Below are positions 1 through 64,000 of a stretch of 64,000 bases of DNA, piece after piece. The notes beneath the pieces were generated by a model. It did no database searches, was not told the origin of the DNA, and saw only the letters and a program-made list of their open reading frames with translations. Location: assembly GCF_036373705.1 (NCBI RefSeq), contig NC_089866.1, positions 2,386,001 through 2,450,000 on the forward strand, read 5' to 3'. Source of the stretch: Amia ocellicauda. Lineage: Eukaryota; Chordata; Actinopteri; Amiiformes; Amiidae. Both the position numbers and the translations under genes were made by a program. Numbering within the stretch: the stretch's first letter is position 1; each line of letters opens with the position of its first letter.

Positions 1-2
1 GG

Positions 3-2330
3 GAAAGATCCCTGGAAGCCGGCAGATTTACCCTCAGGCTGAGCAGCCAGAGTGAGCTGGGCCAGGATGACAGCATGGAGACGTCCTGGCTGGTCCCTGG
101 CACTCCTACCCTTCCAGTCATGGCAAGGAGCATATCCACACAGACCCACAGCTCCATGAACGCGCCAGTCATCAGACGGACTAACCTGTTTCCCGCCGAG
201 TCAAGTTTGGCCCAAAGCAGCAGCTCTGCAAGGTCCAAGAGCTCCCTGATCGCTGTGGCTCTCGGCCGGAACTCCAGTGTCTCTAAATCCACCACCACCA
301 CCCTAAGGCATGGGGGCCCTCAGCGGTCACACACAACAGCAGAGGCTGAAGCCAGAGTCCCGGTTGTGTCATCCAGTTCCGGTTCGGGTCACCAGGTGTC
401 TCCAGTGAAGCGCAGCAGTCCCGAATGTTCTCCACACAGATTAAAAGATGGGGGCAGGTTAGCGCTGGTCACTAACAGTCAGGACCTGTCCTCACCTGAG
501 CCCATCGCTCCCTCTTCCCAACTTCCTATTGAAGACTCTGTGTTACAGCGCAGCTCTTCTAACCTTGCAGCAGAAGCCAGCCTCGGTCCGGCAGACTCAC
601 CCCGTTCTCCCAAGAGCACAAATCCTGTCAACAGTACGGTGCCAAGCCTCGAGAGCTCTGCCGCCGTAGGGCTGCGTTCACCAGGGTCACGGGGCTCTGC
701 GGACTTTCAGGACCGGGTACGGGACTGTAACTTGAGCAGCATTAGCTGTCAGTCCCCCAGAGGCGGTGAATTTAGAAGCACAAAGCAAAACCATGAGCAG
801 GAAACCCCCCTCCGACCCGAGCACAGCTTCTGCCTGTCTGACGAGCCACCCATGCCGTTCGATGACACGGGCTGGGGCTTCCCCGAGCCCCTGCACTCGA
901 GCCCCCTGGGGAGCAACGGTCCGGCCACGCCTCCTGAGACAGGAGAGGAAGACGCCCTCACCCCACCTCAGACGTCCCCTGCTTCTCCCCGGCCTAGCTG
1001 CCTCCCGGCCCCCCGGGATGAGAGGTCCCCAGAGGCCCACCCCAGCTTCCTGGACTCCAAGCTCTGGGCCGACTGGGAGGAAGAGGAGGTCGTCCTGCCT
1101 CTGTCACAGAGAGTGTCTGCGGCCGCCCCCACGCAGCGGGTGAAGGAGCTCCGCACGCCAGGTACCCATGTCTTTGTGTCTTTGCGCGTTTGTGCGGTGG
1201 GCATCTTGTGTTTGACTGTGCGATACCCTTGGAGAGCAGCCCCAGTGGATTCTGACTCCATTGCTGTTCTTGTGCTTCTTGCCTCTCAGTCGCCACCCAG
1301 AAGACATCCCTGGGCCCCCTGGTGCCCATTACCCCCATGCCCACCTACTCTGACATGGACACCCCGGAGCTGAAGACCAGACTCAACAGGTGAGCTCTCT
1401 CTTGCTCCCTCTCTCTCTTCTCCCTCTCACCATCCTTCCCTGCCTCTCTCTCTCTCACTCTCTCTCTCCGTCTCCCTGACTGCTCTCCCCCTACGCAGGT
1501 TCGGTGTCCGCGCTTTGCCCAAGCGCCAGATGATCCTGAAGCTGAAGGAGATCCACCAGTTCACTCACCAGGTGATCAGCTCCGAGTCTGAGGACGAGGG
1601 ACCCTCCCCGCCGCGCCCATCCGCCCCATCGCACCGCCGACCCCCGGCTCCCCCACAGGTGAGCATGGCCCCAGCCAGCTCTGCTGTGGCAGGAGGAGCG
1701 TTTAAGGAGCCAGCAGGAGCCGCGGTGCGGGGCCCTGGCATCTCTCCTGTGAAAGCTGGGGACTCCGAGGACCCCGAGCTGCTGACGGCCTCCCAGTGCT
1801 CCACTGCCTCCTCCACCGCTGCCAGTGAGGACTCCTTCTCCTCCCAGAGGTAATGCCTTCCCCCTGGGATGGCAGCTTCATAGTGCCGGGTCGGGCTGGG
1901 TGGGTTCTTTCCATGGTAGAATGACTTGGTTTGCCAGGAATTCCTGACTAATATGGGGCGCCGTCTCCTCAGGTCGAACCCGGAGGACGTTGAGCTCTCT
2001 GGGGACGAGGACGAGGAGGACGGGGTCACGGCGTCCCAGGCGGCGACGCGGGAGGAGGACAAGCTGCTGGCCGTGCGGCGCTTCATCACGTCCGACCCCG
2101 AGCTGCACCGGTGCGTGCTGCTCTACCAGCCGCTGGTGCTGTCCCAGCTGCAGGCCCGGCTCCGGCAGGCGGGCATCCGGCTGGGCGCCACCAAGCTGCT
2201 GGATTTCTTGGACTCCCAGTGCATCACCTTCACCACCGCCAAGCCGGGCCAGCCCCGCGGGCAGCGCCGCCGCCGCCAGAGAGGGGGCAAGACCGGCAGC
2301 CAGAGAGCGAGGGGCAAGGATGGGGACTGA
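3..2330 (+). CDS. SLX4: SLX4 structure-specific endonuclease scaffold, C-terminal part (5' end outside window)
   Basis: Scaffold that binds SLX1, MUS81-EME1 and XPF-ERCC1 to cut Holliday junctions and other branched DNA during repair in the nucleus. Exons by splice signal and phase: 3..1161 (open at the window edge, inside the long low-complexity exon), 1290..1389, 1499..1849 and 1973..2330. Together they give 655 codons plus TGA with phases that all match. The first exon encodes Ser/Pro-rich disordered sequence. A SAP-like segment starting TPELKTRLNRFGVRALPKR (about residues 410-445 of this fragment) spans exons 2-3; in the family this region binds MUS81. The last exon carries the SLX1-binding conserved C-terminal domain (LYQPLVLSQLQARLRQAG, then LLDFLDSQCITFTTAK, about residues 575-625), followed by a basic Arg/Lys-rich tail. 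The N-terminal UBZ and BTB regions lie upstream of the window. The gene converges on MCRIP2. Identity is confident from the two domains; the exact 5' extent of the first exon is unknown. Confidence 0.93.
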
Positions 2331-2529
2331 GGGGGCCGCTGAGGAGGACAGACCCTGTACAGGGATGTGTGATGGGTTATAAGGAAGGTTATGGAGTGTA
2401 GATTGGAGCTTTAGAAGTTCCCTCCCCCGCGCCCCGGCCAGCGCACCGATATGGACTTCCCTGGAGTCCCATTGGTCAGGATTTCAGTGTGTTTCGATAA
2501 AGGAACAGCAGGCCGAGATGTAATTGGAC

Positions 2530-2535
2530 AATAAA
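2530..2535 (+). terminator. Candidate poly(A) signal for SLX4
   Basis: An AATAAA hexamer lies 200 bases after the SLX4 stop codon. The 3' UTR could instead run on to about 3.1 kb, because AT-rich sequence continues there. No transcript evidence is available. Confidence 0.45.
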
Positions 2536-4023
2536 GGCCGGCGTTCTTGAAACCCAGTGCCAACATGTTATCAGATGCGCTGATGAATGCATGGGTTTCT
2601 GGCAACACAGCGGGACTAGTTTGTGATTCTCTGTGGTTTCTGGTTTTGTGCATTTTGTCGTCCGTGACTGGCTTTTGGCGTTCAGCTCTGAATTGGATTC
2701 ATTTCAAACATGAAGAGTTTGCCGTTCCCGAGTGTTTACATAGCAGGTGTCTGCGGCTGAATGGAGACTATGAGGCAGGACAATTCGGAGACATCCTGCG
2801 CAAGCTCCGGTCCAGAGACTGTCCAGGGCAGCACCGAGGTCCCCGGATCCAGTGAAGCTGCATTTCAGTTCCGGACACAGACTCCCTAAGCGCGTCCGGT
2901 CCAGCGGACTGTGCTGCTACTCGATGTCTGCCGGCACATGTCCAAACGCCACCAGCAGTTCTGAGCTCCCGTTCTTGTTTTTTAAATCAGTGATGTTTTG
3001 TCTATTTTTAAGGGTCATGGTTGTGCATTTGTTTTTTTGTTTGGATATTATGTGAAAGTTTAAAAGAAGTGTTGTAATACTTTTTTATGCTTTGTGATGC
3101 ACTTGAAAAGACGGGAAAAAAGTAAAAAGTGTGTCGTTGTCGCTGCGCTGCACCTGCGTCTACGAGTGATTGTGTTGTAAACAGTGTTGTTGAGCTAATG
3201 TGTTCACATGCAACAGACCGTATGGATTCCTTGTTTCTACCAAAACACTAACGACAGAGCCGCCCCTCCCCCTCAGACAGCTGTCTTTCAGGAAATAAGC
3301 AAAGCTGAGGCTGATGTTTTGAGGTGGGGGGGGCCCTGCAGGGAACACCACTGGGGGTGAGGATTGTAGAATCGGATCTGCCTGACACACGTGTCCAACC
3401 TTTATGCATTTTTACTTTTTAATTGGACGTAATGGACGTGCTTTGGCAGCCAGTTTGTCTCCCGACCTCTGAAGATGATGTCCTTGTCGTTGGCGGTGCT
3501 CATACTGAGGAGCAACAACCTCTGCCTCAGGCCACAGCCCCTCCAGGGTAACGATACACTTGCTTGGCATTTTGCTGCCTTTCCATCAACACATCTCACC
3601 AGCCCCCTCTGCCTCCTGTCTCCCCTCCCCTCCCCTCCCCTCCCCTCCCGTCGTTTTTTCTTTCGATTTTCTTTCCCTCCAACCCCGAAAACAATAATTT
3701 CACTTCGGCACAACATCGTTACTGAAAATACCATTTTACTTTTTTTTTTTTTTTTACTTTCTTTTTCTTTCTTTTTTACCAAATACCAGCCAAGTAAAAC
3801 AGACATCATTTACAACAGGGCATGTTTGAAAAAGAAAAAAAAATCTCTCTCCTCCAGCGGGGTGGACGACATGCCGTGGCCGTGGGGGTGGGGGGGGATG
3901 GCGGGAATTTCGGCCACGTGTCGCCACCGTGTCGCCATGGCAGTGTGGGCGTCTGAGCCGCGCCGGACTCTCGCCCCGTCCCTGCGGTCTGCACGGTGCC
4001 TCCGGGCCCGGCTCCGGCTCTCC
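2536..4023. other. Intergenic / 3' UTR space between convergent SLX4 and MCRIP2
   Basis: No gene seen. The stretch holds AT-rich sequence, a run of CCCCT repeats near 3625-3650 and a T-rich stretch near 3738-3755. It should contain the MCRIP2 3' UTR on the minus strand; no clear AATAAA is seen there on that strand, only a weaker ATTAAA near 3418. Confidence 0.6.
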
Positions 4024-7000
4024 TCACGACAGGTTCACGATGTTGGCCAGGAAGCGCTGAGCCCACCACTCCTCCAGGTCGAAGGGCACGAAGTCTGCGG
4101 ACGGCAAGACGGGCAGTCAGTGTGGAGTCTGGGGCCGGGTGACACCCCTGTACCGTTTATTGGCTACATGCGTTATCGGTTCTTTTTCAATGTGGGTGCC
4201 TCTTCCCAGGGAGCTGCCGTCTACTTTTCCCTTTAGGTGTTTTATCCACTAGAGGGGAACCTATTTTCATATGTAACGGTTTCCCGCAGGAATGTGCAGG
4301 CGATGCGGTCTGATGCTGAATTGTCGAGCGGTGGGGAGGGGGGTTGTTGGCGAAGGTCAGAGGGCGGAGAACGTGCACTTTAGCTTTAGTTGTTGTTTTG
4401 TCGTTCACACGTATGTTTGGCCCGGCAGCACCGATTTTTGGCCTGATGGGCCGCCTGGTCTGAATAGCGGTGCAGGAAACCCTGTATGACATTCACATGT
4501 CTAACAGCTGGAATAGTATAAACGTTTTTTTAGTGACTTTAAATAATTAAATACATATCTGATGGTGATCGGGCCAGCTCCAGTCTGATTGCTTCACTTC
4601 ATGAGACGACCCGTTTTGTAAAATAAACAAATTGCACAGAGTGGCTGGACAGATGAAGGACAGATTTGCGTCAGTGTGACCTTTTGGGCTCAGCAGATGA
4701 TTTGCAGAGACCTGTCAGGGCTGGAGCTGCTCTGTAGTACACTGAGAGACGAGCTCTCAATCGGCAACAGGCTGGAAACAGGCCCAGTCAGAGCGCTGTG
4801 CTCGTGGTTTTATTTCGAGGAAGCGGTGGTGGGTTTGGGCCGGATCGAGCAGGAATGCCGCGGTGGGAGAGAAAATGTGAACCCGACCGCAACCCGGGGG
4901 TAATTACAGACGCGACAAATCCCACTTTTCGGAAAGGCCCGATTCCACATTTAAATTAGAAATCTAAGTTATATACTGATTTATTTATTTTTTCTTTGCA
5001 AGGACAGATAGCGAGACACATCAAGATTGTTTTTAATTTAATAGCAGATGAAGAATTGCTAAATAATGGGTTAGAACTGCGGTCTGTCTAAAAACAGACA
5101 ACATGTCTTAATGAGGAGGAGCTGAGACACGAAGGGTATCTGGACTCCTTTAATGGAAGACAATTCATTTCTGTATTATTATTCTGGCTCTGTCGGCCAC
5201 AGATGCCTCAGTATTCAACAGACCAGCGCACAGGTACTGTTTCTTGTTAGCGTGAACTTCATTTTATTTGTTAGAGTTGATTTGAGTATATCGCACAGTA
5301 AGAACCTCTATAGTACATCTTCTCCACATATCCATTCTTAGTAGTACATGTCTTTTCAGTAGCATCTTGACCTCTTATACATTTACTTCCATCGACTATA
5401 GAGGGTTCCCCCTGTGATTTCTCCCCAATTCCACGGACTGATACCTTAAGACTTTCAATTCTGTCTTCCCGAGTGGTCTTCTATACTTGCCACCGAATTC
5501 AGTTTATTTTTAAGTGGGGGGATGTGCGGATCTCTCTCTCCGCCCCAGTGCACGGCAAACTCGCTTAGCAGGACCCACCAGATTACATCCCTCCCATAGT
5601 GTTCCCCTCGGGGCAGTGACCGACTGGAGGCCCCAGACAACACAGGAGAGCGGTCTGTGGATGGAGTGGAGGGGGGAGGAAAACGCTCACTTTTCATGCT
5701 GGGGTTCGGGGTCTTCTCTGTGTACTGCACTGGTCCCTTGCCATTCTCCGCCTGGACGCCCTCTCCCAGCTGCTGCTCTACCTCCTGCCAGGCTACAGAG
5801 AGAGAGAGAAAAGCAGGGCTGTGATTGACGGCACAGATGTTCACCATGTGGGTTCACCATGAGGCTAGTGTGTGTATTTGTGCACCTGCGGGTGAACAGG
5901 AGAGCTGTGCACCACAACTTCGGTGGAAATAGCCGGACAGCACAACACAGCCCCCCATGCTGCTCAAACCAGGACAGCAGAGGATTGAGCAGAGCATTAA
6001 GTAAAGCCTCCATACACCTGACTGACGACTGATCCTCGCCCACTTCTACACATATAATCTCATATCGGGGGGCGCAGCGCACAGTAAGGGTTTCCTGCAG
6101 TAGGTGAGTGAGGCATGCTGCGGCGCTGCTCACCCCGGCGTCCCACAGGAAAGTAGGATCCACTAACAAAAGAACGAAGTGCAGCTGAAACCAACTAATA
6201 GTTGGTTTCTGAGGAGAGTTTTCCTTCTTTAGTTTTTTTTTTTTTTTTTACTTTCAAGGGAAAATAAAGCAGATCCCCAGAGCAGACAAATGCCTCTGAT
6301 TACATCCTCAGTCTTTATCACATGTGGCGTAATCGCGCTGTGTGGCGCTGGGCACAGAGGTCAGCGAGACGCAGCCCATGCTGTCTACCCGCTGCGTCAC
6401 TGCTAGCACCTGTGACCTTTTACTCCCTTCTCCCCGCGCTCCTGTGGGCAGAGAGCCAGTGCCGCACTGAGCACGCTCCCGAGCCCAGCAGTCTTGCACA
6501 ACACCAGAAAGCCCAGACAGACAGACCGACCGGCTGAATGAACGAGGGCCATAGAGCAGGGGAGGGGCAGAATAATCTACAGTGAGTAGCATTTGCCCTC
6601 TCATACCTCCGCTTTTAAAGCTAAATGGCAGCTGGATTCAGGAAATAAATGACTAAAACCCTGCTCTGTCCACCTGTCTCCAGGTGTTTCCCACGTACAG
6701 CTGGGGACACAACTTTGCATACCCACCCCCATCTTTGCATTGCAAAATTTTAATAACAGCCCTCTTGTCTTTTTAGCACCTTGGAAATGTGGATAGCTGT
6801 GAACATCTTGTCACATTGTGTGTGTGACTGAATCATTCCCATATGACAAACCGTGCTGAATAAGGGTTATGGACTGTGGGGTTCAGATGGTGCTTCCCTG
6901 CCCTTTGCTGATAAAGTTTCTCTCTTATCTGTACCCTGTCTGGGGGGGGGCAGGGATATTATGGAGCATTCCCAATGCCAGATAAGGGAATTGATAGCCT

Positions 7001-9235
7001 TCCTTGTGTTTAACTGCCATCCTTGTTACTCTTTGATGCAGACAAGGCTTTTGTGTGGCAGGGTGTGTGCCACACAGCACCACAAGATAACGCCCTCCCC
7101 CACAGAGCGAGACAGCGGGGCCGAGTGTCTGACTTCTGCAGAGAATACTAATACAATGCAAGCTGGCCAAAAGTTAAATAGAGATATGAACATGATATGG
7201 GAAGATATGGGAAAAAGCACAGGATACAAACTAAGCGCTGCTGCCGTCAAGGCCCCCCACACCACCCTCCCCCGCTCCCACACCGCAGGAACTGTGAGCA
7301 GTACAGTGCGAAGACTAACAGCGTCAATCACAGCGTCATGTCAGGGTCTTGTAACCCCACTCACAAGGAAAACTACGCTTTGTCAAGCGTCACAAATCAT
7401 GTTCATGTCCCGCTGGGGGGATAATGCCCTTTTGGAATGATATTAAGTAATCCAACAGTAGAGAAGCTGTTACAAGTCTCGCACACACACTCCAACAAAA
7501 CACAGGAGTGTGGCTCCAGGCATCACTTACCTTCGTACACAAACTTGACATTCTCCTCGTGTGCCTCCGTGAAGCCGTCCAGCAGGGCGTCGCTCTGGGG
7601 CACGGGGGTGTGGTAGCGTTTCCCGTTCACGCGGTTAAACACCAGCTTCGGCGCTGGACAGCTGGGGGGCAACAGGAAGACAACCGTCAGACCCGACCCA
7701 CACCACCCCGGTACCTCAGACCTGCCGGCGCCTCCCACTGCTGGGACCCCTGGCTTTATTATATAATTTGACTTGTTTTCCAGCTGAGCACCACCTTGTT
7801 TAATTCGGGACTAAACTGAACCAGAAACTGAGAACAGTTGTACAGTTTTGTTGCTGTGACCATGTATCCTACAGGGTGGGAAAGGGTCAGTTTGTTTAGG
7901 GGTGGAAGGGAATGGCACTGTGGGGTTTCCTTCACAGATCAAGGACAGTTCAATTAACTAATTGAGAGTTCAGCAGGAACACAAACCAGCATGGTAGGGG
8001 CTCCTCCAGGACCAGGGCTGAGACCCACTGCTGTGCTGTGTTGTGTTTTGCACAAGAGCCCACTGTAACGCAGCTGCAGCGAGGTATTTGTTTTGTGTGG
8101 ATTTTAGCAGTATAATGATTCATTGGCACTGAAATAGTTTCTGCCCCTGCAGTACACTGCGCGAATAATACCGCGAAACAAACACGAATGAGCCGTCATT
8201 GCCACGGCCCGAGCAGACCGCAGCAGTGTACGCGCAGCGCGGCGGGCGGTGTGTCCTCTCCGGCTCGCCGTAGCGCCCACACCATGCGGTTGCCCTGGTA
8301 ACCACAGCGGGCTGACTGCGCAGGCGCGCCGGGTTAACCGCTTCACCGCCGGCCCGGGCAGCGTGCCTCGAACCGCAGCCCACCGCGCCGGAGCCCGGAG
8401 CCCGGGGAGCGCAACACGCGGCGGGGCTTCCCCGGCCACCGGACGGATCCACGCATCCACCGGGCTCCCCTCTGCGCTGCGTGGGGGTGGTGCTACCACA
8501 CGGGCAGGCCCGGGACTCCGAGTCTCAGCTGCTGCCGTGTCCTTGCGGAGCCCCCGGGACCGTGGCGCAAAACAGACTGGAGCAGCGCAGGGCCTGCCCC
8601 CCGTGTGCGGCTCAGTGCGGCTCAGTGCGGGGCCCCAGCCCTGCGGGAGGCTGTCCGCAGAGAGAGAGCAGCTCGCCGGCACTGTCACCTTGCTGCACAA
8701 CAAGGTCACCCGCCTCGCGTTATCCCCCACTCGGGCACTTTCCACTCGCCTCCCCCGGCACCCTGGCCTCGCATCCCGCACAGAGTCGACTCGGTTAGAG
8801 GGGTGCGAGTGGGGTGCGGACCGGCCCCCCGCAGCTGCACTCACGCAGCCTCCGCCGCGCACGGCAGGTCAGTCACACAACGCTTCGGGCGGCGGGCTGT
8901 ACTCACTCTGCCGGGCCCCAGTGGGCCTGCTTGTGCTTCAGCTCGCTGACTTTGCTGTCGATCTGCTGCGTAGGACCTTCGGACAGGAAACAACAGCGTT
9001 ATAACGCATTCATACCCTGACAGCCAGTGTGGGCGGCGGCCCAGCAGTGAGGGACCCGCAGCCAGGACGCCCTGTCCAGCCGGGGGACACGCTGTGTGGA
9101 CGGGGCTGAGGGAGACGCACTGCTCTGCGATGCTCCGGTGCCAGTGGAAGTAGTTGTGCGTTTCTGAGGCGGCCTGCGCTCACCTGTCCTCCGCTGCGTG
9201 ACGAGCTTGCTGGGACCCCTGGTGATCGTGTACAT
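4024..9235 (-). CDS. MCRIP2: MCRIP2 (FAM195A), MAPK-regulated corepressor-interacting protein 2
   Basis: Small disordered protein; the MCRIP family interacts with the CtBP co-repressor and with DDX6/stress-granule mRNPs. Coding exons on the minus strand: 9235..9184, 8976..8907, 7661..7531, 5792..5691 and 4094..4024. These total 426 bases, giving 141 residues plus stop, with every phase matching and GT-AG at each junction. The protein begins MYTITRGPSKLVTQRRT, has a central LVFNRVNGKRYHTP block, then AHEENVKFVYEAWQEVE and PVQYTEKTPNPSMK, and ends FVPFDLEEWWAQRFLANIV. These are the conserved blocks of the family in order. An adjacent upstream in-frame ATG at 9238, and another at 9289, could lengthen the N-terminus; 9235 was chosen because the family starts MYTI. 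The length is close to the mammalian protein. The exon 1 side lies in a CpG island. Confidence 0.93.
8289..8302. promoter_or_regulatory. RFX X-box-like palindrome in MCRIP2 intron 2
   Basis: GTTGCC-CT-GGTAAC is a near-perfect inverted repeat that matches the RFX consensus GTNRCC-N(0-3)-RGYAAC at every position. It lies inside the CpG island, not at the MCRIP2 start. Binding is inferred from the motif only. Confidence 0.6.
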
Positions 9236-9629
9236 CATGTGCTGCGGCGCGGCCGGGCAGTCGGGCTCCTCGCACGGCGTCCAGCGCACGCAGCGCGACG
9301 TGGGCTCACACTGGAGTTACGGCGCTCGGTGCGCGGAGGGGGCTGTCCTCGCCGATGCCCGCTCCCGGTGCGTGTCCAGCAGGAGCCGAGACGGGTCCCA
9401 CGGCGGAGAGTCCCGGGGCAACGTGCGGACAGTGCCGAAAACAGAGTCGCGTCGCTGGACTGTGACAACGCGCCGGCTCTCCGGTGGGACAGTCGCATGG
9501 GTCCACCTGCGGGTCAGCCGGGGTGCAGCGGCGTGTCCGGCGGGCTGGTGTGCTCGGCGGGCCGGCGTGTGAGGACAACTTCGCTCGGCTCTGCTGGAAC
9601 CAGCTGTCATTCAGCGGCACAGCCTCCGG

Positions 9630-9648
9630 CCCCGCCCCCGTGACGTCA
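9630..9648. promoter_or_regulatory. GC-box next to a full CRE upstream of MCRIP2
   Basis: A CCCCGCCCC Sp/KLF box is followed directly by a perfect palindromic TGACGTCA cAMP-response element (9641-9648), about 405 bases upstream of the MCRIP2 ATG. Next to it on the far side (about 9650-9663) is a GGCAGGGGGCGTG stretch on the minus strand, which resembles a CTCF core. Confidence 0.6.
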
Positions 9649-9776
9649 GCACACGCCCCCTGCCGCCTTAAAGGGGACGCGTCCTTCACACGCCGCCAGA
9701 TGACCTTTCACCTGCACAGGCCGACGGTCCCTTTCTCCGTACTTTTGTCCCTCCATGGAAAAATACTGTGACTGTG

Positions 9777-9806
9777 CGTGCGTGTGTGTGTGTGTGTGTG
9801 TGTGCA
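9777..9806. repeat. (GT)n microsatellite
   Basis: About 13 GT dinucleotides with minor interruptions, in the intergenic sequence just beyond the MCRIP2 promoter. Confidence 0.9.
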
Positions 9807-12800
9807 TGTGCATGAGCAGCCACAGCTGGTGCTCTCTCACACACACACGCACAGACAGATTATCTCGCAGGGCCAACTGGACCACCACACTGAAGTGCTC
9901 CCAAGAGAAGACTATCAGGGTATATGTGGGTCAGACCCACTATAGCGGGCAGTTGCAGGGTGGTTTGTTTGCACAGAATCGGTGGCGTCATCAGCCGCAA
10001 TCACACAGGTTTGTGGACCGAAATAGCAAGTGGTGGATTCACACCATTTGTTAGTAACATTTATGATCTGTTGCATTTCTCTTCCACTATTTCTGCCCAA
10101 AAAGCTGCTGTTCAGTCAATACATTCAACACCTGAGACTTTTTCTTATTTCTTCCCCGCAAAAGAAAGGGGTGACAGACTGAATATTTTTATTATTTATT
10201 TCTTTATTTCTTAGCAGACACCCTTCTGCAGGGCAACTTACAAAACTCAAGAGCAATACAAAGTGCAATACAGTGTAGTTCAAGGCATAATACATTGTAC
10301 AAATTCCAATTTACACAAGTGTATACAAGATATACAATAAATATATAAGGTCTTGCATCCTAGATTGTAAAAGCTTATAAGTGCAGACAAGATGTCAAGT
10401 CAAAGTTAAGAGCTAAGGGAGCATAGGGGAAATCAAAATAAGCAATACAAGTACTAGTAAAGCAAGGCAAGTGGTGTGATAAAATGTTGTATAAGTGCTA
10501 TCTTACAGGAGAGTAAATTACTAAATTACAAGTACTGTCTGAAAAGATGTGTCTTAAGTGCCAGACAGAGGTCAGAGACTCTGCTGTTTTGACTTCAATT
10601 TGAAGGTCGTTTGCTGACAGTTAATGTGTCAGCATAAGAGAATACAAACTAACAAAACAACGGTTTTAATTTATTACAGATTAAGTGGCTGTGTTGTTAC
10701 TATGGTGTGTTAGCTGGTAAAACATTCTCTTGTTCTTGGTTAAGATGCAATCCTGTCCTCTGAGCAACAGGGATCAATATGGCTGACTGTGGGACTGTTT
10801 TCATATCTGGAGGTTGAGACCACCTCCTGTAACTGGTGAGATAGCAGGCAGGTCTGCGTGGCAATCTGGGAATACCTTGGTCTGTAAGAGTTAATCAGTG
10901 TCGAGTGGTTTATCACGTCGTTCCAATCATTTAAATGTTATGACAGTTATCTGCAACATAACCTGCAGGATCACAGCTCTCTAGTCTCCGGGACCGGGGT
11001 CGTTCGGTTGTGTGGAATATTTGTAGGACGCTGTGTTTAGTGGAAACACATCTCAAACTGAAAGTTTAATTTCACTGTGTTCAGAAACAGGTCTCCTGAA
11101 ACACTCACAGCTGTGACCGTGATCCTAGAGCAGGTGTCTGGCTGTGCCAATTGTGTAAAGGCGACAAACGTTGAGCCAGCTGTCTGGATGTGTTGAGAGA
11201 TACAGTCCACAGTTTAAAGCCACTGGTTTACCCATCGCTGAACTTCTGACAACAATTATATGAACAACAGTGGTATTATTATTTATTATTCTTGTAGTGA
11301 TTCTTATTAAGACATGCAGGGGGTGCTCGACTGACTTGATCTGACTTTTTTTTTTAAATTATGATTGAACCCAGAGGTTTATTCAATAATGTGATGTTTG
11401 AGAAAGCTGCAGGCAGGCCCTTTCATCTTATGCATCGCACATCTCTACCTCACCTCCCTGCTGGGCCGATGTTGTTTCTGTGTCACCCTCCGCTCTCAGA
11501 GAGCTGGCGCTGATCGCTGACTGAAATACCAACCCTATGTCTAAAAAGTAGGATGGAAACGAACGCATTTGATGGTGGATGCATCTGGATCTTACACAGT
11601 AAGATACATTTGCTTTATCTTTTATTTTATTACATGGCAGTCGAAAGAATCTCATGCCTAAAGGTGAGATTAATTTGAGATTGCTGCTGCTGCTGACCTC
11701 TGACCCTTAGCCTGCATGGACTCCAGTAAACAGGCCAAAGACAGAACCTGGGAAGACCTGACTAAGTTAACAGTAGAATTGTAACTAGTGTACAGTTGTA
11801 GTTATTATCTGTTCACGTGCATACTTTGGAAATGTTATTCGGACACTGTTACTGCAACTGAAAATATGTTCTGAAATCACTGCTTGCAGGAAGAAAGTAT
11901 GCATGGGAAGCAAGGTACTGTCACACAAAACCACGTGCATTGCAGCGTGTTCCACATAGATACACTTCCTGTGTTCTGGCACGGCTGGGATTGTCACCTG
12001 GCCCCATCACTCCCCAGACCCCTTGAGACGGGATCGTTTTCTGAAGGTCACCTCTAGACTGAAGGAAGTGGACTTGTAAATTTAGCAAAATGGCTACAGG
12101 TTATTATTGTGGAGTGTAAGCAATAAAAGTTTTTTATTTTTTATTGTGGGCAATATCTAACACTATAAAATGTGCCGGAGTCGCAGTTGTTTGCAGCGCC
12201 ATGTCAGTTTACCCTTCAAAGCAGCACAGTGGCTCCGATGAATGTACTTCTCACACTGCACTGCAGGAAATAAGGGATTAAACATTGACCAGTGCCTTAT
12301 CACAGCGTCGGCTCACAGGGATGCCCCTCCCAGGTGGGAATTTGGTGGGAATGCCAAAGAACGGGTGCAAAGAACTGTTAATTTTGGCATGTCAGGCATC
12401 AGTATTTTCTGCATGGATTGGTTTGGTTTGGAGGAAATGTGAAACTTGGCCCTGTGTGTCAAACCCGACCCAGTGGATCAGAGCGAGACGATCGGTAAGG
12501 TACAGAAAACTCTCACACAAGACATGTTGTTTGAAATATTTTTATTTTAAATCGTTATAACACACCCTGTTTTTTTGTTTGTTTTTTTAGTGGAACACAT
12601 TTCTCTTAAAATGTAAAATGCTCCTGTTTGCAGCTTTTAAGACATTAAACGTTAGCTGCAGGTGTCAGTTTCCTGCCATTCGATTTCCTGAAGTGTTACT
12701 GGGGGGGGGGGGGGGGGGAGGTTTTACATTGTAGAAGGAAGAATTCTCTCCGTGTGCGATTTAAAAGGCTGCAGTTGAGATCTGACCAGATGTTCCTCTG

Positions 12801-14357
12801 AACACATTGTGAGAGCCCACTGTTCTTCATGAGAACATGGCAGGCAAAGTCGGAAACAAGCGCACATTGCGGTGTGTAATCAGAGAGTTTGATGTTTAAT
12901 GGTCCCGTAACTGGAACTTTATTGTAGGAATTATTGTTGTGGTGTGGCGATCTGGATTGAGAGTTCACGGTTATGACGGACTGAGGAAACAAAGTCATTC
13001 CTCCACTACAGCAGCACAGATAGTACATCCTTCCAGACCAGAGATGCTGGTCGTTGACAGTATTGTAATAAACGGGATCAGTGTTAATTCGAGTAGCTCT
13101 CTCGTTCCCACAGTAGGGCGATGATGTCGGGCTACTTCTCTCGCTGAACCAGGTTTGGAGAGGGGGCTCAGCAAAGGACCCTGGCTGGGAAGTCGTTTCT
13201 GGCCTGTTCATTAAACATGGCGTTTGAATTGAACTTCTCTCCTCAACCCTGTGGAGATGCCGGAGGACAGGGCTGCATACTCCTGTCAACACAATGGGGG
13301 TCTTGCTGGGGGCCAGACAGGTCTGTGGAGTAGCTCCCCCCAACCCAACATGACAGCTGAAACTCTCTTTAAAAAGCAGTCAACATACGCAGTGCTGACC
13401 TTGATGGGTTTCGAAAACCGCTCAGGAACCGTGAGGACACTGAAGTAGACTGGCCATTGTCGAGCGGTTTGAAAACAAACCAAACCAAACCAAAATAAAC
13501 ACCTCGCTGTCAGCCTGAAAATGAGCATCCCGTGTCAGAGCCCTGTCCCCTCGCTGGGTCTGCCCAGCGGTGCCCAACCTGGGCAGACACACGGGAAAAA
13601 AAAGATTTATGCCGGATCTTGAACATTTAAATCTGCTGAATTGCAGAAGAGAAGCACATCCAGCAGAGGTTATTAAATCCATCCTGCCTTTAAGATAAAT
13701 AGAAACAAAAATAAGTCATTTCTGCCCCCCGGAGGCGGCGCTGTGTTGGTGTTGGATCAGCTGTGGCTGTGTCTGTGCAGTGCGGAGATCCTCTGTGGCG
13801 TTTTACAGCGGGACAGGCGCTGTGGACGCCAGTGCACGCCGCTCACAGCAGGAACGATTGGTCTCCGTGCGTTCAGGGCCAATATTTTTCTCCTGAGCAT
13901 TTAAAGATGCGCATCAGACACAGCAGCCAGCCTTCACAGTTCAGTATTTTCCATGCCACCCAGAGATGAGCGAACACCCCCCGTAGTGTGGGTTCTGAGG
14001 GGGGAGGTTAATCACAGTCCACACATGTGGTAGGCACCTAAATCGAAAACAAAGTGCAGCGCTGCGCCCGAGTCGCAAAACGGTGTTGCGCTTATAGGCC
14101 TATCCCCACCCCCGGGCTCTGTAGCGGGGTGTTCTGGAATCCCTGGGTGTTCTGGAACGGTGCAGTGGAGGGGTTTCTACAGGGGCTGAGCTGCAGATGG
14201 AGAGGCTGTGCGAGTTCTGCGCTCTCTGTCTAGCAGCAGGGAGGAAGGGGAGGACAGGAGAGAGGGACAGGCTAGGGTCCGGGGCAGTGGGGGTCCGGTC
14301 TGTGTGCGGGGGGTGTGTCTCCAGTCTGCTGTGTTCCTGTGTGGGACGGCTGTGTGT
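9807..14357. other. Intergenic space between MCRIP2 and GDE1
   Basis: Apart from the repeat at 10.19-10.56 kb and a run of 18 G at 12701-12718, I see no gene, RNA or recognisable element. Open frames here (for example on the minus strand at 12696-13343) lack any recognisable domain or splice partners. The end nearest GDE1 should hold its 3' UTR. Confidence 0.55.
10190..10560 (-). mobile_element. Old interspersed repeat with LINE/SINE-type 3' tail
   Basis: Read on the minus strand, the end at about 10195-10250 is TTGTAAGTTGCCCTGCAGAA followed by GGGTGTCTGCTAAGAAATAA and an A/T-rich tail. This is a degraded form of the GTAAGTCGCCCTGGATAAG...GCGTCTGC tail shared by many fish LINEs and SINEs. 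The same tail occurs near 23.22 kb and 58.45 kb. The body toward 10560 is AT-rich and unlike its surroundings; its outer limit is a guess. Confidence 0.6.
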
Positions 14358-17300
14358 TCAGTAATGGGGCTCACAGTCCTCCACCAGGCTGTCAGTGATG
14401 TAGCTGATGCCCAGCACTTCCTGGTAAAACTGCTTCTCCACAGATGTGTTGATGGTCCAGGCCACCACCTCCACGCTCCGCTCTGCCCAGTACTGCACGT
14501 AGTCCCTGCCAGGGAGGAGGACACACACACACACACACACACACACAGGGTATCGTAACTGTGGTCCAAACTCAAGAGCTGAGCCCTTGGCATCGGTGAG
14601 CGTCACCCGCTCAGCTGTTCTTTGTTCTGCCTTGCGCATCTGAGCAGAGACTTTCTTTGTTTTCAATTTCAGAATCTGCTTCTCTGCAGATCTAAAGAAG
14701 GTACAATCTGTACTGTAAATGTCATCACCGTAGTGTAATTGCGGTAAAGAGAACGTCACTGCGATTGTAGTTTCAGCCGACGATGCTGCTGCAAGTGCGA
14801 CTGGAATTTTAGTCCCAACGGATCCCATGCGCAAGTCCACCCCCCGGCGGTTGTCTCCCCCCCGACAGAGCAGTTCTCAGGACATGACCTCTGACCCCAC
14901 TTCTCCTGGCTCCGCCCCCGCTGTAACAAACTGTAACATGTGAACAACCCTTGACTCTGTGACAGCCCCCCCCCCCCACCCCACCAGGCTGTTTAAAACC
15001 ACACAGTCTGAACGAGCTAATAAACCTGTCACTCAGAGGAGCAGATGCCAGGAGGGGGAAGGACTTCGGATTCAGGTGGCAGACAGTATGAAGAATATCT
15101 TGTTACAAATAATCAATAAAAACATTTGGAATAAATAACCCAGACATACTTCTAAAGCTCTGTGGCGAAGGTGGCCCTGCTGATGACAGATACAGGGGTA
15201 TTTTAAAGAGCTGAAGCACTGTAGTGAAGCGAGCGGGCGGCTGTGATTCCCCCGCATGCTCTCCGCTCTGACGAGGACAGACCCCCATCCTGGCGATGCG
15301 CACGGATCGGCCGACCGGCAGGTTTCCCCGTGTTTTGTGAAGAAGCTGCTCATCCAACACCTCAGAGGAAAGCTGTCACTGCAGTGTGTGTATAATGTGA
15401 CTGTCCTACTTAGCGTGTCAGGAAACACACTCGGTTCTCAGGCGAAGGGTCTTTTGTTTGGATTAAAAAAATAAAAAGCGAGTGATTTGACCTGAAACGC
15501 TGGTGCCTCCGTTTGATTTTGCGGGTTTGGAAAGCGGATTTGCCGGTTCCAGAGGAGGCACCATCTAGCACAGCAGCATCAGTGATCATTGAGGAAGAGG
15601 ACGAGTGGCACGGGCCCTCGCTGTGGTGGTGAATCGGTGAGGAAGAGGATGACTGAGCGGCTGGCGGCGGGGGGCAGTACTCACGGGGAGATGAAGCTCT
15701 TCTGCATGAGGAAGGCCGAGACGCCGCACAGCTGCCACAGCAGGTGGTGATGCGCCCAGTCCAGCAGCACGTCCAGCGCCTGCAGCCACTGGTGCTTCCA
15801 GGGCGAAGGGAAGCGCGGGGTGCCGTCGCCCAGCCGGCTCAGGCTCCAGGGCCGGTGCGTTAGGGCCGTCACCACGTCGGGGTCGGCCTGCCGCATCTAC
15901 AACGAGCGCACAAACATGCACAGACACACAGACACACATGCACGCACAGTTTAATCTGGCTTTCCTGCACCACAAGTGACCTTGCTATGCTTTCACAGGG
16001 CCGGTACCTTGTAGATGACTTTGGGCTCAAAGGAGCAGACGATGCTCATGTTGTAGAGAACAGGGTACTCTTTGTACATCTTCTTCAGAGTTGTTGCTGC
16101 CTGGGACGAGAAGACCGGGACACGGTTACCATACTAAAGAACAGTCGTTAGTATAAGTAAATAATCTCTTCAGTTCTCTGGACAGTGCCACAGCAGCCAT
16201 GCCATGCCTTCCAGTGCAACCGAGCACCCCACATGACTTGACAGTGATGAACCAAGAGTGTCGAGCTGAAGGACAGGGAGAGGGGGATTGTGGGTAAAGA
16301 GGAAACCCCCCAGTGCTGGTGGCCTCTCACCCCATGACACACAGTCGTACCTCATCCGCATGACCTTTGACATCGAAGTAGATGGTGAGCTGGTTCCTGA
16401 TGCACTCCTCCACAGCCTCCTTCAGTGTGGGGACCCTCTCGCCGCGGAACATCTCCCTGTAACCCCCCCCCCACACACACACACACGATGTTAACACAAA
16501 GGCTGCACGGACAAATATGTATCTGGCCCGACCGGTGCCCTGGAGTCGGGGCGAGAACATCGTGGCCGGGGGCAGTGCTCTCAGGGGTGTTTTCCTGCGG
16601 GCGCCCACGTTGTGTGAGTGTGTGACTCTGCCCACCTGTGCCGGTGCTTAGCCGCGGCATCCAGCCGGCGCAGGTCGCTGTAGTGCAGCTGGCTGAGCGG
16701 GCCTGAGCCGTTGGTGGTGCGGTCCACCGTGTCGTCGTGCATCAGGATCGGGACGCCGTCAGCGGTGAACTCCAGATCCAGCTCCACTCCAGTCGCCCCG
16801 TTCTCACTGGCCTGGAAGGACAGACTGAGAGTCACTGGGCAGTAGGGCTGTGCGATATGACGATATATATCGTATGACGATAGAAAAAAGTCTATCGTTT
16901 CATATTATGCTATATCGTTTATATCGTGGTGTCGCAAATCGCAATCTTTACGGCAGTATTTTTCGTCATTAGGACGCTTTGCGTTCTTCCCGGTTCTTCC
17001 ACACGTATTGGATGCGGCAAGAAATGAGCATCAGAAACACAGACAGACATGAGGAGAGTGAAGTGACACACAATAACCACAATAACCAAAAGACACTTTA
17101 ATGCGCAAGCGCACACGTTGCGCCCCGCTCTCGTCACCGGGCTGAACTCGATCTGCAAGCACCCCCCACCCCCGCTAATATAGATTGATATAATTTGTAT
17201 AAAATTAATAATAATGTTTGTTTGCATTTTAATAAATTGGAAAGCAATGCAAACAAGATGCAGAAAGTATCATTTTCTTTTTATTAAGATGGTGAAGTAG

Positions 17301-19327
17301 TTCAACAGTTGTATTATTATTATTATAACTATTTTGTATTAACAACGTGCTGTACTTAGAATCGAAACGCGACAGTCAGAGGAGAAATGTCCCTGTCTAG
17401 CAGATGATAATGCGCCACTGTAAACCCGGCTGTTGCTAAATCTACATGAATCTATAGCATTTTACAGCACATGTGTTGCGTGATTACTATTACTTGTGTT
17501 ATTGTTGTTATGTGACAATAAATCATAATGTGTATATGTACAGTGAGGGAAAAAAGTATTTGATCCCCTGCTGATTTTGTATGTTTGCCCACTGACAAAG
17601 AAATGATCAGTCTATCATTTTAATGGTAGGTGTATTTTAACAGCGAGAGACAGAATAACAACAAAAAAATCCAGAAAAACGCATTTCAAAAAAGTTATAA
17701 ATTGATTTGCATGTTAATGAGGGAAATAAGTATTTGACCCCTTCGACTTAGTACTTGGTGGCAAAACCCTTGCTGGCAATCACAGAGGTCAGACGTTTCT
17801 TGTAGTTGGCCACCAGGTTTGCACACATCTCAGGAGGGATTTTGTCCCACTCCTCTTTGCAGATCCTCTCCAAGTCATTAAGGTTTCGAGGCTGACGTTT
17901 GGCAACTCGAACCTTCAGGTCCATCCACAGATTTTCTATGGGATTAAGGTCTGGAGAATGGCTAGGCCACTCCAGGACCTTAATGTGCTTCTTCTTGAGC
18001 CACTCCTTTGCTGCCTTGGCTGTGTGTTTTGGGTCATTGTCATGCTGGAAAACCCATCCACGACCCATTTTCAATGCCCTGGCTGAGGGAAGGAGGTTCT
18101 CACCCAAGATTTGACGGTACATGGCCCCGTCCATCGTCCCTTTGATGCGGTGCAGTTGTCCTGTCCCCTTAGCAGAAAAACACCCCCAAAGCACAATGTT
18201 TCCACCTCCATGTTTGACGGTGGGGATGGTGTTCTTGGGGTCATTCCTCCTCCTCCAAACACGGCGAGTTGAGTTGATGCCAAAGAGCTCGATTTTGGTC
18301 TCATCTGACCACAACTCTTTCACCCAGTTCTCCTCTGAATCATTCAGATGTTCATTGGCAAACTTCAGACGGGCCGTACATGTGCTTTCTTGAGCAGGGG
18401 GACCTTCTGCTGCAGGATTTCAGTCCTTCACGGCGTAGTGTGTTACCAATTGTTTTCTTGATGACTATGGTCCCAGCTGCAAGATCCTCCCGTGTAGTTC
18501 TGGGCTGATTCCTCACCGTTCTCATGATCATTGAAACTCCACGAGGTGAGATCTTGCATGGAGCCCCAGACCGAGGGAGACTGACAGTTATTTTGTGTTT
18601 CTTCCATTTCCAAATAATCGCACCAGCTGTTGTCACCTTCTCACCAAGCTTCTTGGCGATGGTCTTGTAGCCCATTCCAGCCTTGTGTAGGTCTACAATC
18701 TTGTCCCTGACATCCTTGGACAGCTCTTTGGTCTTGGCCATGGTGGAGAGTTTGGAATCTGATTGATTGATTGCTTCTGTGGACAGGTGTCTTTTATACA
18801 GATAACGAGCTGAGATTAGGAGAGTCCCTTTAAGAGAGTCTCAGCTCATTACCTGTATAAAAGACACCTGGGAGCCAGAAATCTTGCTGATTGATAGGGG
18901 ATCAAATACTTATTTCCCTCATTAACATGCAAATCAATTTATAACTTTTTTGAAATATGTTTTTCTGGATTTTTTTGCTGTTATTCTGTCTCTCGCTGTT
19001 AAAATACACCTACCATTAAAATGATAGACTGATCATTTCTTTGTCAGTGGGCAAACATACAAAATCAGCAGGGGATCAAGTACTTTTTTCCCTCACTGTA
19101 TATATGTGCTCTGAGGAAGTCGAAACGCGTAAGCATTATGATGTTCACTTTTTCTCTAAAAAATAATTTTTGAGACATTGGTGAATGTGGACTGTTTTTA
19201 GACAGGAGCTGCTGTACCATCCTCATATAATACGAATAATTGTTCTATATAAAATCCCATTGGATAAGGCACCCCGCATTTAAGATTTATTAAAACTATT
19301 GTAACGCCAGCTATTTTTAAACGTATG

Positions 19328-19368
<41 letters not shown>

Positions 19369-20008
19369 TAACACAGGTAATAGTAATCACACTTGCCCTG
19401 TAATGTGTTGCATTCTGTATTTCCCACGACAGCCTGCATGTAGTATTTGTTAGTTTTGCTTATTGAAGGATTAACAAAATACTTTAAGGCACTGCATGCA
19501 TGCAAACACCATGACTAATTCCCGAGCCGTGGCGTGCAGGACACTTCACTGCTGTGTTTTCATGGCGGGGCTGACTGCTGCCGTCAGAGCAGCCCAGTAC
19601 AGGACAGTGTTATTAAACCTGTCGGTGCACCAGCAGATCTGTTTTACTCCCTGCAAAGTCCATCAGTATAAACGGCGGTCAGTGTTTTACAGGAACCCGA
19701 CAGAAAGCACCGGCTGCCCTTGACAGAGACGGGGGACGTACCTTCCGGATGGCAGCCAGGGTGTTCTCCGGCGCGTCGTGCCCCCCGCCGCGGTGAGCCA
19801 GCACCGACACCCCGCGGCCCGCTGCTCTGCTGCTGGGCCGCAGGACCTGCCGGGCCCGGGCCGCCGGCACCTGGGGGAAGCGGAACAGCACCAGGAAGAG
19901 GTACAGCGACACCGTGAGCGCCGTGGAGTAGACCGGGCTGCGGGTGCCCAGCAGCAAGACCAGGAACACGACGGAGAAACAGGCCAGGCCGTCACCGATC
20001 TGCAGCAT
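14358..20008 (-). CDS. GDE1: GDE1 glycerophosphodiester phosphodiesterase 1 (MIR16)
   Basis: Membrane enzyme that hydrolyses glycerophosphodiesters, including glycerophosphoinositol and glycerophospho-N-acylethanolamines. Minus-strand coding exons: 20008..19742, 16811..16636, 16456..16351, 16100..16008, 15896..15685 and 14505..14358. They sum to 1,002 bases, 333 residues plus stop, with all phases matching; the human protein is of very similar length. Two hydrophobic stretches cover about residues 8-20 and 31-43. The GDPD catalytic site is intact: His72 in [13 protein letters not shown], Glu99 and Asp101 in GVELDLEF, and His114 in [13 protein letters not shown]. The exon 3 end FDVKGHADE and the C-terminal [15 protein letters not shown] are also family signatures. 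The start was chosen as the ATG just before the first hydrophobic stretch; the next upstream in-frame ATG lies inside the CA repeat. Intron 1 contains a Tc1 element. Confidence 0.95.
14519..14547. repeat. (CA)n microsatellite in GDE1 intron 5
   Basis: About 13 CA units lie only about 10 bases upstream of the exon 6 acceptor (on the minus strand, within its polypyrimidine/GT-rich region). Confidence 0.85.
16840..17165. mobile_element. Probable hAT-type DNA transposon fragment
   Basis: The stretch opens with AGTAGGGCTGTGCGATATGA and runs into many ATATCG/TATCGT palindromic motifs. This style is typical of the ends of non-autonomous hAT elements in fish and frogs. I could not find the matching inverted end, so it is probably truncated. 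The right limit is a guess. It lies in GDE1 intron 1, upstream (in + coordinates) of the Tc1 copy. Confidence 0.45.
17541..17741. repeat. Tc1 terminal inverted repeat, left arm
   Basis: About 201 bp, with an inverted copy at 18897-19098 that differs at only a few positions. The inner end of this arm also carries GAGGGAAATAAGTATTTGAC, an internal version of the outer tip, as expected for IR-DR type Tc1 elements with two transposase-binding repeats per arm. Confidence 0.92.
17748..18741 (-). pseudogene. Tc1 transposase, broken by two frameshifts
   Basis: Read on the minus strand. The first frame (18741..18352) starts [20 protein letters not shown] and carries the paired helix-turn-helix DNA-binding region. 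A second frame (to 17748) carries the catalytic domain with the three DD34E sites: Asp in LWSDETK, Asp in [10 protein letters not shown] and Glu in [11 protein letters not shown]. Between about 18430 and 18370 the coding frame changes twice: a short stretch reading [12 protein letters not shown] uses the third frame before the catalytic frame opens. An intact family member would be about 340 residues. All catalytic acidic residues survive, so the copy is only modestly decayed. Confidence 0.92.
18784..18870. repeat. Internal palindrome upstream of the Tc1 transposase
   Basis: CAGGTGTCTTTTATACAG and, inverted, CTGTATAAAAGACACCTG bracket a further CAGCTCATT/GCTGAGATT inverted pair. Together they could fold into an imperfect hairpin between the transposase start and the right terminal repeat. 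It probably holds the promoter (TATAAAA-like). Confidence 0.8.
18897..19098. repeat. Tc1 terminal inverted repeat, right arm
   Basis: About 202 bp, the inverted partner of 17541-17741. It contains both the inner and the outer direct-repeat motifs (TACTTATTTCCCTC and TACTTTTTTCCCTC). Confidence 0.92.
19325..19366. repeat. (TA)n microsatellite in GDE1 intron 1
   Basis: About 20 uninterrupted TA/AT units. Confidence 0.95.
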
Positions 20009-20217
20009 CTTCCACTCCCCGAGGAAGCTCGTCGTCAGCCGGGTCCCGGTTCTGGGTGCGTCCGATGTAGCGCTTCTATAGCCGGGCGGAGACGCGTTCT
20101 CTGCGGCTCTGGAGATGCATCTGCCGGCGATCTGGCGCAGGAAGCAGGAAGCGCAGCTCAGCTGCGGAGATGCGAGAGGAGCTGGTGTTAGTGTAGCCGT
20201 TCTGCCCCTGCCAGCAC
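20009..20217 (-). promoter_or_regulatory. GDE1 5' UTR / proximal promoter
   Basis: About 210 GC-rich bases separate the GDE1 start codon from the huge CA-rich array, so the whole proximal promoter must either fit here or include repeat DNA. No TATA box is seen. The transcription start site is not defined. Confidence 0.55.
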
Positions 20218-20292
20218 TACACACACACACTACACACACACACTACACACACACACACACACACACTACACACACACACACACACACACACA

Positions 20293-20350
<58 letters not shown>

Positions 20351-20402
20351 CACACACACACACACTACACACACACTACACACACACACACACACACACA
20401 CA

Positions 20403-20442
<40 letters not shown>

Positions 20443-20471
20443 CACACACACACACACACACACACACACCA

Positions 20472-20517
<46 letters not shown>

Positions 20518-22522
20518 CACACACACACCACTACACACACTACACACACACACCACTACACACACACACTACACACACACACACACACACACTACACACA
20601 CACACACACTACACACACACTACACTACACACACACACACACACTACACACACACACTACACACACACACCACTACACACACACACACACACACACACCA
20701 CTACACACACACACCACTACACACACACACGCACACCACTACACACACACACACTACACACACACACACACACACACACCACTACACACACACAGCACTA
20801 CACACACACACATCACTACACACACACACACACCACTACACACACACACACACACACTACACACACACACACACACATCACTACACACACACACCACTAC
20901 ACACACACACACACCACTACACACACACACACACACCACTACACACACACACACACACACCACTACACACACACACACACACACACCACTACACACACAC
21001 TACACACACACCACTACACACACACACACAGCACTACACACACACAGCACTACACACACACACCACTACACACACACACACACCACTACACACACACTAC
21101 ACACACACCACTACACACACACACACACACCACTACACACACACTACACACACAGCACTACACACACACAGCACTACACACACACACCACTACACACACA
21201 CACACCACTACACACACACACACACACACACACACACCACTACACACACACACCACTACACACACACACCACTACACACACACACACACACACAAACCAC
21301 TACACACACACACATCACTACACACACACACACATCACTACACACACACACACACCACTACACACACACACATCACTACACACACACACACACAAACCAC
21401 TACACACACACACATCACTACACACACACACATCACTACACACACACACCACTACACACACACCACTACACACACACACACCACTACACACACACACACA
21501 CACACCACTACACACACACACACACACACCACTACACACACACACACACACCACTACACACACACACATCACTACACACACACACCACTACACACACACA
21601 CACACCACTACACACACACACACACCACTACACACACACACCACTACACACACACACACACAGCACTACACACACACAGCACTACACACACACACCACTA
21701 CACACACACAGCACTACACACACACAGCACTACACACACTACACACACACCACTACACACACACCACTACACGCACTACACACACAGCACTACACACACA
21801 CAGCACTACACACACACACCACTACACACCACTACACACACACACATCACTACACATACACACACACACATCACTACACACACACACACCACTACACACA
21901 CACACACATCACTACACACACACACCACTACACACACACACACACACCACTACACACACATACACACACCACTACACACACACACACACAGCACTACACA
22001 CACACACAGCACTACACACACAGCACTACACACACACACAGCACTACACACACACCACTACACACATCACTACACACACACACCACTACACACACACACA
22101 CACCACTACACACACACACACACACCACTACACACACACACACACAGCACTACACACACACAGCACTACACACACACACACACAGCACTACACACACACA
22201 TCACTACACACACACAGCACTACACACACAGCACTACACACACACAGCACTACACACACACCACTACACACACACACCACTACACGCACTACACACACAC
22301 AGCACTACACACACACCACTACACACACACCACTACACACACACCACTACACACACACACCACTACACGCACTACACACACACAGCACTACACACACACC
22401 ACTACACACACACCACTACACACACACACCACTACACGCACTACACACACACAGCACTACACACACACACACCACTACACACACACCACTACACACACAC
22501 ACCACTACACACACACACACCA

Positions 22523-22555
<33 letters not shown>

Positions 22556-22880
22556 ACTACACACACACACACATCACTACACACACACACATCACTACAC
22601 ACACACAGCACTACACACACCAGCACTACACACACCAGCACTACACACAGCACTACAGACACACACAGACACACACAGCACTACAGACACACACACACAC
22701 AGCACTACACACACAGACACACACAGCACTACACACACAGACACACACACACACAGCACTACACACACGGACACACACACAGCACTACACACAGCACTAC
22801 ACACACAGACAAACACACAACACTATACACACACAGCACTATACACACACACACAGCACTACACACACACACACCAGCAC

Positions 22881-22912
<32 letters not shown>

Positions 22913-23050
22913 GCACTATACACACACACACACACACACACACATACAGCACTACACAAACAAACACACACACACACCAGCACTACACACACAGCCAACA
23001 CACCAGCACTACACACACAGCCAACACACCAGCACTACACACACACACAC
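20218..23050. repeat. CA-rich tandem array (CACTACACACAC-type), about 2.8 kb
   Basis: Runs of (CA)n are punctuated every 10-40 bases by TA, CCACTACA, CAGCACTACA or CATCACTACA steps. Variants follow one another in blocks: GCACTACA-rich near 21.0, 21.7 and 22.2 kb, and CAGACACACA toward 22.7 kb. The plus strand has almost no G. The long plus-strand open frame of THTH-type residues is a by-product of the repeat. The array starts about 200 bp from the GDE1 start codon. Confidence 0.97.
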
Positions 23051-23204
23051 CCGTGGGATTGCAAATGCGTGTATGTATGATATGTGTATGTATGTATGTA
23101 TGATGTGTGCATGTGTATGTCATTAGTATTTGCTTTTTCCTGCACTAGGATGCATGTGATTTATTATGTTTACTGTACTTTGTGATGCGTGGAAAATGTT
23201 TCTT

Positions 23205-23275
23205 GTGAAAAGTGTAAGTCGCCCTGGTAAGGGCATCTACTAAGAGTTAAACAATTACATTTAAAATAATGTTTT
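23205..23275 (+). mobile_element. LINE/SINE 3' tail fragment
   Basis: GTAAGTCGCCCTGGTAAG followed by GGCATCTACTAAGAGTTAAA, then A/T-rich sequence, is a short decayed copy of the same 3' tail seen at 10.2 kb (minus) and 58.45 kb (plus). It sits in the about 550-bp non-tandem island between the two large arrays. Confidence 0.6.
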
Positions 23276-23604
23276 CTATTAAATGATCTTCCATAATTTA
23301 TTGTCATGAAAACAATAAAGCAGCATATTGTGTGTAAATGTTGTTCTAGCCCACATCTCTCCTCGACAAGCTTAATGAATGTGTCAGACACACACTCCTC
23401 ACAAGTCCCACAGTTACAGTTCATTCATCCTGGGCCGTCGCTTTCTCATAAGAACATCAGATTTTGTACAAACGACGGGAGGCCATCGTGCTGGTTGATA
23501 CGGTGTGTACCACTGTTTACTGAATAAACAGAGAGGACGGTACTTTACCACTAAGTGTTGTCAGTTGCATGTGTTTGGGCTGGATTTAGGGAGAACCCAC
23601 ATTT

Positions 23605-26600
23605 ACACACACTGTGGAGACACACACACTCACACTGACACACTGTGGAGACACACACACTCACACTGACACACTGTGGAGACACACACACTCACACTGA
23701 CACACTGTGGAGACACACACACTCACTCACACACTGTGGAGACACACACACTGACACACTGTGGAGACACACACACTCACTCACACACTGACACACTGTG
23801 GAGACACACACACACACTGACACACTGTGGAGACACACACACTCACACTGACACACTGTGGAGACACACACACTCACACTGACACACTGTGGAGACACTC
23901 ACACTCACACTGTGGAGACACACACACTCACTCACACACTGTGGAGACACACACACTCACACACTGACACACTGTGGAGACACACACACTCACTCACACA
24001 CTGACACACTGTGGAGACACACACACACACACTGACACACTGACACACTGTGGAGACACACACACTCACACTGACACACTGTGGAGACACTCACACTCAC
24101 ACTGACACACTGTGGAGACACACACACTCACACTGTGGAGACACACACACTCACTCACACACTGTGGAGACACACACACTCACACACTGACACACTGTGG
24201 AGACACACACACTCACTCACACACTGACACACTGTGGAGACACACACACACACTGACACACTGTGGAGACACACACTCACACTGACACACTGTGGAGACA
24301 CTCACACTCACACTGACACACTGTGGAGACACACACACTCACACTGTGGAGACACACACACTCACTCACACACTGACACACTGTGGAGACACACACACTC
24401 ACTCACACACTGACACACTGTGGAGACACACACACACACTGACACACTGACACACTGTGGAGACACACACACTCACACTGACACACTGTGGAGACACTCA
24501 CACTCACACTGACACACTGTGGAGACACACACACTCACACTGACACACTGTGGAGACACACACACTCACTCACACACTGTGGAGACACACACACTCACAC
24601 ACTGACACACTGTGGAGACACACACACTCACTCACACACTGACACACTGTGGAGACACACACACACACTGACACACTGTGGAGACACACACACTCACACT
24701 GACACACTGTGGAGACACACACACTCACACTGACACACTGTGGAGACACTCACACTCACACTGTGGAGACACACACACTCACTCACACACTGTGGAGACA
24801 CACACACTCACACACTGACACACTGTGGAGACACACACACTCACTCACACACTGACACACTGTGGAGACACACACACTCACTCACACACTGTGGAGACTC
24901 ACACACTGACACACTGTGGAGACACACACACTCACTCACACACTGACACACTGTGGAGACACACACACACACTGACACACTGACACACTGTGGAGACACA
25001 CACTCACACTGACACACTGTGGAGACACTCACACTCACACTGACACACTGTGGAGACACACACACTCACACTGTGGAGACACACACACTCACTCACACAC
25101 TGACACACTGTGGAGACACACACACACACTGACACACTGTGGAGACACACACACTCACACTGTGGAGACACACACACTCACTCACACACTGTGGAGACAC
25201 ACACACTCACACACTGACACACTGTGGAGACACACACACTCACTCACACACTGACACACTGTGGAGACACACACACACACTGACACACTGACACACTGTG
25301 GAGACACACACTCACACTGACACACTGTGGAGACACTCACACTCACACTGACACACTGTGGAGACACACACACTCACACTGTGGAGACACACACACTCAC
25401 TCACACACTGACACACTGTGGAGACACACACACTCACTCACACACTGACACACTGTGGAGACACACACACACACTGACACACTGTGGAGACACACACACT
25501 CACACTGACACACTGTGGAGACACTCACACTCACACTGACACACTGTGGAGACACACACACTGACACACTGTGGAGACACACACACTCACACTGACACAC
25601 TGTGGAGACACACACACTCACACTGACACACTGTGGAGACACACACACTCACTCACACACTGTGGAGACACACACACTCACACACTGACACACTGTGGAG
25701 ACACACACACTCACTCACACACTGACACACTGTGGAGACACACACACACACTGACACACTGTGGAGACACACACACTCACACTGTGGAGACACACACACT
25801 CACTCACACACTGACACACTGTGGAGACACACACACTCACTCACACACTGACACACTGTGGAGACACACACACACACTGACACACTGTGGAGACACACAC
25901 ACTCACACTGTGGAGACACACACACTCACTCACACACTGTGGAGACACACACACTCACACACTGACACACTGTGGAGACACACACACTCACTCACACACT
26001 GACACACTGTGGAGACACACACACACACTGACACACTGACACACTGTGGAGACACACACTCACACTGACACACTGTGGAGACACTCACACTCACACTGAC
26101 ACACTGTGGAGACACACACACTCACACTGTGGAGACACACACACTCACTCACACACTGACACACTGTGGAGACACACACACTCACTCACACACTGACACA
26201 CTGTGGGGAGACACACACACACTGACACACTGACACACTGTGGAGACACACACACTCACACTGACACACTGTGGAGACACTCACACTCACACTGACACAC
26301 TGTGGAGACACACACACTGACACACTGTGGAGACACACACACTCACACTGACACACTGTGGAGACACACACACTCACTCACACACTGTGGAGACACACAC
26401 TCACACACTGACACACTGTGGAGACACACACACTCACTCACACACTGACACACTGTGGAGACACACACACACACTGACACACTGACACACTGTGGAGACA
26501 CACACTCACACTGACACACTGTGGAGACACTCACACTCACACTGACACACTGTGGAGACACACACACTCACACTGTGGAGACACACACACTCACTCACAC

Positions 26601-29045
26601 ACTGACACACTGTGGAGACACACACACTCACTCACACACTGACACACTGTGGAGACACACACACACACTGACACACTGACACACTGTGGAGACACACACA
26701 CTCACACTGACACACTGTGGAGACACACACACTCACACTGACACACTGTGGAGACACACACACTGACACACTGTGGAGACACACACACTCACACACTGAC
26801 ACACTGTGGAGACACACACACTCACTCACACACTGACACACTGTGGAGACACACACACACACTGACACACTGTGGAGACACACACACTCACACTGACACA
26901 CTGTGGAGACACACACACTCACACTGACACACTGTGGAGACACTCACACTCACACTGTGGAGACACACACACTCACTCACACACTGTGGAGACACACACA
27001 CTCACACACTGACACACTGTGGAGACACACACACTCACTCACACACTGACACACTGTGGAGACACACACACACACTGACACACTGTGGAGACACACACAC
27101 TCACACTGACACACTGTGGAGACACTCACACTCACACTGACACACTGTGGAGACACACACACTCACACTGTGGAGACACACACACTCACTCACACACTGT
27201 GGAGACACACACACTCACACACTGACACACTGTGGAGACACACACACTCACTCACACACTGACACACTGTGGAGACACACACACACACTGACACACTGAC
27301 ACACTGTGGAGACACACACTCACACTGACACACTGTGGAGACACTCACACTCACACTGACACACTGTGGAGACACACACACTCACACTGTGGAGACACAC
27401 ACACTCACTCACACACTGACACACTGTGGAGACACACACACTCACTCACACACTGACACACTGTGGAGACACACACACACACTGACACACTGACACACTG
27501 TGGAGACACACACACTCACACTGACACACTGTGGAGACACTCACACTCACACTGACACACTGTGGAGACACACACACTGACACACTGTGGAGACACACAC
27601 ACTCACACTGACACACTGTGGAGACACTCACACTCACACTGACACACTGTGGAGACACACACACTCACACTGTGGAGACACACACTCACTCACACACTGT
27701 GGAGACACACACACTCACTCACACACTGACACACTGTGGAGACACACACACACACTGACACACTGACACACTGTGGAGACACACACACTCACACTGACAC
27801 ACTGTGGAGACACTCACACTCACACTGACACACTGTGGAGACACACACACTGACACACTGTGGAGACACACACACTCACACTGACACACTGTGGAGACAC
27901 TCACACTCACACTGACACACTGTGGAGACACACACACTCACACTGTGGAGACACACACTCACTCACACACTGTGGAGACACACACTCACTCACACACTGA
28001 CACACTGTGGAGACACACACACTCACTCACACACTGACACACTGTGGAGACACACACACACACTGACACACTGACACACTGTGGAGACACACACTCACAC
28101 TGACACACTGTGGAGACACTCACACTCACACTGACACACTGTGGAGACACTCACACTCACACTGTGGAGACACACACACTCACTCACACACTGACACACT
28201 GTGGAGACACACACACTCACTCACACACTGACACACTGTGGAGACACACACACACACTGACACACTGACACACTGTGGAGACACACACACTCACACTGAC
28301 ACACTGTGGAGACACACACACTCACACTGTGGAGACACACACACTCACTCACACACTGTGGAGACACACACACTCACACACTGACACACTGTGGAGACAC
28401 ACACACTCACTCACACACTGACACACTGTGGAGACACACACACACACTGACACACTGACACACTGTGGAGACACACACTCACACTGACACACTGTGGAGA
28501 CACTCACACTGACACACTGTGGAGACACTCACACACTGACCCACACACTGTGGAGACACACACTCACTCACACACTGACACACTGTGGAGACACACACAC
28601 ACACTGACACACTGACACACTGTGGAGACACACACACTCACACACTGACACACACTGACACACTGTGGAGACACACACTCACTCACACACTGACACACTG
28701 TGGAGACACACACACACACACACACACTGACACACTGTGGAGACACACACACTCACACACTGACACACACTGACACACTGTGGAGACACACACTCACTCA
28801 CACACTGACACACACTGACACACTGTGGAGACACACACACACACTGACACACTGACACACTGTGGAGACACACACTCACACTGACACACTGTGGAGACAC
28901 TCACACACTGACCCACACACTGTGGAGACACACACTCACTCACACACTGACACACTGTGGAGACACACACACTCACACACTGACACACACTGACACACTG
29001 TGGAGACACACACTCACTCACACACTGACACACACTGACACACTG
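23605..29045. repeat. GTGGAGAC minisatellite array, about 5.4 kb
   Basis: The core CTGTGGAGACAC recurs throughout, separated by spacers built from ACACACAC, CACTCACT, CACACACTGACA and similar words. Spacer types follow a partly repeated order, giving higher-order blocks. The 192-bp blocks starting at 25182, 25930 and 27190 translate identically on the minus strand, and 27446-27664 is repeated at 27719-27937. From about 28.5 kb the GTGGAGAC cores become sparser and longer CACTGACACACTGACA spacers appear. The array ends next to the CCP110 5' exon. Confidence 0.97.
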
Positions 29046-29054
29046 GAGAGTGTG

Positions 29055-29280
29055 TGCTGCTGCGCCTGCGCGGCGGGCTGCGGGTTGCCGGGAGGCGCTG
29101 TTGGCGCGGGAAGATGGCGGCGCTGGGGGCGGCCGGCGGGCGGCGCGTCCCTCCTCAACCGACAGCGATTCAATAAACATGTCGGCGAGAGCAGGACCCG
29201 CACACCGCGCCGATACTGGATCATCTCGCCGCAGACCAGACGAGCAGTCCAGACAGCCGGCTTTAAACAGCCAGTGTCAG
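29055..29280 (+). promoter_or_regulatory. CCP110 core promoter and 5' exon
   Basis: A sharp switch from minisatellite to CpG-rich sequence occurs at about 29050. An NRF1-like TGCGCCTGCGCGG lies at 29061-29073, an E2F site TTGGCGCGGGAA at 29101-29112, and a YY1 site AAGATGGCGGC overlaps it at 29111-29121. A good splice donor (CAG|GTAGGC) follows at 29280/29281 and joins in phase to the acceptor at 30854/30855. The exon is taken to start near 29100. CpG-rich sequence continues to about 29.54 kb. Confidence 0.75.
29114..29176 (+). other. Upstream open reading frame in the CCP110 5' exon
   Basis: The ATG within the YY1 motif opens a 20-codon frame that ends at TAA (29174-29176), just 2 bases before a second ATG at 29179. 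If the transcript starts upstream of 29114, this short frame could damp translation. If it starts inside the YY1 site, it may be skipped. Confidence 0.4.
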
Positions 29281-30869
29281 GTAGGCGTGGCGGTTGTCAT
29301 CGCTTATGTACCCCTACAGACGGGGGGAAACGCCAGTGTCGCTGCCGGGGCCGGAGTGTGTGTAACGGCTGCTCTGTGTTCAGTCGCCGGTGCCACCGTT
29401 TCATCTGTGACTGATGGCGCCCCGCCGCCCGGCTCCTTTATACACACCGTCACAGAATAGCGGCGGTGCCGGCACAAAGAGCCCCGGAGCCCGGCTCAGA
29501 GCGCCCTGTGCGGGACGGGGGAGGGATGCCGGTGTGGCCGGAGCGTCTGCAAATCACAGCCTTTTGGGGTCTGTAATAGTGTGATTATTATACCCCGGGT
29601 GGGGGGACGGCTGTGGCCGCTGTGACAGTGCGGCTCTATGGGCTGAATGTGCGACAGCCGGGCCTGCAGTGATGAGATCGGCTGTGGCTGCTCGGCTCTT
29701 TTCTCTGCGGTTTAACGGCCGTCGGTTCTTCTTTGTGTTTGGATGTGGACAATATCAGCCTTTTTATTCAGTCTGAAAACATAAGAAATGGTTCAGGATC
29801 ATTTTCAGGCGTGTTTCAGCATTAATATCAGTATAGTAATAGTGTAGTAATCACAAGGATAGTCGGGATGGGCTTTCAGTTACTGTACGTATTTCAATTA
29901 GATGACCTTAATTACCCCTGTGTCTATTATAGTGGTACTGGAGGTTTATGTAGCTGGGATTGTAACGGCAATCTTGTAGCCATGTCCTGTATACCCAAAG
30001 ATGAGTGGGTCATAATAATATTGTATAAAATATACATTATAGCAAGGCTTTCTTGGGCTTTCCCCTTAATAGCCAGAGACCATTTGAGCCCCTGTGTGGA
30101 CCGGCCATAGAATCACAGTAACTCATTGTCACTTTCTGAATAGAAGCTCGGAGATGTGTTACAAGAAACAAGTGATTCAATTATTGTTTTTCAAGATCAT
30201 TATCATTATATGAAGGCACAGATCGCTTCTGATCAGATCAGGGCTGGGTTAAGCCCTTGCAGTTTCATTTTTTGGGGGTGGGTGGGGCTGTTTTTCAGTG
30301 ATGTACAAATCCTGTAAAACACACAGGCTGTTTTGTGAAGCTGTTGTTTCCAGAGCCATCCCCCCGGAGACAGAGACGAACACAGAAAATGACTTAATCT
30401 CTCAGTGGGGGTTTGGTGGGGGGGGTTCACTCCTGACTGCAGCCGAGTCAATACCTGGGAGTCCAGTCAGCCCGTGGAGCGCCAGTCAGGCGTTGCTGAT
30501 GTCTGTTAATGTCTCCCTGAAGAATAAGACAATCGGGCCTGCTTCCAGATTTTTCTGTCAGCTCTTTTCTTTTGTTCAAATTAATGAGCTGTTTCCATCT
30601 CTGATTGGTTTAAGAGCAACATACCTCTTGGAAGAGGTTCCTCACATTAATGTCTAGAGAGGTGTGTGTTTTTGTGGACCTGGGCTTTTCAGCTCAGGAG
30701 CGTAGAAGCTGCAGGGGTCGCCCAGGGGCAGTGTATTCAAGTCTGACGTACAAGAGGTTAACTCTGGGTACACCGAAGGTTCAGACACAGCCTCCTGTAA
30801 CCCTGAACGAATGCAGCCGATCCCATGCCGTTGTCCTCTGTTGTGTCTGTGCAGATCGGCCGGCCCGAA

Positions 30870-33800
30870 ATGGAGAGCTACGAGGAGTTCTGCACCCATA
30901 GCCTGGCGCGTCTTCAGGCGGAGGGGCCACTGAGCAGCGTGACCACCGGCCAACGGGGGGCGCTCTCCATCATCCAGTTCCATGGCATGGCAGTTCTGTC
31001 TCCTCTGGTAAGGATCGGGGCACAGCGATGCACGCAGGCTCGCACACATGGACATCGGCCCCGAAGCGCCCATATGTACCCTGAAGAGCAAGCATGTCAA
31101 GACTGTGTGTGTAAACACATCTGGTCAGGGGGGAGGTTGTGTTACAATAACCACAGATGGCATTGAATAGAATCAGAATCAGGGCTTGAGGGGTAACTGT
31201 GTACCAACCAGTTTGCATTCATTTCTGTACCAATGGAATATTTGTGGGAATATTTAACATCAATATCGGTGTTCTGTTCAACTGAAATCACAAAGCGATG
31301 TATGCCCTAGTCTTGAGTTTGGGAATCTGGGATTATTATTTTTCCCTGTAAGGAAGTGAGTGGGCCTGAGGAGTTGTCTCTGTCGTGGAGGAAACATTTC
31401 CTTCCCTCCCAGGTGCAGCAGCCAACGCTTGGGCAGACATCAGCGATTCCAACTTGTGTGATTAAAAAAGTGGCTGATTTCTGTTGCTGTTTGTCGAAGT
31501 CACCAGGTAATCGCAGTGCAGATCGGGCTGCCTGGTCCCTGTGTGTCCCCAGGCGCGTGTCCTGTGAATGTTTGAGTTGCGTATCGCTTGGTTACTAAGT
31601 GGAGTCTGCTGACGCTGGTTGCTGTTGACGGTAGTAGTTGTAGTAGTGGAGCTCTCTGCACACGCTGCATGCTGACTCACAGAGCTCAGTCCATGAGTGG
31701 CGGCTGCGCTGAGGCACCGTTACTCCACAGCCGCTAATAGAGACCTCGGTGCTGCAGGAGCTTGGTTGGCGCAGGGTGTGAGCTCTGTGGAAGCCGCCTC
31801 GTAGATCTGAGGAGCTGCCATTCATTGAGAAGGTATTCTGAAAAACATTGCTTTGCCACATATTAATAATAATACAAAATAAAACTCTAAATGTAATTTG
31901 TAAAGTTAAGTAAACATTTTGGGTAGTAGCTGAGATATTATGGAAGGCGCTGATGTGTTCCTGACTTGTGAGTGTTTTGTAATGAATAAGTGTGAACCGA
32001 GGCTTTGATTATAGCACCGACTTTGGCTTTTGAAAGCATCTCTTGACTCGTGGACCCCCGAGAGAAACCAGCTCGTCCTCGCCTCGCCACTCAGGTCACG
32101 TTACAGGTCAGGATGCTGGCAGAATGGCAGAAAGAACCATTATGAAAGAAAAATCATCTAGAATATTGAAACTACCAAAAAATAGTGAACTTCAGGACCT
32201 TTTCCACATTGTTAATCTGTATAGCCATGCATTACTACACTGCACTGTATCTGGTGTGTATGTCATGTGTTTGCTTTGCATGTGTCTGTATACATGGTTT
32301 TATCTTTGCGACCGTCTGCCGCTGTCATACTGTCAGGGAGCTGAATGGCCGGCCGAGATTTTTGGAGGTCAGACTCAATAAAGACCCTGCAGGGGTCGAG
32401 GTCGTTCCTCGAAGGTGAATTATTCACGAGTGTGTTTTGCTTCCTTTCTGGCACGGGAGGAACCTAATCAGTTAGGTGTTTGTTCGGCAGCTGCGCATGG
32501 TTTTCACTCGGGTTTTTACCTGTGTTCGCAGTGCTGATGTTACTTTGTGATTTTTGTACCAACAAAGGGATTTAACATATTATGTCATGTAGAATTTGTG
32601 GCTGGTTGGTGTAATAGTTATTTTTGACGTGTGTGCCCTTGTGGAAGAGGCCCAGTGGATCGATGCGGTTGCCTGGCCGGTCCCGATGGTGCCGTATCCA
32701 AGGGCAGGGGAGTTTACTGAAAGTGACACACAGCAGTCACAGATCGTGGTGGGAACAGGCACTGCGGCGCTGATTACGAAACTGATGGGCTGGGATCGAG
32801 TTACTCACAACTGTTTATGTGTCGGTGTTAATTAGAGGTGTGAGGGTTTCAGGCAGCATGTGAACCATAACACACAGCAATTCTGTTCCAGAAGAGTCCC
32901 AGACGTCCAGTAAAGGAAAAAAAAGAACAACAATGACTTGGGGGAGGGGATGAAGGCTTGAAGTCTGTGGTGACCAACTCGGCTCCATCACTCGATCAGA
33001 GAACAAAAGGCTCTGGCAGGTTGTGCTGTGTGTTAATCTTCTCCATCCCTCCACAGAGCTCTCTCACAATAGGACCCGTCCCACCTGCGCTCGTGATTTG
33101 GAAATCTTCCCTGTAACTGATGTCATGGCGATTGATCTTTAATAATCCCGTTTAATGATTGTTATAATTAATGATAATATCAGTTTAACTCCTGTGTAAG
33201 GGATGATAGGATGTCTGAGGGGTTTGAGTCCCTTGGTTTCGTATTGTTGTTCAGTCTTTTAGAGGGCTGATGTAGGTTTCATATGTAAGGTTGTGGAGTC
33301 TGGGTCTCTCTGTGTTTTGTAACTGTCACGTGTTGACCAATATGCTGTGAGCTGGGGAAGAGCAAACTAATAAAGTGCTTATTATTTCCGCTTGTTTCCT
33401 GCCTGGCCAGGGGCGATAAACAGTGTTCATTACAGTATCTTTCACGTCCTGCTTGGGGCTGTTTTCCATCTGAGACTGATATGACATTCAGTGCCTGTTT
33501 GAAACCTCAGATATTCATGAGTCATGATGAAACGCTGGGCTCCCAGACGAAGGCAGCGACTTGAGGCGTTCTAGTTTATAACCCCTCTCAGGCCCAGGTG
33601 GTTATTTCGTGACATCCCTGAACCCTGAAGGAGAGATGGGAGGGCGGTGGTTCTCGGTCATGTGTCACCCGCTGAGATTCAGAGAAACTGAGGCATGATG
33701 GACCTGTCTTGCAAATGGCTCGGACTAAGGGCAGCTACAATGACACGTGTGTGCCACGACACACGGCCAGTGACACAGTGGCAGTGGGGAGGACTGCGTG

Positions 33801-36800
33801 GTGACCCTCTGCGTGTGTGTTGCAGCTGAGTGCGGAGCAGCGGCAGGAGATGACGCAGTACCGGCAACGCGCCGTGGAGCTGGAGGCTGGCCGGCTCAGT
33901 GTGCGCCGGAGCACCCTGCTGTCCCGGGTACAGGACATCCTGGACAGCGTGCAGGTGAGGGCTGAGTGCTGAACACTGCGCACTACACACTGCGCACTAC
34001 ACACTGCGCACTACACACTGCGCACTACACACTGCGCACTACACACTGCGCACTACACACTGCGCACTTGGTGACGTGCCAAGCATCTCAGACCGTCTTC
34101 TTCAGCGAGTGTAAACGGCTGTATCTGGTGTTGTTTGCCAAGTGTGATTGCAAGGATTACACTGGTAAAGTGCTTGTCTGAGCAGACCTGGGGTCAGTCA
34201 CAATGCTGTGACTTCGAGATAACTAAAGTTGACCTAATCTGCTCTGCTTTCAATTCAGAGACCAAAGCAAAAGTTCCCATCCTAGCAAACACAAACAAAC
34301 AATCTGGGCACAGTAGGCACCCAGTGTGGGCCTGTTTACTATTCAGGAAGCATTAGCGTTCACCCCAACAAACTGTCATGAAACAGTCGCTCAGACTGCA
34401 GCTTTTGGTTTTGTTGTGAAAGGGTTAAGAGTTTGGCGATTTAGTCAGCCCCCCCACCCCCTTCTGCCTGGGACTGGGGCTGGAGTCTCTGTTTACTCTC
34501 TCTGCTAGGAGACGGCACAGGGAAGCATATAGCGTCAGAACTGCTCAGGTATAGACGCGACCCCCTCAGACAACTTCCCAAGCCTCCCCCTGGAGCCGCA
34601 GGTGGCCGTTTACAGGCGTCATTAATAGGGTTGTTTGAGCTCAGTTGTGTGTGTATCTGTGGTGCAGTGTGACACTGTCATGGCCCTAGGACTGCAGTAC
34701 CTGGGCTTGGCTGACATTTTGACATGGCATTCTGTGATTCAGGACAGGAACAGTGTTTTTGACCGTTTCCTGACACGCCTGTGTAGTGGTTTTAGTAAAT
34801 CCCAGGATACACCGATGAAGAAGTAACAAGTTTATTACAGAAAAAATAAATACAGGTTAACCCGGAGCTCTCCTCTCACATGAAGTGAAGAAAAGAACTG
34901 AGAATGTGAGTTGGATAAGCCTTTTTGTATCTTCAGAGACAATGGGTTACAGTCTTCTCTGTCGGAAGTGATTGCATCTCATTAAAATACAGTTGTACAA
35001 AATAGTTTACAACATACATAATAATTAACACAGACCTGAGTTTGTTACTGCTGTTTGATGAGTTGATTGTTGCTGCTCAGCATTCTTAGGCAGCAGATGT
35101 TTTTTAAAGACATTGTTGTAAGTCCTTAATCAAATACCTGTGCCCCAAAACACACAATCTCTATACTATTTAACTGTTTCAGCTGATTGAATATCCTAAA
35201 AGACAGTGGCTGAATGAAATCATGAGAAGACAATGCTTGATTGAAGTAACCCCTTGGACAGAAATGCATTAAGAGTAAATACAAACTAATGATTGTTTTA
35301 TAGACCAGACTGAATTAGCAACATGAAACCATTAATAATATATAGAGAATATAAAGGAAATAATAAAAGTAAATTTTCCCACTACAGCTGAATGTCCCAC
35401 AGTTTTCAGATCTATTTGTTTTCTTACTCGGCTCCTTGCCTTCCCATTCATTTTTGCTTCTTATGTAAATCACTACTGTTAAAAATAGATGCAATTAGTC
35501 ATTCTTTAATTGTCTTTGTGTGAAAAGACAGGGAGGCAGTCCCTTCTGTATTCCAGCTCTTCCTTTTATTCCTTTGATGGTCATTTTTAAGAGCAGGTAG
35601 AAAACCTCAGAGCCCCAGTGCGACGCTGGTAGACCGTCCCCAGCGCTTATTTTTAACTCGAGAAGGTCTCCAGGAGTTGGATTACAATAACAGAATCGCA
35701 CAAACAGGATCGGCCGCATGCCACAGATGAAGGAATAACTGGTTTATCTACTGATCACAGCACGCTCTCTCCCAGATGATTGTGGAGGAGATGGCTATGA
35801 AACCCACTGTGCTATTTAATAGTTTTTTATATTAATATTATTATTATTATTTAAATCTGGCTTGTATTAAAAAATACTTTGTAACACCATTCTATGTTTC
35901 TACTGATGTAAAATAGTCCTTTTGCAGTAAACGCTAAAGTGTAATCTGTATTCCACTCCTCCTGACTACTGGGGGGGTCTGGTTCCTGTGACTTGTCTCC
36001 CGCAGATGCGCACGGTGCCAAAGGAGGGAGAGACGGCCATGGCCCCCAGCCGCTGCTCCCCCAAGTCGGAGGTCATGAATGGCTTTGCTCTGCTGCCGGA
36101 CATGAACGCGCTGGGGCCCTGGGGGGGCAGTGTCCCGCTGAGAGCCGCCCCCAGTGAGCCGCTCCCTCAGCCCGACAGGGAGCGGGGGGAGTTGGAGGAG
36201 GAGGACCCCAGCTACACCATGAGCCTACAGAGCCTGCTGAAGAAGTCCCGGGAGTACCTGGAGAGAGAGCACAGCCGGCGCGGGTCCCGGGGCCACAAGG
36301 GGGCGCCGGCGCTGGGCGAGAGCCTCTCGGACAAGGAGAACGAGAGCGGCGGGGGCAGTGTGGGGGCGGGGGGCGAGCAGCCTCACTGTGAGGACCACCA
36401 ACACAGTGACAGCCCCCTGGCCTGGCCCACCACCCCTGCCCCCGTCCAGCAGCCGAGCTCGGACTCGGACAGCCCCGACTCTCTGTCCGTTCTGCCCCGC
36501 AGCCTGACGGGCTCCTACGCCCGGCTGCCCAGCCCCGAGCCCAGCCTGAGCCCCCGGGTGCACCGCCGCCGCCCCCGGCCCCTGTCGGCAGGGAACATCG
36601 TCATCACGCGGCCCCTCAGCGCCTGCGAGCTCAGCCCCCGCCCGGACAGGCAGCCCCTGCACGAGGACAGCGCCGTGCCAACACTGCAGGCTGTGCCGGG
36701 AGAGCCGGGCCCCTGGGAGCCCAGAGTGGAGCCCTGCCCGGCTGAGCTAAGGGTGCCCTCCACCCCGCACAAGAGGCAGAGCAGCCCCCTGGGCCAGGAG

Positions 36801-39800
36801 GAGACGCTGGGAAGGGAGACCCCCGAGTTCCGCAAGCGCTCGCAGACCCTGGACAGCCAACTCTCCCCCGCCGGCCCGCGGGGCTCCCAGGAGAGGATCC
36901 CCGGCTTCCTGGGCAGCCTGCCCCGGCGAGTTCCCCGCCGCCGCTGCTCCCCGGCCCCCCTCAACCAGTCCTACGACGTGGAGAGCCCCTCGCCCGCCCT
37001 GCTGCGGCCCTGTGTGGACGGCGCCTCGCCTGAGGGGGGCTCTGCCAAAAAGAAGCTGGAGGCCTCCCAGGGGTCCAGAGAGGGCAGGCTGACTCCCAGT
37101 CTACCGGCCACCCCCGGGGAAGAGCCGCGCGGGTGGGATCAGACGCCTGGCAGCAGCGTGGGTGAGTGGGCTGGGAGGAGACCGGGAGGGAGTGGGAGGT
37201 GGTTCTGTGGGTTAGAGCTGAGGGGCCTGGAAAGGCAGTGGGTTGTGGGGCTTAGAGCCTGGTGTTAGGCAGGTGTGAGGCGTAGCCAGTCCTGGTGGAC
37301 CCTGTGGCGGTCGTCCTTGGGCCCCTGGTCCTGCAGTAGAGGAGCAACACTGGAGCTGCTCGGCACAGACGCAGGCCTGAGCTGCTGTGTGGGTCGTTCC
37401 CCACAGTGACCACAGTGCAGTGACAGTGGCTCCACTGTGTTGCAGGCGAGGGGCCGGTCAAGAGGCAGGTGGTGGCTCTGGAGGAGATGAGGCGCCGGCT
37501 GCAGGAGGAACACGCCCTGCAACTGTCCCTGCTGATCGCCGAGCAGGAGAGGGAGCAGCTGCGCCTGCGCCAGGTCAGAGCGGCCCCTCACACACCTACA
37601 CAGACACCCACACACGCTCACACACACACACACACACTCACTCACACACACACACACACACACATTCACATAGACACAGACACACACACACTCACACAGA
37701 CATGCACACGCACACACACTTCCACAGGAGCCCCAGTGACAGTGTGTGTCTTTGTGTGTGTTCAGGAGCTGCAAGAGCAGGAGCGCAGACTGAGGGATCA
37801 GGGCCCCGAGCTGTCCCAGGCCGCGGACGCCGGCCCGGACTGGAGGGGCATCAGTGAGAGCTGCCCCGCCGGCCCCACGGTGGCCCAGGGAGAGCGCTCG
37901 CCCACCCACATGTCGCACAGCCTAGGTACGGCCCCCGACCCGGGCACCATGAGCACTGTGATCTTGGAATCCTTTCAGATCCCGCCCCCCCTCCTTAATA
38001 TAACGTCTACAACCACATCAGACCCTTTAAAGTGTTCAGTGTTGTGTGAAGAGACGGCCCACTTCCTGTGTGCGACAGCATTGTGTTTATTCACCTCCTG
38101 TTCATTTCCCTCGTCCAGGTTTCCCCCCCCAGCCCGTCGCCTCGAGCCAGTCACCCTTCTACCTGCGGGGGCCGTCCTGGATGGGCAATAAGCCCCGGAG
38201 CAGAGTGTCTCAGGTGAGGGCGGTCCGAGACCCCAGACTCACTCTCCCTTGGCCTTCACGGTCTGTGTCTGTGTCTGTAACTCTGTCCCTTTCTGTCCCT
38301 CAGGCCATCCCCCCTGAGCTGCACCAGCGCTTCTGTAGGCTGAGCGCCGTGGCCAAGGGCTTCCTGACGCGCCGGCTGCTGCTCACGGAGAAGGTCAAGC
38401 ACCTGCGGCAGACAGTGCAGGTAGGCCCGGTCAGAGGGGCTGCGTGACATGGCAGACGGACGGGTTGGCAGCGCTCTGTGTGTAACGTGTCCGCGGGGTC
38501 TGTGCGGGGCTGCGGGGTTGTGTCGCTGTGCTCTGTGTGACAGGCCGCGCTGTGCTTGCAGGACACCCAGGAGTTCATCAAGACCTTCCAGAGCGAAGCC
38601 CCCCTGAAGAGAGGGGCCGTGTCTCCCCAGGACATGTCCCTGCAGGAGAGAGTGCTGGCCCAGGTACGCCGAGCCCACAGAGACCCAACAGAACCACTGA
38701 GGAGTCAAATTGTGTATCTCTAGAGGCAGGTCAGGGGTCGCGTTCACGTGAGTTAAGATCATGGTGCTTCAAGGCTTCTCGGGGCTTAACGCACCCCGCT
38801 CGCTGTGCCCGGACGCTGCAGTGTCGTCTTGGGAGCCCCCCGGCGCTGCAGTGCCGTGTCTCACCGGGCTGTGTTTGCCTCCCCAGCTGCGGGCGGCGCT
38901 GTTCGACCTGCATGACGTCTTCTTCGAGATGCCGCTGAGCGAGAGGCTGGCGCTGCTGCAGCAGGACCGGCAGCTGCGCACAGAGAGGAGGCTGAGGGAG
39001 ATGGTAGGGGCGTCGGGAGGGCATGGCGGCCAGGACCAGGGGGAGTCGGGAGGCTTGGGGGGGGAGTTTATGGGATGGGGGTGTTATTGGAGCCGGGGGG
39101 GGGGTGCGAGAGGCTGGGGGGGTCTGGGTGTCTCACTCGCTGCTGTGTTTGATCTCAGGAGAAAGCCAGGAGCCCCAGAGAGAGAGTCACACTGTCAGCT
39201 GCCACACAGAAGTCCCTGGACCGGAAGAAGCAGAGGTGAGGGCAGTGCGCTGTCCTGCCGGTTTATTACCCAGTCGGTGGGGAACGAGCCCCCCCAGTCG
39301 ATCAGGCCACTGTTTTATTTCTCATTGCCACAATTTAAAATAAATAAAATGTCTGCATTGTGTCCCGATCGGCGACTTGCTGCTCAGCCTGAACCCTGCG
39401 TTTGCCTCCAGCAGAGCCGCAGACACGGGGGGGCACAACAGGAAGGCCACGCAGAAGCCGAAGAGCCCGACAACAAACAGGTACGCACCCAGCTCCGGCC
39501 GCGACCGCCTTCCGGAACCTATTCCGTTACTGAGACGTGGCCGTGTAGAGCGGGCCGGGGGTCTCGCTGTCGTGACCGCCACGCTGATCGGCTGACCGTT
39601 CCAGACCGGTTCGGATGCGTCTTTCAGCAGGCCGGCGCCGGTCTCGCTCTGGACCGCTGTTCTGACACGCTGCACGTTTAACTGTCCGCGTCCTCTCACT
39701 GCGCCCCCCTGCCGTTTCCACAGGATCCTGCAGCCGAACCAGGGCCAGAACGCCCCCCCGCCCGGGCAGCTGCACCGACAGGGGTGAGTGTGTCTGTGAG

Positions 39801-39928
39801 TGTGTCTGTGTGTTCTCCGTCTCTCGCCTGGCCTGAGAGATGTGACGAGACCAGGCCTCGAGGTGGAGCTGTGTGTCTCTGCCTGGTCGGGTGTCGGGGA
39901 TAGGATGGCAAATGGCAGTTTAATCATT

Positions 39929-39977
<49 letters not shown>

Positions 39978-40054
39978 GGAGTCTGTACCAGAAGAACCTG
40001 GAGGAGCGTGTGAAGCGCTGCGACAGCCTGAGGAAGCAGCACTCCCTGGGTTAG
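30870..40054 (+). CDS. CCP110: CCP110 centriolar coiled-coil protein of 110 kDa (CP110)
   Basis: Caps the distal end of centrioles with CEP97, limits centriole length and blocks premature cilium growth; a CDK2 substrate. Coding exons: 30870..31007, 33826..33954, 36006..37161, 37446..37573, 37766..37925, 38119..38213, 38304..38420, 38562..38663, 38887..39003, 39159..39235, 39412..39480, 39724..39783 and 39979..40054. Their sum is 2,424 bases, 807 residues plus stop, in perfect phase; human is about 1,012, so the disordered middle is shorter here. Signatures are [16 protein letters not shown] at the start, [17 protein letters not shown] and SYDVESPSP in the middle, a coiled coil at about 478-535 ([20 protein letters not shown]), the calmodulin/IQ-like [12 protein letters not shown] in exon 7, and [11 protein letters not shown] near the end. 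Many SP/TP sites and a KEN motif (199-201) fit cell-cycle control. A longer N-terminus from 29179 is possible. Confidence 0.95.
33971..34068. repeat. 14-bp tandem repeat in CCP110 intron 2
   Basis: About seven copies of CACTGCGCACTACA start 17 bases after the exon 2 donor. The word ACTACACAC resembles the big CA array upstream, but the GCGC step is specific to this repeat. Confidence 0.92.
34782..35386. mobile_element. Candidate solo LTR or short inverted-end element in CCP110 intron 2
   Basis: A 605-bp AT-rich block starts TGTAGTGG and ends CCACTACA, a perfect 8-base inverted pair of the TG...CA type used by LTR retroelements. Inside are AATAAA and oligo-A stretches near 34840-34850. Flanking bases (CCTG left, GCTG right) match at only three of four positions, so a target duplication is not proven. 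No coding sequence is seen. Confidence 0.4.
37594..37727. repeat. (CA)n-rich microsatellite in CCP110 intron 4
   Basis: An impure CA repeat with CACTCA, CAGACA and CATAGACA interruptions fills most of the 192-bp intron between exons 4 and 5. Confidence 0.9.
39928..39974. repeat. (CT)n microsatellite forming the exon 13 polypyrimidine tract
   Basis: About 22 uninterrupted CT units run straight into the acceptor at 39978. The repeat therefore serves as the splice polypyrimidine tract of the last CCP110 exon. Confidence 0.93.
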
Positions 40055-40628
40055 GGCCCCCCCGCGGCAGGGCTCCTGCTCTGGGGACGCCGGTACAGGG
40101 CTCCTCACGCGACCCTCAGGGAGCCACTGTGGGCGGCAGGGCTGTCTCTTCACGCCGTGTTACAATATCTGCTGTTTACAATCCGGCTCAGTCCCTCGTT
40201 TTTATTCTGTTGTTGTTTTTGTACAAGCGACTCGGACCCGCTCCTCCTTCAGGCTTTTACTGAAGGCGTTTATTGACACTCCTGAGAACGAGCAGATGCC
40301 ATTGTTTTACCAGCATGCCAAATTAGAGAGCCGGGTCTGCGTGCCTGAGGATCCCCGATCGTGGCCGGATCGTGGCTGTGCCACGGTGGCCAGTACCTCA
40401 GGCCTGGTTTCCCCTGAGGCGCGGGGAGATCCATCGCTCTCTCCCCACGATGAGATCCGTGAGGCTGAGCTCAGGCGAGGCCATCTGTTGGTCAGAGAAC
40501 ACAGATATCTGTGTGTTCAGATCGTGTCTCAACGCTGGGATGGGACACCGAGGCGAGGGGCTCCCACGCCAACATCCAACCCCCACCTCCACCTAGAAAC
40601 AGTGCAGCTAACAGACCCCCATACGTGC

Positions 40629-40681
<53 letters not shown>
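40629..40681. repeat. (CT)n microsatellite in the CCP110 3' UTR region
   Basis: About 25 CT units with one CTAT interruption, about 600 bases after the CCP110 stop. Confidence 0.93.
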
Positions 40682-40684
<3 letters not shown>

Positions 40685-41563
40685 CTCAGTTTTGCCAAGT
40701 CTATGTCTGTGCCCGGCTTCCTGCCCGGTGCCGGCGCTGTCTGGGTACGGCCTGCCTCGTGTCTCAGTCAGGCCCTGTGTCCTCCTTCAGGCTGAGCAGA
40801 TTCCCCGCCAATAGCATTACAGAGTGTACAGAGTCGCTCGTGTCCTTGTGTTATAATCTACACTGTACCTGTGTTCCCGTACGGTGCGCTGTGTGCGACA
40901 CTGGGTGGGGTGTGAGGTGTGTGCGGTGGGAGCTGATAGTCGCAGAAAGAACAAAACTAAAACTCTGCAGTTGTGGATGTGATGACAGGTGGTGCGCTGA
41001 GGTCCGGGGCCGGTTCTGTGCAGCTCCAGTACTGCTCAGTGCCGAGAGTCGCCAGGGCTGTGTAGTGTGTGACGACCAAAAAACACGCAAAACACGCAGA
41101 CCCCTCAAACTCTGTAAACAGAACGACAACAAGGAAACTCTTGCTCGTGAAGTAACACAAATAAATAACAGATTATTATTCCTTAGTCAGATAATTTGCA
41201 TGTGAACTAGATGACGATTGTGTAAGTTATTGTTAATGTAGAGATTTAGAGATCTACTCGATCCACATTTTATACCCAAACATCATTCCAGAGCTTTACT
41301 GTCCTCTGGCACCACCTGCTGCATCGAGACACAACTGCGGCCTCCCCTGGTACGGCTGCCCCAGGAGCTGGATATCCCAAAACTGCAGCTCCGCAGGCAC
41401 CACACCCACAAGTGCCAGTGTGACCCCCCAGTCCCGAGCGGCATAGCGATGCCCGGCTCTGAGTTTTAATTTCCTTATTTGGAGGTTTGTGTTATGTATG
41501 TCCATTAATTTATTTTTTGTATGATATTCTTACTTATTCCTGTTTATATAAGCATGTTGTATT

Positions 41564-41569
41564 AATAAA
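41564..41569 (+). terminator. Candidate poly(A) signal for CCP110
   Basis: AATAAA lies about 1.5 kb after the stop codon, with GT-rich sequence downstream. An earlier AATAAA sits at 41160-41165, so alternative ends are possible. Confidence 0.4.
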
Positions 41570-42204
41570 ACACGTTTTGAAAGCAGACTTGGCTAGTGTT
41601 GTGTTCAGATATATTGAGTGGGTGGTCTTGTCCTTCCTCTGCCCACGGATCATAAGAACCGTCACACACATGCTATGCGCTTGGCTGTTTTCACCTGTGC
41701 AGCTGAGCTGTGGCAGACGGGGGGCTGGGGGTGGCACTGTGTTTGTCTCCTTATAAAACATCCACTCTACAGCAGGGGCCCCATACTGGTTCATACTGGG
41801 ATGTTCTTGAGTAATTCACCTGTTTCTGACGCTGTGTTTGGTAACAATATTTAAATTCACTGGGACTCCTCGCCTGTCCAGCAGAGTGTCCACAACAAGG
41901 ACATTCTGTTTTCAAATAGAGTGGTGTCCTATATTAAAACCCCAAAGCGTTTCCGTGCCAGATTATATAATTATAATAATTACAATAGTTCTAGTCCAGT
42001 CCTCTGAAAGTCCCTCTGAACCCAGAGACGAATCAGTGTCAGGAGGAACCCCATCACTAGACTGTCTCTTGGTATAGTAATGCAGTTGAATATCTTATAA
42101 TAGTGTCCGCAATGAGTATCAAATTAAATATTTTGCATTTTTAAGCGCATCGATACATTAGCATCACTGGATCAGTCTGCTGGCTGGGCGGGGGAGCGAC
42201 GCGT

Positions 42205-42223
42205 ACTACATTTCCCAGAATCC
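42205..42223 (+). promoter_or_regulatory. ZNF143/THAP11-type ACTACA...CCCAGAAT element, VPS35L promoter
   Basis: ACTACATTTCCCAGAATCC matches the well-known SBS motif ACTACAnnTCCCAGAATGC at all but one defined base. It lies 46 bases upstream of the first VPS35L ATG, in a short CpG-rich stretch without a TATA box. Confidence 0.8.
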
Positions 42224-42268
42224 AACGCGACGGTGAAAGTTCAACCTGGAGCGTTCGCTAAGCGTCAC

Positions 42269-44784
42269 ATGACTGCGAAGATGACTGCCGTGCAGTGGTA
42301 AGACATTTGTGTTTATACTCGTTACGACGACTCAGATTTCATTTGTGCAGTGAGAGGATCGTTATAAAATGGGCGCAGAGGTGTGGAGCGGACACTGAGA
42401 AAATAAAGCGGCTGTTGGTCCTGATTAAGCGGCTCCCAGCCGGCCCGCCAAACAGGAAGTGTCCGGAGGGGTGAGAGGGGCTGCAGATGGAGTCAGACCA
42501 GTCAGACAGGGTATCATTGCTGTGTTGGGGGTCTGTCTCCTCCTCAGTGCACAAAGCCGCAGTCCTGACTACACCCTGAGTGCAATACTTGTGGTACAAC
42601 TGGTACTCAGGCTGCACTGCAGCGCAATAATGATGACAACGCTTTTCTCCATGTTAAGGGTTGCATGGATGTGGTGTCTTAGTGTAACAGCAGCTTGTGT
42701 TGTCTCTGTGTTCATGGCGCAGGTCAGCGACGACTAGATCTAGAAATGCTTTGAGTAAACCTGTCAGGCCAATGAAGTTCATTAATATTGACATAATGAA
42801 CCACAGAGTGCCAGTCCATCACAGCAGAACAGTTGGCTGCTCTGATGGCGCTGTGTGCCCACAGTGTGTGGGGGGATCTCTGGTGGTTGGGGTAGTGAGT
42901 GTGTGTGTCTTTGCTCCAGGCACTCTCGAGGGCGCTGCTATGAGGCCGAGCTGGAGGACCGGCGGCCCGAGGCGATGCTGGTGGAGTTTGGGGACTACCA
43001 CCCTCTGAAGCCCATTACGGTGAGTCTTGGGGCTGATACTGCAGGGTGAGGGGGCGGGGACCGAAATAACTGTGATAATCAGGAGGACATAGTTTCTCAT
43101 TACTGAACTGTGATGTGAACTAATAAGGCAGGAGAATGGTTGAAGTTGTGCATGTGTGAGTTGACAGCCTGTAGTCTGTCACCTGTAGGTGACCGACTCC
43201 AAGACGCGGCGCGCGGGGCGAAAGGGCAGCTCGTCCTCCTCCTCCTCCTCCTCCAGCTCCGCCCCCGACCCCCTCAGCTCCATGCTGGATGGCACCGACC
43301 CCCTCTCCATGTTTGCCGCCGCAGCCAGCGAGACCCCCGGCCCATCGCTCGGCGCCACCAACCCGGGGGTAAGACACATGGGGGGGGGCTGAGACGTCTG
43401 GGCAGAGAGAGACTGAGAGACAGAGAGAGACTGACAGGGACAGCGAGATACTGTGAGGCTCAGAGAAAGATTCAGAGGGACTGATTGGCTCTCCCCACAG
43501 GAAGCAGGCAGGAGGAGGCGGGAGAAGGAGGAGGAAGTGGCCGTGGGCCCAGACTTCGAGCCCTGGGCGGCCAAGCGCAGTGACATCCTGGCCAGGTTCA
43601 CCACCACCGAGAAGCTGTCTATTGTGAGTGGGCATCCGCCTGGCACTCATAAATAATACAATTTTATTTGCTGTTCTGCTGGTTTAAGATTCATGTCTGT
43701 GTGTGTGTCACAATTGCTGAATCCCCTAATAACCAAAAATCAAACAAACTACTTTTCACACTAGGGTTGGTGCATGTGTGACGTCAGCGCTGCAGCCGGG
43801 AGATTATTCTCATGACTGTTTTACTCCCGTCTGACAGCAGAGGGCAGCCAGGAGCTCCCTGCAGTGAGAGCTGTTAAATAGCTGTTTTAAATTTATTTAA
43901 TTTAAGTGTGAAATCTATTTATCCATCTCATTCTGGACTGTAATATTTATAATGTGCTGTTCTTTTAATGCCTATCTCTCTCCCCCCCCAGAACCTGTAC
44001 ATGGGGTCTGACAAAGGTAAGCGTGTCTCTCTGCCCACGGAGGCAGGGCTGGGCACTGCAGGGTGTGTTTCTGTTGTCTGTCCGTCGGTGCCGCCTGTGT
44101 TAGACGCACAGCTGGCCAAGCTTCACTCAGTCACCTCCGCTCTCAAAGGCCCCGCCTCACCGGTGGCTGTGTTTGATTGACAGGCAAGGCTCCCAGTCCC
44201 GGGACGACGGTGTCAGAGAAGGTGCGCAACCGATTGGAGGAGCTGGACGACCTGGAGGAGGTGAGACATCCAGAGCTTCTCTCTCTCTCCCTTCCCCTCT
44301 CCTTCTCGCCTTCCCTTCCAGTCAGACATCATTCGTTTATTAAAACAGTCCAGCTGGTGGGAGATCTAGCGGCCACTGGACATTCCTCTAAAATAGTTTT
44401 CTGTATGTGCGTATTCATGTTCCTGTATCACACTGATTTAAACGCTTCTGAGAGGCTCCTGGGGTTTGAACAGACTGAGAATGAACTGTTTGAGAGGTCG
44501 GTCATGAAGTCAGTATGACGGTGAGTACAGGGGCTGTGATTCACCCTGATGCGCACGTGTGTTTTTGCAGGGCTCACAGAAGGAGCTGCTGAACCTGTCC
44601 CAGCAGGACTACGTCAACCGCATCGAGGAGCTCAACCAGTCCCTGAAGGAGGCGTGGGCGTCCGACCAGAAAGTCAAGGCCCTCAAGATTGTCATCCAGG
44701 TCAGAGGTCACGGCCTGCTTGTGTGACCAGCGCTGTCTGTCTGTCGTTGTTGACACTCCATACCTGACCGACTGTCTCTGTCTG

Positions 44785-44823
<39 letters not shown>

Positions 44824-47800
44824 GCTCCAGTGCTCCAAGCTGCTGTCCGACACCGCGGTGATCCAGTTCTACCCCAGCAAGTTCGTCCTCATCACCGACA
44901 TCCTGGACACCTTCGGTGAGTCTGGGTCTGGAAATACAACGACACGTGCTCTGCTTCAGAGCCGTTTTCCTTTTCCAGTGCAAGTCGTGTTTGCCTGTGT
45001 GTGTTTGCCCACAATGCCGTGTTTCTGCAGGGCGTCTGGTGTACGACAGAATCTGGACCATGTGCTCCGACACGCGGCCCCTGCCAGGTGAGGGCGCTGT
45101 CACGCCAGCCCGTCGCTGAGTGTCAGTCTGTTGTAAGTGTGTGTGTGTGTGTCTGTATCTGTCAGTTGCTCTAGGTGTGTCTGACGGCTCTTAACTCTCC
45201 AGAGAGTTTCTGCTCCAATTTTCCTTCCCTCAACTTCTCATCTGCCTATCTCTCCCTCCCTCCCTCTGTCCACAGACTTCTTCTCCCCAGATGATGTCAA
45301 CGACACGGCTAAGGAGACCTGTCTCAACTGGTTCTTCAAAATCGCCTCAATCAGAGAGCTCATTCCTCGGCTGTATCCTTTAAACGCCGCTGTGCACGAA
45401 CACACACACACGCACACTGTACCTGCTGCAGCTCACTGGGTAGCTTTTTTAATTCAATTCAACAAACATGTGGCTTTAAAGGTGTGAAATTCGGTTCCTA
45501 ATCCTCCAGCGGTTTCTCCACTCCACTGACTCTCTACCCAAGGGTCTTTACTCCCCTGTCCCTGCTGGCCGGCCCCGGTGAACAGATGTGTGTGTGTGAG
45601 ATCACAGCTGTGTCTGACTGTGCTTCACAATGTGGGTGTGTTCAGTTCGGCACCAGTTCTCACGAGCAGAACGACGTCCACGCTGGCGGCATGGTTTTGA
45701 GGTTCTGGTGCTGCTGGGCTCCTAGTCCGGCCCCCTGCTAGCTCGGCAGCAAGAGCCGTTACCGTTTCCCAGCCCTGCTCCGCCCTTCCTTCACCATGGC
45801 GCTCAGATACGTGGAGGCCGCGATCCTGAAGTGCAACCGCTTCCTGTCCAAGGCGTGAGTGTGACCTGGGAGGGAGTCTGTGTCTCTGTGTCTGTGTTGG
45901 GGGGACAGAACCACTGAGAAGCCCTTTCAGACAGTCTGAATGGACCGGGTCGGGGCTGCCCGCTGGCTCCGGTGACGGTTTTGCCTCTCTCTCTCTTCCC
46001 CTCTCCCCCAGGGGCATCCAGGACACACTGCTGCGCCTAACTGCCATGATCCGAGGCATCGGGGACCCTCTGGTGGGGGTGTACGCCCGAGCCTACCTCT
46101 GCAGGGTAACGCACTCCTCTCTCTCTCTCTCTCTCTCTCCTCTGAGCTGTGTCAAGACTTCCTTCTTTGTTGTGATCGAAGAAAACATAAATACATTAAA
46201 AAATGTTATAACACCAAAATGAAAGATGAGTGGAGGGGCTGAGAATTAGAATATCACCTCTCTCTCCCACCCACCCCCATCCCTCTCTCTGTATCTCTCT
46301 CCTTTCTCTCCTCCCCCTCTCTCAGGTGGGTATGGAGGTGGCCCCCCAGCTGAAGGACAGCCTCAACAAGAACTTCTTCGACTTGCTGACCTCGTTCCGG
46401 CAGGTCCACGGGGACAGCGTCCAGAACCAGCTAGTCCTGCAGTGCGTGGAGATCCCAGCCTACCTCACGCTCTACTCCCCCGCGACGCACTGGGTCCTGC
46501 AGTGCGTCTCCTACCGCGCCCCCGAGGTACGGCACCCCCTTCTCTGTCTCTCTGTCCCGTTAGAGTGATGACACTTGTAGAAAATGGAAGACGTTTTAAC
46601 CTCTGCCAGCCGGTTGACCTCTGACCTTCGCCCTCCTGTGTTTTCGTTCCAGGCCCTGTTGACGGAGATGATGGAGAGGTGTAAGAAGCTGGGGAACAAG
46701 TGAGTCTCTGCTCTGTCGCCCCCTTCTGGCCTGGGGGGTCATTCACCAGAGTCAGATGCTCCTCTGTGTTCATAAACAGAAGGTGTCCGTCTCGCCGTGT
46801 CTGTGGGAGGAGGACGCACAGATACCAGGGCGCTGACGTGTATCGTAACCGCCGGCCGTGCTCTCCCCACAGTGCCCTGCTGCTGAACTCGGTGATGTCG
46901 GCGTTTCGGGCGGAGTTCATCGCGGCACGCGCCATGGACTTCATCAGCATGGTCAAGGAGTGCGACGAGGCGGGCTTCCCGAAGGTGAGCCCCCCCCGCT
47001 GGGCCCAGGCATGCTCACAGACACACACACACACACTGTCGGTGAAACGCACACACAGATGTTGAAACACGCAGGCAGGTTTTGCATTTCCTTTTGCATT
47101 ATCGTCTCATGACCCTCGTTGTCTCTCCTCCTCCTCCTCCCTCTCTCAGCACTTGCTGTTCGGGTCCCTGGGCCGCAGTCTGGCCTGCACCGACCCCCCC
47201 GAGGCGGACAGGCTGACCATCCTGAACGAGGCCTGGAAAGTCATCACCAAGCTGCGCAGCCCCCAGGTACCCCCCAGCAGTGCCCAGCTGCGAACCCCTT
47301 CTCACTGTAGGTCGAGATGCATCCGTTGTGTTCCTGATTTCATACGTATTCAATTCCCACCTTCCCGCCTGTCTGTGCAGGACTACATCAACTGTGCCGA
47401 GATCTGGGTGGAGTTCACCTGCCGCCACTTCACTGTGAGTCCAGCAGTCTGTCCGTCTGCGTGTCTGTCTGTCTGTCTGGTTTGGAGGAATACAGTGTCG
47501 GCTTTATCACTTTCCTTCTTACCCATAGAAGCGGGAGGTCAACACTGTGCTCTCTGACATCATCAAACACATGACGCCCGACCGTGCCTTCGAAGACGCC
47601 TACCCCCAGGTAAGGTGTGAGGTCAGAGGTCACGCACGGCCCGGTCTCCGGTCCCCCTGGCGTCTCGCTGAGGCAGACGGGCGGAGAGAGACGGTCGAGA
47701 GGTTTAGCGGTGAACGTTCGCTTAATAAAACAGACACAGGACAGGAATCCTCAGCTGAGGGTTGTTCGCCTCTGAAACCGCGCTCTTGAATCGGGGCCGG

Positions 47801-48514
47801 CGTGGCGTGTGTGTGCGCTGACCGGTGCCGCGGTGCCTGTCGTGTTGTTACAGCTGCAGTGCGTGATCACCAAGATCCTGACGTACTTCCATGACTTCTC
47901 CATGCTGTTCTCCATGGTGAGTGGACGGGCGTGTGGGTGGGTGGGTGCAGGGTTTGGGGAGTAGGGATGTGTGGAGCGGGGCTGGCTGGCACAGTGTGGT
48001 GACGGTGGTGTTCCCCCCCCCCCACAGGAGAGGTTCCTGCCGTTCCTGGACATGTTTCAGAAGGACAGCGTGAGGGTGGAGGTGTGCCGCTCCATCATGG
48101 AGGTGTTCATCAGGTCCGTCAGTCCGCGTGTCTGTCTGTCACTCCCGGCGCCCCTGTGCGTCTGTCCATCCGCGGCTTCTCCTCACACCGCTTGTGTCTC
48201 CGCCCGCAGGTACCAGCAGGAGCCGACCCGAGACCCGGTCATCCTCAACGCCCTGCTGCACGTCTGCAAGACCATGCACGACTCGGTCAAGTAGGTGCTC
48301 TCGCCGCTCTCCCCTCGTCCTCTTCCTCCTCCTCCTCCTCCTCATCCTCACTGCCCTTGTGTCTCGTTGCTCCTGTGACGACAAATAAACGACAACAGAA
48401 AAACATGTGTATCTGATGTAGTGAACTGCAGGAAGATCCTTACAATGCCTGACCCAGGGCCCTCGCCTCCACACAGCACTGGTGTAGCGTTGTTTATGAT
48501 CGGTTGAGTACCCT

Positions 48515-48547
<33 letters not shown>

Positions 48548-51290
48548 TCGGTGTGTGCGAGTGTGCGCGAGTCATTGCGGAAGAGTCAGTGTGTGTGGGA
48601 GAGTGAGAGTCAGTATGCGAGAGTCGGTGAGTGTGCAGAAGTCGGTGTGTGTGCGAGTGTGCGAGAGTCGGGGTGTGCAGGAGTCGGTGCGAGTGTGAGA
48701 GAGTCGGTGTGTGTGCGAGAGTGAGAGTCGGTGGGGATGCTGAGAGTGTGTCTCTGACCCGTCTCTCTCTCTCTCTCTCTCTCCGCCCACAGTGCCCTGA
48801 CTCTGGACGATGAGAAGAGGTCTCTGGCACTCCTGATCAACGGCTTCATCAGAATGGTGCGTCTCTCTCCCCCCGTGTCGGACCCTCACTGCCTCACCTG
48901 CTCCTCTCTCCTCTCTCTCCTCTCTCTCCTCTGTCTGTACTGCTGTCCCTCCCCTGGCAGGCCGCTGACCAAGCTACTCACCTCCTGTCTGTCTATCTGT
49001 CTGTCAGGTGTCGTTCGGCCGGGACTTCGAGCAGCAGCTGAGTTTCTGCGTCGAGGCGCGTGCCACCTTCTGCAACCTGGAGCCGGTGCTGGTGCAGCTC
49101 ATCCACGTGAGTCCGGCTGCCTGAGGAGCCCGGGCCCGAGTCCCGACCCGAGTCCTGCTGTGGTGTCTGACTCTCTCTCTCTCCCAGACGGTGAACCAGC
49201 TGGCCATGGAGACGCGCCGTGTGATGCGGGGCAGCCACTCCCGGAAGACTGCGGCCTTTGTCAGGGTCAGTGAGGCGCCGCCTGGGGGGGGATTATGAAA
49301 ATAGGCAAATAGTGGTTGACTGTAAGGAACATCCACAGTGAGACTTGTCCTGTTGTGTGGGTCTTGGGGCAGAAGATAAATAAAATGCAGACTGATGGCC
49401 GTGTGTGTCCGTCCCACAGGCCTGCGCTGCCTACAGCTTCATCACCATCCCCTCCCTCACCAGCATCTTCAGCCGCCTCAACCTTTACCTGCTGTCCGGA
49501 CAAGTGGCGCTGGCCAACCAGTGTCTTTCCCAGGGTGAGGAGACTCAGTATACAGGCGGGTGAAGGAAGTCTGTCTGACTGACCGTGACTCTGTGTATCT
49601 TCGGCTCTCACCACCTCTCTCTCCCTCCCTCCCTCCAGCGGACGCGTTCCTGAAGGCAGCGGTCGGCGTGCTGCCCGAGGTGCCGCGCTCGCTCAGCGTG
49701 GAGGGCAAGGTGCGCTCCTCTGAGGGCTTCCTGCTGGAGTTCATCAACAACTTCATGTCCACTCTGCTGGTGGTGCCCGTGAGTCTTCGCCCCTTCCTGT
49801 CCCCTCTCTGTCCCCTCTTGTCCTCTTCTGTCCCGTGGGCTGTGGACTGCGCTCGCACAGCCAGGCCCCACACAGACCGCGTTGGGCATGCTTGATTTTA
49901 TTCTCTTTTTCTATTTTTTTTCCGTTTGCATAACCTTCTGCGTCCAAACCAGTCATCGCAGTGCACTAAACCTGCGCTGGTCTTGACCCACGTCTGTGTT
50001 CCTGTGTGTCTCTGTGTTTGTGTGTCAGGACCACCCGGAGCAGGGCGTGCTGTACCTGGTGCGCGGGCTGCTCAACGTGGTCCAGGAGTACAGCTGGGAG
50101 GACAGCAGCGACGCCAAGGTCCGAGTGTACATCAGTGCCCTGCAGCTGCTGGCGGCCATGAGCCAGGAGAGCTACCTCTACTGCGTCCCCAAAGGTACCG
50201 TACGCCCTTCCGGTGGCCCTGCACCCCCCACGCAGCGGGACCCATGTGAGTGCGGCCCCCCCGTTAGCCGCCACGTCTTCAGCATCACTTTGACAATCAC
50301 AGGAGAGTGAGTGTCAGTGTGTGGATCAATGCTGACTAGAGGACTGAGGTGATGTGGCCAAGACAAGGGGGGGATAGACCTCTGTTGACGTGGCTGTTAC
50401 TGGTGTGTTGATGTCGAGAGTTAAAGAGGGAGCTGTGGGTCGTGTGGGAGTGAACTGGGTGTGTCTCTGTCTCCCCCCTAGTGGACTCCAATGAGAAGCT
50501 CTATGGCGGCGATCCCAAGTTCATGGCCGAGATCAACAAGCTATGCGAGACTCTGATTGGCCAGGTCCTGGACCACCTGAAGACCCTGGGCAAGGAGGAG
50601 GTGAGGCTGGGGTCACGCCCGCACGCGCGCACAGCTACAGACGGGGTGTGTCGAGGCCGGCGTGTGTTGACGCTGTGTGTTTGCCGTTCCCCTGCAGAGT
50701 CTGCGCAGACAGAGCTCGCTGGCCTTCTCCCTGTTCGGCTGCCTGCTGGCCCACGGAGACCTGCGCAAGAGCCAGCTCAACCAGATGGCCGTCAGCCTGT
50801 GGAATCTGAGCCAGAGACACGGCGTGGCCGACACCCGCACCGCGGTGAGCACACACCCGCGCACTCCTGCACTGAAGTAATGACACATACACACACAAAC
50901 GGGCACTCCTGCACTGAAGTTCCGACGCACACACACACACACTGCGTTGGACAGCTGCCGGGACGCTGGCTGTGTGAGTGACGGCGCCGGGAGCAGAGGG
51001 GACAGTGATTGTCAGCCGGAGTTATTTGAACGGATCTGCTGTCGGCGTAATTAGCTGTAATGGAGCGCAGGGAGACGGTGCGCAGTGCGGCTTAATAAAC
51101 CGTAGAGAGGGGAGAGGGAAATGAGCACACTGGTCTTGTGTGCATGTGTGTCAGTGTGTTAATGGACCTGCTCTCTCTCTCTCTCTCTCAGGTTCGCACC
51201 CTGGAGGCCATCAAGCAGCAGAGCCGCCACCAGGACATGAGCCACTTCTCGGAACTGGCCCAGCGGCTCCCCCTGCAGACCAGAACCTGA
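42269..51290 (+). CDS. VPS35L: VPS35L (C16orf62), Retriever complex subunit
   Basis: VPS35-like alpha-solenoid that joins VPS26C and VPS29 in Retriever, part of Commander, and recycles endosomal cargo. I traced 30 exons: 42269..42297, 42920..43019, 43189..43368, 43501..43623, 43992..44016, 44184..44260, 44571..44699, 44831..44915, 45031..45087, 45276..45372, 45807..45854, 46012..46105, 46326..46526, 46653..46699, 46873..46984, 47150..47266, 47381..47434, 47529..47609, 47854..47916, 48028..48113, 48210..48290, 48793..48856, 49008..49106, 49188..49265, 49420..49534, 49639..49778, 50029..50194, 50482..50600, 50698..50844 and 51192..51290. The sum is 2,913 bases, 970 residues, all in phase (human about 963). 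Signatures: [13 protein letters not shown], a poly-Ser run, [75 protein letters not shown] and LPLQTRT at the end. The second ATG (42281) would match the human N-terminus better. Confidence 0.96.
44789..44820. repeat. (GT)n microsatellite in VPS35L intron 7
   Basis: About 15 GT units directly before the exon 8 acceptor. Confidence 0.9.
45373..45806 (+). other. U12-type (minor spliceosome) intron of VPS35L
   Basis: The donor after exon 10 is GTATCCTTTA, the U12 5' splice consensus, and not GTRAGT. Near the 3' end TTCCTTCAC (45786-45794) matches the U12 branch site TTCCTTRAY at all but one base. The branch A at 45793 lies 13 bases from the AG, within the 10-16 base window typical of U12 introns, and no long polypyrimidine tract is present. 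Phase and protein continuity ([15 protein letters not shown]) confirm that the junction is used. Confidence 0.88.
46716..46729 (-). promoter_or_regulatory. CTCF-like core motif in VPS35L intron 14
   Basis: Read on the minus strand, CCAGAAGGGGGCGA fits the CTCF core CCANNAGGGGGCRS closely. This is a motif match only. Confidence 0.4.
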
Positions 51291-53049
51291 AGCTAGAACC
51301 GGACCCCGCCCCCACGCCCCCACGCCCCCACTCCCCCACTCTCACCCCACACCATCCCCCACTCTCACCCCCACGCCCCCACTCTCACCCCCCACCATCC
51401 CCACAGCACTCCACACTCCGTCTCAGCGCCCTGGGCTCTCCCCCGAGAGGCCCACTCCCGCCCTCGGCCAGCCTGCGCACGGTGAGGTGCAGCGGCCGCT
51501 GTCGGGAGAGCGCAGCCAGGCCGGCGCCACTCCGCCATCACTACGGAGGGGGGGTTGGAGCAGTCCCGCCCTGGCAGGTTTTCTAGGCGACCAGTATTAA
51601 AGCCCGATGTCAGCCGACCCATCCGAAGGAAGACCAGCATCCCAGGAACACAAGCTGGCTGGACTCGCACGTTGCTAATTTGATCCCAAACTCACCATTT
51701 GTTGCAGATCCTTGTCAGGTGACTTTTCTAAGCATCTCCCGTTGTGATGGACACTGCGGTGTCCTCTGCCCCCCCACCTGGAGACACACCTCCCTCACAT
51801 CCAGTTCTGCATTAGAGGCGAGACCGGTTAGAACTGCTATTATCATTCAAGCTGCCAAAATGTCACCATTTCATGTATAGCCTTTATTGTCAGATAACTG
51901 TACATCTCACAAGACATCATAAAACACCTTTCTGACTCTGTGGCAGGAATTCATTTGTTTGCCTCCAAATACAGAAGAGCACAAACACAAACAGACAACA
52001 CACTCTGTCAGGAACAGGCCCATTACACGCTGCAGTGCACTGATTAGAAGAGTTCATTATTTGCACCACCAAACTTATAACCTGCGTCTCTGCTATAGTG
52101 TAGGTCAGTCCCTTCAGTTTTCCACAGGGCCAATTAGGCAATAAAGTCAGACCCAATTCAAACTGGACTTAATCAGGACTGAAGGCAGATACACAGGCAG
52201 AGTAAAGAACAGAAACCGAGTTCAGTTTCCTGTTGCTTCAAACACTGCTGTCCACTGGGGGGGGGTGAGAGCTGTCCTCTGGCCACAGCTGAACAGGCAA
52301 GTCATTATTAATAATTGTTACTGAGCCCCTCCAAAACTGATTCAGCCTTACAGAGTTACGACCAGTATGTGACCCCTGTCACCACCTGCAGGGTATGATC
52401 ACCTGACCCCCACTGTGCACCCCCCTGTGGAGCAGTGACCTCATCACAGCCTGTTCTGCATCTCGATGGGACTCCTTGAGGCTCAGGACAGCCTGTTCAA
52501 TAGACGCAGCGGACGACGATCCCCGGCTTTGTGTTCCTGCCGCCCCCCCGGTGAACTGGAGGAGCTGGCTGTGCTGCGCTGTAGAGCATGCTGCGTCCAC
52601 TCTATTAATTAATTACACCCCCACACAGCACCCGTCCAGCCGACACACTCTTAACGCACCGCAGTTACAGCGAGGACAACATTCACTCAATCCTTACAGA
52701 ACAGATATACCGAGATCTCTAACGAGGCACCAGACTGACTGTTTTACTACTGAAGAAGCACCGACAGACCATCTTCTATCTGTGGATGGCTTAATTACAT
52801 GACAGACAGACAGACAGACAGACAGAGTTCAGACCTGGCGTTGCTTTACTGTGGCACAGTGTGAAGAGTTAATAAAATGAGACCAGTGCTTCGGTTGTTG
52901 AGGCTGGTAGGATTATTGCAGCGTTCCTGAACAATCATTCCTGGAATAGAAACATCACTTGTGGCCGCACATCACGGCAGTCAAATTGAATCATATCGTG
53001 GTGTTTTTAAGCGAGTCTCCAGCCTCGCGCTGCCCGGCCCCCGCGGGCT
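51291..53049. other. Convergent 3' ends of VPS35L and KNOP1
   Basis: No gene seen. A C-rich stretch with repeated CCCCCACTCTCACC-like words (51300-51420) follows the VPS35L stop. A (GACA)n run lies at about 52802-52826. On the plus strand AATAAA occurs at 52871-52876, and on the minus strand AATAAA lies at 51883-51888. Confidence 0.6.
51883..51888 (-). terminator. Candidate poly(A) signal for KNOP1
   Basis: AATAAA on the minus strand, about 1.16 kb after the KNOP1 stop codon. If used, the KNOP1 3' UTR ends about 590 bases from the VPS35L stop. Confidence 0.4.
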
Positions 53050-54079
53050 CTAGTCCTCAAACTTGATGGATTTGGACGCCTGGGTGTCGATGTAGAACTT
53101 CTTGCTGGGTGCGGCCTGGAAGCCGAGCCCCGCCCCCCGGCAGTGGGGGTCCAGGCGGCGGTTCTGTGCGTTCTCGAACTGTCCCAGCAGCCCCCTCTTC
53201 AGCTGCTGCTCCTCGTCGCGGCTCAGGGCCATGATCGGCCGCGGTGAGCCGGCCCCGCCCACCGAGGATTTCTTGAACCCGCCCATCAGGCGCAGGAACT
53301 TCTTCTGCTGGTCGTCGCTGTCGAAGGAGGCCGTGGCCCACTGGCCGAAGCCAACCGCTGTCTTCTGGACACAGAGAGAGAAACACGACCATTTACTCCC
53401 ACGACTCAGATCTGCTCACGGTTCTCTGCACTAAACACATCTGTGAATGCTTTAGCAAAGCTTATATAACCTCATCATGGCAATAAAAATCTGGGTTTGA
53501 CTTTTTCATTTCAGTAAATATATTATTGAATTTAATGAACATGGACAGAAGTTAATCCACTAAACACAGCAGGCTCTCCTGGAATACTGACCGCTGGCTT
53601 CTCTAGGGTTGGCGGGCGAGACGCGTGGTCAATCTCCTTCTGCAGAGCCTCCCGCCGCGCCTGAAACACAGAACACACATTTCTTCAGAGTTACGGCTCA
53701 GATACAAGCGCACACAATGCATAGGTATCAAGAGGTCAAACTAGAAACACGAAGTCTAACGCTCAGCTGTACACTAAGGTTTTGGGTTCGACTTTTACAC
53801 AAGTGTGCACTTCTTCAATAAATAAATACACGGGTTTCAAACATGTGAAGGAGCCACCTTTGCAAATGTGATTTTCACTCTAATAATAATACAACCGAAA
53901 AAAAAAAAAAAAAACCTATTTCACTTGGCTAGTTAGACTACCCACAGCATTAATTCATGACTTAAATAAGATCAGATCAGTCAGTCAGTGATGCTTTGTT
54001 AGTGTAAGGGGCTTCACTGTGAGGATGGTCGCTTGAATAGCACACAGAACTCTCCCTCCCTCCCTGCCTCTACATACAC

Positions 54080-54142
<63 letters not shown>

Positions 54143-54356
54143 TGAACATTAATTTGTCCAGTATTTAAAAAATAAATAAGCAAGCAAATGCAGACATTTA
54201 ATGAAGTGATATGAATCTGTTAAACAGGCCGAATGAGCCGCTCTGCTCAGTGTCCTGTACCTTATCGATGGTGACCTCGTCTCGGTTGCCAGGCGTCTCA
54301 GACACAAACTCCACGCCGGCCAACTGCGAAACAGCGAGACAAACACACGCGTGCAT

Positions 54357-54426
<70 letters not shown>

Positions 54427-56343
54427 GAGAGAGGGAGAGGGTGAGTGAGAGGGTGAGAGCAGGCAGGCTGGGGTTGTTTCAGTGTAAGAGAATAGAAAGC
54501 TAAGGGAGATCAATTAAAAAAACTAACAATAAGTTTGATTATCTGATTATGTTTCAACTGATTTTTGTTTTCTGTAAACACAGAATTACGGAGGGGAGCA
54601 AGGCTGTGCAGTTCAAACAAACATCCCCGGGACACCGATTGTTCAGCTGTAAACCCTCACTCATGTCTTCCACCTGCGCTTTCATTATTTCAGTTATTCT
54701 TCATAACACGTTTCAACAAAAACAGGTCTAACGGTGTCCTGACTGAGCCGAGCTCGTGTGATGAGGCGCAGACGTCCCTGGCTTCCTCGACTCTCCTGAC
54801 ATTAGTCTAGTCTGCTCTCGCTAGTGTCTGAAACACAAGACAGAACACACACACACACATCAGGAGCAGTCGTTCATACGCAGGACTGGCGTGTGCGTGT
54901 CTGCGTGTTCTTTTACAGTCCGCCAATGTGCGGTTTTGTGGGTTTGTGGATTAGAAAGTGAAGGCCGGCCCATCTCTGAGTCACACTTATTAATCTGAGT
55001 GAGCAAGAGTGAAGATGGCGTGATGGATAAGCAGATAACCCTGCTGCTGTGGAAATGTCTGCGCTGGAGGTCAAATCAGACCGAAGTCCGGCACTCACCT
55101 CCTCCTCGGAGTCCTCCTCCTCCTTGATTTTCTTCTTCTTCCCCTTCTTCGCGGCTGCACCCTTTGCTACCTCGATCGTTTTTTTCTTCCTTTTCAGGGA
55201 GTCCCTTGCCACATCAGCTGCCTCGCGCTCCTCCTCCCGCAGCGTCCCTTCCTTGCCTGGTGTCTTCCCTGCCTCCGGCCCAGCTGCCTCTTCCGACATC
55301 TGCTTTTTCGTTCCCTTCTTCCTTGTCTTTGTCGTCTTCTTCTCCGCCTCCTCCTCCACCACCACTTCTTCTTCTTCTTCTTTCTTGCCTTTCCTTTTCT
55401 TTTTAGTGTCCCCCCCTCCGTTTGCGTTTGTCAGCGGGAGAGCTGCAGCTCCATTGCTCTCTCCCTCTGGCTCCTGGGCCTGGGGTTGTTTCTTCTTCTT
55501 CTTCTTCTTCTTTTCCACCTCCACCTCCTCCTCCACCTCCACCACGCTCCGCTCATCACACGCTCCTTTCTTGCCTTTCCTTTTCTTTTTAGTGTCCCCC
55601 CCTCCGTTTCTCTCAATCAGCGGGAGTTCCACAGCTCCCTCGCTCTCTCCCTCTGGCTCCTCGGCCTGGGGTTGCTTCTTCTTCTTCACATGCTTTTCCT
55701 CCCCTCCCTTTTTCCTCTCAGTGCTTTCCACCTCCATGACTTTCCTCCTCTTCTTGGGTTTGTCTTCTCCCTCTCTCAGCCCACCGTCCACTTTGTTCTC
55801 TTCCTCCACAATCCCTTTCTTTCTCCTTTTCTTTGGCCTCTTGGGCTCGGTTATCTCCAGGGACTCCTCCGCAGCGTGCGACTGAGCGATCACCACCTTC
55901 TTCTTCTTCCTCTTCTTCCTCGGACTCTGTTCCTCCTCCGGCCTCAGCATGGCGCCGTTGTCCTCGTCCTGTGCGAGATGACTGGGTCCTGCTGTCCGCC
56001 CCGGTCCGCCACTCTTCCCTGTCCCGGCCACACTGTCCCCCGTCTCCGTTCCCACAGGCCTCTTTTTCTTCTTTTTCTTCTTTTCCTTCCCCTCCTCTCC
56101 AGCCTCGTCATGCTCCCCGTTCGCCTCCACAGTGCGGCCCTCCCCCACCTTCTTTCTCTTCTTCTTTTTCATCACCTTGTCCTGCCCTTCGCAGTTTCCC
56201 CCGTCTCCGTTCATCCTCTCGTCTCTGCTCTCCTCCGCTGTGCCGCCGGCGGAGCCGTGTGATTCCAAGCTCTTCTTTTTCTTCTTTCTCTTCATCTTCT
56301 CCTCCTCCTCTACTGCTGCTCTCTTTCTCTCAGGTGGCACCAT
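53050..56343 (-). CDS. KNOP1: KNOP1 lysine-rich nucleolar protein 1
   Basis: Nucleolar protein of unclear molecular role. Minus-strand coding exons: 56343..55099, 54323..54261, 53660..53592 and 53364..53050. All are multiples of three in phase 0, 563 residues in total (human about 458). The large exon encodes alternating Lys-rich tracts (KRKKKKK, KKKRKGKK) and acidic runs, the family hallmark. The C-terminal region is the conserved part: ARREALQKEID, then VGFGQWATASFDSDDQQKKF, LRLMGGFKK, RGAGLGFQAAPSKKFYIDTQ and a final KSIKFED. The ATG is the first codon of the big exon, right after its acceptor. A non-coding first exon with a clean donor at 57915/57914 lies about 1.6 kb upstream. The big exon has an internal in-frame duplication of about 62 residues. 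The opposite strand reads as a Ser/Phe-rich frame, which is only the shadow of the Lys/Glu codons. Confidence 0.93.
54082..54140. repeat. (TA)n microsatellite in KNOP1 intron 3
   Basis: About 29 uninterrupted AT/TA units, in the intron between exons ending at 54261 and starting at 53660. Confidence 0.96.
54362..54424. repeat. (GA)n microsatellite in KNOP1 intron 2
   Basis: About 31 GA units. On the transcribed strand this is a CT tract just upstream of the exon acceptor at 54324, so it probably forms that polypyrimidine tract. Confidence 0.95.
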
Positions 56344-57849
56344 CTGTTCAAGTGTAAGAAAGAGCGAGACACCAGAGTGAACTGAGACCCGGGCCGCTTC
56401 AATCCACGTCACTCCCTGAACCCCCTCAACACAAACATGTGCCAGAGCAACGCGGCCTGGTCTTTGGGCCCATTTACTGATCTAATAATAATAATAATTA
56501 TAATAATAAAAAACAGCAAAGGTTGTCTACCAAGTTTACAACTGAATGAGCTCTAATGACATCTGTTTTCTTTTTTTAAATAATTTGAACAATATATCTA
56601 TCCATCTTTTCTGTTAAAAGCACCCAGGAACAACTCGGCAATAAAAAAGCACATCTGCTAATCTCATTGAAATGCATTAAGCAGATGGACTTGCTCGTCA
56701 GAATGATTCATTATAAAAGAGCTCAATTAAAGGCTAAAGCTGAACAAAAGACTTACATAAACATCACTGCGAGTCATGTATGTAAAATAATCATACATAA
56801 ACATCTGTATGGCCAACGTGCATTCTGGGAAGATTACATAACATCCCGTCCCCCTTGCTGGAGTGATCGTGGCGATATTTAAATGATGCTGTAATGAAAT
56901 CGACGTAAATGACAAGAAATGTAAAATACATTGAGCGTTTGATTTACGAGTTCATAGACTGGATGCAAATTTTAGATGTGAAAGTTGATTTGCTTATTAG
57001 CTTTGGCATTTAAAATGCTCACCTGTTGCGCCTCATGACCTCACTTGACCTCCTCACCTCAGCAATGCCTGCACAGGAAATCCCCGCATGCGAGACATTT
57101 TGTCGACAACACCAAATTAAAACGGTTTGCTCGGTTTTATTTATGATTATACACCATTTCAGATGTATTTTGGCGAACTCACCCAGACAGTGCAAATGCA
57201 CAAATAAGAAATACAAGACAATGGGTTGCAGTATCACTCTTAACCCAGTTCAATGCTCATCATGAAGTACGGGAAGCACGAAGGACAAATCGCGGTTTCC
57301 AATCACACAGTCAATGAAAAGATGAGAGCACTAATCCTACAGTCCTATCCAAGGCTGACTTGAACACTTTTAAAATCATTTTTCATTTAAGACGAATAAG
57401 GACAAGACATGCAAAGCGCTGTACTTAACAGCCGAAATTGTATTATTGTGTTGTCATTTTTGTTGCTTGATGTCTTAATGTGACAGTTGTCTTCTAGTAT
57501 TAAACACATTCGTGGGCCGAGCACTCAAGACCAGACCAGACCAGACCAGCTCCCCCCGCCAGTCTCTCCGGGTCACAGCGATGGACCCAGTCGACGTGAA
57601 CAGGAAGACCCGCAGAACAGACCGGTTTTCCCGTGTGAGCCACAGCCCCGGGCGATCGCTTTACACGCTGCCATTTAAACACTTTCTAGCCGCTTGTGAA
57701 ACTCGTTATGTTGACTATAAACCGCAGGCAAATACAACCCGTTGTGCTCGGACATCACTAGTCATCCTGCCTTTCCGTCAACAGAGGCTGCGCCACGCGT
57801 ACCCACCCCGCAGTAACAGCAGGCACTACCACACACGGCACAGGGGCAC

Positions 57850-58029
57850 ATTTGTACCGAGCGCCTCTGTGCTAAAGCCCGGCTCCTGAGGTTCACTTTC
57901 CCCGCTGCACTCACCCTCTCTCTCACGTGGAGCCCCGCGCGGCTCCGTGACCCGGAAGTGCTCCCCCGCGCCGCTTCCTGACGCGGGTTTTATTTCCGGG
58001 TCGCAGCGTTCCCTGGCAACCGCGGCAAC
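57850..58029. promoter_or_regulatory. Bidirectional KNOP1/IQCK promoter
   Basis: The KNOP1 first exon (minus) and the IQCK start codon (plus) are only about 65-110 bases apart in CpG-rich DNA. An ETS site CCGGAAGTG lies at 57952-57960 and a second, inverted one (TTTCCGGGT) near 57993-58001. An RFX X-box-like GTTCCC-T-GGCAAC at 58008-58020 ends 10 bases before the IQCK ATG, with one mismatch in its first half. Confidence 0.75.
57915..57965 (-). other. KNOP1: Non-coding first exon of KNOP1
   Basis: On the minus strand, CpG-rich sequence contains no ATG and ends AGAGAGG|GTGAGT, a strong donor. The next acceptor in the right direction is the one directly before the KNOP1 ATG at 56343. The 5' limit (about 57965) is inferred from the ETS motif position. 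Confidence 0.6.
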
Positions 58030-60474
58030 ATGGCCCGAGCGATCGCGGAGGAGAAGAGCCTGTGGAAGCGGCTGTGCGCAGGTACGGGCTTCAGCGCCTT
58101 TCATTCAGCTGTCCGTTAAGTAAGAACAAGGGTCCCAAATGGCCTCTTCAGCCACATCGCTGGGGAGTTTGTTCAGATTGTGACGCCTCTCTGTGTGAAG
58201 AAGTGTCTCCTGTTTTCTGTCTTGAATGCCTTGAAGCCCAATTTCCATTTGTGTCCCCGGGTGCGTGTGTCCCTGCTGATTCAGTTCAGAAATCAAAGTG
58301 GTCTCTTATTTTTTCCCAGAGCTGTATATATCTTTTTACCGTAGTTTATTAGCCCCACAGAGAAAAACAATATTATTGCGTTAATACGAGATAATATTGC
58401 GTTATTTCGCAATATTTATTTCATTAATACGAGATATTTGCACTTATGTTGTAAGTCGCCCTGGATAAGTGCGTCTGCCAAGAAATAATAATAATAATAT
58501 TACTATACTAATTTGCAGACACTTGAATTACTTATTCTGTTCAAGTTGTTCACTGTACCAGTCAGACTTAGTGATCGGCCCTATTACATTCGCATCCCAC
58601 GATGGGCGGAGATATTGTCCTCCCAACACAATATTTTATTCAAGAGCAACACAGGAAGTGGAAGAAAAACTGAGCTGCAACTAATGACTTTTTATTTCTA
58701 GGGAGGGGAGGTAGTGATTGGAGCTTTAAAGTCCAGTTTTTGTTTGTTTGTTTGTTGGTCAGAGTTTGAGGCGGCGCAGCCCCGCGCCCCTGACCATGTC
58801 TGGACCGACACCGGCTCCGTGGCCACCGACGTCACCCAGTACAGCGCCAGCAAGCACACGCCTGTGTTCTACAGCCTCCTGGCCGCCAAGGTGATCCACC
58901 ACTCAGATACAACCACGCTATTCAACACAAGAACAGTACACTTCAGGACCTCCTCACCTCCACCCCCCCGGTGTTCTCTCTCTCTCTCCCCGTCTCTCTC
59001 TCAGGTGGCGGTGGACAGTGACCCGCTGGAACACTTCGACCCGCTCCTCTCCCACCCTGCCTTGGCCGGCTACACCGTGTCGGAGAGACCCCCGCCTCCC
59101 AGCCAGACCCCCACGCCGCAGCCCAATCAGCCCACCAACTGTGAGTCAGTTTGAGAAAAGCTTGCCACTTTAAAGACATCGCCCACTGTCAGATGATTTC
59201 ATGTGCCTGAGAAGATGCCCCCCCCAAGGGCAGTTGCACATGCATAAGAAGCCCCCCAGTTAGAATAAACAGACAAACCTAGCAACTTACTAATGTGCAC
59301 AGCTGGGCAGACTGGAGCAGTTGTGTTAAAGTGCGTTGGTCAACCTCCCAGCCCCCAAGCCTCTGGTATCTTCTACCTGCTCCCTCACTCCTCTCTCCCC
59401 CCCCCGCCAGGCTCCCCCAGGCAGTTCCTGGAGTGCAGTGTCTTCCCTGTGCTGCAGCCCGGACTGGAGGCCATGCTGAGAGAGGCTCAGACACAGCACT
59501 GCCTGGAGGTTAGAGCGCAGCGCCGGGTTCACATGGGGGGCTGTTTTATTTTCGTTCTTTTTTGTTCTTTGTCTTTCTTTCTGTTCTTATTTTTTCTTTG
59601 TCTACAAGTGTTGCAGTAAACAGAAGGGAAGCGCCAGACACAGAGAGAGAGAGATTTTCCTTCAACACATACACATGCTGAAAAGTTAAATAATTCGATT
59701 TTGTTTGTAATTGGTAAAGAGAAAGAGGCTGTGGTCAGGGTGCTCGGACAGGCCGGGCCCTGGTGTGCGCTGTGAAGCTCTGAGCTCTCGACGCGCTGGC
59801 CCTGAGAGCGGGTCAGAGCAGGTGGCCAGGAGACTGAAGTGAAACAATATGTTGGCCAGTGTGGTCTAATCAGGCTGCTGCACAGCTTCCTTCCACTGCA
59901 ATCCGGAGGAGAAACCTCATGGCAGCTGCATTTTTCTCTTTTCCAAAAGCACGAAGAGCCAGTTCACTTCATTGAGTTATTTATGTTTGTCTGCAAACTG
60001 CGGAAAAGAACGTCAGTGCTGGAGAGAGGGAACTGGCTGCCACATGCCGGTCTGCTGGAGGAAGCCGTTCTAGTGGAAATTTGCATAAAATATTTGTATA
60101 CGTGGGAGTTTGCAATTGTTCATCCACCGGGCTTGCAGCTACTACTAGTGTGCGAGAAATAAAGACTTATCTGTGACTGTGTACAGTTTCCCATTATATT
60201 TGGTGCTATGGGATTTTTAAGTCTTGGATCATCATCATCATCATCGTCATCATCACCAGCTGTAGATTCCTACACAGGTTTCATGGTCATTATAAACAGG
60301 ATGCGTTTTATATAGAGTTTGGAAACATTCTCTCTGTCTCCCATTATGACTTCCTCAGTCCTTCCCTACCGCTTTACCCTGCCAAGCAAATGAGCTGCAA
60401 TGGGGATGAGGGGTCTGTGTGCGTGTGCGTGCGTGTGTGTGTGTGCATGTGTCTGTGTGAGTGTGCATGGGTGT

Positions 60475-60515
<41 letters not shown>

Positions 60516-61464
60516 TGTGTGACCGAGGCGATTTGTTTGCAGTGAAATGAACCGATGTCCATTTGCTTTTCAGAGGAAAAGAACCAAATTTAACGCCTGT
60601 GACTTCCTGACAGAATGGCTTTACAAGTGAGTAGAAGAGCAACATGTAATTCCCTGATCCAGCAGGTTTTACCCGGCTTGTTGCTGCGGCTGCTGTGCAA
60701 ATTGGCCGTTTGTGAGTTCTTTAAAAAAAACATAATGGTAACATAATGGCAATGTTGTCACATGTTTTTGATACAGTGCTTACACAGTACACGGCCTCTG
60801 CTGATTTTTCTTGCACCACATATATTTTAAGTACTGTTTAAAGCCTCTCCAGACAGCGCTTGCCACAGTTATATGGATGTGAGGGGGTCATAGGTGACGT
60901 GTGTGTTGTTGTGTCTGGCAGTAAAAACCCCCGCAGACGGGAGCAGCAGCCAGTGGGCTTTGAGGAGATCCCTTTCGTGGCGGACTGGCTGAGAGAGCAG
61001 TAAGTATCCCCTGAGCAGCTGTAATGCCACCGAGTCATTGGCGAAGGCAGGGTGGGCTGCCGTCTCTGGGGGGGCCGCCCTGCAGTGATTGTGGACCAGT
61101 GTTTCACAGCATACCTGCTTAGCGTGTGTGTTTGTACAGTCATATGTTTATATCGAAAACCACAACCGGGTATTACTTTTGCGATGTGGTATTTAATGAG
61201 TAAATGGGTTTGGGTGCTTTGGCTATGAATAAGAAAGATTTGATTATCTCTGTGGTGTTAACCAAACCCGTGCATGTTAGCTCTGTCCATGCATCTCACC
61301 CATGGTGGTGATCTCTCTCCTTACTCTTATCCCTGCACCCCTATCACTGTTCCTCTCTCTTTCCTCCTCCCTCCCTCAGTCCTAGGCCTCCTGTTCCTCT
61401 GTCTTTGCTGCTGTCAGAAAATGAGGCTGCAGTTCTGATCCAGTCCTTCTGGAGAGGCTACAAG
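58030..61464 (+). CDS. IQCK: IQCK, IQ motif-containing protein K (3' end outside window)
   Basis: Protein of unknown biochemical role with a single calmodulin-type IQ motif. Exons in the window: 58030..58081, 58763..58890, 59005..59140, 59411..59508, 60574..60626, 60922..60999 and 61380..61464, which is 210 codons in phase. It opens [20 protein letters not shown]. The conserved core follows: [18 protein letters not shown], then [36 protein letters not shown] and [20 protein letters not shown], which leads into the IQ motif RGYK. The exon after RGYK, which in human starts VRCDPEIQELRQWQ (from memory), is not visible up to 64000, so the gene continues beyond the window. The human protein has a longer N-terminus than the one read here. 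It shares a promoter with KNOP1. Confidence 0.92.
58440..58502 (+). mobile_element. LINE/SINE 3' tail in IQCK intron 1
   Basis: GTAAGTCGCCCTGGATAAGT, then GCGTCTGCCAAGAAATAAT, with an AAT-repeat tail (AATAATAAT) typical of L2-clade-type 3' ends. It is the least decayed of three copies in the window. No clear body is seen upstream. Confidence 0.7.
60415..60512. repeat. (GT)n microsatellite in IQCK intron 4
   Basis: An impure GT repeat with GCGT, GCAT and GTCT interruptions, about 60 bases before the exon 5 acceptor. Confidence 0.93.
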
Positions 61465-62917
61465 GTGAGTGCCCCTCCTCTAGTGGCTGGTGTTGGGGCT
61501 CCAGGTGGCTGTGGCTAATGGAGAAGAACAGGAGCAAGGCACAGGGTTCAAGACCATTCTTGTGTAACAGTGGAGGCAGAGGTGGCTTCACCCCCCACGC
61601 GGGGAAAGCCTCTGTTGTCCCCTCTTAGGCAAGACCACCTGAGACCAGCACCTGTCAGCAGCTCCGTCCAACACAGCACGGCGCTGATGCAGAGCTCTTT
61701 GGACACGAACCTCTGTGGAATGAGTCACAGATGGCGGCACTCCAACAAAGACCTGCTGGCAATCCGTCAAGCGCACAGTCATCCCAAATGATGATATCTT
61801 TCCTTCCCGATTCTTTGTGTTCCTCGGCACGCATCCTTTTTTCTTACACCCTCGCTTCCTCCCCTGTTGCGCAGGACAGAGAGATCCCTTTTATCAGTCT
61901 CGTACTCGTCCGCCCTCTGTCCCTTTTTCTTAGGGACGCATCTTTTGAGCTTCACCTCAGTGTGCACTCAGTCATCACCAGTAACCCTAAGTAGCGTTTA
62001 CTGTGGTAAATCGCAGTATTATCCTAACACTGCAGTGTGGTGGAACAGAGCCAGAGCGGGATACAGGCACGGCGGAGTCTTCAGCAGTGGGAAAAAACAC
62101 CACGCAGAGTTACCATGGTAATCTTTCACACTGGATCACAGAGAACTGAACAGAAAAAGGAAACAGAAATGTGTTACTTAACGAGGTGCCTACGTGCTCT
62201 TCAGCGCTCAGAGGACGTCCGGTGCGATAGGCTTTCCCGGACTGTCGATCCGCACCGCTCTCGTCCTCGCTGCGTGCGTAGGCGTTGTGCCGGCGGCTCC
62301 GATTCCCGCCCGGCGATGACAGGAGAGTGGGAGCCGGAGAACTCCGTGGGTGGCACAGAATAGCTGCTCAGGCTTCATTTATCTGCTTACCACAAGTGTG
62401 CATGTGAGTGTGTGTGGACGCGGAGTAGAATACTGTGACCTGACTGTGTGAGTGTACTATGGCTTTAGATCTCCACACACACGCACATATAAATATTGAA
62501 AATCATATGAACTGCGCCTGACGTCAGAACAATCCCTGCTGCCCTGAGACGACTAAAGATCCAGTGTCTCGATGTGTGAGTGTCTCGGTGTTCGCTGTGA
62601 TCTCTTTGCCTGCCGCTCAAACACCGCCTTGAACACCCAAACACCGCCTTGAACCACAGGTCTTTGCTTTGTTGTTGTTGTTCTGCTAAGGATGATATAC
62701 AATTCACTGCTTGTAGAAAAGAGGAGACCCATAAGCAAGGATGTGTCCTTTCTCTGAAGTACAGGGACAGAGACTTAGTTATATTCACCCAAACTTGTTA
62801 TTATTATTATTTATAATATTACTAAGAGCTCCTTCAGAAGTCACAGGGATGTAACATGAGACAGCAGTAGCGTGAGCTTCAGTGAAAATGACAGCATTAC
62901 TTACCCTCTGATACACA

Positions 62918-62920
<3 letters not shown>

Positions 62921-62956
<36 letters not shown>

Positions 62957-62998
62957 ACACACACACACATTCTCTCTCTCTCTCTCACACACACACAG
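62921..62998. repeat. Compound (CT)n(CA)n(CT)n(CA)n microsatellite
   Basis: About 16 CT units, then CACA, then about 7 CT, then CA again. No gene context beyond the IQCK intron. Confidence 0.93.
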
Positions 62999-63862
62999 CA
63001 TCCTGCCCAGGCATCCAACTCCCTCCCTCAATCTCTCTTTCTGTCTAACACCCGCAGGTGAACACACAAACAAAACTTCCTTCCAATCAGGTCATAAAGG
63101 AAACGCAAAACCCTCTCTCCAGAACATATGCTGCGGCGAAATCGCTCCCTTCCCCTCTCTCTCCATCAGCCTTGTCAGATGGACAGTCGGCACAGAGCTG
63201 AGAAACGGCAGCAGGGAGCAGCAGGACGGGAAACAAGAAACAAGAGTATATAAAAACAGATCTCCTAAAGACTGCATTAGTGTTTCACGGCCGTCTGGAT
63301 GGTAATCTCACTGCTGTTGCTTCTGGGATGGCTCGGTGATAGAAAACCACTTCCCTGCCAAAACCAGCTGGCAGAGACCCGTGTGGGACTCGGGTCACTT
63401 TCCAGAGAAGTCCAACTCCTCCATTTAAACGGGGATGGACTGCAGACCCCGCGTATTTGAAATACAATCACAGACACGTTTATCTGAAGGCTGCATGTTT
63501 GATTATAACTCCTTCTGTGGGGGAGTGAATTATTAAGTGTGTGTCGGCGGAGGTGTCTAGTGGAGGCTCTCCTTAAACAACCTTGGTTTTCCCCCTCCTT
63601 GTCCAATTAAGGGTCTGACTCTCGGGCTGTCGTGCTCTAACAGAGTGAAATCAAGCCCGCACTTAAGGGAGCAGCTGCCGTGTTTAACACCGCGTCCAGC
63701 ACCGGAGATGTTTTATGCAGCTGCCTGTGCTGGAGTGAGCGAGAGCGAGAGTGTGGGGGCCAGTCCGTGCTGGAGAGCAGCGCTCCGGTCGGTTATGTAA
63801 GCCCGTCTGCAGTGGAGTCTCGCTCGGCGCTCCAGCGACAGGGCCCCTCTTGTCAGCAGGTT

Positions 63863-63870
63863 TATATAAG
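63863..63870 (+). promoter_or_regulatory. TATA box of a possible promoter at the window end
   Basis: TATATAAG stands in otherwise GC-rich sequence (63.7-63.95 kb). About 30 bases downstream is TCACTGCAG, which could hold an initiator. No start codon with a recognisable protein follows before the window ends. Confidence 0.4.
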
Positions 63871-64000
63871 CCGGCTGACGCAGCGCTCACTGCAGAGACG
63901 GGCAGACACTCCGGATTGAGCCGCCCGAGCTCCCGGTTCCCCCATCTCCCCCCTCCCTGCCTCCCCATCTCCCCCTACACCCAGTGAAGCAGGGAAGGCC

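Follow-up and report, generated by a model that had tools for sequence, protein, structure and literature searches.

Two tandem repeat arrays fill the interval between the CpG-island promoters of the divergent genes GDE1 and CCP110 in Amia ocellicauda

The DNA between GDE1 and CCP110 is a repeat-filled gap between the CpG-island promoters of two divergent genes. The interval (20218-29045 of the window, by which we mean the whole 64-kb stretch of DNA analysed here) measures 8,828 bp between the two CpG islands, and two tandem arrays take 8,271 bp (94%) of it. The arrays are real and locally striking, and they are repeat DNA of a known kind. They are probably best explained as two independent, ordinary tandem-repeat expansions between the two intact CpG-island promoters of the pair.

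Results

Two arrays almost fill the interval, as the first-pass annotation of this DNA had claimed, and Tandem Repeats Finder (TRF) recovers both at the places it gave (Table 1). Array 2 is reported by TRF as a row at 23607-28988 (period 31) with extra rows to 29033, and its end at about 29045 was set by reading. The distances given to the neighbouring genes are also confirmed: array 1 stops 210 bp from the GDE1 start codon and the E2F-like site begins 55 bp past array 2. The third claim on the layout, about 550 bp of non-tandem DNA separating the arrays, holds in part. A spacer of that size is present, but it contains a short TGTA array (23069-23120, TRF) and is not all unique. Parts of 23141-23283 belong to a dispersed repeat, with matches at 39 or more other places in the genome (40 of 278 candidates scored), and 23197-23270 partly recurs in four of the 26 comparison stretches of 10 kb described below.

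Table 1. Features of the GDE1-CCP110 interval and its flanks, in window coordinates
Feature	Position	Strand	Evidence
GDE1 exon with GDPD domain	16611-16814	-	Pfam PF03009, E 2.8e-18
GDE1 CpG island, stops at array 1	19601-20217	no strand	CpG o/e 0.78-1.01 in three 200-bp bins
GDE1 first coding exon	19799-20008, ATG 20008 (left bound: where translation was stopped)	-	Open reading frame
Array 1, degenerate CA/CACTACA microsatellite array	20219-23050 (2,832 bp)	+	TRF, unit counts
Spacer separating arrays 1 and 2	23051-23606 (556 bp)	no strand	TRF, genome comparison
Array 2, minisatellite, 171 cores, units of 23-45 bp	23607-29045 (5,439 bp)	+	TRF and reading
CCP110-side tail of array 2, rarer unit types	28390-29045	+	Mean type count 7.0 vs 16.1-18.7 in the nine other 17-unit blocks
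CCP110 CpG island, starts at array 2	29046-29800	no strand	CpG o/e 0.81-0.99, 200-bp bins 29001-29800
E2F-like TTGGCGCGGGAA (29101) running into YY1-like AAGATGGCGGC (29111)	29101-29121	+	Sequence
CCP110 probable non-coding exon 1, candidate donor CAG/GTAGGC after 29280	29122-29280 (5' bound approximate)	+	Sequence, inference
CCP110 coding exon start	ATG 30870, 30870-31000 (right bound nominal)	+	Open reading frame
CCP110 exon with calmodulin-binding domain	33826-33963	+	Pfam PF16025, E 3e-6, 27.9 bits vs cut-off 27

The gene pair is divergent, with the GDPD exon on the minus strand and the CaM_bind exon on the plus strand. We take the minus-strand frame opening at 20008 to be the GDE1 N-terminus, as it resembles that of vertebrate GDE1, and the frame from 30870 presumably matches the N-terminus of CCP110. 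The names E2F-like and YY1-like for the two joined motifs are our own assumption. The CCP110 start codon is 1.8 kb past array 2, and the direct neighbour of the array is only the probable non-coding exon 1. CpG o/e is high in both islands, while array 1 holds six CpG dinucleotides and array 2 none; the first 200-bp bin past the GDE1 island has zero CpG. Each island thus borders directly on an array. Neither a tRNA gene nor any Rfam match reaching the gathering score was found within the 64-kb window, and a Pfam scan of 39000-48900 on the plus strand gave no match.

Array 1 is described by TRF with period 2, 80% matches and 18% indels. The period of 2 runs over most of its length and 92% of its bases are A or C, which places it among degenerate CA microsatellites. 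It contains 145 CACTACA units and can be cut into 173 segments of 57 kinds, and no exact repeat of 100 bp is found in it. A gradient runs along the array. In the 472 bp nearest GDE1, G is absent and CA runs extend to 52 bp; the 472 bp at the other end contain 28 G and 18 AGCACTA joints, and the joint type shifts in between. Array 1 looks less homogenised than array 2 and purest on the GDE1 side. One 131-base stretch of it, folded on both strands, gave zero energy and no z-score.

Array 2 is far more uniform. Its cores are 170 copies of TGTGGAGA and a single TGTGGGGAGA. Split at the core, it yields 170 units of 22 types, the commonest occurring 31 times. The unit length is odd in all 170 units, so every length difference is even, as CA slippage would give. 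Cutting at each T produces 713 segments of only 15 kinds. Beyond CA length and the choice of segments, only TGGGGAGA (once) and TGACCCAC (two copies) stand out by eye as changes.

The order of these units is also informative. The longest exact repeat, of 392 bp, has its copies at 25067 and 25815. A string of 12 units is the longest to recur, whereas none of 1,000 shuffles of the units gave one of more than 8; five-unit windows that recur number 70, compared with 0.16 on average and no more than 8 in the shuffles. Unit order departs strongly from random, and blocks of units have therefore been copied. With tandem units in the range of 9-100 bp and interspersed variants with copied blocks, array 2 belongs with minisatellites/VNTRs. 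A regular higher-order repeat was considered and rejected. Lags of 407, 814 and 2035 stand out, yet their match is only 0.52-0.55; at the multiples 1221 and 1628 it falls to 0.49 and 0.47, and lags 157 and 2194 do as well as the first three; because of the weak multiples and these other lags we call the pattern patchy block copying. Expansion driven by hairpins was rejected as well, since folding one 131-base stretch gave z-scores of 0.59 and -0.56 on the two strands, no better than its shuffles.

The base composition of the two arrays differs from what had been proposed. Both were described as entirely A/C on the plus strand, but array 2 is only 71% A+C, with 15.6% G and 13.1% T. Nor is alternating purine-pyrimidine DNA found over the length of the arrays: array 1 has 12 runs of at least 24 bp, together 392 bp, and array 2 has none. 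Six of these 12 runs fall within 20267-20515, and the longest alternating CA stretch of array 1 is 55 bp. Alternating steps make up 89% of array 1 and 71% of array 2, compared with 47-48% in 1-20000 and 30000-64000. The idea that the interval favours Z-DNA is therefore plausible only in parts of array 1, judging from these runs, and Z-DNA across the whole interval can be set aside.

The proposed common CA-repeat ancestor of the arrays is not supported either. The 8- to 20-mers shared by them are CA tracts, flanked by no more than AG or T, and no 24-mer is common to both. On either strand, CACTACA is absent from array 2 and the TGTGGAGA core is absent from array 1. As only CA-tract words are shared, sequence comparison does not support a common origin and we set it aside. 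Any CA-based array would look like this, so that a common origin is unsupported rather than refuted. For two independent arrays, CA-richness on a shared strand is expected half of the time. The first-pass interpretation as a whole thus keeps its divergent pair and its repeat-filled interval between two CpG-island promoters, and loses the shared ancestor and most of the Z-DNA.

For comparison, 10-kb stretches were taken at regular spacing from the same genome, 26 in all (20 on contigs C1-C4 and six on C23; 260 kb). None contains an array of 500 bp or more, the largest being 282 bp. A single TGTGGAGAC or its complement is present in each of three of the 26, and none holds it as an array. Tandem repeats account for 1.9% of the 20 C1-C4 stretches and for 3.5% of the window outside both arrays. 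The GC content of the window without the arrays is 0.529, against 0.35-0.48 in the sampled stretches (0.36-0.48 in the six from the window's own contig). With its small size, lower GC content than the window and lack of promoter matching, this sample marks such arrays as uncommon and does not support uniqueness. The window starts 2.386 Mb into a 29.8-Mb contig, in locally GC-rich DNA. GC heterogeneity of this sort would suit a gar-like fish without being decisive, gars being described as the only exception known in this respect among fish and amphibians (PMC6909575).

Discussion

We consider it likely that the two arrays expanded independently and by ordinary means. Array 1 would go back to a CA tract that lengthened through dinucleotide slippage while the CACTACA variant spread through it. 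Array 2 would have grown from a CACACTGTGGAGACACAC-like seed. It would change by even-numbered steps inside its CA-rich parts and also by copying of multi-unit blocks, probably through unequal exchange between sisters or homologues or through gene conversion; such block copying would keep it nearly free of point changes. With 22 unit types among 170, only even length steps and copied blocks of up to 12 units, array 2 appears young or recently homogenised. From the single assembly, we infer that the arrays are unstable; allele lengths would be highly variable, and the arrays probably have no essential function. Each CpG island extends to an array edge, and the anatomy therefore requires no effect of array length on the two genes. 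If the arrays act at all, they would most likely do so passively, by holding the promoters about 9 kb apart and leaving the pair without one common promoter.

One coincidence is unexplained by independent expansion, namely that two unrelated long arrays each end at a CpG-island edge. An account that we regard as unlikely is that GDE1 and CCP110 ancestrally shared one CpG-island promoter, which was split in this fish lineage by repeat growth after a dispersed element had landed in it. Each flank would then have grown an array of its own outward to the edge of the surviving half-island, converting a co-regulated pair into one with two separate promoters, whose distance varies with allele length. 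A recombination origin, in which meiotic breaks fall in the islands and exchange starting at each island edge leaves the arrays as by-products, is quite improbable. Such an origin agrees with the position of each array beside a CpG island and with the copied blocks in array 2, and in vertebrates without a working PRDM9 recombination is reported near start sites and CpG islands (PMC5519329). If this fish is gar-like, the same source bears on it: the ancestor of ray-finned fish is inferred there to have had a complete PRDM9, and a spotted gar transcript with KRAB is described, yet a gar ortholog is confirmed to have lost KRAB and SSXRD (PMC5519329). A complete PRDM9, if present, would argue against breaks directed to islands. 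The polarity is also asymmetric, the island side carrying the purest CA in array 1 but the rarer types in array 2.

The arrays could instead be cis-regulatory DNA, acting through the many TGTGGAGAC sites or through Z-DNA or nucleosome exclusion, so that allele length tunes GDE1 and CCP110. There are 170 identical TGTGGAGAC words within 5.4 kb beside a promoter, and array 1 contains long alternating CA stretches, as noted above. CA repeats upstream of rat prolactin have been reported to form Z-DNA and to lower transcription, and promoter tandem repeats in yeast to exclude nucleosomes (PMC3899988). However, homogenisation explains the uniformity of the core equally well, array 2 lacks any alternating run of 24 bp, and its folded stretch behaves like shuffled sequence. 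A regulatory role of this kind thus has a slim chance only. Tandem arrays are difficult to assemble, and an assembler may inflate or duplicate them. Neither array contains an N, though, and with exact repeats of at most 392 bp and a unit order that varies along the array, array 2 is unlike an assembler's duplicate; an artefact is very improbable. The reading that we prefer is still that of two independent expansions.

Array 2 resembles hypervariable minisatellites such as those of human autosomal loci, with MSY1 as the block-type contrast, in its units within 9-100 bp, few variant types, interspersed order and copied blocks (PMC2599865). According to that source, most human minisatellites lie at chromosome ends that are active in recombination (PMC2599865), and array 2 is likewise near an end, of a contig and possibly not of a chromosome. 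This GC-rich setting near a contig end fits minisatellites of chromosome ends, although it proves nothing. Unlike the human hypervariable loci, array 2 is based on the CA dinucleotide, has 52% GC and even-step unit lengths, and is known from one assembly.

The arrays here are presumably longer than the insulin-linked polymorphic region, a promoter VNTR. They are like it in that a tandem array adjoins a promoter (PMC11336075). Unlike it, they are flanked by two genes, and an effect on expression is only hypothetical here.

GDE1 and CCP110 stand head to head with one CpG island each, as at bidirectional CpG-island promoters, and the human gap between the two genes is, we assume, about 1-2 kb. 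The usual definition of a bidirectional promoter requires a distance of less than 1,000 bp between the two start sites (PMC2670823), and those of medaka are mostly shorter than 400 bp (PMC11676430). By comparison, the 8.8 kb from island edge to island edge is wide for such a pair and argues against start sites this close. Among the literature matches listed, judged by title or by the start of the abstract, we found no work on the GDE1-CCP110 interval and no arrays that split a bidirectional promoter.

Array 2 is a clear example of a CA-based minisatellite held uniform by block copying, and the locus is otherwise ordinary. If the distance between the islands varies among individuals, it would provide a natural allele series of promoter separation for a divergent gene pair, and would offer a test of whether such pairs must stay close.

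Tandem repeats and a transposon copy around the GDE1–CCP110 arrays

Outside the two big arrays, tandem repeats cover 3.5% of the window against 1.9% in 20 sampled stretches. The window (C23:2386001-2450000) is locally GC-rich DNA, with a GC content of 0.529 without the arrays versus 0.36-0.48 in six stretches of contig C23 at 1-7 Mb. The 14-bp array starts 10 bp past the calmodulin-binding match of CCP110, and the word CACTACAC of array 1, the CA-based array on the GDE1 side, is also present in it. The helix-turn-helix and DDE matches of the transposon within GDE1 differ in frame, and this copy is therefore probably broken.

Array 2, the minisatellite on the CCP110 side, terminates in the imperfect core ACACACTGGAGAGTGTGTG (29038-29056), a small inverted repeat at the edge of the CpG island. 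This inverted repeat may be what is left of the seed from which array 2 grew.

Features of the window (window positions)
Feature	Position	Strand	Remark
Slx4 domain match	2070-2237	+	left of GDE1
FAM195 (MCRIP) family matches	4039-4098, 7532-7657	-	left of GDE1
Tc1/Sleeping Beauty-type transposon	17871-18741	-	helix-turn-helix and DDE matches; flanked by two GDE1 exons
DDE match of transposon	17871-18314	-	
Helix-turn-helix match of transposon	18586-18741	-	
14-bp tandem array	33973-34068		perfect; unit ACACTGCGCACTAC, 6.9 copies
Further short tandem arrays	37589-37727, 48582-48748, 51307-51404, 60416-60521		CA/TG-rich or C-rich
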